A stretch of DNA of 64,000 bases. Source: Dysidea avara. Taxonomy: Eukaryota; Porifera; Demospongiae; Dictyoceratida; Dysideidae. Under the pieces are notes generated by a model, which was not told the origin of the DNA, ran no database searches, and saw only the letters and a program-made list of their open reading frames with translations. The position numbers and the translations under genes were made by a program. Location: contig NC_089281.1 of NCBI RefSeq assembly GCF_963678975.1, forward strand, positions 3,931,277 through 3,995,276, given 5' to 3'. Positions 1-64,000 of the stretch are shown piece by piece (positions within the stretch are counted from its first letter, which is position 1; every line of letters begins with the position of its first letter).

Positions 1-45
1 CAGTATTTCAAACTACAAATTATAGTCCACCCACTACACTTTCAA

Positions 46-1150
46 GTTATCAAGACACACAGTAGTGTATCATGCAGCCAAGAAAGCCAGCACGTCACAC
101 TGTGTGTATTAGTGCTGCCATGATATACTGAAGTAGATACATCGTATTCATATTAGGGCTGAGCGATACTACCGTTTTATCGATATATCACGATATTTTG
201 AAAGTATTAATATCGCGATATTTTGTTATTAACTATCGTGATACCATGCCTGTACATTACTGTCATTAAAAATCCATTTGTTATGCAGTACTTGGCTAAG
301 AATCCTTGTAAATGATAAAGTCCATCCATCTGGTTTCCCCTGCAGAGAGGTGTGAACACCATAACAACCTCAAAGCATGTGTTACAATAACTGTTACTGT
401 AAACAAGGATGATAGTGGCTAGTTTGCTATCACCTATAAGGACTTCCTGCAGGAATGCTGAGCAATACACTATGTGGCACCAGCTATGATTGACTTATTT
501 GTAAGTATCATGAACTATTCAGTATCGTGAATAGTGGCTTTAGTATCGATCGTGATACTAAAATGGCTCAGCCCTAATTCATATTCATATATAAACTTTG
601 GTGATATTGATATTATGGAGTTTTTCTATATCGAGTGCTGTGTATATTGACAGAAAGAAAATGCAATTTTCACTCCTTAGTCCCTTCTCCAAAGTACGCC
701 ATTTTTCTTTAATAGCTGTCTGCCAGGTAGAGTAAGTCACACAACAAATTTGCTCCAGCCATTCGTGAGATATGGGCAGCCAATATTTCTCTTATTTTTA
801 TGGGGTCTACGTGGGTCTAGATCATTATGTGTCCACACTTTACAAAACTGCTATAAAACGCAAACACGTAATTTGATTGCCTTGAAACTGGTACAGATAA
901 AAAGCATATAAAAGTGAATTTATGTACTAAGTTTGCAAGGAATCTGATAAATATCCATGGCACTATGAACATCAACTTGCATAAAAATATTGAACTTTTG
1001 TCATAGCTACAGGGTGAACCGCTTATGGGAATAATTAGAAGAAATTTGGTGTGTGCATAGGATAGTCATTGTAGCAATGCCTTTTGATGGCTAGAAAAGC
1101 AAAGAAGTAACAGCTACAGAGTTACAATACAAAATCCAAAAAACTGTAAA
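46..1150 (+). repeat. Dispersed repeat, diverged copy of the 50317-51110 family, interrupted by insertions
   Basis: The start (tatcaagacacacagtagtg) and the part after about 636 (attgacagaaagaaaatgca onward) follow, in the same order, the sequence at 50317-51110, including the stretch around 'gggtgaaccgctta' near 1015. Between about 113 and 636 there is extra sequence, including a hAT-like MITE. No credible protein is encoded. The 1151-1379 stretch that follows holds no recognisable gene. Confidence 0.6.
154..576. mobile_element. hAT-like MITE with 8-bp target duplication
   Basis: The ends are inverted (TAGGGCTGAG at 154, CTCAGCCCTA at 567-576). The element is flanked by a perfect 8-bp direct repeat attcatat at 146-153 and 577-584, the target-site length of the hAT superfamily. 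The interior is AT-rich, has subterminal TATCG motifs and encodes no transposase, so the element is non-autonomous. Confidence 0.8.
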
Positions 1151-1379
1151 TTGTGGGGTTGAGATACACTAATACAGTCATCATGGGATAAAGAAAATGT
1201 TGAGAAAAAACCTGCCACAGTTCAAATCAGGGACCTCCATACTGAACACTCACATTATAACTACTTAGCCACTGCTATCACGACTGTTCACCTCACTTAA
1301 TTTCTACATTATATACTAGTTAAGCACCACAGCAAGTGCAAAACAGAAAATATAGCACACACGAGGGTGAGACAAATAT

Positions 1380-1571
1380 TGTCTAGAACTGACTTAGTAT
1401 TTAGAATACTATTACGTAATGTACTATAGTTAGAACACGTGTGTACGGTGTGCGTTTTATGTGCTTGTAATCTAGCGTATGTCACGTGCTTTAATTCTAT
1501 CAGTCGTCAACGTGGTGATCCCGACGAGTCGCTCCTATCTCTAGAACCTGGCCTATTTAGTCTTACAGACA
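1380..1571 (+). repeat. 5' LTR of the BEL/Pao element
   Basis: 192 bp, starting TGTCTAG and ending CAGACA; the same length as the 3' copy at 6805-6996 and differing from it by two transitions. It should hold the promoter; no clear TATA box was assigned. Confidence 0.92.
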
Positions 1572-1730
1572 TTGGTACAGTGACAGGAATTCGCCCGAGA
1601 ACACATTAACCCCAGCCAAAGAAGTCATTGTACCGTGGCAAATCGTTGATAACGGTACCCGTTAAGGCAAGCCACGAACCCATTTGATATCGTCGTTGTT
1701 TTTGTGTTAATAGTAGATCACGCTGGATAG

Positions 1731-2697
1731 ATGGAGCAATTGTCTCGCCATCAAGCCTCTCGCAAAAGTACTAAAGTCCCACGTGACACGACTCTACAAC
1801 AAGATCGATGACCTTGTTGACAAGGAAGTGGACGAGTACTCTATCGCACTACTCACTAAAGCCATGGAACAACTCCAGGACAAGTGTGACAAGTTAAACA
1901 AAATTAGATTATTACTCTAATTGATGAGCCTCAAGGGCTGGAAGACTACATTATGGAATCTGAGGACCTTAAGGATGATATTGCAGACAAGTTAACAAGA
2001 GTTCAAACCATCATAGATATACAGAAACAGCCAAAGAACACCAGTCCACCAACTAACCAACCACAAGTGAGTCAGTTTGTAGATAGTACAAGTCCACCAC
2101 AGTTAGTCACCACAGTATCAGCAGTAGTGAATCACAAATAAGTGCAAACTTACCATCTGATACTAGCCCACCACAGTTGGATAGTGTAGCAGGGGCAAAT
2201 AATATTGCAGTGTCATCAAATTCAGTAACTACAACATTGTTAACACCTCCTGTTCAGGTTCAGCAAACCAGTAAATTGTGGTATCCTCCCTATCACTGCC
2301 AGAAACCCTTGTTATTAGCAATGTTGCACCACCACCTTTGATACCACTTGCCCCCACCACATCCATCACAAGTTTAGCCAATCATCAAAGTTCAGTGTTG
2401 CTGTCAGTACCTGATGCTAGAAGCTTGTACACGACATCAGTGGATCACTTTACACATCATAGTCTGTTTCCCACTTCAGCAGCTGGATATCACGCCAGCA
2501 CCCAACAGTTTGCCACTAGCCGTCTACCAAAGCTGTCCTTGCCTACTTTCTCAGGTGACCCCTTAACTTGGCAGACATTCTGGGATTCATTCTATGCTGC
2601 AATTGATGCCAATCCCAACCTCAGTGGGATACAGAAGTTTAATTATCTTAAGGCACAATTGCAGGGTAATGCCCCCAACACCCAATTCTTCGACTGA
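1731..2697 (+). pseudogene. Broken gag region of the BEL/Pao element
   Basis: An ATG at 1731 opens a short frame that stops within about 80 bases. Gag-like segments follow in changing frames: a charged helical piece near 1790-1915, a frame at 1953-2141, a piece near 2105-2280, and a frame at 2278-2697. The last ends with the conserved BEL gag motif LPKLSLPTFSGDP (DUF1759 type) and a WQTFWDSF-like sequence. Directly after this the coding passes to the protease region in another frame. The rest of the capsid region and any CCHC zinc knuckle are absent. Frameshifts plus an internal deletion make gag non-functional as read. Confidence 0.75.
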
Positions 2698-5600
2698 TGT
2701 TACAGGGCTTCTTACACCGATATCACCTTGTAAAGCTCCAGAGACAGTATCTACATGCCTACTTAAAACCGCTGTTGCTCCTGTTATAGCTGGAAACATC
2801 AAGACCATGGCAAATATTCTGTTTGATGAAGGTGCCCAAAGGTCATTCATATCTACAGAGATGGTCGAAGAACTAGGCATTTTACCCACTGGTACAACAG
2901 ACATTTCCTTGGCATCATTTGGCAGCACATCTAGATTACAACAGAAACTTGGAGTCACCACAGTGAAGATAGAAACCATCAGTGGAGAACTAATTTCTAT
3001 ATCAGTGCTCATTGCACCAACGATTGCTGCTCCAATTCAGAACGCTGTTCCCATGTCTGTCAGCGCTATGCCCCATTTGAGTGGACTCAAGCTAGCTCAC
3101 CCGATTACATCAGACAAGAACTTTACAATTTCAATCTTGATTGGAACTGACTTCTACTGGGAATTTGTACAAGATACAATTGTTAGAGGAGATGGTCCCA
3201 CAGCTCAGGAGTCCAAACTAGGCTATCTCTTGTCAGGGCCATTACCGTACTCATTCTCTCAGACAGCCACTTCTATTCTACTGCAAATGGCTTCCACGGT
3301 AACACCTGAAGAACCAAATCTTGAGAAATTTTGGTCCATTGAATCAGTTGGTACAGATACCAACACATCAGCTGTAGACTCTACGTTCCTTCACACATAT
3401 CAAGAGTCTTCCATCACTCAAACGCCTGAGGGCATGTATATAGCAAGATTTCCATGGAAAGAGGACAAACCCTTCTTACCCTCAGACATCAACATTTGTA
3501 AGAAGCGAACAACCACATTGCTACAGAAACTCAGACAAACACCAGATCTACTAAACATCTATGACAACATCATCAAGGATCAAGAGAAGAGAGGTTTCAT
3601 TGAAAGAGTTGATGAAAATGATACTGCAGAACACATCCATTATCTATCCCACCGCGCAGTCAAGAAGGACTCTGCCACAACTCCCATCCGTATTGTCTAT
3701 GACTGTAGTTGTCGTGGTAACAGTAAGTCAGCTAGCCTCAATGATTGTTTGGTCACTGAACCTCCATTTTTGAACAACCTGTGTGGCATATTGATCAGAT
3801 TTCGTTGTCATGTTTTTGCTCTCTCAACAGATATAGAGAAGGCATTCCTGCACGTGAAGCTGCATCCTGATGACCGGAACTTCACCAGATTTTTATGGAC
3901 ACCTCCGTCAGAGAACTCAGACAAGTTTGCTATATACCGTTTTACTGTCGTTCCGTTTGGGTCATCTAGCTCACCATTCATGCTTGCAGCAGTGCTCGAT
4001 TTACATCTTAGTAAAGTTGGAACCCCAGTTGCAGAAGACATGAAGGAGAACATGTATGTGGACAACATTTTGTCTGGCTGCAACACGGAGGATGAGTTAC
4101 AAGTTTACTACAAGGAGTCTAGAGATCTTATGAACCAAGCAAACTTTAATCTCCGTTCTTGGTCATCCAATAGCTGCAGTCTTCAAGCAATCACAGCAAG
4201 GGACAAAACAAGCGACCCCAATCCAACCATAGGACTTCTGGGACTCAGATGGAATACCACCACTGACACGTTGTCACTTGCTCCAAGGCAGCTCTCACCA
4301 GCTAACACATTTGTTACCAAGAGGGATGTTCTACAAACTTCATCACAGATATTTGACCCCTTGGGTTTTGTAACACCTGTATCAGTCAAAGCCAAAATCT
4401 TACTTCATGAGATCTGGCAGACCAAGTTTACATGGGACGAACCTCTCTCGGAAAAGATCACAGATAACTGGCTTAGTATTCTCCCTGACCTGATGCAGCT
4501 ACCACAGTTTATCATTCCGAGAACTTACCTCTCTACACCAATTACATCTAATTGTTATCTATACGCCTTCTCAGATGCCAGTACTAAAGCATATGGTGCT
4601 ATCGTATACATCTGCCAGAACCAAGAGATTTCCCTAGTTATGTCAAAGTGTCGTGTGGCTCCAATCAAGACTGTTACCCTTCCTCAATTAGAATTGATGG
4701 CAGCTGTTATGGCTACAAGGCTTGTGCAATTTGTCAAATCAGCCATCCACTTTCAACATGATGATTCCTCCAGCCACATACATTTGTGGACAGACAGCCA
4801 AATAGTTCTCCACTGGATATACAAGTCACACCATCAGTCCAAGCCATTTATTTCACACCGTGTTACAGAAATTGTTGGAGTATTCCCAGCTAATTCATGG
4901 TCATTCACACCGTCTGGTGACAACCCTGCCGATCTTCTAACAAGGGGAGTTTCTGCCCAACAGTTTTTCTCATCAGAGTTATGGTTACATGGACCGCAAT
5001 GGCTGATATCCAGACAAGACTGGCCACAATGGGTACCAACTAATGCCCTACTACAACTGGTAGACGAAGACGAAGATTCTGAGAATACAACCTCAACTCC
5101 CCAGGGCAGTGATGAGACCATAGTAGGTATTCATAACATTGTTGACATTGCACACATTAGTAGTATTAGCAAGTTGTTAGCCGTCACAGCATATGTGCTT
5201 AGGTACATTCATAATTCACGTAAACAACAACCACTGCTTAATGGTCCACTGACTGCAACAGAATTGAACAGTGCCAGGAAACATTGGATCTCCAGCAGTC
5301 AGTCCACTAGTTATTTGACTGAGCTTTCATACTTACCGAAGAAACAGGGTTCATGCCCTAATCTAGTGAGACAACTTCGCTTGTACTTGGATCAAGACAG
5401 CCTGATCAGATGTGGAGGAAGGATCCATAATGCTCCTTTGGACCAGTGTACAAAGTTTCCTTATTTGCTACCACCTAAGCATCCATTAACTACCATGATC
5501 ATCCAAGACACACATAAGAAGCTCCATCATGGTGGAACAGCTATTACTATGACAGCAGTTCGACAGGTTTACTGGATCCCCACCATTAGACAACGGATCA

Positions 5601-6811
5601 GAAGCATCTTGAGGAAATGTGTCGCATGTGCCAGAGCAATGGGGAAACCTTACAAGACTCCTGATCTACCTCCACTTCCCAAGACCCGTGTTGGATCAGC
5701 CAGACCATTTGCTGTAACGGGGATAGATTTGACTGGGACACTTTATGTCAAGGACCCTATTGGTGAGAGTAAAGCTTACATATGTCTTTTTACCTGTGCT
5801 AGTACAAGAGCGATCCACCTGGAAATAGTCACAGATTTGTCAACCGAAACCTTTCTGTTAGCCTTCAGAAGGTTTTCCAGTCGAAGATCTTTTCCATCTG
5901 TTATTCTATCTGATAATGCTTCTACATATCTTGCCGCCGCCGAGGAATTGAAGACACTGTTTGAATCCAATGACATCAAGGAAACCCTTGGACGTCAAGG
6001 CGTTGATTGGAGATTTATTCCAAAGCGTGCTCCATGGTATGGGGGGTTTTGGGAGCGTCTAATAGGACTGACCAAACAAGCTATCAGAAAGACACTTGGC
6101 AGAACGTTTATCTCCCTCCAACAACTACAGACAGTCATAGTAGAAGTCGAGAGTATGTTAAATGATAGACCACTCACTTATGTTAATTCTGATTTACAAG
6201 ACCCTCAACCATTAACACCATCCCACCTACTTTATGGTAGGAGAATACAGCAAGTTCCTCGCCCCCTCAATGATGATGAAGAAATCAATGATCCAAGTTA
6301 TGTTGACAGCATAGACCTCAGGAAAAGAGCAGATAAATTGACACAATTGATTGGACATTTTACCTCACGATGGAAGAAAGAGTATTTAACATCATTACGA
6401 GAATTCTACAAGAGCACCAAGCAGAGCAAGCAGAGTAAACAGATGATAAGTAAAGGGGATATAGCGATTGTACATGAAGACAATAAACCGAGATTACAGT
6501 GGAAACTAGCCATAGTTACAGACCTCATCAAGGGAAATGATGATCAAGTGCGAGCTGCTCATATAAGAACAAGCACTCATGCAACAACGAGACCAGTTTC
6601 CAAATTATATCCTCTGGAAGTACAGGACATAGAACAGAATGGCCCTGCCATCACAGAAGATGTTGAATCACCGACTAATAACATAGTTAATGAAGATGCC
6701 CAGAACACAGCTACAATTTGTACACGCTCAATGAGAGCAGCTGCTTCTAAGGCAATCCAGAAGATGAAAGAATGGAATGGTTTGCTCGGCCCGCCCCCGG
6801 AGGATGTCTAG
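2594..6811 (+). CDS. BEL/Pao pol polyprotein (protease, reverse transcriptase, RNase H, integrase)
   Basis: 1,405-codon open frame without interruption; real pol homology starts near codon 55 because the first codons overlap gag in another frame. Domains in order: a retropepsin-like DUF1758 protease with ILFDEGAQRSFIS (about 75-87); reverse transcriptase with STDIEKAFLHVKL and the active-site box YVDN near 487 (the BEL-type variant of YVDD); RNase H-like segments FSDAS and WTDSQ; an HHCC integrase zinc finger (HKKLHH, then CVAC); an integrase core with GIDLTG, SDNAS and FWERLIG; and a C-terminal DUF5641-like region. All catalytic acids appear present. The stop codon lies seven bases inside the 3' LTR. 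Function (family knowledge): cDNA synthesis and chromosomal integration of the element. Confidence 0.9.
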   Translation: MLQLMPIPTSVGYRSLIILRHNCRVMPPTPNSSTDVTGLLTPISPCKAPETVSTCLLKTAVAPVIAGNIKTMANILFDEGAQRSFISTEMVEELGILPTGTTDISLASFGSTSRLQQKLGVTTVKIETISGELISISVLIAPTIAAPIQNAVPMSVSAMPHLSGLKLAHPITSDKNFTISILIGTDFYWEFVQDTIVRGDGPTAQESKLGYLLSGPLPYSFSQTATSILLQMASTVTPEEPNLEKFWSIESVGTDTNTSAVDSTFLHTYQESSITQTPEGMYIARFPWKEDKPFLPSDINICKKRTTTLLQKLRQTPDLLNIYDNIIKDQEKRGFIERVDENDTAEHIHYLSHRAVKKDSATTPIRIVYDCSCRGNSKSASLNDCLVTEPPFLNNLCGILIRFRCHVFALSTDIEKAFLHVKLHPDDRNFTRFLWTPPSENSDKFAIYRFTVVPFGSSSSPFMLAAVLDLHLSKVGTPVAEDMKENMYVDNILSGCNTEDELQVYYKESRDLMNQANFNLRSWSSNSCSLQAITARDKTSDPNPTIGLLGLRWNTTTDTLSLAPRQLSPANTFVTKRDVLQTSSQIFDPLGFVTPVSVKAKILLHEIWQTKFTWDEPLSEKITDNWLSILPDLMQLPQFIIPRTYLSTPITSNCYLYAFSDASTKAYGAIVYICQNQEISLVMSKCRVAPIKTVTLPQLELMAAVMATRLVQFVKSAIHFQHDDSSSHIHLWTDSQIVLHWIYKSHHQSKPFISHRVTEIVGVFPANSWSFTPSGDNPADLLTRGVSAQQFFSSELWLHGPQWLISRQDWPQWVPTNALLQLVDEDEDSENTTSTPQGSDETIVGIHNIVDIAHISSISKLLAVTAYVLRYIHNSRKQQPLLNGPLTATELNSARKHWISSSQSTSYLTELSYLPKKQGSCPNLVRQLRLYLDQDSLIRCGGRIHNAPLDQCTKFPYLLPPKHPLTTMIIQDTHKKLHHGGTAITMTAVRQVYWIPTIRQRIRSILRKCVACARAMGKPYKTPDLPPLPKTRVGSARPFAVTGIDLTGTLYVKDPIGESKAYICLFTCASTRAIHLEIVTDLSTETFLLAFRRFSSRRSFPSVILSDNASTYLAAAEELKTLFESNDIKETLGRQGVDWRFIPKRAPWYGGFWERLIGLTKQAIRKTLGRTFISLQQLQTVIVEVESMLNDRPLTYVNSDLQDPQPLTPSHLLYGRRIQQVPRPLNDDEEINDPSYVDSIDLRKRADKLTQLIGHFTSRWKKEYLTSLREFYKSTKQSKQSKQMISKGDIAIVHEDNKPRLQWKLAIVTDLIKGNDDQVRAAHIRTSTHATTRPVSKLYPLEVQDIEQNGPAITEDVESPTNNIVNEDAQNTATICTRSMRAAASKAIQKMKEWNGLLGPPPEDV

Positions 6812-6996
6812 AACTGACTTAGTATTTAGAATACTATTACGTAATGTACTATAGTTAGAACACGTGTGTATGGTGTGCGTTTTATGTGCTTGTAATCTAG
6901 CGTGTGTCACGTGCTTTAATTCTATCAGTCGTCAACGTGGTGATCCCGACGAGTCGCTCCTATCTCTAGAACCTGGCCTATTTAGTCTTACAGACA
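6805..6996 (+). repeat. 3' LTR of the BEL/Pao element
   Basis: 192 bp, nearly identical to 1380-1571. The pol stop codon (6809-6811) lies inside it. Only a short purine run (ggagga) precedes it, so the polypurine tract is weak. Confidence 0.92.
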
Positions 6997-7001
6997 AATA
7001 T

Positions 7002-7678
7002 AGCACAAGATGAAGCCAAGTGTTCGACACCACACCCGAGTGCTATATTTTCCGTAGCGCACGAGCATATGTGGTGATTTAACTGGTTTAATGTATGAAT
7101 GTGAAGTTGCAACAAAAGAAGTCATTTATCATGACCTGGAGCATCATGATGGCAGAAACAAATTAGTACCTACTCATGATTAGTGGAAACAGCAATTAAC
7201 ACCAAGTTAAATTGTGACCCATCCGATCCAGAATTCACTTAGTAGTGGAACAGGAGGATGAGGAGAACCACTGAGAAAAGCTAGCTATGGTGTATGTGAG
7301 TAATGGACAGTTTGTACAGCTATCAAATTGTTCGTGAGAGTGGCTATTGGTTGAAGACATCAATAACAAGTGGCCACTGAATCTAACCAAGTGGACTTAC
7401 AATGATGGACATATAGTGATCAAATTAAGGTCAAGTCACGCAATTATTGTACTGGAAATACAAACATCTGTGTGCATACAGCCAAGTGTATTGGTGGACT
7501 TTATTAATTTGGCAAATGGGTTGCTCATTCACTGGCATTTGCCATGGAGAATTGAAATCATTTCAAAGTTTGCCAATTAAATTTGTCACTAATTAAATTA
7601 CATAATCGGTACTATCAGTATATGGTCCTACTTAAATTTGGATATGCATATACATAATGTTCACATATTACCACATAC
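7002..7678. other. Intergenic or intronic stretch, no gene seen
   Basis: This stretch separates the retrotransposon from the last visible exon of the minus-strand CARD-Rab gene. I looked here for the missing C-terminal GTPase exon (the SAK-type G5 motif) and did not find it. A degenerate 'ggcaaa..tttgccaa' inverted motif at 7510-7580 resembles ends of the small MITE family seen at 29046 and 49537. Confidence 0.5.
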
Positions 7679-10600
7679 CTTATTACCAACCAATAACATT
7701 GGTACTTCTTGATCAGAGATGTTGTTTAATAGCTGCTGTCTCCAATTAGCCACCGCACGTAAACTTATCCTGTTTGGATCCGTCATGTCAAAAACAATGA
7801 GTACTACACTTGCACCACGATAGAAACCCTAGGAATAAAAACAGTGAACAGGTAATTATAGTGTACACCCTACATTTTTTGTGTATATTTATACACGTAT
7901 TTACTGTAAATGAAGTTATTGACTTATTAACAGCAAGCACATAATTGTGTAAGTCCTTGATAATATTGAGTATGGTAATTGAACTTTACTTTTTTGTGAT
8001 AAGAATGTTCATTATTCCCCAACCTAAAAATTAATGAGATTTGAATGTACTGTATGCCATGACATGTTATTGGTGCAATCAAGCCAATTCGAATTGTTTC
8101 CTACGAGTCTGTACACTAATTTAAATTTCTATTAGACAACTAATTGACTACATATAATTATTGCCTTTAACTCTAAAATGGCTACAGCTACAGGCTTTAT
8201 TTTGAAAATCAAACATTGCTATCTGCTTTTGAATACTGTGGATGCAGTTCATGAATTTTGGATTTACTTTTCAACTATTGTTTCAAATACCATGGATCTG
8301 ACTAACTATTTTAATATTACCATCATCGTAGCAAAGTTAGTATCAGAATAATTGCACTAAATCTACTACAACATACAAAAGCATACTCACTGGTGTAATC
8401 CAGTTATATGTTTCTTGTCCTGCAGTATCCCACACAGCCAACTTGATATTTTTATGCCTTGTGACATGATGGGCATAACATGTGCCATGTGTACTACCAA
8501 CCTACATTATGTACCAAGTTAAGGAATACGTATTACACATTTCAGCGGTCTATTTAGAGTTTCATATGTAGGACACTTGACAAGCAGGTAATTTTGGTGA
8601 GAGAAACATCAGTATAGCAATTTTGGCAATGAATATGGATCAACACATACATACAAACCTTTTGTAAAGCCAGGCAGCCAGCCATAGGCCGGCTGTGGGC
8701 ACGTGCCTGGTTAGCTGCAATCGTTTTTGTAAAAGTGTGTTTGTGTCTGTGTCTCTGTGTGTGCATGTGTACCTACTTATCTACTCATGTTTGTCCGTAC
8801 ACACTCACGTGAGCAAAATTGTTAAATGGTAAAAGCAGATTACACATAAGAAGTAAAAGCGAAATGAAGTCTGTATATTAAACTTCTGCATAGGTAAACT
8901 TTGTTCTGAGGTGGTTTTTGTGATGGTCTGAAATCTGGGTGTGGTGACGGGTTTTACAGGTGTTTGTTGACTGAAAAACAATGGTGTAACCCTTGTAGAT
9001 TACCAGGAATAACCTATCCTTTCGAGTTTTGAAAGGGGCATATCCCTTACATATGCATGCAAACAAAAATGAAGAGCAGCCTTGAGGTTTTGTCGAAAGA
9101 ATTCGTAGGAAAAAACAAACAAAAAAAAAACGATAGTCAAACTATGAACAGTTTAGAAGATACTTCTGTGTATAATATGTAGCAAGTGCTTGGCAATGCA
9201 TAGCAACATAATTGAAGAATTACATGAATTACAAAATCCGAAATTACAATAAATTATGTATTATTGCAAAACCAAAAACCTATTGGCTAAAATAATAACA
9301 TAGCTCATTCCAGATAAGCTGGTTAGCTACATGGACGTCTGGTTTTTAGAAGTAGACTTGTTTTAAAATTGAAAAGCTGCCTGATCAGCAACTTCCACAA
9401 ACCATAAATGCACTATACCTAGCCACCACTTTCAACATAATCTCTACACTTTGTCAAATGAAGTCATAATCATGTGGTCAAATGCTCAAAGTTTACCCTT
9501 TATTATACATTAAACTGAGTTGATATCTGCTTTTTCTCTACAGCACACTTTCTCCATCACAAAACATGAAAATTATGACAATATGGTACATAAATGCATA
9601 TACAAACTAGTAAATGGTCATGGGCATTAATAAGGATACAGTGACAGGTGATAACTCAGTAAAGGCGTTCTTCAAAAATCTTTCAACAAGTGACGTCTTT
9701 CCAACTCCACTGTTACCAAGCAAAATTAATTTTAGACTGATCATATCAGGAAGTGGAACAGCAGACTACATAACATACAATTTAATTGTAAGCATACGTA
9801 CATATATAGTTGTTACTAGCTGCATTGATACGCAAAAAAAAGAACATGATACTGTAATTCTCAAATTATTTACTGTATAATCTAATTAGCTAAGTATATG
9901 CTGTGGTGAAGTTTCAGTCTCATATACCAAGAAATTACAAATGCAATGATATACATAGTTGAGACTGGCACTATTGTATTAACCACGAATAGGCAAATCT
10001 ATCATTTTCCTTCACTGACAAAGTCAGTGAAGAAAGTCTGACTTGTGTTGACCACATACTATTTCAATGAAACAAAAAAATTTAGTAGGTAAATAAGATG
10101 ATATTCAGGTTTAAAATTTTTTCATCACAAACAAAGCATTTAGACTGCACTAATCAAACTGTTGCACTACAAGGAGTCTGGAACACTAGTGATGACTTGC
10201 ACTTGGACCACTTACTGTACCGTTAAACATGTAGGTGGGTACATACTAGCCTCCGACCCATTAGTGAGTCCTGTGTTAGCACATTTTATGTAGCTACTGG
10301 ACTCCACCAGGAAAGTTGCATAAATAGTTTTATATTGATCAATTGTCAACATTTATTCCATATAGCCATTTTATGACAGCCAAGCAAACACTATGAAACA
10401 CATATAGCATGACCCCATTGGCAGATAATATACATATCATTTGTGACCAGATTTCAAAAAGGGGTCTTCCAAACACATCCAATTCTATGAATTTGGAAGA
10501 CCATAACTTAGTTGCCAAACCACATGCAAACCTCAAATTTTCTTCATCAATTAACCTATGTTGGTTCTCACCACAGCCCAAATTTCAAGCCAATAGCTCA

Positions 10601-13600
10601 TTGTAATCTGAAGTTATGAATTATCAAATGTGGTATATTGGATGTGTGTGGAAGACCCCTTTTCACAAATCCAGTCACATTTCATCATTAATGGCTATTG
10701 TTATACTAATGATGATTAGGAATCAAATTTGACCACAACCTCTGGCAAGTTACTGTACTAACTATCTATTTCAAACAAATAATACATAATATAATTATCA
10801 CTTTCACACCTCAAATCAAAGGAACCACCAGGGCTACATTTCATATGTAGCCCAGTTAGCCAGGCTACATACAAAATGTAGCCAGGCTACAACTGGGCAC
10901 TAATTATATAGATGTTGAGGCTGAAATTGATTGTGGGGATCGATTAATACTCATGTAATTAGGATGCACGACTTAGATTTTGCCATGAAAACCACTCAGA
11001 CAGAGAACGTTTTGTTATCCTCGCCATTCTACAAGTTGAAAAACGTTGGGCTAAGGTGAGAACTAGCGCTATAGCTTATTCACCAATCGTTTCCACACAT
11101 TTTCGAATACGGGCACACCCCCATCACGAAGCTACCACTCTGCACGAACTAACCACTCTACAAACAAGCTTACCTACAGTATCTAGTCCTTTAGTAAGCT
11201 CCTTACTTTTCCATAAACAATTCAATAGCACTGATTAAAAGAGTAAACCCACGTAACCCTGTGATATCTCTACGATATGTCCGTTTATCATAACCGAAAT
11301 GTACTAACTGCTGACCCATAATCGAAAATTTTAGGTATGCATGTATAATACATCCAGTGGCTGCACTCGTGTTGGCTTGGGTGATTGATCGCCCTGTACA
11401 GGCTATCAGCCTAATAAGTGTTACATATTAGCTGTAACACGGGGCATTCAGGCTTTGCCTGATATGTATGCCTGAGGGCCGCAGGCCTGAGGGCATTCGG
11501 GCATACATATCAGGCAAAGCCCTCATGCCCATGTTACAACTATTACTTGTACTAGCTGTATATTTCCTTAAATCTATATTTTACTTTATACGTAGGTACA
11601 TTATACAAAATGAATCTTTTTCCTTTAACCGTACAAATACATTTTCAAGGGAACTACTGATTTGTACATAATAAACAAATGTACATACATAAAGTACGTA
11701 CTTTATTCAGCACTGAAATATACACCATTTCATGATCATCAGCCACAGCTCCAGGAAGCTCATTTCCCTTAGTGGTGATAGCAGTCGTTGTCGTCACTGT
11801 CCCTGACTGTTTACTTCCAGAAGCAACAATACCAGAGTCGCAGGCAGTATCAATTATAGTGGGTGACTAAATTAATGATATACATGTGTACAATAAGTAT
11901 TTGAATATCATAACAATATGTCTTGTCAACAGGACACATCAGTTTCAGCTTTAGTATCCACATTAAAATTGCTCTATTAACTTTAGATTGCAAAAGAGAC
12001 CGTCTTTGGTGGACACAAAAGTGTGTTAGCATGTTCATCTACTGTAATACACACATTGATTTTGTGTCCAAACCATGCATAACTGAATGGACTGTTTTAA
12101 GGAACACCATAATGTAGTGTAAGCAAGTGAGTGACACCATTATAGTCACCTTAGCCAGTTTTTCTGTAATTTAAGGAAATAATGTAGTTTTAATCATACA
12201 GTACAATAGTACTGTATAGTAGGGACATCGAAGGTGTGGGGGCAATCCGTGCTATAATGTAGCCCAAAAACCTGCCGCGATTTTTCCTCACAATGACATG
12301 ACAGTATTAGTTGGGTAAAACCAAGCTCAAAAGTGTCTTCAGATCGACCTGAAACGTTTCCATCAAGATGTAACAGAATTATTATTTTTATTTATTCAAT
12401 GGAATTTTCTACTGCCTGCCTGCCTGCCTGATGCCTTCAGTCAAGCGTAGCGGAAAACTGGCTACAGCTACAGCCCTAATTCTTTTGCAGAAACGTTCCT
12501 AGCTTGCTTAAGAAAAAACCTTTGCTATAATGATAAACATACAATGCTTGCACTATTGTCTTTAGTTACTTTTTATCCTTCTTTACCAAGGCCATCAGTC
12601 AAGGTTCTACTGTTGAGTGTAATAGACTACAGTACGGCTTCCATCTACCAGTGTATATTGCATCAAACTATTTGAATACATGTGGTTGCCGGTCACGTAT
12701 GTCGCAGTTGATATCAAATAGTGAGAGCAACTCGTGGCAAACTATATAGCATTGTGTAAGTCAATAGATATAGTTTATTTAGTAACAATGTTAAACCGAG
12801 TCAGGTCATTCAGGTCCTGGTCTGACCCCATGTGCTAAATTAAATGTGGACGTGTTACTACACGTCATAGCGTAGCCCTGCTTCTTTCATGAGCCATGCC
12901 CACTTATGTAAATTACTGTCTGTAGACAACATATGGTAGCCACACCCATTCATCAGTCTGTAGGTATGCACGAATCCATGTCCATTATTGTCTGCAGGCT
13001 TATGTAGAGCCACACCCACTTATCAGTTGTTATTGCATGAGTCAATCTAGTATAATAGTGCTGTGAGTAACTCTTAAAGTATTGTGACTGGTTTTGTGAA
13101 AAGCAGGCTATTTAGTGGTCATGAGCTTGTAATCAAAAAACTTCACAAACAAGTATAAGAAAAAATTAGGAATTTTAAATTAGATTAGGGACAGTGTATA
13201 GTGCTGCAATAAAAAGTACTGAAATAAGCTGGATTGGAGTAATACGTAATGTCCAAATACTGTAAAACAATAAGAAGTGAATATCCCGACTGTGCTATAC
13301 TTCTTATTGCAGCACTATACACTGTCCCTACTCTAATTTAAAATTCCTAATTTATTCTTATACTTGTATAAATACAAATCCTGTATATTGCATTGTAGCT
13401 ACAATCCATGGAAGGTTGAATAATGAAAACCAGAACTACTTGACATTTTCTGTGCATGTGGAAAAGACTCTTTATCCAAAATCTAGCCACATTTTAATGC
13501 TAAAATATATATTTGGGCAACATAGATTAAATTGAACTATAATACAATGAAATTACTACATACGTACGTATGTACGTACGTATATGGATACCTGGTAGAG

Positions 13601-15534
13601 AAAGTGTGCAGTAAGTCTATTAAGCACATTTTAATTGACTCAAAAAGTTTACATGTGAATGACAAAAACAACTGCTGTACTCAAAACTGCACTCAGTTTC
13701 TCAGTAAATCAATAACATGAATAACTGGTACATGTACTGTACAAATATATTACCTCATTCAAGTCTGTTAAGTTACTTCTACAGTGACAGTGAGGAGTAC
13801 ATGCAGAGTGTGATCCAGTCTGAGAATCCTGTTGTTCAGTTGAAACATCTTCGTCCAATGTAAAAAGCTGATGAGACTAGAAGAGCACATATATCAAACA
13901 CATATACTATGGCACAAACAACATGCAACTACGAAGTTGGTGGTCTTGAGGACAAGGCTGGTTTGGATTGTAATGTGAAAATTCTTCCAAACTGCATTTC
14001 AAGCATACTAGAATCACATCTATTATTACTAATAATGTTATTCTCTCTTTTCTCGTATAAAGTCACATTCAATAAACACTTGTCTCAATTATAAGCCAGA
14101 GCATTTCCTGGACATATTTGGAAAATAAATGCCTGGTCTCAAATAGAAGTCCGAGCTATTAATGGAGTCAACTGTTACTTGCTTTAATCCTTTCACCTGC
14201 TGCTATTTTCCAAACTTATTAACATTAAATTTAGAGCCATTAAGGTGCTACTAGTAACTACGTGAGTAGTTCGTGTACATGCAGGTAAGTATCACACAAC
14301 TGTTTTCCAATCATTTTAGCCATTCACTACACTAGTCAACACATTGTATACAGGTTCTCTAAGCTTACCATTACAATAATGGTCTTCTACCACAACTTCA
14401 ATACCAGAAATCGCTTAGACCTATCCAAAATAAATGCCTGGTTTCAAATAAAGGCCCTATTTGTTTACAGGCCTGGTCAAAAGTGCTGGGAACAAGGAAA
14501 TACAGTATACAAAGACCTGGGTCTGGGCCTTAAAAGCGAAATCATAATTACACCATGTTTCACACTATTCCAGGAAATCCATGCAGCTCGTTATCAACTT
14601 GAGTTATTAAACCCGGTGTACTATACATACAACATGAGCTTGGCATTTTGCCTGCACCTTATAATGAGCTAGAATAATATGTCTGTCAAACAATATTCTG
14701 AACTGTGATAATCATCCCAATAGGTAAAGTACATAAAAGATATGCGTTTGTTATACATAGGCCCAACAATAGCTACCTGTTTTAAAATATATATATAAAT
14801 CCCACATTCTTTTTTTGTGAATGCTTTCTTTTCTATAAATAGTTAGATCCAACATCGGACTATGATACAGATGTAGTTATGTAACTCACTTTTCCAGATG
14901 CTGCCGGTGATGGTTGTTTTTGTACGGTTACGAGCTCGTCATTGTTGATAGATGATGATACATGTGATGTCTCTTGTCCAGGAGATACCTTAAGAACACG
15001 GTTGTCAGCTGGCACAGAATGCATAGGTCTTCTTTCCACTGGTGTCGGCAGGGAAGAAGTGAGTCGGGTACATTGTATGCATTGGTCTGGTTGTGATTGT
15101 TCCTCAGACTGCACAATATCTGGTAAACCAGTCTGAAGACTGACAAATCTTCCTGTCGGCTGCCTCTGATTACCGTGTTGTCTACAACCTGATGACCAAC
15201 TGTTTGATCTAATACCACCAGACTGCTGCAAATCGTGAAATTTAGTCTCTAATTTGGTTACCAAATCAATGTGTGGTTGATAGTGTCCTGTTTCCTGCAA
15301 AACTTCAATGAAATCATTCAGAGCTGGCAGTCCTTTGTTCGCTAATGCCTTCAGATACAACTTCATTGGTTTTTGGGCATCTCCTAAGCTTTCAAGTTCG
15401 TTCACTTCATTCGCCGTTAGTCTATTTCTCGCGTGGAGTAGTAAAATAATTTCATTGACATTAATATGACCCACGATCGCTGGGGATAACTGCTGCAACA
15501 CTGCATTGGCGATTTGATCCTGCGATGTTGTCAT
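7679..15534 (-). CDS. CARD-like domain fused to a Rab-like small GTPase (3' end missing)
   Basis: Six exons on the minus strand: 15534-14890, 13876-13754, 11866-11702, 9765-9640, 8501-8391, 7828-7679. All have GT/AG borders and all introns are phase 0, giving 440 codons so far. Start: the first ATG after an in-frame TGA. Residues about 5-95 form a six-helix death-fold sequence resembling a CARD (LLLHARNRLTANEV, then DFIEVLQETGH). Residues 100-310 are a Ser/Thr/Gln-rich linker. A GTPase domain begins near 319: P-loop GNSGVGKTSL (328-337), WDTAGQETY (377-385, retaining the catalytic Gln), FYRGA (Rab F4-like), and VGNK at 437-440. The G5 box and tail are not in the window. It may act as a membrane-trafficking switch recruited through CARD contacts (inference). 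RASEF/Rab44-type large Rabs are the nearest architecture I know, but those carry EF-hands, not a CARD. Alternative: two genes, with a Rab start at ATG 9744. Confidence 0.72.
8506..9639. other. CARD-Rab intron 4, no gene seen
   Basis: AT-rich intron. Near 8666-8700 there is a short palindromic motif around 'gccagccataggccggc' that recurs at 54328-54350. No exon, RNA or complete transposon was recognised. Confidence 0.4.
11270..11545. repeat. Dispersed repeat ending in a foldback hairpin
   Basis: The left part (gatatctctacg, then 'taggtatgca...ccagtggctgcactcgt' and 'gattgatcgccc') matches the order of motifs at about 36150-36310 in an ASPG intron, so both are copies of one family. It ends in an imperfect inverted repeat at 11434-11537, with arms containing GGCTTTGCCTGATATGTATG and its complement. 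Lies in CARD-Rab intron 3. Confidence 0.6.
12200..12500 (+). repeat. Dispersed repeat, family with the CAGTAC..TAGTACTG start
   Basis: Starts with a small palindrome (cagtacaatagtactg) followed by 'tagtaggga'. It contains 'aaaccaagctcaaaagtgtc', a (tgcc)n run at 12413-12430 and 'cttcagtcaagcgtagcgg'. The same ordered motifs occur at 41252-41790 and 57860-58500. In CARD-Rab intron 2-3. Confidence 0.6.
12786..13060 (+). mobile_element. Left-end fragment of the 34114-34790 hAT-like family
   Basis: Begins 'ttaaaccgagtcaggtcatt' and contains 'ctttcatgagccatgcccac' and 'tgtctgtagacaac'. These follow the left half of the complete element at 34114-34790. The right end and target duplication were not found. 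Confidence 0.5.
13149..13367. mobile_element. Foldback MITE (ACAAGTA family)
   Basis: Inverted arms of about 65 bp: acaagtataagaaaaaatta at the left pairs with the complement at 13348-13367, and 'gggacagtgtatagtgctgc' pairs with its complement near 13304-13323. Related ends occur at 41957-42234 and 49798-49830. No coding capacity. Confidence 0.7.
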
Positions 15535-15747
15535 AATGCTGATGTCAACACTCCAATGGCACAACAGCAAACAATGAAGGAAGAGTGACGAAATCGCTGT
15601 TTTCCCTAATAAGGTATATCATCACGTGGGAGCTTTGCGAGTTGTACCATCCGGTAAGTGGGTAAAAATCCGGAATGTGCTATATAAACGTATATTCATC
15701 ATCAGGTGATTATGCTATTATGCATCGCAAAAGGGATAGCCACGCCC

Positions 15748-15880
15748 TAGTCTCGCGTGCCAGACGGTTTGTGTGGGGGCGGCAAATAAACCTGTTTATT
15801 TACCAAACGGTTTGTGTGGGGGCGGCAAATAAACCTGTTTATTTACCGCCCCCACACAAACCATCTATCACGCGAGACTA
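15748..15880. mobile_element. Short TIR element with 9-bp target duplication
   Basis: Ends tagtctcgcgtg and cacgcgagacta, flanked by gccacgccc at 15739-15747 and 15881-15889. The inside has two direct copies of a unit starting ggtttgtgtgggggcggc, then an inverted copy, so the element folds back on itself. A 9-bp duplication suggests a Mutator-like mobiliser (inference). A degenerate 'tagtctcgc...gagacta' also occurs near 34632. Confidence 0.7.
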
Positions 15881-16107
15881 GCCACGCCCACTGGGGGCGT
15901 GTCATCGTATAAATGTGTGTCACAACCGGCCTATATAGTTAGAAGCTGTATATAGCTATCATGGAAATGCACATAATTCCTTTATGAGGAGAGAAATTAA
16001 ATATCATAGGCATAGATACTATAGCCTTATAGTATCTATGTCATAGGTACAGCTTGGTGACTTGTTCCACATAATAATTATACTTTTTATTCTGTAAATG
16101 TTGTCCC

Positions 16108-16290
16108 ACTAGGAACCTGTGAGAAGGCTCTTAAATTTTGTGAGTCAGAAACATGTATCTCAGAGTAACTAAAACCTGAAAAATGTAGCATAAAATCCCA
16201 GACCCAGTGGTGACTTGGTCCCCAGCAACATGCAGCCTGAGTCTAGCAAGCCACAAGTACAGTCTGGGACAAAGAACAGTATAGTGGACA
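16108..16290 (+). repeat. Dispersed repeat shared with 44944-45050
   Basis: Shares the ordered motifs 'gtcagaaacatgt', 'actaaaac', 'atcccagacc' and 'tgcagcct' or 'cagcttgc' with the copy at 44944-45050, in the same orientation. No coding potential. Confidence 0.45.
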
Positions 16291-17560
16291 AAATCGGTGA
16301 ATACTATATTATATTGTTTGTGATTTTAGCCAGACTGATTACAAGAGTAATGCGGCTATTTTTATATATATAAGCTGTAATGAAATCAGTTGTATAGGGC
16401 TGTAGGATTTTGATACTTTGATATGAACAAAGAGTCCTACATTAATATATATCAACTCGAAGTTTGCAATAGTTCATTGTTGTTCATTCTCTCTTCACTA
16501 AAGTGTTGTGTTGTTCAGTGATGGTTACTTTCTTCATAAGTGCAGGAGCATGTAGCCGCAAAGGGTCTATAGGTATACGTACGTCTACATGCAGGTATTG
16601 GTCAAGAGCAACAGGACATCCAGTCAAGATGTGGGTTGGAGAACTTGACAAAGGGCACATTTAGGGTTAGTATTGATAGCTAGCTTCATAGGAGTTGGTA
16701 GAGTATCACGTAGCAAGAAGGACAGCTGTTCGTTTCTCAGGGAGGCCATACATCAATTTCTTCCACAAAGGACAATCTTGCTCCAGAGTGACATTGTCTA
16801 AAAATATATTTTGGACAGTTAGTTAATGGTAGAATTTTGATTCCCAATAATCAATGTGAGTACGATATGTAAATTATGACATGCATGGTTCGGCAGAGTG
16901 CGGAACGTTGGCAACTGAAGCTTTAGCAGCAGATAAAGAGTTAAGGACAGTGGAAGAAACATCTGGACTGTTGGCTAGTTCAAATATCACAGCTCTACAA
17001 TCAGTGGGTCAACTGACCACTCAACAGCCAGAAAATATGAGAGTTTAGCTTAGTGACTGCTTCAGATGAGGTAAAAAGGGGAAATCATCATATCCAGGTG
17101 AATACCATTCCAGGAATGCAATTTCGAGGAAGGTTCAACCATCTCTTAACAAACCCCTATGATTGCTGAGTATAATAAACCATATCCGAGGACCATATCA
17201 GTTAACAGTCAGCTCCCAGCGGAGCCTAGCTAGAAAGCTACACCGAAAATGATGAGCTACAAGAGAATAAACTATAACAGTATAAGAGAAATGTAGCACT
17301 ATGAAGCACTTAAGAGTACACTAGGCCAGCTGCTTTAACAATTATGACCATTTAGTTTTACATTAACCACAAAATTCCCTCTGATCATAAGAGCATAAGC
17401 GCTTATAAACAAGCTATATACAATTGATAAGCGCCCTGCGCGTTAAAATGGCGTGTGTAGTTTCATAGACGATATACGTTATACCGGTTATACGTACGCA
17501 GTAGTACTAGTAAGAAACGGTAAGTAGCTGTCTACATATGACGTACGTGTCAAGTTCATC

Positions 17561-19189
17561 ATGCTCAGGTGCAATCACGAAAGAATGGCCACGCCCACTG
17601 CTATAATCAGAACAATGGAGTGTAAATTGTGCCACAATCAGAGTGAAGTGTCTGTTACTAGTACTTGCTGTGGCCATGCAATCTGTAAGTGTTGTCTAGA
17701 AGGTACACAGAAAGACACTTACAACGTTTGCCCAATTTGCCTCAGCAAGGAATTTTCATTTTGTGAGGTTTGTACTAACAAGGACAAAGGCTGTGACTGG
17801 CAGGGTGAAATGAGTGAGATTGCCAATCATCTTGCAAGTAAGGATGGTTGCCAATTTGAAGAGGTAACCTGCTCAAATGATTGCAGTATAGTGCTGCAAC
17901 AACAATGTTTACCCAATCATGTTGAAGATGGGTGTCTACGTCGTAGGGTTGACTGTCAATACTGCCACATTGTTGGAGAGTGTCAGTTTATAGAGAATTA
18001 TCATAAAGAACAGTGTCCCAAGTTCCCCGTATCCTGTCCCAACAAATGCTCAGATAGTATACCTCGTGAGGACATCGGCAAGCACAAAACGTCTTGTCCA
18101 CTTGAAGAAGTTACCTGCACTAACAATTGTGGAACAATTTTACAACGATGTTACCTATCTACCCATGCCAAAATAGGTTGTCTGTATCGTAAGGTTGACT
18201 GCAAACATTGCCATGTTACTGGACAACATCAGTTCATTGACAGTGAACACAAGGAGCAGTGTCCAAAGTTGCCAGTACCTTGTCCCAACAAGTGTGAGGT
18301 TGGAAAGGTCCCAAGAGATGATGTTGAAGAACACAAGAAGATGTGCTCCCTGGAGCTAATCCATTGTGAGTATCATGAGTTGGGTTGTGAGGAGAGAGTA
18401 GCTCGTAAGAATCAGACTGAACACAACAAAGAGAAAATGGAGGAACATTTGTCTTTTATGAAGCAAAAGTTGTCAATGACAAATCAGGAACTCACAGACA
18501 CCAAACAACAGCTAGCTACAGCTTGTCATGATCTTAAAAAAGCTCAAGAAGAGTGTACTACACTAGTAGCCAGTACTGAGGCAACACTAACTAAACTACA
18601 AGCAAAGATCACTGAGATTGAAACTGCTTCTTACAACAGGATCGTTGAGTTAGAAACAAAATTATACCACAACACACAGCAATTTGAAAGCATACTAACT
18701 AATCCAGATATAAATTGGCTGGCAACACTGTACTCCCGTTCATCAAAGTTACCATCAAGTGATCAAGTTTTGCCAGTGTTTGTAAAAATGTCTGAATACA
18801 TGAAAAAAAGACAAGGTAAAATTCACTGGTACAGTGAGCCATTTTATACTCACCCAAAAGGATACAAGCTGTGTTTCCAGGGATGTTTAGGTACCGATCA
18901 CTTATCCGTTGGGCTACTGCTAATGAAGGGACCTTATGATAATCTATTAATGTGGCCACTGGTGGGAGACTTTGAGGTGAAGTTGTTGAATCAGAGGAAA
19001 AATAGTGAACATTTTCTAGTGGCCGGTGACTCTCAGGACAATGGACGTAAGAGGGTCCTCATGAAGGAGAAAAGTAGTTATTTTGTTTGGTTTAACGATA
19101 CGTTTATTTGTCATGATGATCTCAGTATGACTACTGAAGCAGTTCAGTATCTCAGAAATGATACTATATTCTTTTATTGTAAAATGTAA
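17561..19189 (+). CDS. TRAF-family RING/MATH adaptor, probable E3 ubiquitin ligase
   Basis: Single-exon frame of 542 codons. An N-terminal RING finger at about 21-61 shows CKLC, CCGHAICKCC and CPIC zinc ligands. Four to five TRAF-type Cys/His zinc fingers follow at about 70-285 (repeated EQCPK.PV.CPNKC units with HK..C spacing). A coiled coil spans about 290-375. A MATH/TRAF-C domain at about 410-542 has FYTHPKGYKLC, HLSVGLLLMKGPYD and the closing YLRNDTIFF. This is the classic TRAF layout; family members bind receptor tails as trimers through MATH and transfer ubiquitin via RING. The ATG at 17585 (agaATGgcc) has the stronger context and could be the true start. Head-to-head with the CARD-Rab gene and tail-to-tail with PPP1R36. 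It cannot be assigned to a numbered TRAF from sequence alone. Confidence 0.9.
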   Translation: MLRCNHERMATPTAIIRTMECKLCHNQSEVSVTSTCCGHAICKCCLEGTQKDTYNVCPICLSKEFSFCEVCTNKDKGCDWQGEMSEIANHLASKDGCQFEEVTCSNDCSIVLQQQCLPNHVEDGCLRRRVDCQYCHIVGECQFIENYHKEQCPKFPVSCPNKCSDSIPREDIGKHKTSCPLEEVTCTNNCGTILQRCYLSTHAKIGCLYRKVDCKHCHVTGQHQFIDSEHKEQCPKLPVPCPNKCEVGKVPRDDVEEHKKMCSLELIHCEYHELGCEERVARKNQTEHNKEKMEEHLSFMKQKLSMTNQELTDTKQQLATACHDLKKAQEECTTLVASTEATLTKLQAKITEIETASYNRIVELETKLYHNTQQFESILTNPDINWLATLYSRSSKLPSSDQVLPVFVKMSEYMKKRQGKIHWYSEPFYTHPKGYKLCFQGCLGTDHLSVGLLLMKGPYDNLLMWPLVGDFEVKLLNQRKNSEHFLVAGDSQDNGRKRVLMKEKSSYFVWFNDTFICHDDLSMTTEAVQYLRNDTIFFYCKM

Positions 19190-19915
19190 TTTAACATGTA
19201 TGAGAATATACAGGCTTGCTTTTGCATGTGGGCACATACGTATGTGTTTTTAACTACAAATCTACACTGGAGTCATTCGTTTTTTGAATTTTATCCTGGA
19301 ATTGTATTTATATTGAAATAATTATGTAATTTTATACCATAATTAAATTTTGTACATATCTTTTTTTAACAAAGAATTTTTTTTGTATAGTTTGACTATA
19401 TTATGTGAATTATTTCATATACATCAGAAACTAAATAGACAACAGGTGCTATAAGGGGGATAGCTATACGAATACAACATTTGAGGGATAATAATATTAA
19501 TGAATTGAAATTTGCAAGAAGTTGTGATTAAGCCACCAAATTTAAAATGTGATTGTTTATTCAAACACAGCAGCACGTGTAGTACATGTAGATTACAGGT
19601 TGATCATAGAATCATCACATGTGGCACAGTAGAACTAACTGCAGCATGTAGACTGAATTAAACACAAACGAACAGATAAAATGATTACAAAACGGTGTTA
19701 GGTGTGTCAATATAATAATTATGAAAATACTCTCTAATTGAACAGTCAGATCACTAGCTATATATACATTGGAATACACAGAAACCACAACACTAACTCT
19801 ACACAGACATACAGTATTATAGTGGACATTATCATGGTAGGTTCTGGAACATGTGACAACTGTGGTTACTTCAGTACACATATGTGATGATCACGGCACA
19901 CACAGTGATCTAGTG
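19190..19915. other. Convergent 3' region of TRAF and PPP1R36-like genes
   Basis: About 730 bp between the stop codons of two convergent genes. It contains AT-rich sequence and a minus-strand AATAAA (19561-19556) suited to end the PPP1R36-like transcript. No equally clear plus-strand AATAAA was found for the TRAF gene. Confidence 0.5.
19556..19561 (-). terminator. Polyadenylation signal AATAAA for the PPP1R36-like gene
   Basis: The plus-strand tttatt reads AATAAA on the minus strand, about 355 bp past the stop codon. Motif only; the cleavage site was not determined. Confidence 0.35.
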
Positions 19916-25495
<5,580 letters not shown>

Positions 25496-25530
25496 TGAGT
25501 ATGGTCTTTAATTAGAGTACTATTCCTGGC

Positions 25531-25544
25531 GTTGCTATGGAAAC
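25531..25544. promoter_or_regulatory. X-box (RFX transcription factor site) in a bidirectional promoter
   Basis: gttgctatggaaac fits the imperfect inverted repeat bound by RFX factors (GTTNCC-AT-GGNAAC type). It lies 36 bp upstream of the PPP1R36-like ATG and about 100 bp upstream of the ASPG ATG. RFX X-boxes close to the start are a known mark of ciliary genes, which suits PPP1R36. Binding is inferred, not shown. Confidence 0.65.
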
Positions 25545-25645
25545 AGGAAATGTATATTTTCTCGCGCGCTTCTTTTCCGTTTTCTTATACGTCATCAACA
25601 ATCCCTTCACACACCTTCATTTCGCTGAGGAGTTTGGGACCAAAG

Positions 25646-28600
25646 ATGAACGAGCCTCATACTGAGCAGTTGAAGAAGAGAAGGGTGCTAATGATCAACA
25701 CTGGAGGGAGTATAGGATCCAGAAAAACTGATAAAGGTAAAAATAACTTTGACTACGGTGATGACAAATGGCGATATATTATTAAGATTCTGTGTCGGCT
25801 TAGCCGAATTCTCCCAAAGGTTATTGTGGGAGCGAAGCTTCACTTACAACAATGTAGTAGTATACAAAATAAGTTATTGCGTTAAATTGTTTAAACATTA
25901 AAGTACACCGTGTGTACGTGCATGGAAGTGTGTACAGGGTGTGGTTATAACTTTTACAACTTAACCAGTAAAAATGAAGTTCTGTTTACTGTAGGTTACC
26001 AGCCAGTTTGTGGGTTTTTTGAAAAGGAAGTTCGTTCACAATCTTCACTCTGTGATAAAGCCTACGAGTTCTCATCAGATGAGTTTCCATTTCCACCAAT
26101 AGCCTTACCGTAAGTTGCAGGTGTTTGTCACTACATGTGCTTCTTGTGTGTGTAATATAACACAGCTATATAAGGTTTAAAAGATGCACTTCATTTGTAG
26201 TAGTGTAGCAGCTGGCTACGAAGCCATCTCCAGCTACATGACAAAGCCATGCTGCAATGTGCTAATGGTTGGTGCTGCTATGGTAGCAGTACATAGAGCT
26301 GAAACAAACCTTTGCTTCACCCATATATTCGCTTGATTGTGCTAGTATTCAAATACCTCAATTCAAATGCAACTATGCTTTTACCAATTTGTGACTAGAT
26401 TTTGTCAAGGATGTAATTAAATATATTATTCTCAAAAGATATTTCTAGTATATTTGAAGTACTATTATGGAATTTTAAATGGAGAATTGCTATTCAATTC
26501 TCATAAATTCAAACAAAATGACAGTTGACATTATTCGCTTGTTGTACTGTTGAAACTATTTGATTACTGAATTTGATATTTGTTTCAGCTCTAGTAGTAC
26601 ATTCAACAAAGGGACACATTGTACATGTACTATCATCTGTGACCACAGTTAAAACCTGTCCACTGACTTGCCGTAAATTTAATTTTGCTATTATTTTCAT
26701 GCACTACTAACTCGCACGGTTTTACCATGCTAGAAAAGCAGCTTGATCATTGTCCGTCATGTACAGTTAAACCATCCTTGTTCATTGCCCTTTTGCCTTG
26801 ACTGTGGTCGCAGATCATAGTACATTAGTTATTAGAGCAACCCCTCCTCATACCACTTGTTTGTATTTTGAAAACAATCTGTTCCTGCAAATAATTAACT
26901 ACAGTGAAACCTGTCTAATGTGGTTGCCTAATTTCTGACCTTTTTATGTAAGTGGCTGTACAAAGATCACGGATATGTTACATGTGGCAAGGAACAATGA
27001 AGTGATCTAAGGAATAGGGATGCCAGTGGAGTAACTGTAAAGTTCAATATTTCATCTTGTTCATGAACATTCCATGGGTACATACAATGAACGTGATTAC
27101 ATTATGATGGCTAAAGTCACTAGTGATTGCCATACTCTGATATGTATCATCTTTCTGTTGTGGGTACAACAGTGAAATCTGTGTATGCTGTGGACTCCTT
27201 GGGACCAACCAATAGTATTGCATTATCAAGATGTCCTCTAAGAAATACACTTGGACCAAGTGTTTAGGTTCTAATTTGAGTCTCTTTGTTTTCATCACTT
27301 TTGGACCACAGGATGTAACACAATTAAAACCACTACAATACTGCTTACACTAAATGGTATAAGGAATGCAGTTCACTGACCACTGCTAATTTTGGTGGTT
27401 TCAGTTATGCTATGAATGTGTATGTGTATCATAATCCTGCCTTGTATTGTTTCAACATGACTATTATGGTTAAACACACATCACAATTGTTTACAGGCTC
27501 ACCAGTCACAACTACAGGATATTGTACTGTATCAAGGAGTATGATCCAGTACTAGACTCTTCTAATATTGATATGGCTGACTGGGCCACCATAGCTAATG
27601 ATATCTCACAATACTATAAACAATTTGATGGGTTTGTGGTACTGCATGGTACAGACACGATGTGCTATACTGCGTCTGCTCTGTCCTACATGTTGGAATG
27701 TCTTGGTAAATCAGTTGTGTTCACTGGATCACAAGTAAGTAATGGACCTGTGGGTATTGTTACTTTATAATAATTTTTTACCATTTGTATGCTAGTGAAC
27801 AAGTACCCATCCTACTACTGCTCCTAGTAATAAAATTGCATGTGTTTATGTTGTTTGTGTTCATTTAGGTTCCATTGGTGGAGTTAAGGAATGACGCCAG
27901 GGATAACATGCTTGGTGCATTGTTAGTGGCTGGCCACTATGTGATACCAGAGGTGTGTGTGTTGTGTGCGCACATATGCATGTGTGTATGCGGGTCTGCG
28001 TACGTGCATGCTTCGTTGAGACTATGCATATGTGTAGCGTGGACTGAGAGTGCATGCAGGTGTGTGGGTGCATGCTTGAGTGGTGAGTAGTTGTTTTGAT
28101 GTAGTGTACGTATTGTAGAAACACATACTCCATACAATAATTATCTCAACATAGGTCATGATCTATTTCAACTCAAAGTTGTTTCGAGGTAACAGGTGTA
28201 TTAAGAACAGCTCCGTGTCTTTGGATGCCTTCTCCTCACCCAACGTATCGCCACTAGGAGTGATGGATGTCCGTATTAAAAGTATGTCTATAATGTTTGC
28301 ATGCATGCTAGTGTATAATACAGGGATGTCATCACCATCATACCAGGACAGTGTACCTATAGGGATCACTTTAAACAATTATTTTTGAAGTGCTTGAAAG
28401 CTTACACCCTGTTTACACTATCCCGCGTTAGCCAGAGTGTTTTCAACTCGGGTTATTGAATTCAGGTTACTAGTGGATGCTCAGGAATATTAACACTCGT
28501 TCGAGCATAACTGTCACAAAGTCTACCAGAACTACTGTGTATGTCGTAGCCATTTGAAGAACAGTTTTAGAACATAGAATACACTTGCTGTGTGGCCAAT

Positions 28601-31600
28601 AGAAACAAGTTATATTGTTAGCCTGAGTTGGCCAGCTCAGAATGTGTTCACACTGTATTATATCCTGTGCCAGCCTACCTCTCCTTGTCGTGCTGTGCTA
28701 GACCCGGTTCTGCATGGCTCGATTGATTCACACTGCAATTTGTATTGAGCTGTGCCATGCTCTACCCAGGTTAGAAGGTAGTGTGAACAGGGTGTTAGTG
28801 CTTCAAATTGACATGCAGTGTAAAGAATATGTTTGTCTATTATCAAAGACTAATGAAATACGACTCTGCTACAAAACTTTAGAACAAGTGTTTACTTCTG
28901 CTTAGTGCGTTTTCCAGTTGCAGTAGTTGTTTTAAGTGACTTTCATATTACTGGTCATTATTATGGTGTTGGCTGCTACAGTAGGGCTCATACATGGTTT
29001 GTGTGTTTAAGTCTGTAGTTGAGCATTTTCATGAGGTTGACCTATTACCGTAAATGACGAAAGTTTGGAGTAACTAAAGTGAATCCGGTAAATCAAGGAA
29101 ATTCGCTTGCCAGTCAGCTATTCAGTATATAATTCCATATTAGCTGCATGGTACTGTAAATTTGCCAAACTTTTGTCCACCAACCTGCTTTGCATCCTAA
29201 TTTACCAAACTTAAGTCTCGCCAATCTTTTGGCATTTACGGTAGTACTTCCTAGTAGGAGAGTTTATTTACTGAATGACTTGTAATGTTTAGAGAAGCAC
29301 ACAGAGCTGTATTCAGTTTAATGTTTTTGATTTTTGATCACTTTAGTTGACTGGGACTCAGTGAGACACTGCAGTGACACACACTCCTTCCACGTCCACA
29401 CAAATATGGTGAAAGATGTCGGTATACTGCGACTGTTCCCAGGAATAACCAGAGCCACTGTGAGCATTAGCAAAAGTGTTTTAATGCAACCACAAATATA
29501 TTCACATGCAGATAAGAGCGTTTCTCCAGCCGCCTATGCAAGGAGTTGTATTACAGTCTTATGGTAGTGGCAACATACCTGATTCTAGGGTGGATCTGAT
29601 TGAAGACTTGAAGGAGGCCACTGATAGAGGAGTACTAGTGGTCAACTGTACACAATGTACCAATGGGCATGTAACACAAGCTTATGCTGCAGGAAGGGTA
29701 TGTGTGTATACACTGTAGTGGGCACTATCTAGAATAAATTTTACCTATATACTGTGTCTGCAAAAGTCAAATAGATTTGAGTCAAATTTCTGTACACTGT
29801 ATAGTTAGGTGATCAGTTGATGTGGTAGTTTGTCGGTCTTAATATTATACAGTATTGTTGGATTTACTTTTATGGCCATCTCTAGTGTTTTAGTGCAGCT
29901 GATCCTCAGTTGCAACCTTACTGTGAAAGCGAATGTTCAATTAGAGTATTCTATCAATTGTGTATACGTACTTGCAGGTATGTCATACTATAGCAAACTT
30001 GCTTCTTTCTCATGCTATGTTTGTAAAAATATCCTGTACAGTGTGCACCTGTGGATTCATGACTTTGTCATTACATATGTATATGAATATTCTGTAGGTG
30101 TTGAAAGAAGCTGGAGTACTACAAGGAGCAGATATGACTCCTGAAGCCGCTTTAACCAAATTATCCTATTTGTTAGGTAGGATTGACTACAACATGGAGA
30201 AACGGAAATCGGTAATGTTGCTATGTGTGTTGTGTTCTATGTGTGGTTGGTATGTATGTAATTAGTGTGACTAAATGTGTGTACGTAGTGTGTTGTGTAT
30301 GTTTGCGTGCGTGCGTGTGTGAGGCAACATAGCCAAGTGGTTAGAGTACTGGCCTGGTAATCGCAAGGTTTCAGGTTCGATGCTTTGTGATGTATATAGT
30401 TGTGGTTATCACAAGAAACCTTACTCACATTGTTCCAGTCTACCTAGCTATATAATGGGGGACCTGGTGACCTTATGTCAGCTGCAAAGCAAGTGTCAAA
30501 CTGTCCTTGTATTGGTTAGAGGTGTTGGGATCATTGCAGAACTTTGTGTTCCACAGCCTCTATCTATGGGACTTGGAAAGTCCTCCTGCAGGTTACTAGT
30601 CCTGATTCAAGAGGATTTGCCTGCATAGACTCGAATGCCTAAGTCATCACAGGCACCTAAGTGCTGGCTTGTTGGGTGACAATAGCTGTGTTTCACACAG
30701 ATACCAGAGGCTTTGCTTTGTATGTGTGTGTTGTGTGTGCATATGTGTAGTGTGTGTGCGTTTATGTGTGTGTATACAGCTCAGCCAGATGGGCAGAGTA
30801 TTGCCTGTACTCTCCCCACCTGGCCGAGCTGTTTACATGCACACGCACACACACACAATGTTCCAGCCTTAGTACCCAGTTGCTACTGTTGCAAGTTATT
30901 ACTAGACCTGCTCCAGGAGGATTTTCCAGCACCAGTTGAGTGGTGCACTGCTTTGCTTTGTGCAGCTACTGGAAGCCTTGCTTTTGTGTGATTAGTATAG
31001 TGTAGGGTTGGGTGATATTTCAATAAATCACCAATATCGTCTAATCAAATTCCTCAATACAATTATTGTATGTATTTAGCCTTCATTACTACATAGGCAA
31101 TATTTATCATATTTTACAAATCTCATTATCTAATTGTGTCTATTCTATGTATCATATTTGATACACTTCTATTGTTAACCGATTAACTTGTTAGCACAGA
31201 AGTTGTGTTAATAAACTAATTCTCAGTGAAAACAAGCATTCTCTTATTGTCATTGCAGACTTTTCAAACTACGTGCTATTGTGTTCAATTTTCACATGCT
31301 ATATCATTAAATGGTTCATGCAATAATCACATGTCACAAATTAAATATCGCCCAACCCTAGTGTGGTGTGGTCATTTCATTTGCAGTACCTATGTATTTT
31401 ATACCCTTCACTACAGCTGCAATTAATTGTTAACTTTTAGTTTTGGTTATGTGTGCAGTTATTGTTACAAAACATTCGTGGAGAGCTGACAGTGCTTGAT
31501 GACACAGAGCCCAACTTTTCAATAAAGGATAGCGAGTTGATCAGAACAATAGCCACAGCCTTACACATCAGTACCAGTAAGGTATGTATGAATTGGTAGT

Positions 31601-34600
31601 ACAGAAATCATCAAGAAAATGTATACCTGTAATGTATTGTGTTGTTTTTTGCCTACCAGGAAATTCATCTTCTTCGTAGACATATGTTTCCTCCTTTGAT
31701 GTGTATGGCTGCATCAAAAGGAGACAATGATACTCTTAAAGACTTTAGGAAACAGGTAAACATAATGTATGTCATGGATGGTGTATGTACAGGTTTATGT
31801 CTCTATGTACCACTCTACGTGGGCAGTTCAAACTGCTGCAGACCACAATGAGTGCATTATAACTTATAATACACTGACCACAGTGCAATATACAGATATT
31901 GCACTAGCTGCGGTTTTGTGCAGCATTGCACAAGTACTGGCGGCTGATGCCCCTATGACGCCTCACCTAGTATATGGAAAGATGCTTCACAACTCACTTG
32001 AATTCTTTTATAGCCTAACATATAAAAGTCGATTGTGAGGCCATAACATCACCAAACATCACCGGATCAAAGGTCAACCAAGCAGCTAATGGCGATTGAA
32101 AAAGCCAACACAGTGCTAGCCCACATATATATAAACATACTGATAGTCTTACTAGTCTGATGCCATCCTAGCCTAAATTATAAACCGTAATTCATCTTCG
32201 ACAATGAGTCAATAAAACTATTATAGTATTCTAAGTAATCCTCACCATTCGATTGTGGCAGCTAGTTTTTGTCTTGCCACTAGATTCAAGTTTAGATAGT
32301 AATAATTAGACTAGTAGTGGTTCACTAGTTAGGTTTTGCTTACTTAGACCATTTTTTAGCTGCTTTTCTTTGAGAGAACAATCACAGGCGTTCGAGTTGA
32401 TCACATATGATGAGCACTACACGATGATTGAGAGCCGAACAGCATACTAGCTTTAGTCAAATGCAATATCTTAGGTGGCTATGGTACTGTAGAGGGAACG
32501 TCACCGCAATGTTAGGCTCGGTCACCCACAATCGATGTTAGAAATGCCTTTATAAGAGTTGCAGCTGTCTTGTGAGACTCTCCCCACCTATTAGGTGAGT
32601 GGTACATGACAGTTATACAATGTGCACTCGTGCTCTGCCTGTATAAATGCACTCGCCTTTGTCCCTGTGCATTTATATCAGGCAGAGCACTCGTGCCTGT
32701 TGTGTAACTATATAATGTATGTTTGAAATGTGTACACATGTATACATTCATGTGTGTTTGTATGTTAGGGCTGGGAGATTATATTGATTGTGGGATTAAT
32801 CGTGATTGTCTCTGAACATCGTGATGTTGATGTGTATTATAAATAATCGTGATGTGTGACATCACATGTGTATTAGTTAATTAAAAATGGAGGCACACAC
32901 TGTTGTGGAAGAATATACACAATCCAGAAAACAAGACTAGACTTCTGAGACAGTTCATTGTGTGAATAAATCTTACTAGGTAGTTTAAAGCTTACAGTAT
33001 CTGTTAGAAACTGTTGAACTTCTAAGATACTATTATTCATTATGCTGTTTGTATTAAGCCTTGGGCCTTAATTGTGTTGAACAGTTGTACAGTGTATTGT
33101 TAAAATAAATATTTCATACAAAGTTGAGCATACACGATGCTATTGATGCATGTGAGTTATAACAGTGATAGTTATAATCGTGATATATATGTTGCATCCT
33201 ACAATCGTAAAAGTAGTGAAATGCCACAATCGCTCAGCCCTACTGCATGTCAGTAGTTTCTTACCGAGATAATGGTATTTGTGTTTCTATTGAAGGGTGG
33301 TGATTTCAGTGTGGCAAATTATGATGGTCGTACACCTCTACATGTGGCGTGTTGTGAGGGTCATCTTGACACAGTGCAATTGCTACTGGAGAATGGTGCC
33401 TCGGTACATGTGAGGGACAGGTTTGACCATACCCCTCTAACAGATGCCATCCGATTCAAGTAAGTTCACTCTAAAGTTATAATACTGTACACACAAGAGT
33501 ACCTCAGTTTACCTGTGATAATAGTATGTGGTCCCAGTGATAATGGGATACAACTAGTAGCAGAGTACTGAAGTACACTTTCTTCGCTGCTCTAGTCTTG
33601 GCTTGAAAACAAAAGCTTCAAGAGTATAAATACCAGCTAATGATCCATTAGAATACTTTCTTATAAAAAGGTGTTCAAATGCTGCTTGTTTCAAAGTAAA
33701 CCCCTGATTCAGCATGTGTACTGTACATACATGTGCATACAGTAATTGTATATTGGCTAGCTACTTGTAAATGCCTGTGAGGAATGTTTATGAGACATGC
33801 ATCTGTCATAAAGTAGTACAACAAGACTCATGATGTACCCTATTTCTTTCTGAACAGTAAGAATAATGATTGCTTAATTAGAGTATTTTTGGAACTGATA
33901 TATATATATATAATTTGGGTATGTACTGTTTAACTGTCTATATATCACTTAGCTTATTTGACACTTAGCTCAGCAGATTAGCTCTTTAGCTCATTAACAC
34001 TTACTGGATTTGGAAATGGAAGTGGTATCATCTTTTGATATGTATACCTCTTACTGTTGTACAAAGCAGAGCAGAGCAGATCTAAAGGATAAATTGGACA
34101 GTACCTACTGTATCAGCGTTGAAACCGGATCGGGTCATCCAGGTCAACCAGGTTACAGATTATCCGGGTCTGACCCAGATTGGATCGCGTGAGAAACGAA
34201 ATCGTTAGTTTGACAATGTGGAAACTTATTGACGCTAGTCACACAGCTCTTTCATGAGCCACGCCCACTTATCACATTACAAGTATATGTTCAACCACGC
34301 CCATTTATTAGTAACTGCAGTCTGTAGTACAAAACCATGTCCGTTGCTGTCTGCAAGCTTAAGTAAAGCCATGCCCACTAATCGATTGTTGTTGTTGTAC
34401 GAGTTGTTTATAGTCTAGTTTTGCAGCAGGATAAGTTCTTTGTGAGCCACACCCACTTTAATATATCGGGATAGTGTAATACTAGGTATACATGAAGCCA
34501 CACCCAATTGCTGTCTGTAGATATGTGGAACCAAATCCACTAACTGATTTTAAATTATAAACTTACTGGCTTAGTTATCACATAACTACTCGTTTACTCA

Positions 34601-37600
34601 ATACTGTACGTTAATCAAACGTTAAAAACGTAGTCTCGCTCGCTTGAGACTAGCCAAAACATAACTCTTAGTGCATGCCTTGGCTTTAATTAATCTGGGT
34701 CAAATCCGGGTCTGACCTGGATTGCTATCCGTCTGACCTGGATTGCTATCCTGGTCAGTGAGTCATCCTAGTAACCCGGTTTTAATGCTGTACTGTATTA
34801 GTGGTGGCCAGCAAATAAATAATCACCGGTGAAAAACAATACAAGCCCATGTTTCATCAAGGCCAACCAGCATTTTTGGTTGACATGGTTACAAAACCAA
34901 AGTTTACAACCAGCACAGAAATATTTTACCTTAGTATATTGCAGCCAAACTACTCTATTAGGTGTGATACAGCCTTTATACTGAAAGTGAGTTTCCTGTA
35001 CTAACACAGCAAGGCAAACACAGGTAACATCAAAAAGGCTGAGATGTAACATCGGGGATTTTGTACACAGATAATGGCTTCCATTTCCAATCCTGGTAAG
35101 CATTGTATCTGATTTCAGTAATGATTGAACTAGTACATACTTGTTCAGGTAATGGAGGTTCTGCCTTATTTACATGTTATGTACAGTAATTACGTATTAT
35201 TATGGATACATTTGTTACACTGCACTGTGTTGTGTTTGCAGAAGATTTGATGTGATCAAATTACTCCTACAAACTGGTGCACATTTGGTGGAATCCTCCA
35301 GTGATATAGCATCCAGGCTGTGCAAGTATGGGTGTACAGTGTGTGTCATTTTTGTGTGTAATAGAGTTCTTATACAGATATTGTGAACTCTAGAATGGAT
35401 GTTTGTTATATCAACTACATAAATAATGTAGTTATGTGCTGCTTAAAAACAATAAAATATTTTTAAAAACACAAAGTTTGACAGAAAAAAATATTTTGTT
35501 GCTTCAATAACTACAGTTACTGATTTCTGAAGCATTGTCAACTTCAACTGTCATGTCCCATCTAGTAGTAATGATTGCTTGATTAGGATTAGAGTGTTCC
35601 GTTGTACTAGTGTCATAATTATGTCATTGTTAACTACAGGGCAGCAGCTGAAGATGATGTTGATGCATTAACTGCATGGCATATGGCTGGAGCTAACTTC
35701 TCTATTACTGATCATGAGAACAGGAGCCCAATACAAGTGGTAAGTACTTTATGTATATGTTAAAGCATAGCCTTGCTCGTGCTATATGAAAAATAAAGTA
35801 CGAGGCGCTTGGCCTCGATGCTAATAAAGCACGAGGCGAAGCCGAGTGCTTTATTAGCATCTCGGCCGCGCGCCTCGTACTTTATTTTTCATATAGCACG
35901 AGCAAGGCTATGCTTTAAATGATTTATGGAACTTTCTAGTCGTGTAGCTTCACCATACACTAAGACTCGTAATTAACAAGCATTGCACAAACTATTAGCA
36001 GCCTGAACGCACACAAACTAGATTAACAAAGTAACTCACGCGTATTTCACCATAGTTTGGCATAGTAGACGTTCATTGTGTCTTTTGGCAGGTTTTGTTT
36101 GCAACCCACAATCGATTCTATTGTGAGTCACATGGTGAAGTATTTCCGTGATATCTCCAGGACTTGTCCGTTTACATTAACAAACGTAATAGCAACGTTA
36201 CCTTCTCCCGCCCATCATCGAAGCATTTAGGTATGTCTATAAAAGCAATCCAGTGGTGGAACTCGTATTGGCTGGGGTGATTGATCACTCAGCGCGGCGA
36301 GGCTATCAGCCTTCACTGGCTTGGATGATTAGTCATACTGGCGCGAGCCCCGTAGGCTATTAGCCTACACTAAGGCATGTGGGAAACTGTGCTTTATTGC
36401 CCACAAAGAGTGCTTTATTGCACCACAAAGAGTGCTTTATTGAACGAACAAAGCACTCTTTGCGGTGCAATAAAGCACTCTTTGTGGTCGATGAAGCATT
36501 TGGACGGCTGAGAGTGTACTTTATGAAATTTAAAGTACATCTTTTCCTTTGATCTCGCCCACGCAAAGTTCTATAAGTTTGTTTATAGTGTACCCACATA
36601 TCCATTACTCTGTCATGGAAATCATATTTATCAGAAATATACTATTGTGTGTCAGGTCCCAAGTAATTGTATATTGTATAACTTTTTACTATTGTGTGTA
36701 GGCTACTGAAAAGAATTCTAAGCAGGCAATTTCGTTTTTGTTAAAATGTGACAGAAAACTACAAGAAAAGGTATTGTTTATACACAATGTGTGTAAATAT
36801 GTGCTGTTGTATCATATAATTGAGGTATATTGGCTATAAGTTCTTTCACCACTTTTTTGCTGAGATGGTACATATATATAAGTGATGAATCATCTCTTCA
36901 TTAATTTTTGTAGTGATGTGCAATACATATCAATATATCGGAATATTGCGATACTCTGAATACAAATACCATGCTTGCATATTGATATTTTGATTGTACA
37001 ATCACAAAATGTGAAGGTACAATTTAACAGTGTAGCTTGGTTGTTTACCAGTTTCCTAGACTCTTTAAGCTAGTTATATACGCAATAGGGCTGGGACGAA
37101 GCTTCGAATATTTTGGTGGTTCGAAGGTTAAGTAAACTTTAAATTTTAAAAGTATCCTTCGAAGCTTCGTAATGCACTCATTGTTTATGAAAGAATTACA
37201 AATAAATGTCGTTGTCTTTATTGCAGCTGCTTATTGATCTTGCGCGATCGATGTTCGTCTCTTCGCGAGTGCCACGCCCACTTTTAAACCATCGCAGTTT
37301 AGCTTGCTACCATAGTTATAGCCTTGAAACACCTTATGAAGTGATAGATACAGTATTGCAGGAAAATGTCCGTTTAGCCATTAGTTGGTGTTTACCTATG
37401 CATGATAGCAGTATAGCGGACATGCCCATTTGCAATCGATCGATCGCATCATTCAGTACTGCTGCTATGCACTTACCAAATGCTTGTAAACTTATTAAAT
37501 AGGACTAGAAAGGTAAAACTTAAGAAGGATGTTAGTAAGTACAAGAAAACCTGTAACTTGAAAGCTAACATCGAAGCTTCGAATATTCAAACATTTTACA

Positions 37601-40600
37601 AGCGAATATTCGAAGGTAAATTTCAATATTCCAATACGTAATGGAGTAATAGCTGGTACTAAATAATGGGGAAATATATCAGCCACCCATGTATTTCCAT
37701 GAAGGTCTGTATTTTTCCAGTATAACAGTGTAGCTGGGTTGATTATCACTTTCCTGGACTCTTTTTAAGCTTGTACTATAACAGGGCAATGGGTGTGAAA
37801 TACTGTAGGGCTCTCAGTTTTGATTAATTTATTAATTGATTAATCATCGATTATTAAATCGATTAATCTATATGTAGTGAACATCATGCATATAGCATCA
37901 GCCACACTTAATCACCACCAGAATAACAGTGTAGGAGAGTTGAAGGAATGGCAGCAGTTGATAGGTAGTTACAATTAGTAGTACTTACAGGCTGCAGTAT
38001 GGCATCTTTACGAGCTCAGAATCTGTCATGGATGTGGTGAGCCAACTAGAGGTGTACTGTAGCATTGAGAAAAGAGAAGTGATGCAACTTTTGCTATAAA
38101 GCACAGCAATACCTAGTATGGTGGTGTGGCCTCTTATTACACAACCCAGACAATTAGGCACCACAAATATTTTAAATACATGCTCCCTTGTCTGGATTGC
38201 TCCCTTGTCTGGATTACTCCATGCATGGCTGCTATACTGTACAAAGAATATCATTTCCTGTGATGCAGTTCATTTTCTTCAAGTATAACAGCTACTGTTT
38301 TCAGAAGATCTGTGTAAGAATATTTTAGCAGTAGTAGCAGTACTTACATGTGCTGCTGTATGGCTTCTCATAACTATAGCGCTTTGTGGAAGAGTGAAAA
38401 GGCCTTTCTATTTGTTGTAGTGAGCAAAGGCGTAGAATTTTTATTGATGACATGTATACTACAGGATTAATCGATTACAAAGTTTTTAAAAAATCGGTTA
38501 TATTTTGTCATCGAATAATCAATATTATCGATTAATCAAATCATTATTATCGATTAATCGAATCAATATTATCGATTAATCGTGAGAGCCCTAGTGAAAT
38601 GATGACCCTAAGGGCTCTTGTAGAAAAATATATTATAACGTATCGGTGGCTATACAGCTGTTAGATACACAACTGCAAATACTCTGTTTAAGGCGTATCA
38701 CACATCACTAACATTTAGTTAGTGTAGGTATTTGCATAGTCTTTAAGAATTTTCAGTAGAGCTGAGTAAGTCTTGGTAGTATTAGGTCGGTTTTTATTGA
38801 TTCAGGTAGGGCTGGGACAAAGCTTCAAATGTTTCATGGGTTCGAAGGTTAAGTAAACTTCGAATTATAAAAGTATCCTTCGAAGCTTCGTAATGCACTC
38901 ATAGTCTACGAAAGAATTACAAATAAATGTCGTTATCTTTATTGCAGCTGCTTTTTCCTCTTGTGTGATCAATGTTCGTCTCTTCACGATCAATCTTCAT
39001 GTGCCACACCCACTTTTAAACCATCACAGTTCAGCGTGCTACCATAGTTGCAGCCTTAAAACACCTTATAAAGTGATAGATAATGCATGGAAAACGTACT
39101 TTTAGCCATTACTTGGTGTTTACCTATGCATGCAGTATAGTGAACACGCCCATTCGCAATCAATCAATCACGTTATTCAGTACTGCTGCTATGTAATTTT
39201 CAAATGCTTAAAAATTTAATAAATAGGTTTAGAAAGATAAAACTGAAGAAGGATGTGCATAAATACAAGAAAACCGGTAACTTGAAAGCTAACACCGAAG
39301 CTTCGAATGTTTAGACATTTTATTAGTGAATGTTCGAAGGTGAATTTAAATATTCATCCCAGCCCTAGATTCAGTACATCCTTGCTAATTCTAATGGCAA
39401 CTGTGACTGCTCATATAGTGTATGTTGTATTACTAGACTCTGTGTATGAAATGAAATAGTTCACTAATCTGATAAAATTGACTACAGGGCTTACAGCAAT
39501 GGTCGGCAACAGACTAACAAATTGCCATATTTCTGATCGTAATTGGATTTGGCTGTTTTAAAGTATAAAGGGGAGGGGGGCAACTAAATTTTAGCATAAG
39601 TGACCCACTGAGCAAAAACCCGATTTGTTTGCATTTTACTCGAATTTCATTTTATGACATTTTTGTTGTCTAGGGGGAACAACCAATGGACTGTTAAAGT
39701 TTCAACCATTTCTGGTAAGTGGTTTTGGAGTTATAGCGATAGATAACAAGAAGAGCGAAACAATCGATTTGTACATGGAAAAAATTTACAGGCACTTGTT
39801 TAATCGATCATAACTCTCAAGTGCAGTGGGCTACAGAGATGGGACTTGTGCCATTCTATTCACAATGAACTGGGGCATTCATCAAGGTACAGTTTTAGAC
39901 TTAAATACACCCATGCTATCAAGCAAGAATGCTGTTAAAGCTTAAAAACGGTGACAATAAAGTTACGTTTTACTGCAACATAAACAAACACACGTAACTC
40001 ATGTTTGCTCCATGGTACAGAAATGAAAACAAAGATATTCTTACTCTCCATGAAGAGGCAAATCCACTGCTATATTAGGTTATTCGAGTCTTCATTCACT
40101 GTTTACTGAAGCGATTAAAACGTTGCATAAAATTATTTATGTAGCACTCATTTTTACCCAATGTATTTCAATAGCTAAAACAGAATTATGCTAACAAGTC
40201 GGGTTTTCGCTCAGTGGGTCACACATATTGCACTATCATTATTATATACATTTAGATCTAAAGCTTATTTAAAATCAGCTGCCCATATGATTAGTCAGTA
40301 AGCTTGTGAATGGCTTGGATTCCCACTTAAGATGCTGTTTAAGAAACTGGCTTAGCCACTAGTTTTCAAGAAAAAGTAGGTCAAAAATGTGAAATTCTTA
40401 TTTTGTGGTGCAGTGGATCCCATTCCTTAGAAAAGCTCTGTTCAATTTCTCTAATGGGACATCATTAATTCTAATAGAATGCACACTAACAATGTAATAC
40501 TCTACAATCACTTTTGATGTTTGGTGTTAGGATAACTGAGTACTATTGTATAAAATGAATAGTGTTAGTGTCTACCTATCATCACTAATATGTATTAGCT

Positions 40601-40756
40601 GTGAGGTAACAATAGCTAATGTAGCCATGTTGTTACTCATAGAGCAATGCCAGGAGCAATAAAGGAGTTTATGATGACATGTTGGCTAGACTCACTCCAG
40701 TCAGCTTGAGGAAATATCAATTCTCTAAGAAACGCAAGAACAGTGCTGCTACTTAA
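25646..40756 (+). CDS. ASPG: L-asparaginase with ankyrin repeats (60-kDa lysophospholipase type)
   Basis: Fifteen exons: 25646-25736, 25995-26109, 27497-27734, 27869-27952, 28155-28281, 29347-29459, 29512-29697, 30098-30211, 31459-31581, 31660-31755, 33296-33459, 35242-35325, 35640-35739, 36702-36770, 40643-40756. All borders are GT/AG and phases fit, giving 1,818 nt and 605 residues, close to vertebrate ASPG. The asparaginase domain (about 13-370) has both catalytic threonine motifs: NTGGSIG (Thr19) and HGTDTM, plus [20 protein letters not shown], and [10 protein letters not shown]. Ankyrin repeats follow ([29 protein letters not shown]). The tail is basic ([11 protein letters not shown]). 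Reaction: asparagine to aspartate plus ammonia; mammalian members also have lysophospholipase and PAF acetylhydrolase activity. Cytosolic expected (no signal peptide). The 3.9-kb last intron is packed with transposons. Confidence 0.93.
26110..27496. other. ASPG intron 2, no gene seen
   Basis: 1.4-kb AT-rich intron with canonical GT/AG ends. No recognisable transposon with matched ends, RNA or extra exon was found. Confidence 0.5.
29046..29243. mobile_element. Small TIR element (TACCGTA family)
   Basis: Ends taccgtaaatg and catttacggta are inverted, with 'gaaagtttgg' and 'ccaatcttttgg' inside. In ASPG intron 5. Related to 49537-49728 and to degenerate pieces near 46735-46860. A TA target is likely but not proven. 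Confidence 0.6.
30310..30985 (+). repeat. tRNA-derived SINE-like repeat in ASPG intron 8
   Basis: The head at 30316-30395 has the A-box-like 'tagccaagtggttagagta' and B-box-like 'ggtttcaggttcgatgc', typical of a Pol III promoter. The body shares motifs with 22889-24320 and 47160-48140. No tRNA cloverleaf could be completed, so it is not called a tRNA gene. Confidence 0.6.
31003..31360. mobile_element. hAT-like MITE
   Basis: Ends tagggttgggtgatatttc and aaatatcgcccaaccctta-like (…cgcccaaccct a at 31360) are inverted. The flanks gtatagtg and gtgtggtg match at 6 of 8 positions, a decayed 8-bp duplication. In ASPG intron 8. Confidence 0.65.
32611..32709. repeat. Foldback hairpin in ASPG intron 10
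   Basis: Arms contain 'actcgtgctctgcctg' and its complement 'caggcagagcactcgt', closing on 'agttatacaa' and 'tgtgtaact'. The design (a GTTAC end plus a TGCCTGATAT core) resembles 11434-11537. Confidence 0.6.
32766..33242. mobile_element. hAT-like MITE just before ASPG exon 11
   Basis: Starts tagggctggg and ends cgctcagcccta. Flanks ttgtatgt and ctgcatgt match at 6 of 8. It ends only 53 bp before exon 11, so it lies close to that exon's branch-point region. Confidence 0.65.
34114..34790. mobile_element. hAT-like non-autonomous element with 8-bp target duplication
   Basis: Flanked by perfect tactgtat at 34106-34113 and 34791-34798. Inverted ends cagcgttgaaaccgg and ccggttttaatgctg. The interior repeats 'agccacgcccacttat'-like phrases but codes for nothing. 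A left-end relative is at 12786-13060. In ASPG intron 11. Confidence 0.78.
35761..35917. repeat. Perfect long hairpin in ASPG intron 13
   Basis: 48-nt arms (35761-35808 and 35870-35917) are exact reverse complements. Between them is a second inner stem around gctaataaagcac and gtgctttattagc. Transcribed as part of the ASPG pre-mRNA. Confidence 0.85.
36120..36600. repeat. Dispersed repeat copy related to 11270-11545, with hairpins
   Basis: Shares 'ttaggtatg', 'atccagtgg', 'actcgt', 'ggtgattgatc' and 'aggctatcagcc' in order with the 11270 copy. Continues with inverted copies of 'aaagagtgctttattg' near 36405-36485. In ASPG intron 13. Confidence 0.55.
37086..37635 (+). mobile_element. hAT-like element, right end lost
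   Basis: Starts tagggctgggacgaagcttc and is similar throughout to the complete copy at 38807-39367, including the segment 'aattacaaataaatgtcgtt'. The right terminal 'ccagcccta' is missing. Confidence 0.6.
37803..38593. mobile_element. hAT-like MITE rich in ATCGATTAATC
   Basis: Ends ctgtagggctctcag and gtgagagcccta are inverted. Flanks gtgaaata (37795-37802) and gtgaaatg (38594-38601) match at 7 of 8. Both subterminal zones carry many attaatcgatta repeats, possible transposase-binding sites. Confidence 0.65.
38807..39367 (+). mobile_element. hAT-like non-autonomous element, complete
   Basis: Starts tagggctgggacaaagcttc and ends catcccagcccta. Flanks gattcagg and gattcagt match at 7 of 8. Subterminal 'cgaagcttcg' palindromes lie near both ends. 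Confidence 0.72.
39600..40222. mobile_element. TIR element with GTGACCCACTGAGC ends
   Basis: gtgacccactgagcaaaaac at the left pairs with gttttcgctcagtgggtcac at the right, one mismatch apart. 620 bp, no transposase. Target duplication unclear. In the last ASPG intron. Confidence 0.65.
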
Positions 40757-41251
40757 TCTCCCTGTATATATTAATGTATGTGGTCACAGTCAATAATTTT
40801 TGTATTAATTCTTGATTTATAATATGTTGGTTCATTGTCATTTATATGAATATGTTGGTTCATTGTCAAATTATGTTTATCTCAACTATATGTCCATATA
40901 GGAACCTCAGGGACACCCAGTATGAATCTCAAAATTCTTTGAAAGACTGTTCTTGTATGTAGTAAGTTGTTTAGTTGGGCATGGGTCAACCAGTCAGGGT
41001 CTTTCCTTCTATTAAAACTAGTGGAGTATTTTGATTTGTACCACTCTTAAGTCTTACTCCTAATTTTGGCCATCTCTCTCATCCAAAGTACCTCCCTAAA
41101 TCTGTCCTGGTTAACTCAGTGCTATGTGTATCACTTGGTACTTCAAAATTTACTGCTCCAAGACAGAATTGAATCATACCGTATAATGGAAAAGTTTGAC
41201 AAGTGTGATGAATTGTATTGCAAATTTTTCATCTTGCATTTAGTGTATCAT

Positions 41252-41790
41252 CAGTACAGTAGTACTGTATATTAGGGACCATGCAGTTTTGGGCTTTCTT
41301 GCCCAAAAATTTCACCCTAAAACCAGCCTCAAATTTCCTTCATAACAGCTTGGCAATATTGGTTAGGCATAGCCAAGCCCAAAAATGCCTTCAGAATGAC
41401 CCCAAACCCTTCCAATAAGTTTCTACAAAATTTAAAAAAATTTCTATTTAACAGAATTTTATTCTGACTAACTAACTAACTGATACCTTCAGCCAGGCAT
41501 AACTCGACAATGGATAAGGCTACGGGCTTGATGTTTAACTGTTCAACGTTGCTTCGTCCCGAGATGTACCTTTTTGCCAACCGCAGTACGTACAATGGAC
41601 TTACCTTTGTCCTCCTTTATGTTCCGGTTCTTTATGCTGGCAACGCAAGGTGTCAATTTGCGATAGCGCAATACGGCTTCCCTCTGGCTGTGTCATGCTT
41701 TTCACCCACATTTTCCGTAACAACTGGATTCATTGCAGAGAAGTTTCTTTTACTGTTCTTCGTTTGTAACACTGTGTAACAAGTGGAACA
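41252..41790 (+). repeat. Dispersed repeat, CAGTAC..TAGTACTG family
   Basis: Starts cagtacagtagtactg followed by 'tattaggga'. Contains 'catagccaagcccaaaaatg', a (ctaa)n run and 'ccttcagccaggcataactc', parallel to 12200-12500 and 57860-58500. An 89-codon frame at 41510-41779 falls inside it and is not called a gene. Confidence 0.6.
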
Positions 41791-41956
41791 TAGCTACAAA
41801 TGAAGTGTAATGGCCACCTCACTTTTCAGTGCGTAATTGATTATTGGGGCGCATTCAGGCCCAAAATTATTTTATGGAATGCCTGGCACCATTCTTTCTT
41901 TTACTGTGGTACACATGGATTCAGTAGTCATAATTGTGTTATTAAAAAGTAAACAA

Positions 41957-42234
41957 ACAAGTAGAAGGAAAAATTAGGAATTTTAAGCTGGAATAGGGAT
42001 CAAAGAACAAAAAAGCAGGGAAACAAGGGAACAGCTAAAAAGTTGTGAAACAAGGGAGGTTGCCTATACCTGCAGATATACTAGTGGACATCTAATCCCT
42101 ATAACCATGACTGAATTAGGGGTCTTCTAGTATATCTGGAGGTATAGGCAACCTCCCTTGTTTCACAACTTTTTAGCTTTTCCCTGCTTTTTTCCTAATC
42201 CAGTTTAAAATTCCTAATTTTTTCTTCTACTTGT
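41957..42234. mobile_element. Foldback MITE (ACAAGTA family)
   Basis: Near-perfect inverted arms: 'acaagtagaaggaaaaatta' pairs at the right end, and 'aaagttgtgaaacaaggg' with 'cccttgtttcacaacttt'. Its ends match those at 13149-13367. Confidence 0.7.
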
Positions 42235-43262
42235 TCTCTTATAAAGTAGGTGCTAAATTTGACAAAATATCCATAAGTGCCCCAAAAAGTATGCATTTAG
42301 ATCTATGATTTTTGATTTTTGTCAATAAATTTGTCAATACTGGTGGAGTATGGATTCGTCAAATTTTCCTTTCATCAAAATTTCCTGCTTTGTGGTACAT
42401 TATTACTTGTCAAAATACTTGATTGTCTTAAATTTCATTTTTCCTTGTCAAATATTTGTGCTATAAAGAACGACTGACATGCACTCCATCAGTTCAAAAT
42501 GAAAAAAATGTACACATTTGATTCACAAGATGTGGTGAATAGCTATCAGCCCTTTATTTTTGTTGTAGGTGGAATCAAGCACACTGCTTTGTGGCGTGCA
42601 ATTTCACTCATGTTTTTGCTTCTTTTACCAGTAAACTATATGCATGGTGAAATGGATTTATCTAAGGAAATGGTGTTGTTTACAGTGTAGTGAATTTCAT
42701 CCAAGGGGGTATGACAGCCCATGTGAACTGCATAAATTATGCTATGCTTGAAAATAGTTATATGTGAGTCTGTAGAAATAATTGATGGAAAATTTGACAG
42801 GGTCCTAATGTAAGAATAGATCTACCTGGCACATACTATATTTGTACATGTACATGACATAAAATTTTCGGAGACTATAGGGGAGCAAAAATTATGAATT
42901 TGAACAAGAAGAATATAGGGATCATAAATTGTGATCATGAAAAAACTGCGTAAACAAGAAGTATACTAGGGACAGAGAAGGGATCACTGAGGTGGTAATG
43001 TGAACTTATTTTGCCATTTCTCTATAGTTCTATACAGTGACTACTGTCCATCAATTCAAAGTTTCACAAATTTGACTTCCAAACTGTAGCTATATATATG
43101 ATATATGTGGTAAATTTGCTATTTATTTTTTGTTCAGTGTCAGAGATTTAGCAAGTCATAGGAAGAGTTTTGGCTTGCATTAAAAAATATAATATAACAT
43201 GCACATGTAGGATATGCAACAGAAATTAATCCAGTAATTACACCAACAAAACAATTATATAG

Positions 43263-45256
43263 CTACCATGACCCGATCCACACAGTGTTAGTCATCTGTC
43301 CTTCAGCATTTCGACCTCCCAGTACAATTATTTCATTACTGATGCTAATGGCTGCTGGTCCACCTCGGGCTAGTGGAAGATATCCCACAACATCCCAGCG
43401 ATGATTGATTTTGTTAAATGCATGAATCTCTTTGGTACGGGTGACTTTATCTTCTCCTACCCATTTAGCTCCTCCAATAATTAACAAATGTCCATTAATG
43501 CAAACAGCAGCTGCATGATACCATGGGATGTCTTGGGCTACATTCCAGTCCAGTTGATGTCTTACTAAATCATCCATGCTGGCAGTAAACATTGCAAGAG
43601 AACCTTTTGCACTTTGATCAAACCCTCCCAGCAAGTAAAGCTTGTCACCGACTGCAACAAATTGCTGCCAGCAATGTGGTTGTGGTAGGTCTCCGCAAGT
43701 GTACCACTGTCCTATGGTACTATCAAACATCTCAGTAGAGGCTAATGTTGTATACTTATTCCTACCACCAGCAACTATAAGCTTTCTCTGACAGGTAGTG
43801 GCGCTAGCAAGGTGTCTTGGTGTAGCCATTGTAGTGAAATTCTCTAGTGTGTAACCATCTGTTAATCTATAAATTTTACTAGTGACTTCTCCATGATTGT
43901 CCTTTCCTCCTACAGTGATCAAGTGGCCATTAAATGCTGCCAAAGCAAAATGTGAATAAGGACTATCAATTGATGACCATGAATTGTTGAATACATCATA
44001 AATGTCTATCCTGCGTAATACATCCAGTGTGTTGTCATAACAACCAGCCACATAAGCTCTACCAGTCAAATATACTGCTGTGTGGAGTACACGACCTACT
44101 GGTGCAAGAGATCCCTCCTCCCAGGTTATGTCTGTACATCCAGTGAATGGAGTATTACCAGATGAAATGCTGTGTTGCTATATATAATAAAATACATGGA
44201 TATATTTGATAATTATTTTAATTACAGAATTACACATGCAGAGAATAATCTATTATTCATGTTGTGTTTGTACCCAACTATCTCTGTTTAATTATGTCCT
44301 AGCTCATGATCATTTCGCTGAACAATTGTGCACACATCAGCAATTATCATTTAATTTAGGCTACTAAGAGTTATACAAGCAAATGCAGGAGTGCAAACAA
44401 TGTCTTGGCTGGGCTATCTGGTTTCACTGGACCAGCTCAAGTTGAGTGGGAAGAAACAGCTTAGTAAAATTTTCAAAGTTGATATCTATATAAAGTTCTC
44501 TGTTTATATCACAACAATGTTTTTAATTTCACTAGCCTTTTATTGAATGTTTTTCATCAAATTTTCTGCAAAACATAGTCCACACGTACAGGTTATTACC
44601 ATTTCCCATTATGGCAATCATCAAGCTGTTCAATTGAAATGTGGTTGATATACGTTTAGGAAATGCAGTAAATGGCATATTTGACTGTAAAGGAATATGT
44701 ATACTATATTATGTTAAATTCAGAAAAGTTCCATACCCAGATGGTGACATAATCCACAAGTTACCCATACTGGCAACATAGACTCAGTTTTACATTGCAT
44801 ATAAAATTATCTGACATTGTATTTACTTCATATACCAACAATCAGGTTGAGAGATTTCAAATGTATAAGTAGGTCGGATGTGCATTGGTAAGTTCTGCCT
44901 AGGAAGGAGTAGAGGAGTGAGTGTGCATCATTATATATTTCATTAGGGACCTGCTGCTGAAATAGCAGGGAGTCAGAAACATGTTAGCTACTAAAACTTA
45001 AATGTAAACAATCCCAGACCAGACTTGATCCACAGACAGCTTGCAATTGGTTTTTCCTTCAAAATATATTATAATAATGATTACAGTAGCTAAATGTGCT
45101 CAAAGATATCTGAACTATTGTCAGGTGTTTGATACTTGCTTCATTAATTGGGGTATACAGTACTTTGCTCTGTACTTATGAAATTGAACTTGAATACTCT
45201 TTTTTATGATTTGTGACTAGCTAAATCACTAAGTTAATTATAACCTGTTGTTGTTG

Positions 45257-45287
<31 letters not shown>

Positions 45288-48051
45288 TGATGTGAAGGTT
45301 CTGATAATGGCTCCTGTTCAGCAACCCACCATTTCATTGGACTTATCCTGACATAACCACTCTTTTGACTGTTGATCTCTATTGTTCTTTTAACTGTAAC
45401 TGAGACTTGATGTGCTGAGGGACGATCCTTAGGATTATCATCCAGACAAGAAATTGCTAATAGTTTTATATCCGTGGCATCTTCTGTCATCATATCTAGG
45501 TATCTATGCCGTCTTTGTGACTCTGATAGATATATTCTCCCTCCAGTGTCAGGATCAAACTGTACCCAGGATACTGGTTGGGGCCACACTTGGGTTATTG
45601 TGTAAAGAATTACTCCACCATAGGAGAATATGTCCAAGGATAAACCATAAATCGGGTTATCAGCTAATGATTCAGGAGGCATGAAATCTGTTGTACCAGG
45701 GGCTTTGGTCATTGTCTGGTTATCTCTATTTTGTACTATTTTGGCAACACCTAAGTCAGTAATTTTGGCCTGAAGACAGTGGCTCAACAGTATGTTATTA
45801 GGAGTGAGATCACGATGTACAATTGGGGGATTTCTACTATGGAGGTACCTTACACCAAGGCACACTTCATCCAATATAGTTAGCTTTACATTCAGGGGAA
45901 TTTTCTCATGCATTTCTATCAGATTCCTTAGGCTAAGTTCCATCTTCTCCATCACCATAACAGGTAACCTTGACTCATCCATGGTGGGGTAGTACACTCC
46001 TAAATAACACACACTGTAGTTACTAAGTGCACACACATGTGTGCACACATCACGGCATGTACACACAGATGCATACGTATACCAGCACTGCTTGAAGTTT
46101 CTTAGTTTACTACAGTGGTATATCCCCAGTATATGGAACAGTTAATTGTTTGTTATTTTAGTAGTTTTTCAGTAAACCCGCATTCACTGATGTTTACTGA
46201 GAGTTTAAAACTTAGTAAAACAATTATGTTCCATATGCTTAAAGTTACTGACATTTTACTATCAGTATAACTACAGTACAGCAGCTTAACAAATTAGTAA
46301 ACTAAGAACCTTCAAGCAGTGCAGTATGTAGCAAAGTAAAAGCAAAGTACTAGTTGTGTGGCATGGCTTTTGCAGCACAGTGTTGTGTACATATTCAGAC
46401 ACTTGAGTCAGCTACAGTACTATACCATGGCCATTTAGCTAATTCTCCTGGGGAAGTACTATATAGTAACCTTCAGTGCCATATGTCATGAACTGTGGTT
46501 GAGGAACCTGAAGTCCCACATAATATATAGACCCCAACTCCCAGTAAAATTATATGGCTACATGGGCATATGCTTCCTGCTTCCTCCAGAATACAAAGAG
46601 TACAGTATAATATTGACTGGAGCAATGTGAGTAAAGTTTCTTTCTTCAGGAAACAACATCAGTATAAGTATATAGCTGGAAGTCACTGGCATCACCTGGG
46701 ACTTTGAGATTACCAGGCCACAAATGATTGGTGTTTTGCCAAACTAAAATCCTTTGTCCAGTATTAACTAACAGCAGATTTGCCAAACTTTTTTTCTTGC
46801 CAAAATCCTATTGTGACAAATTCGCCAAAGTTTCCTCCCATCAATCTTTCCTGCTATATGATATGCATCAAATATACAAAAATCTTTTAAGAAAAATTAA
46901 GGGAAACCACCATGATGATGATACTCTCTCACAGATAGAGGTGTAAACAGCAGGCACATGCTTTCCTCTGATAACAGGCTCTCATTGATGATACAGTTGT
47001 GACCTACTGCTGCCTGACACCCATTATATGTATGATATACAATCACTACATCTACACTACACAAAAGCAAAGCATTTTGTTGCTGTACGTTAGGTCTAGC
47101 CAGAAAAATTGGATCCTGTGTTTCACCCAGGTACTATATATAAAGGAGTTAGTGTAGGAAATTTTTCTTGGCAAGGGCTATCACCTTGCAGGAGCATTCT
47201 TACAGTTGAAGGTGGACTCCTGAAGTCCTATCTGTTATGAGAGACATGGGAAAATGGCATTTCAGTGCTTCTCTATGTATATAGCTCTTGATGATACAGT
47301 GGCGTGGATGCTTTCCCTAGTAAATACCTAGGCCACATGGCCATTTACAACTAGAAAAATGATGTGAGTATTCATAAATACACAAACACACACACACACA
47401 AAGCCAAAGCAAATTAGTCTCTTGCAGCCATGCGAAGCACAGCTATACCCAAAATCCTACATGGACCTTCTTCACCCATTATGTGAGACATATTGGTTGC
47501 TTCCCCAGTTAACACCAGGTAGCCATTGATGTTATGTTGTACAGCTGGGTGGGCTGCTTCCCCAATTCAAAGAAACCAGGTCCCCATTAAGCAAACGGGG
47601 ACCTGTTGGCCTGACACACACACCTATACACACACACACACACACACACACAACTATACACACACACACAAAGCAAAGCCTTTGACTGCCATTGGCACGG
47701 TCTCGCCTACCCAGTGAACCAGCACTGGGCACCTGTGTGCTACTCAGGCGTTAGGAGTCAGCACAGGCAAATCCTCCGTGGGCAGGACCAGTAACCCACA
47801 GGAGGCTGTGCCATGTCTCACAGGTGAAGGTGTGGGCACCTGAGCATGAAATCTCACCTGGACCTTCACCTACTATATGAGACATGGACAGTTGGCATTT
47901 GCTTCCCCAGTTGGCACCAAGTCTCCGTTTTAACAGCTGGATAGACTAGGAGTAAAGTTTGTTGCTCAAGGAAACAACAACAACACCAAAGTGGGCATAG
48001 TAACCGGGAATCAAACCTTGAACATTTCGATTACCAGGGCAATGCTCTAGC

Positions 48052-48138
<87 letters not shown>

Positions 48139-48789
48139 GCAGCGACCATCCCTTCACATAGAGAGGAAGGCTCTCTATGTTGGCAGTCTATGCAGTGTTT
48201 TGTAGGTCTGTATAGGCTCTGTGTAACTGTTTTTCTTTGGCTTCAGTTTGTTAAACTTCTAGCTAAGAGACATGAGGGTGGAAGGTCCGGATAACGGTTA
48301 GGGTAAGGGTAAGCGTTAGACTGTACGTATGTGTTTTAGCTCTGGTAAGGAAGAACAGCTCATGCCGATGACCAAGAGGAGAATAATAAATCAATCAATC
48401 AATCAATCAATCAACAGCAACAAACAAACAAAACAAAACAAAACAAAAAGCTCTCTATGCAAAGAGGCGCTCGCTGCCAGACTACATACACCTAAACAAA
48501 AAAACAAAAAAAACATACACCTACCAAGAAACTGGACGATGCATGGATGGCGAAGTGTACTCCAAATTTGACATTCACGTAGAAAATCTTCCGTGATCTT
48601 GCTGTGTTCGCCTCCTTGTGCATATTGCAGCAGAATTTCGTGAACCTCCTTTGCAGCACAAACTGTTCCCCCATAATCAACCTCAAAAACTCTCCCGTAA
48701 GCACCCCTGCCAATTTCCTCTCCTGTAGGGCGTACTCCATGCAGAGCAAGTTCAGACCAGTTAGTTCCAGCAGTAGTTCTACTAGCCAT
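43263..48789 (-). CDS. Protein kinase (TKL-like) with polyglutamine linker and C-terminal Kelch propeller
   Basis: Three minus-strand exons: 48789-48525, 45999-45245, 44177-43263 (phases 1 and 0; 644 residues). The kinase domain (about 22-295) has glycine loop GRGAYGRVFE, Lys47 in CAAKEV, Glu72 in FLREC, HRDLTPNN with catalytic Asp152, DLG in place of DFG at 170-172, PPES in place of APE, and conserved FSYGG and RPSA segments. A Gln tract (CAG/CAA, about 326-340) ends exon 2. Six Kelch-type blades follow, each with a Gly-rich turn (VGGKD, AGGRN, LGGFD, IGGAK, LGGRN). Active Ser/Thr (or dual) kinase with a protein-binding propeller is expected. The start at 48789 has a good context (gagATGg); an in-frame ATG at 48897 would add 36 residues. 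This layout resembles expanded kinase families of sponges (recollection). Intron 1 is full of SINE-like repeats. Confidence 0.86.
44944..45050 (+). repeat. Dispersed repeat shared with 16108-16290
   Basis: Short copy with 'gtcagaaacatgttagctac' and 'atcccagaccagact', in the kinase-Kelch intron 2. Confidence 0.4.
45246..45290. repeat. Coding CAG/CAA trinucleotide repeat
   Basis: About 15 glutamine codons in kinase exon 2, ending exactly at the splice donor; pure CAG at the 5' side and CAA at the 3' side on the minus strand. Confidence 0.9.
46590..48140. repeat. SINE-like repeats and microsatellites in kinase intron 1
   Basis: Multiple fragments of the family at 22889-24320 (gagacatggacagttggcat, ccagtgaaccagcactggg, gcttccccagttggcaccaa). 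A reverse tRNA-like head lies near 48005-48050. CA runs lie at 47630-47670 and a long one at 48051-48134. Confidence 0.6.
48051..48134. repeat. (CA)n microsatellite
   Basis: About 42 uninterrupted CA dinucleotides. Confidence 0.97.
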
Positions 48790-48975
48790 CTCACATAAAT
48801 TAAAAGATCCGTTACTGGGGCGTGGCTGCAGTGTATAGGGGCTCGCGTAATACAGTTCACACGTGATCTCAATGTCGTCTCTCACCCTGCTGGTCATGAT
48901 GTGCAGGTGTCTAATGCAGACCCGAACAAGACGTTGAACAAGCTGAGGGGATCAGATCGCAGTATGGATTGAAAG

Positions 48976-49023
48976 ATGGAAAAGGAGGTTGTAGATGCTG
49001 TACTACCACGAGGACACTACCCG
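48976..49023 (+). CDS. Possible first coding exon of an unidentified plus-strand gene
   Basis: ATG at 48976 (aagATGg) opens 16 codons (MEKEVVDAVLPRGHYP) followed by a GTACGC donor-like site. It is divergent from the kinase-Kelch start 187 bp away, as in a bidirectional promoter. I could not find downstream exons in the following repeat-rich 14 kb. Unrecognised; may be chance. Confidence 0.25.
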
Positions 49024-49254
49024 GTACGCGGTAGCTAGCTAGCTAATCTATAACTAGTATAAGTTCAGTGTAGCTACGTTGAATCTGCTTTATTGTACTT
49101 TGTGCGGGAGGATCAAAGTGCCGCCGCGTGCTGTACTTTCCATATTGTACCAATTGGCATAACTGTACTCAGCAGCTAATTCAGTACAGTTATGCGGATA
49201 ATTGGGCAAATACAGTACAATTATGCAGAACAGTTATGTAAGGAATGTTACAAA

Positions 49255-49482
49255 AACAACCCCACTCAGACAGCATGATTGATCACGTGCATGATATTGC
49301 TCATATCCTATCACTGATGTATGTACCCTACCATTCAGTGATAGGATATGAGCAATATCATGCACGTGATCAATCATGCTGTCTGAGTGGGGTTGTTAGC
49401 ATATAGAACAGATATGATGCTATAACTTAGTCTGGAAATGTTAAAGACAAATTATAGCATCATATCTGTTCTATATGCTAAC
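49255..49482. repeat. Two adjacent near-perfect hairpins
   Basis: Hairpin 1 (49255-49397) has arms of about 63 nt starting aacaaccccactcagacagc. Hairpin 2 (49395-49482) has arms of about 31 nt starting gttagcatatagaacagata. They share the junction 'gtt'. No coding. Confidence 0.85.
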
Positions 49483-49536
49483 AGATTTCAATATTATTGT
49501 TTGAGTCATATATCTGATGGAAATTTACTCAAACCG

Positions 49537-49728
49537 ACCGTATAGAGAAAAACCTTTGGCGAATAGCCAGCTAATGAATTTGGCGAAATAAACTTTGGTG
49601 AATTTGATCTCAATCTTTAGCTATGAAGATGCTAATCTCAGGCACTACAAGTAATTGGCGGGTTAAACTTTGGCAAATTTGTAGCTAATTGCCAAATTCG
49701 CCCAAAGTTTCCTCTCCCTCTATACGGT
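49537..49728. mobile_element. Small TIR element (ACCGTATAGAG)
   Basis: accgtatagag at the left and ctctatacggt at the right, with 'aaacctttggcgaat' and 'attcgcccaaagtttcc' inside. Several internal 'tttggcgaa' units. Related to 29046-29243. Confidence 0.65.
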
Positions 49729-50316
49729 ATTCCACTAGTGTAGCTGCAGATGCAGGCGATATTCCTTTCATATAATGTCATGATCCTTATATACTTGAAT
49801 TTAAAATTCCTAATTTTCCTTGTACTAGTTTGTTTACTTTTTTGTAACATAATTAGCTATGTTTGGTAAATTAACAGGTGCATACTGCATTGAATGAAAG
49901 AATGGAGCAAGGAATTTCGTGAAACAAATTTCACGTCTGAACGCATGCCTCAATTATCAATGATTAAAACTCTTTCAGCTATGTTTTACTCATTACTGAA
50001 TTAACACAACAGTACAAGGGGTGCCTCTGCCAAACACTATGGAAATTTGTAGCATTAACTGTAGTCTACACTATTCTCATACCACATCTGTAAAAGTACA
50101 GAAATTTTATTGTGAGATAAGATTTTAGATATCAGTATGGTAGTATTGTATAGCACTTACAAAATAAGATCACAAAGTTTCTCCATAAGAACAACAACCA
50201 AAAACTAGTCACACATCACTTTAGTATTATAACTATCAGTTAGCTATCTATAGCCCTTCAATAATACAACCAGAAACATTCTTGAAGAATTTCACATTAA
50301 TTTTGTAATCACTATA
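49729..50316. other. Non-coding stretch, little seen
   Basis: A single end of the ACAAGTA foldback family (ttaaaattcctaattttcc) lies near 49800-49830. No gene was recognised in the rest. Confidence 0.4.
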
Positions 50317-51110
50317 TATATCAAGACACACGGTAGTGTGTCGTGCGGCCCAAGAAGCCGGCGCGCCACACCGTGAGTATATTGACAGGAAGAACGAAAA
50401 CGTCATTTTCACACCTTTGTATCTCGGTGATCACTTATCTGATTGGAACCAAATTTGCTACACAGTTGCCCGCCAGCCAAGGGAGTCTACATTCCAAATT
50501 TGAAGGAAATCGCTCCAGCCATTTCCGAGATACGAGCTGCCAAAGTTTCGTTTTTTTTTCTTCGTTTTTTTTTTCTTCTTCTTCTTCGTCTTTTCGCACA
50601 CTTGCAAAAATTGCTATAACAAGCAAACGCGTGCTCCGATCGCCTTGAAATTTGGCACACAGAAAGGGAGTCCAAAGGCGAATCCTAGCATCAAATTTGG
50701 TACAAATCCGATGAATGATTCAGGAGTTATGACCGATTATTCGCGTAAAACAAGATCGATTTGTTGTCACGCCTACAGGGTAAACCGCTTCATGGAATGA
50801 GTTGAAAATTGCTATGTAGATGGAGTAACCATCGTAGGAGTGCCTTTTGGTGGTTTGAAAGGAATCGAGATAAAGACCACGGAGATATGACACAAAACCC
50901 AACCTGTGTCACAATTACGCGATCGATTTTTATGAATAAAAAAAGTATTAGTTTTCACGCCTACTAGGCAAACCGCTTAGAGCAATGAGCTGAAAATCGG
51001 TGTATAGCTGGAATAATCTTCATAGAAAGTCCTTGCAGTAGTACAGAAGAATCGGATTACAAACCACTGAGTTATGATTCGAAAGCCAACTCCGTGTAGC
51101 AAATGCGAGA
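50317..51110 (+). repeat. Dispersed repeat with internal tandem duplication
   Basis: Better preserved relative of 46-1150. The last part holds two diverged tandem units, 50768-50935 and 50956-51110, each starting 'cacgccta...ggtaaaccgctt' or 'ggcaaaccgctt' and running through a 'gagataaagaccac' or 'cggattacaaaccac' segment. No intact reading frame. Confidence 0.6.
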
Positions 51111-51189
51111 TCGAGATACTCTAATAGAACAGTCACCCTAATAGAGCATTCGGCTAATTTATTTACTCCTCCATTATAGAATTTTATTA

Positions 51190-54165
51190 CATCACAAGTT
51201 ATTCTGTAGGGAGTTCAGCTGCAAACAGTTAATCTTATAGACAGTTCAGCAAGAAGACAGTCACCATGTGGAGAGTTAAGCAAATATACCACTATAGAGA
51301 TTCAGAACATTACAAGTCACACTGAAGAAAGTTCAGCTATAAACAAGTCATGCACTGTGTAGAGAATTCAGCTACAATTAAGTCACTCTCTAGAGAATTC
51401 AGTTACACAGAATTCAGCTACACACAAGTCACTGTGGAGAGAGTTCTGCTACAAACAAATTACCCTTTAGAGTGATCAGCTACAAACAAAACACTTTGCA
51501 GGGTGTTCAACTGAAACAAATCAATTACCTTTAGAGCGATCAGCAATGAACAAATCAACACAAATCTACCTGTAGAGAGATCAGCTAGAAACAAATCACC
51601 CTGAAGAGAGTTCAGCTACAAAAAATCACCCTGTAGAGACATCAGCTAGAAACTAGACACAATGTAAGGAGTTCAGCTACAAGCAATCACCCTGTAGAGA
51701 GTTCAGCTAAAACAAATCACCTTATAGAGAGTTCAGCTACAAAGAGATTACCTGTAGAGAGATCGGCTACAAACAAATCAACCTGCAGAGAGATCAGCTA
51801 TATACACACAAATCAACTTGTAGAGAGATCAGCTACAAACAAATCACCCTGTAGAGAGATCAGCTAGAAACTACACACAATGTAAGGAGTTCAGCTACAA
51901 ACAAAATTAATCACCTGTAGAGAGATCAGCTACAAACTAGACACAAAGTAAGGAGTTCAGCTACAAGCAAATTACCCTGTAGAGAGTTCATCTACAAACA
52001 AATCAACCTGTAGAGCAATCAGCTAGAAACAAATCACCCTGAAGAGAGGTCAGCTACAAAAAATCACCCTGTAGAGAGATCAGCTAGAAACAAATCACCC
52101 TGAAGAGAGGTCAGCTACAAAAAAATCACCCTGTAGAGAGATCAGCTACAAACAAATTGCCCTGTAGAGAGATCGGCTACAAACAAACCAACCTGCAGAG
52201 AGATCAGCTACACACAAATCAACTTGTAGAGAGTTCAGCTACAAACAAATTACCCTGTAGAGAGATCGGCTACAAACAAATCAGCCTGTAGAGAGTTCAG
52301 CTAAAACAAATCAACCTGCAGAGAGATCAACTACAAACAAATCACCTTATGGAGAGTTCAGCTACAAACAAATTACCCTATAGAGAGATCGGCTACAAAC
52401 AAATCAACCTGCAGAGAGATCAGCTACACACAAATCAACTTGTAGAGAGATCAATTACAAACAAATCACCCTGTAGAGAGATCAGCTAGAAACTACACAC
52501 AATGTAAGGAGTTCAGCTACAAATAAATCACCTTATAGAGAGTTCAGCTACAAACAAATCACTCTGTAGAGAGATCAGCTAGAAACTGGACACAATGTAA
52601 GGAGTTCAGCTACAAGCAAATCACCCTTTAGTGAGTTCAGCTACAAACAAATCAACCTGCAGTGAGATCACCTACAAAAAAGCACCTTGTACAGAGTTCA
52701 GCTACAAACAAATTACCCTATAGAGAGATCGGCTACAAACAAATCAACCAGTAGAAAGATCAGCTACACACAAATCAACTTGTAGAGAGATCAGCTACAA
52801 ACAAATCACCCTGTAGAGAGATCAGCTAGAAACTAGTCACAATGTAAGGAGTTCAGCTACAAGTAAATCACCCTGTAGAGAGTTCAGCTAAAACAAATCA
52901 ACCTGCAGAGAGATCAGCTACAAATAAATCACTTTATAGACAGTTCAGCTACAAACAAATTACCTTGTAGAGAGATCGGCTGCAAATTAATCAACCTGCA
53001 GAGAGATCAACTACACACAAATCAACTTGTAGAGAGATCAGCTACAAACAAATCACCCTGTAGAGAGATCAGCTAGAAACTAGATACAATGCAAGGAGTT
53101 CAGCTACAAGCAAATCACACTTTAGTGAGTTCAGCTACAAACAAATCAACCTGCAGTGAGATCACCCACAAAAACGCACTTGTACAGAGTTCAGTTACAA
53201 ACAAATCACCCTGTAGAGAGATCAGGTAGAAGAATTCACCATGTAGAGAGTTCAGCTGCAAACAAATCACCCAGTAGAAAGATCAGCTAGAAGAAGTTAC
53301 CTTGTAGAGAGTTCATTTACAAAGAAACCATCATATAGAGAGTTCAGCTACAAAGAAATTACCCCGTAGAGAGTTTAGCTAGAAGAAGTCACCTTGTAAA
53401 GAGTTTAGCTACAAAGAAACCATCATGTACAGAGCTCAGCTACAAAGAAACCACCTGTACAGAATTCAACTACAAACAAATCACCCTGTATAGAGATCAG
53501 CTAGAAGAAGTTACCTTGTAGATAGTTCAGCTACAACAATTCACCCTGTAGAAAGATCAGCTAGAAGAAGTCACCTTGTAGAGTGTTCAGTTATAAAGAA
53601 ACCATCATGTAGAGAGTTCAGCTGCAAACAAATCACTCTGTAGAGAGTTCAGCTACAAAGAAACCGCCATGTAGAGAGTTCAGCCTCATACAAACCACCT
53701 TGTAGAGAATTCAACTACAACAAATCACCCTGTAGAGAAGAAGTTACTTTGTAGAGAGTTCAGCTACAAAGAAATCCCCATGTAGAGAGTTTAGCTGCAA
53801 GCAATTCACCTGTAGAGAGTTCAGCTAGAAACAAATCACCCCGTAGAGAGATCAGCTGGATGAAGTCACCTTGTAGAGAGTTCAGCTACAAAGAAACCAT
53901 CATGTAGAGAGTTCAGCTGCAAACAAATCACCCTGCAGAGAGTTCAGCTACAAAAAAATCACCCTGTAGAGAGTTCAGCTATACGAAGTCACCTTATAGA
54001 GAGTTCAGCTACAAAGAAACCATCATGTAGAGAGTTCGGCTATAAAGACACCACCATGTAGAGAGTTTAGCTGCAAACAAATCACCTGTAGAGAGTTCAG
54101 CTACAAAGAAACCATCCTGTATATAGTTCAGCTACATTTCAAGTCACCCAGTAGAGAGATCAGCT
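51190..54165. repeat. Satellite array of about 95 units of 31 bp
   Basis: The repeating unit is gtagagagatcagctacaaa plus caaatcaccct (31 bp). Variants swap 'ttcagctac' for 'atcagctac' and 'aaactagacacaatgtaagg' for the common form, and the latter recurs in blocks, suggesting higher-order structure up to about 53100. After 53220 units with 'gaagaagtcaccttg' and 'aagaaaccatcatg' dominate. 31 is not divisible by three, so it is not coding. Confidence 0.93.
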
Positions 54166-54376
54166 GCAAAAAAAATCCTGTGAGGAATAATGAGCATGTA
54201 ATAAACATATGTATATAATTTGTATAATTACTAATAAAATCAAAAATAATTGAAGCACTAAAATTCTTCTTTAAGTTCTTTTCTTCTTCCTGTGGTAAAA
54301 AAAAAACACATGGGTTAAAAAAGCCCCAAAGCCAGCCATAGGCCGGCTTTGCAGTATACAAATACAAAAAGAAGTG

Positions 54377-54704
54377 ATATCTAATCAAAAACAGCCAAGC
54401 TGTAAAAAAAGGTGCGGCCCCCATAAAGGCCATGGTGAAAAAAGATGTGAAATCCAAGGTGGCGGCCAAGAAATGGCTGTGATGGTAGGTTAATGGTTAC
54501 ATTTTAATAACGGCAATTCAGGTGAATTTTGTGCCGCTTCGTCTTGGCACCAAATTCACCTGAATTGTTGTTATTAAAATGTAACCATTAACCTACCATC
54601 ACAGCCATTTCTTGGCCGCCACCTTGGATTTCACATCTTTTTTCACCATGGCCTTTATGGGGGCCGCACCTTTTTTTACAGCTTGGCTGTTTTTGATTAG
54701 ATAT
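54377..54704. repeat. Large near-perfect palindrome
   Basis: Arms of about 150 nt starting atatctaatcaaaaacagcc and ending in its complement, meeting at about 54540, flanked by an (AT)n run at 54701-54721. Could fold into a very long hairpin. The left flank has the 'gccagccataggccggc' motif also seen near 8670. Confidence 0.88.
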
Positions 54705-57700
54705 ATATATATATATATATATGGGCCAATATGGCTGTGTTAAATTTACTTACGTTCATCACCCAATGTGCAATATAATTCTTTTATTTGTACAAGGCTG
54801 CTACCTATGACAGTACAGAAAGTATTTTTTATCCAAACTTGTCTGTTTTTGTCAGCGCAACATCACAAAAAAGACAATCCCTCACTAAAGAAAAAAAAAA
54901 CAAACTGCACTGATCTGCATGGGATTTGACCCCATACAATGTCATGTTGGTAAGTCAAGGAATTAACCACTTGGTTACAAAGCCACTTGGTGCATTGTAG
55001 TGCTTAGTACTTTTCATAGTACCCTTTAAACTACATTCACCAGTAATAATAACATACATGTAATTCTATAAACTTAGTTACCTGCATGCCCATGGGCAAT
55101 TTTTACAGATAGGTAAATGTAAAGAATTTTGCAGTTAATAAAAACAACAACAACAACTTGGAATCAGATGAGCTGCTGTTTTATTCTCTCTAACAATATT
55201 AAATGTTATGAGGAGCACTGTATAGACCCGACCCTCATTTTATAAACTGAAATGGAAATGTTCAATATATGACTGTTCTATTAGAGTATTTCAACAGAGC
55301 TCTGTATTCTATAAATAAAATTGACTTCAGTTACCAAACAATGGACTTAATATCTTTTCCTTATTGCCTGATACTGAGGTAACCAAGGGTCCAGTGTATT
55401 AAGTGTCAAAAAGGGAGTGCTGCTAATTCTCTAATAGAGCAGTCAACTATGCAACTCACTGTACAAGGGTTACCATTTTGGTGATTTTCTGTTTCTCATA
55501 AGCACCCGCATGTATTTTCGCTGCTGCACGTATTTCTCCATTAGTACCATTATTTGTTGAATATTACACACCTGTCAATGTAATGTCCAACCACCTACTA
55601 GGGTGGAGCAATACAGGGTATTTGACAACTTCAATCTATATATAGTGTCAAAAAATCCTCAGTACTGAGACAAAGAAGCTTGATAATACTGAATATGTAC
55701 AGGTCAGTTTTCGTGACAGCCATTCTTGGCCACACTTGTACAGTAGCTACCTCATGTACTGTAGAGTGCCAAGAAATGATTTTATTGATTTGTCATATTC
55801 GTGCAGTGAGACCTCCAAGTTAACCAACTATACATAGGTGTGTCAAACAGACATCTTAAGTGTCACTATACTTGGAGTTGACTGCAATAGTTGAAAGTGG
55901 GCCAGTATCTTGTGAAAATTGGACATAGTCTAGCTGTTGTGGAATGTAGTGTGATAATGAATAATGGTAAAGATCTACCGTTCACTCGCACTCCACTTTT
56001 GGAACCTTTCTGATGAGAAACAAAAAAAATCACCAAATAGTGGCGGTGCATTTAAGTTTATTTACCTCCTAACATGACAGATTTAAATTGACAATGATAT
56101 GTAGCTAGCTACATATCATTGATTGTCTTGAAGTTTTAAAAAATTCCGTTGCCTATTTGCATGGCCTTAAATACGTAAACCTAAAAATGGTACAAATATG
56201 GGAAGAAAACCATCCATTGATGATGAAAATGTATGACATACAGTAGGGCTCTGCAGTATTGCCAAAAACATTTATTTGGTATATTTAAAAAAAAAACCTT
56301 GAAACAAGAGTGCAAACTACTTTAGCCAAGCATAGCTTTTATTTCTGCAAGAAACACAGATCTGGAACTCATCAAATCCTTTTTTTGTATGCAACAAGGT
56401 AGCTCTAGCAATTCGAAACACTGCCAGTATATACTAACCGTATGTGTGTGTGTACGTTGATGTGGTCTGAATTAACTATTGTATGCATGTATGTTGCATT
56501 TGAGGGCACTGCCAAAAAGAAGCATTTTTATACTGAAGCAGTCTTCCTTCATAAAAAACCCATTTGGACCAGGGGTGGTCCATAATTCTGAAAAAGTTCA
56601 TATCTTTAAAAGAACATTTTTAAAAATATCAGTATTATCAACTACCCTAATGGCAAATAGGGCAGTCATTTCTGGCTAACCGAGAATCCAGATAAGTGGG
56701 GTCTGGATAACTGAGGATCACTGTACCAACTCAACAATCACATGATCAAAGTCATACAATGAGTACAATACCAGGATTTTCACAATGTTATTAAAAATGA
56801 TCAATATTGATACTTACATAGGCGATTATCAGGGGAGGCCCCTCTGCTGAAAAATAACTTTTTTTAAATCTTGGGGAAAAGTTGCAGTATAGATTGGCAT
56901 TGTTATTTTCATATTCTTAGCATAGATTTTAGGCTGTTTCCAAGTCTTCAAATTGCAAAAATCCTGCAGCTTCAGGGGGTTGCATCCCCCAGACTCCCCC
57001 CCCCCAAAAATCTACTTTATAGTATAGCCATACAACAATAGTCATGCTGTTCCCTACTTGCCCCCCCCCCCCCCTTGTAAGTCAGGTCTAGAATCACCAC
57101 TGACCACCAAGGCCAGGCAAACTTGATTACTTATTTTCTCATCCACAAAATTTGGGATTATCGTGTGGGTGCATGAGATGTCATTTTTCGTTATTAATTA
57201 TTAAAGGAATGTTTCAAACCACTGGAACTGTAGGCTATCTGTCACTGAAAAGGTTAGCTAATAAAGCCTTCTAAAAGCTAATACTTAGCATTTGCTGAGC
57301 TGCAAGATATGTTTCCTGTACTGTGAAATGATAGTTTGCCTTCTCAGCATCAAAATATGTGTGCTTGTGATCAATAACAGAAACAATGAAATGTGAGGTG
57401 GTAGGGAAAAAAGTGATGCGAGTGGGGATGAGAAACAAGTAACCAAGTTTGCCTGGCCTAAATAATGACTAATTTAAATATGATAAGTAGCAATTTACAC
57501 ATGTAAAGTAAGGTTGCTATTAATATCATATCAAAGCAATAAACTACCATATAGCCTACCTAAATATTTTGAAGGGAGAAATTTTCACTATAATTTCGAG
57601 GTTTCGGCAGTAATAACAGCAAATAATTCATCTATGAAATATTTAGACTTCCATTATTTTCTAATACATTTTGGGATTGTTTGCAAATGCACAAAAAATA

Positions 57701-57859
57701 ACAGTATTCAACCTCTAAAACTTTAGGCTATAGCTATAAGGTATGCATTTATGCATTTCAGATCACATAATAGAAATATTGAATTCTGAAAACACAATGA
57801 TATCAGCAAAAATCTAATATCAATCAATATATTACCCAAACAAGACATATAATATCAAA
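54705..57859. other. Gene-poor stretch
   Basis: Contains a tRNA-like piece near 54907-54995 on the minus strand (taaccaagtggtta and ggtcaaatccc), poly-C runs at 56998-57006 and 57061-57074, and two copies of 'ctaatagagcagtca'-type motifs (near 55268 in reverse and 55430). No exon could be supported. A 61-codon minus-strand frame at 55866-56051 has an acceptor-like site but no recognisable motif. Confidence 0.45.
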
Positions 57860-58500
57860 CAGTACGATAGTACTGTTTAAGTAGGGATTGGGGTGGATTT
57901 GGCGCGCGCCTCAAATTTCGATCCCTCAAAAATCATCCTAGAAATATCTCACACAGCAAATAAACCTTTTACTAAAGAGTCTTCAAGTTTCTAACTTTAT
58001 TTCTAGCATTATATATCAGGAAACGACTAGAAAAGCGCTGGAATTTTATTTCTAAAAAATCGCTAAAACAGAAATTTTCGTCTGCCTGCCTGCCTGCCTG
58101 ACCACATTCGCAAGGCTACAGGCCAAACGAAGCAGCGAAGGATCGCCATTCTTTGCCACAATATTTAACTCGCTGCTGGGATGTGCCTTTTCGGGTTCCG
58201 ACGAGTGTCTGCCTTCTGCGCTTTGCCTTTCCTTTTATCTTCAATTACGGATCGTCTTCTTTTCCAGTCACGGAGGCGTTAATAATTCGTATCGACACTT
58301 TCCTTAGAGCAGCCGTATTCGGACGCCACAAAACTAATAACGGATTCCGTACTGTAAGGGCAAGTAGATGCCTGTATAGCAACACTTGCAAAGCGATCAA
58401 ACAGCCTAGTGAAGTAAGAACACACTGCCACGCCCTTATCAATCAGAGCGCGCGCTCGTACTTAACGATCAGTGGACCACGCCCATTATTAATGGTCCAG
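57860..58500 (+). repeat. Dispersed repeat, CAGTAC..TAGTACTG family
   Basis: Starts cagtacgatagtactg then 'taagtaggga'; carries a (tgcc)n run at 58084-58101 like the 12200 copy. A 117-codon frame at 58153-58506 lies inside the repeat and shows no known domain. Confidence 0.6.
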
Positions 58501-58664
58501 CTGTAACTAATTGTAGAAAACAGGAGATAGAAACCCTGCATGCCTTTCAATTTAGTAATTGAGCAGCTTGCATAAAGCAAGCAGCAAGATCGAGATACTC
58601 TAATAGAGCAGTCAGTGCCAAAGATCAATAATAGCTATATACCTATACCAAAAAAAGTTAACAA

Positions 58665-58951
58665 ACTAGTGAAATTAAAAATTGTTAATTTAGAAATGGA
58701 AGTAGGGATCAAGCGATAAAAACTACTGAAACAAGTGATTTGAATGATGGCAACTATTACAACATAGCTTTGTGGGGAAATCCCTACTTTGGCATTGAAC
58801 ATATATGGTGATGTGGTGAGATGCCAATGTAAGGATTTCCCCACAAAGCTATGTTGTAATAGTTGCCATCATTCAAATCACTTGTTTCAGTAGTTTTTAT
58901 CGCTTGATCCCTACTTCCATTTCTAAATTAACAATTTTTAAATTCACTAGT
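58665..58951. mobile_element. Foldback element with about 125-bp arms
   Basis: actagtgaaattaaaaattg pairs near the right end, and 'atggcaactattacaacata' with its complement at about 58846-58866. The loop is short (about 45 nt). No coding. Confidence 0.82.
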
Positions 58952-59377
58952 CCTACTATACTGTTGAGTTAAAAGAAGCATAGGAAGTATATCAAAAAGA
59001 AGGGGTAGTTGCATTAATTTTATACACTCTCCAATAACTTTAGTTCTTTCAATGCTAAATCTGATTTACCATGTGGTTGACAAGGGCAGCACATCTAGCC
59101 TAGGGGAAAATCTGTGCAAATAATGACTCGTTATTCGAAAACAGTGCCCAAAGAGGTTAGCCATTGTCATTCATCTTGAGCAATTTTTGTGTACTTTATT
59201 CCAAGTGACTGGAGGTAATTTTCCAAACACTTTGAAAGAGACAAGTCTGGACTAAGGAGAAACAATACTCTAGATGTATGCGGGATAATATTCCTCCTGG
59301 TAGTGACAACAACATGTAAGAGCCTTCATTTGTGAGCAAATAGAGAAAGAGTCTTCTAAAGATGGCAAGGACCCTAG

Positions 59378-59470
59378 GTGAAGATAAATCTGAAGCCTGG
59401 TATCACAGGAAATGTGCAGGACTCTCAAGGTACATCTATGACAGTACAAGTGAGTCTGATAACCCATTTT
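59378..59470 (+). pseudogene. Degenerate PHD-finger-like remnant
   Basis: A frame reads SEAWYHRKCAGLSRYIYD then ESDNPFYCF before a stop. W-H-x2-C followed by a hydrophobic stretch and NPFYC resembles the C-terminal half of PHD fingers found in some metazoan transposon proteins. No flanking domain survives. Confidence 0.35.
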
Positions 59471-59755
59471 ATTGTTTTTGACGAGTGCTCTAAAGGTACT
59501 AAGAAGATGGCATCTAGATCCTGCCACAATTGGGTACTCTTCCTGTATAGCATCGTAGGATAAATTAATAATTATGGGTATTGGTTTTATGAATGGGTTG
59601 GAATGTATAGCTACTAGGAAGATATATTTTGATACTAAGCAGAGTTAAGCTATGTCTGTCAACTTTTAATATTCTGTAGGAAACATCGTAGTGAGTATAC
59701 CTGGTTCAGATTTTATCACGTTACGTGGTTTCTGCTCCAATCTTTTTTCTATCTT

Positions 59756-60747
59756 ACAGGTTTTTGCAATTGAATTCGTCGCCTTTGCAATTGAATTCGT
59801 CCCGTTTGCAATTGAATTCGTCGGTATTGCAACTGAATTCGTCCCGTTTGCTATTGAATTCATCGGTTTTGCAATTGAATTCGTCGGTTTTGCAGTTGAA
59901 TTAGTCGGTTTTGCAATAGAATCCGTCCCGTTTGCTATTGAATTCGTCGGTTTTGCTATTGAATTCGTCGGTTTTGCAGTTGAATTAGTCGGTTTTGCAA
60001 TAGAATTCGTCGCGTTGCATTACAATTCGCCATAAACAAAATGGCTCCAAGAAACCAACCCGTTCATTAAGAAATGAACTATTTATGCCTTGGAGAGTTA
60101 CACTTGAGACACTAGAAGGTAATTGAAGTTGGTAGTACGCGAAGCTGATAGCTGTCTGACAAGTTACAGGTTTTTGCAACTCATTGAATTCGTCGCCTTT
60201 GCGATTGAATTCGTCTCGTTTGCAATTGAATTCATCCCGTTTGCAATTGAATTCGTCGGTTTTGCTATTGAATTCGTCGGTTTTGCAATTGAATTAGTCG
60301 GTGTTGCAATAGAATTCGTCGCGTTTGCATTACAATTCGTCATAAACAAAACGGCTCCGAGATGAACTATTTATGCCTTGGAGAGTTACACTTAAGACAC
60401 TAGAAAATAATTGGAGCTGGTATATAGTACGCGAAGTTGATAGCTGTCTGACAAGTTAATTAACTTGCTCGCGAGTGACCACACCCATCGCGAATGGCAC
60501 AGTAGAGTTTGGAATGTTGCTGGATAGGCTGTAGAGGAAGAATTATTGCCTTATAAAGAGTTGTTTACTACTGTTGTACTTGAACAGTTTCTTGTAGCAG
60601 CTGTTACATCATGTTTTCGTGTTTCCTCCAGCTGCCATTCTTGTTACGGACGAATTTAACTGCAAAACCAACGAATTCAATTGCAAAACCGACGCAAACG
60701 GGACGAATTCAATTGCAAAGTCGCCGAATTCAATTGCAAAAACCTGT
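59756..60747. mobile_element. Element of 21-bp tandem repeats with inverted termini
   Basis: Starts acaggtttttgcaattgaat and ends with its complement (attcaattgcaaaaacctgt) at 60747. The left part holds about a dozen 21-bp units (gaattcgtcggttttgcaatt type) at 59766-60020. A second block at 60173-60335 is introduced by another acaggtttttgca. A short block in opposite orientation lies at 60650-60745. Foldback-like. The FAIEFVG-repeat frame over 59691-60035 is a by-product of a repeat length divisible by three. Confidence 0.7.
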
Positions 60748-63215
60748 ATAATATGCTCACTGTCTCATAATAATGCACCCTGACAATATAAAGAAAACTT
60801 ACAAGTTTTCATGATCAAATTGTTCTGTATGGCTGAATATAACAGAGTATTGATAAGCCTGTGGTTTAAAATTCAGACCTAAACAACACAACTGAGGTCC
60901 TCACTAACCTAAACAATTCTATTCAGCCTCACTCAATCAGAGATACAGCGGCATGTCCAAGGTGGTTTCCAGATTTGCTAGTGAGTAATAGACACTGGTG
61001 TCTAGCCAGAATTTGAACATCAAATGTTTTACTATAGAAATAATATTATTTTCATGTTGTAAGCTATTTTTAATTTAGCTACTTTTATGTGCTAAATGTC
61101 AACTATATGGTTTTATGGCTGATCAGGTATTTAGTGATCATAATATGCTCTCCAATTGAAATGAAAAAACCAGCTACTACATACCTAAATCATTGTCACA
61201 TTATTAATACTCTATCAGAGTAGTTTTGAGTGCTGTATTAGAATTCATCTGACTGCTCCATTAGAGCACCCCGATCTTTAAAAAGTTTTCAATCCAAAAC
61301 TTTAATCTACTTTTAAGGAATCAAGGTAAGTTTCCTGTTATACTGTAGCTATACTTCCCTGCCCTATTCCTATGTATTATGCATATTTGTGCTGCCCATT
61401 AAACTAAGATAGTCTGGTGTTCCTCTGCAAGCCCACAAGTTAAAATTTCTGAGGGAGTTTCCAGAGCCCCAGTAACCCCCTAAATACATCCCTGAGATAC
61501 CATAAGACCAGGTAGTATAATCCCTCAGGCCTTTACCAGTGACTCTCATTAAGATCATCTGATATAAGTCCCAGGCAAAGTCACCTTATGTGATCAGACC
61601 TGATCTTTTATGGGTCACACAGTCTCATCATTGATCCACCAAAGTCTGACATCACAATTTGAGACAACAAAATCTATGTCAAAGGCATACTTCACAGCCA
61701 AGCAGACTGTTTGGGATTTAGGCCAAATGTGCCACTCCCTCATAACACTATTGCCACTTCTTTATAATGACTCAGCTCACTAGGGCCCAAGTCTGTATTC
61801 AAATTGCAGGAGCTTGGCCTGGTACTAGATCTGCTGTTCTATCCCAATACAGCCCACATCAACCCCACTTTGGACTCAACTGTTCACTTCAACTTTATTG
61901 TGATTTCTTCTAATGATAGAGACTGGTACATTATTGATAGAGTTCCACAATCTAGGTAAGTGATAAACTACACTTTCCCTCATTGATAAGTGCTAAACTC
62001 ATAATGGTGTTGCCCACCATGGATCACTTTAGACTTGCTAGTTCAGGCATATACGTATTGTGTATGTGTCCTGAGTACACTGATTGTTGTTATACCTTCA
62101 TATTACATAGATATGCATGTACATGCATGAAAGTCTTATGATTATGGTAATCGCTTTCATGTTCTGTATGTCTATATGTATATATGTCATCAGATTGCAC
62201 AAAAATATCTTTTTGCATATTTTTTGTTTTGTTGTAACACTTACACTTAGATTATTGTACTAATAAATTATCCTATGCCACACTGCTGGCTCTGATTTCT
62301 GTGCTCGTGTGCCTTGGATTTTATGATCTACTGCACTCTAGCTTTAATATACTGGATAATCTTAAACTGAGCCTTGCAGCTTCACTAGTCATTGCTTACT
62401 CCTTTAAGCAACCCAACCACTATTCCTATTCTACTAACTGTACGATTCATACCAGACTGAAGAACACAACAAAAGTGTTTTAATTTCAGGTATAGTGTCA
62501 TTGTGTTCTATAATAGAAGCCAATATATATATATTTGTGATGAAACTTTTGTAACCACAGTTTTAGTCACTGGTAAGCTAACTATGATTGATTGTATGTA
62601 CTTCAAAACATATACAGCATGTTGAATATTGTGCAGTTTGCAAAAGGTCTCAGTGATTGCAAAGTATGTAATGAATGTATGCAGTCTTACTAAACTACGT
62701 ACTTTGCTGATGTAATTAATCTATTGCTGGTAACTGATGTGCTTATTCAACTTTGAATTGATTACAGTACATGCACTTAATTCTTCTGTGTTTTGTAATA
62801 ACTATATTAGTGCTGAAACGAATAGCAAATTTTACTATTCAAATAGTTGTGAACAAAGTGACCGATTATTCAATTATTCTTTAAGCATGAATAAAGACCA
62901 AAATCTTTGTTGGGAAGTAAGGTAAAGCACACTAGACTATATTGTATCTAAAAGGTACAAGGTGGTTATTGTTCTATTGAGGGTATACATCCCTTATGAA
63001 TGATTAATGTATCACTACATGTTGATGTAATCACATTTAAGTGTGATGTAAGATTTAGTTTAAATAGTGTTGTTAACAGTCATTCTGACCAAACTGCATC
63101 ATGATTTAAGCTGCTGATTTCTGCATGTTTATTGGACTTGGACCTTATAGAACAACAAAGAAGCCTGTATATCAGTTTGAAAAACCGTTAGCTATTTGGC
63201 AAGAAGAATGGAAAG
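60748..63215. other. Region upstream of the beta-helix gene, no gene confirmed
   Basis: Contains a reversed 'gactgctccattagagca' motif at 61250-61268. A stretch at 61785-61955 is open in one frame, ends in a GTAAGT donor-like site and could be an exon, but it has no recognisable motif and stops lie upstream. Near 62812-62885 'gtgctgaaacgaatagc' looks like a transposon end. Confidence 0.4.
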
Positions 63216-64000
63216 ATGAATGTGGTATATAACAAAGTGGTTGTTTTCATACAAGTTCTGATAATCGTTTCTTTATTTTTTCTGCTAACTTCTGCAGCAA
63301 AGCAAAAGGTTAATGTTTGCCATTTAAAATCATATTGTACTCAAGGTCGTAAAGCCTCATGCTGTTATGAATGGCCTGTACACAATTTTAGCAAGTTGGC
63401 CACTTCAAACATGGTACTACATGTTTCTCCTGGCAAGTATAATTTGAATAGCAATATACAAATTACAGCTGTTAAAAATTTTATTATCAATGGTAATGAT
63501 GCTAAATTCATTTGTAATAACAGCAAATCAGGATTTTATTTCAGTGTGATTAATAGCAGTTCTATACATATTGTGAATGTGAAGTTCATCGGTTGTGGTC
63601 AGATCATAGAACACTCCACTAATTCAACTAAGAGTGCAGCTGTCTATTTGCTTGATACATCCTCAGTGAATATGACCAATGTTGTGTTTCAAAATAACTG
63701 TGGTTATGGAATTATTGGAATAAATGTTGTAGGTGAGACAGTATTTAAAAATGTAAATATTAGTCAAAGAAACACAAACGCCTATTGCCATTATCAGAAA
63801 CAAATTCAAAATGGAGGGATTATGTGGTCATACAACAGGAGTGTTACACAAAACACTGCCATTTTTTCTATCAATGGTCTTAACATCCATGGTATCACTA
63901 ACAATGGTAATGTTTCATCTTCTAATTCACCAGTTGTTAGTTTGATTCTTCATAATCAAAAATCTATTGTTAATATACACCACGTCATTATAGCCAATGT
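63216..64000 (+). CDS. Secreted parallel beta-helix (pectin-lyase-like) protein, 5' part
   Basis: Open for 261 codons from the ATG at 63216 (aagATGa) to the window end. Residues 1-28 form a classic signal peptide or anchor (MNVVYNKVVVFIQVLIIVSL, then FFLLTSAA). A Cys-rich stretch follows (CHLKSYC, SCCYEW), then repeats of about 22-25 residues alternating short beta-strand-like hydrophobic runs with Asn/Ser turns (SIHIVNVKFIGCG, SVNMTNVVFQNNCG, TAIFSINGLNIHGI), as in right-handed parallel beta-helices. Many N-x-S/T sites fit extracellular location. Large families of such proteins, often auto-annotated as 'polymorphic membrane protein-like', are known to me from sponges. Exact role unknown; 3' end outside the window. 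Confidence 0.75.
   Translation, partial: MNVVYNKVVVFIQVLIIVSLFFLLTSAAKQKVNVCHLKSYCTQGRKASCCYEWPVHNFSKLATSNMVLHVSPGKYNLNSNIQITAVKNFIINGNDAKFICNNSKSGFYFSVINSSSIHIVNVKFIGCGQIIEHSTNSTKSAAVYLLDTSSVNMTNVVFQNNCGYGIIGINVVGETVFKNVNISQRNTNAYCHYQKQIQNGGIMWSYNRSVTQNTAIFSINGLNIHGITNNGNVSSSNSPVVSLILHNQKSIVNIHHVIIAN

Follow-up and report, generated by a model that had tools for sequence, protein, structure and literature searches.

A predicted sponge gene family joining a CARD-like domain to a Rab-type GTPase

Introduction

Several described systems bear comparison with the gene analyzed here, among them the large Rabs and zebrafish Gbp4, one of the GBPs, large GTPases that form a family of their own. A CARD is a module for protein docking in cell-death and immune signalling, and Rab-type GTPases are switches that normally act on vesicles. 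The large Rabs Rab44, Rab45/RASEF and Rab46/CRACR2A carry an N-terminal EF-hand and coiled coil, and the terms 'CARD' and 'death domain' are absent from the text of the paper describing them (PMC8303950). Like the sponge family reported below, they place a long N-terminal regulatory part ahead of a C-terminal Rab, but in the sponge family a CARD and a long linker stand in place of the EF-hand and coiled coil. Zebrafish Gbp4 likewise holds a GTPase and a CARD in one protein, and both matter for inflammasome output: the CARD is needed to enter the Asc speck and GTPase activity is needed for caspase activation (PMC4932187). Whereas the CARD of Gbp4 is C-terminal, the sponge proteins have an N-terminal CARD and a small, Rab-type GTPase.

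In the demosponge Dysidea avara itself, 20 NLRC receptors (CARD-NACHT-LRR) have been reported. These CARD proteins of the same sponge are possible partners of the CARD–Rab family, which has neither NACHT nor LRR. The genome paper deals with NLR types, and in its main text the words 'Rab' and 'GTPase' have 0 occurrences (PMC12909245). Here we describe a gene (gene A) in a window of 64,000 nucleotides from contig C10 of D. avara, together with its four paralogues on that contig (genes B to E).

Exon structure of gene A

Gene A comprises six minus-strand exons (Table 1), each of a length divisible by three, with GT/AG borders and phase 0. Joined, they form a stop-free reading frame of 440 codons, with the CARD at the N-terminus and the Rab-type GTPase at the C-terminus, and the exon borders are matched by the paralogues. 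The preliminary description had put forward these six phase-0 exons together with intact P-loop, WDTAGQ and VGNK boxes. The exons, the P-loop and the WDTAGQ box were confirmed, but the model is incomplete: it breaks off at VGNK, short of G5 box and C-terminal tail. That description makes no mention of a missing 3′ end.

Table 1. Positions in the window of the exons of gene A and of its intron 4.
Feature	Positions	Strand	Details
Exon 1	14890..15534	minus	Start codon; CARD at about residues 1-105; fast-evolving tail; phase 0 end at GTGAGT; paralogous exons
Exon 2, linker of 41 aa	13754..13876	minus	GT/AG, phase 0; weakly similar to gene C exon 2
Exon 3, linker of 55 aa	11702..11866	minus	GT/AG, phase 0; similar to gene C exon 3
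Exon 4	9640..9765	minus	P-loop GNSGVGKTS to switch I; conserved codons ahead of inner ATG 9744
Intron 4, minor-spliceosome (U12-type) signals	8502..9639	minus	Donor GTATCCTT, branch site TTCCTTAAC
Exon 5	8391..8501	minus	Switch II, WDTAGQE
Exon 6	7679..7828	minus	FYRGA, IVFDMT, VGNK (first half of G4); donor GTATGT

Exon 4 is 74% identical to an exon of gene C modelled by NCBI. The signals of intron 4 were classed by the U12 consensus, and its donor GTATCC is conserved in all five paralogues; among the papers listed in a literature search on U12 introns, none concerned this Rab intron by title or start of abstract.

The predicted gene A model is weakest in its linker exons. Among 18 candidate exons (13 starts), exons 2 and 3 are each the top match to the corresponding exon of gene C. 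When tested against shuffled sequences, the exon 3 match alone convinces (equalled by 9 of 2,000 shuffles, and partly a threonine run), exon 2 being weak (70 of 2,000). Neither resembles the linker exon of gene E (782 and 1,077 of 2,000 shuffles as good). The linker spans about 175-220 residues in family forms with a full CARD, and that of gene E is likely disordered.

The N-terminal CARD

No single family member passes the Pfam CARD cut-off of 23.9 bits. The full 440 residues of gene A give an E value of 0.034 and the first 105 residues alone 0.0017 (18.8 bits), gene C scores 21.1 bits, and Pfam scans of genes B, D and E list no CARD match. A profile built from the five paralogues and one relative yielded 11 matches up to E 10 among solved sequences, 10 of them CARD proteins: RAIDD (5e-4, the only one under 0.001), CED-3, seven of caspase-9 type and ARC, the eleventh being a designed protein. 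The profile improved once all six domain sequences went in; an earlier four-member version had matched CED-3 (0.054), RAIDD (0.077), a designed TPR (0.1) and ParB (1) in the PDB, none significantly. The CARDs of RAIDD, CED-3 and caspase-9, the best matches of the sponge domain, sit on caspases or adaptors, whereas the sponge CARD sits on a GTPase.

Might the N-terminus be a different kind of helical bundle, or a death fold of the PYD, DED or DD class, and so have no tie to CARD signalling? This is highly improbable in view of the profile matches. Moreover, Foldseek ranks 1-16 are occupied by CARD-bearing entries throughout, CED-3 and Apaf-1/caspase-9 entries also heading the fold lists, and the window CARD matches three distant places in the same genome at 1.9e-4 to 2.1e-4, all three of which exceed the Pfam CARD cut-off. 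The N-terminal domain model of gene E has block pLDDT values of 76-96 over residues 1-120; the matches listed in a full-length fold search of gene E were taken up by GTPases, and this search is uninformative on its CARD. The CARD-like N-terminus first proposed from the raw sequence is thus upheld by profile homology, even if Pfam does not recognize the domain at its own threshold.

Stronger matches to the window CARD, at 2.8e-6 to 2.2e-5, lie at one place on contig C13 and two on contig C14. These are absent from the Pfam CARD list of the genome, for which 150 of 331 candidates were scored.

The Rab-type GTPase

The C-terminal Rab-like GTPase of the preliminary description is borne out by a Pfam Ras match of 3.2e-30 over residues 323-440 and by intact G1 and G3 boxes (GNSGVGKTS, WDTAGQE) with the catalytic Gln. 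Compared with solved chains, the best 60 of 876 and the best 60 of 149 matches were of Rab, Ypt or Sec4 type, an assignment by best sequence similarity. Rab12 is the closest solved GTPase to gene E (1.2e-28), and NCBI names gene C Rab-17-like. The family differs from ordinary Rabs, which have no N-terminal CARD, also in its divergent switch I. The RabF1 family motif is IGVDF, and it is absent here: VGSTHGT stands in gene A, IGSTHET in B, IGSAHGT in C and IAVDHN in D and E.

The G4 and G5 boxes read NKSD and ETSAK in gene C and NKSE and EASAK in gene E, while the window copy ends at NK. Members with readable ends finish in a cysteine motif (RQRRCC in gene E, RRKCC in gene D, CCKKCEIM in gene C), and a possible last exon of gene B ends in CIIM with an E value of only 0.023. 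This motif, a candidate membrane anchor, was not seen in the window copy.

A five-gene family and its gene models

In all five genes on contig C10 the CARD exon is followed by Rab exons of the same family on the same strand. Since the pairing recurs with five of five family CARD exons, it is not due to chance. NCBI models gene E in full as a single gene ("uncharacterized", isoforms X1 of 527 and X2 of 494 aa, ending in CC) and gene C as a single gene ("Rab-17-like isoform X2") with the CARD cut after residue 42. In addition, P0122 maps to gene E across both parts, CARD exon and Rab exons, over a stretch ending inside exon 6; five of its six pieces match at 95-100%, the sixth at 65% where it overruns an exon end. 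P0002 likewise spans CARD exon to Rab exons of gene C.

Gene A is predicted from DNA sequence, and the CARD lies far from the Rab in gene B (about 27 kb) and gene C (about 13 kb), whose isoform X2 omits most of the CARD. It could accordingly be argued that a CARD-only gene and a neighbouring Rab gene were duplicated as a pair, and that the window copy does not splice them into a single mRNA. Nevertheless, this is very unlikely. All five CARD exons reach a phase-0 GT donor, an end that agrees with the NCBI model in gene E and is our own reading in genes B, C and D. The P-loop exon opens at a phase-0 acceptor in all five paralogues, directly followed by seven codons of the pattern S/T-x-x-P/Q-L-P-N/D with silent changes ahead of the ATG corresponding to position 9744. 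A separate start at this Rab ATG, which had been named as grounds for rejecting the fusion, is disfavoured by that conserved stretch. Furthermore, NCBI joins both parts in genes E and C, and exon 3 of the window copy resembles the modelled linker of gene C. On exon phase, conserved codons and the NCBI paralogue models, the separate-gene reading was set aside, and the original proposal of CARD and Rab in one gene is retained.

Both ends are under constraint. Estimates of dN/dS for the A-B and D-E pairs are about 0.18 and 0.22 for the CARD and 0.22 and 0.17 for the Rab part, compared with 0.61 in both pairs for the exon 1 tail; the stretch after the CARD is fast-evolving.

Occurrence in other proteins

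The CARD-only protein search (120 candidates) returned one protein, P0001, a relative with 77% identity to exon 1 over the CARD domain. The family proteins among the matches listed are P0001, P0002, P0121, P0122 and P0125, and no EF-hand is listed in Pfam scans of the window protein, P0002, P0121 or P0122. GTPases without a CARD match are P0003-P0007, P0123, P0129 and P0140 by sequence, and P0132 and P0140 by Pfam. No CARD–Rab protein outside Dysidea-like sequences was found among the best 120 of 252 protein matches (7,991 candidates scored) or the best 120 of 4,942 (7,986 scored). This absence is weakly tested, because the other listed proteins were judged from a Pfam column blind to a sub-threshold CARD like that of gene A, and the protein searches are blind to relatives without common five-residue words. 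Among the papers listed in literature searches, none dealt with a CARD–Rab protein by title and start of abstract; one search led to a single paper, on immune genes of a sea anemone.

Possible function

Sequence analysis establishes the two domains, the exon structure common to the family and the constraint acting at both ends. It stands at about an even chance that gene A belongs to a five-gene sponge family in which CARD, long linker and Rab-type GTPase make up a switched, membrane-tethered CARD mechanism, and the most likely role is that of a membrane-anchored, nucleotide-switched CARD adaptor. A C-terminal lipid would place the Rab domain on an endomembrane, and its cycling between GDP and GTP, together with partner GEFs and GAPs, would set when and where the protein sits and clusters. 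The tethered CARD could then bind a caspase CARD, or the CARD of a NOD-like receptor that has one, thereby seeding or regulating a signalling oligomer on the membrane concerned. Zebrafish Gbp4 provides a precedent for a GTPase working with a CARD. The CARD may be switched by splicing, as its shortened form in gene C isoform X2 would allow. A link between CARD oligomers and vesicle traffic, as first suggested, is plausible.

Rather than seeding, the fused CARD might act as a decoy that caps CARD oligomers and damps membrane signalling in the manner of CARD-only inhibitors. The weak profile matches include ARC, a CARD protein with an inhibitory role, and gene C splicing that drops most of the CARD would fit such tuning. 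The recruiting CARDs of RAIDD, CED-3 and caspase-9 are nevertheless the better matches, nothing direct speaks against damping, and we regard it as unlikely.

A more specific form of the seeding role can be put forward only tentatively. The proteins may be GTP-switched, membrane-tethered CARD nucleators of the Dysidea lineage, in which the place and time of oligomer assembly would be set by the Rab cycle instead of by a receptor binding its ligand, CARD-free Rab splice isoforms being the off state. If so, signalling by caspases or NOD-like receptors would take place on a defined vesicle or phagosome as its platform. CARD signalling and Rab membrane traffic are usually linked via several separate proteins; here they would meet in one chain. 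Having been kept through at least four duplications with both ends constrained, the fusion would offer a direct test of membrane identity gating death-fold assembly. A further suggestion is that the CARD architectures of early-branching animals extend beyond the usually counted NOD-like receptors.

The 3′ end of gene A

The 21.5 kb from exon 6 to the CARD exon of gene B, of which 5,000 bases beside the window at C10:3926277-3931276 are masked, were searched with a motif scan and with the G5 and C-terminal exons of the four paralogues B to E. The readable part yielded no G5 or C-terminal exon of gene A; its best C-terminal match, 18 residues at 0.02, was discarded. In a control on the DNA behind gene B, these queries recovered the G5 exon there at 1.3e-13 but gave only a doubtful match for the last exon, at 0.023, so failure to detect a tail exon in gene A means little. 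The last exons, with G5 box and prenyl tail, may lie in the masked 5 kb or be lost.

It is possible, though doubtful, that the family fusion is real while the window copy is decaying, the lost exons leaving gene A with a truncated GTPase or none. The readable DNA agrees with this, given that the G5 exon of gene B was detected, as does a recent BEL/Pao retrotransposon just beyond exon 6 with two 192-base end repeats 99% alike. On the other hand, both the masked bases and the doubtful last exon of gene B weaken the argument, and beyond exon 6 the G5 exon of gene B lies at 3.4 kb and the last exon of gene C at 7.9 kb. Moreover, all six exons of gene A are open, its splice sites are intact and its dN/dS is well below 1.

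Organization of the CARD-Rab family

When the 113-residue CARD of the window gene (gene A) was searched against its own genome, 11 places were matched, the top five of which all lie on the minus strand of contig C10 and belong to paralogous genes A to E. The window, taken to come from Dysidea avara (Demospongiae, Dictyoceratida), occupies C10:3931277-3995276. In each of the five genes, the CARD exon reaches a GT donor in phase 0 (for gene E this agrees with the NCBI model; for B, C and D it is our own reading), and Rab exons of the same family follow downstream on the same strand. Gene D is readable from the CARD through to a terminal RRKCC. At the level of sequence, the five copies show that the CARD and Rab parts stayed together, and we are highly confident that the family represents a true CARD-Rab fusion. 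These genes descend from duplications; therefore, the five copies do not count as five independent events.

Exons of gene A (window positions) and CARD places of genes A to E found with the window CARD in its own genome (C10 positions)
Feature	Position	Strand	Remarks
Gene A exon 1	15534-14890	minus	phase 0, GT/AG
Gene A exon 2	13876-13754	minus	phase 0, GT/AG
Gene A exon 3	11866-11702	minus	phase 0, GT/AG
Gene A exon 4	9765-9640	minus	phase 0, GT/AG
Gene A exon 5	8501-8391	minus	phase 0, GT/AG
Gene A exon 6	7828-7679	minus	phase 0, GT/AG
Gene A CARD	3946810	minus	own-genome search
Gene B CARD	3917425	minus	own-genome search
Gene C CARD	3876063	minus	own-genome search
Gene D CARD	3499205	minus	own-genome search
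Gene E CARD	3516421	minus	own-genome search

All six exons ascribed to gene A in the preliminary description were recovered with their phase and borders, and the joined frame of 440 codons is stop-free. A separate start at the exon 4 ATG (window 9744) had also been considered. The P-loop exons of all five genes begin directly after AG, in phase 0, with a shared S/T-x-x-P/Q-L-P-N/D-M; therefore, kept codons precede this ATG, and their silent changes (Leu as CTT, TTA or CTA; Pro as CCT or CCC) argue against such a start.

Intron 4 of gene A (window 9639-8502, minus strand) carries the donor GTATCCTT and the branch site TTCCTTAAC, which are U12-type signals. A GTATCC donor occurs at this intron in 5/5 paralogues, with similar branch sites. 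Expression of the GTPase therefore probably depends on the minor spliceosome.

Selective constraint and linker

Nei-Gojobori estimates (dN/dS; several dS values are near saturation and the D-E pair is cleanest) were obtained for the CARD (A-B 0.41/2.32, A-C 0.38/3.94, B-C 0.45/1.16, D-E 0.14/0.64; A-D dN 0.64, dS saturated), the exon 1 tail (A-B 1.07/1.75, A-C 1.16/1.79, B-C 0.93/1.09, D-E 0.54/0.89, A-D 0.93/1.73) and the Rab exons (A-B 0.30/1.36, A-C 0.30/1.72, B-C 0.22/0.95, A-D 0.40/1.39; D-E 0.10/0.59 over two exons only). Both ends are constrained and the exon 1 tail little.

Among 18 candidate phase-0 exons (13 starts) between exons 1 and 4 of gene A, exons 2 and 3 were the top matches to exons 2 and 3 of gene C. 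The likeness is convincing for exon 3 (9/2,000 shuffles as good, helped by a threonine run) and weak for exon 2 (70/2,000). The linker exon of gene E showed no likeness to either gene A exon (782/2,000 and 1,077/2,000 shuffles as good for exons 2 and 3), and the predicted model of gene E has linker pLDDT <50 over 125-224 and 226-291.

The 3' end of gene A

No G5 or tail exon of gene A was found in the readable DNA from exon 6 as far as the gene B CARD; as a control, the same search recovered the G5 exon of gene B at 1.3e-13 and its last exon only at 0.023. Exactly 5,000 bases adjoining the window (C10:3926277-3931276) are masked as N. The interval separating exon 6 from gene B also contains a plus-strand BEL/Pao LTR retrotransposon (window 1380-6996; Peptidase_A17 at 2.3e-44), whose insertion is probably recent because its end repeats (1380-1571 and 6805-6996) are 99% alike. 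On balance, we lean towards a functional window copy.

Annotated proteins and novelty

Two family members are already in public annotation under names that conceal the CARD. The gene C product P0002 (NCBI 'Rab-17-like isoform X2', 350 aa) maps about 55-78 kb below the window on C10, with four pieces at 100%, and comprises 42 residues from the start of the CARD exon, followed by a pair of linker exons, the Rab exons and a CCKKCEIM tail. The gene C CARD exon (C10:3876066-3875539) lacks an ATG where other copies start and contains the inner donor GAAGAC/GTAAGC, whose use in isoform X2 yields a Rab with its CARD ended after 42 residues. The gene E products P0121 (isoform X2, 494 aa) and P0122 (isoform X1, 527 aa), both 'uncharacterized', begin with the full CARD exon, followed by linker and Rab, and end in RQRRCC. 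The gene E stretch analysed ends inside exon 6; of the six pieces of P0122 aligned to it, five match at 95-100%, and the remaining piece, which overruns an exon end, at 65%. NCBI models of this kind are usually based on RNA-seq. The protein matches listed held neither a model of gene A nor an isoform X1 of gene C. In addition, the G4 box of gene E (C10:3506900-3516600; P0121, P0122) reads NKSE, not NKxD, which may alter nucleotide binding. P0125, from another contig, corresponds to the exon 1 frame of gene D. P0001, from a contig of 2,320 bases that runs into intron 1, is related to exon 1 (77% identical over the domain); save for the P0001 contig, no family member outside D. avara was among the protein matches listed.

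Multidomain Rabs and CARD-GTPases are known; the CARD and Rab combination is undescribed within the databases and literature searched, no publication on a CARD-Rab protein being among the latter. The main text of the paper describing the D. avara genome uses neither of the words Rab and GTPase (PMC12909245). Large Rabs with other N-termini bear EF-hands and coiled coils (PMC8303950), whereas the Dysidea family bears a CARD.

Possible mechanism

Domain content and order, constraint, and the cysteine tails of genes C, D and E are evident as read in the DNA. The tail would be prenylated and seat the Rab part on a membrane, the CARD would dock, and clustering would be gated by nucleotide state; we regard this scheme as evenly balanced between right and wrong. 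The nearest functional precedent considered is zebrafish Gbp4, in which Asc speck entry is reported to require the CARD, and activation of caspase to require GTPase activity (PMC4932187).

Genomic surroundings

Across the whole genome, scoring of 150 of 331 candidates gave at least 127 matches to CARD in six-frame translation (E <= 0.001). The genome paper gives 39 CARD genes (PMC12909245), a count that may be too low, although the 127 matches are counted per exon and not per gene. Just 5' of the gene A start codon (window ~15750-15880), a stretch of the GTTTGTGTGGGGGCGG type was spotted by eye in inverted copies, possibly a small mobile element or a promoter feature. A TRAF-like open frame (window 17528-19189, plus strand; zf-TRAF 1.4e-27, MATH 6.3e-17) is divergent from gene A with ~2 kb between, and a common control region is possible. 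Further open frames, with Kelch-repeat and protein kinase matches, lie on the minus strand at 43263-44177, 45221-46141 and 48403-48951.
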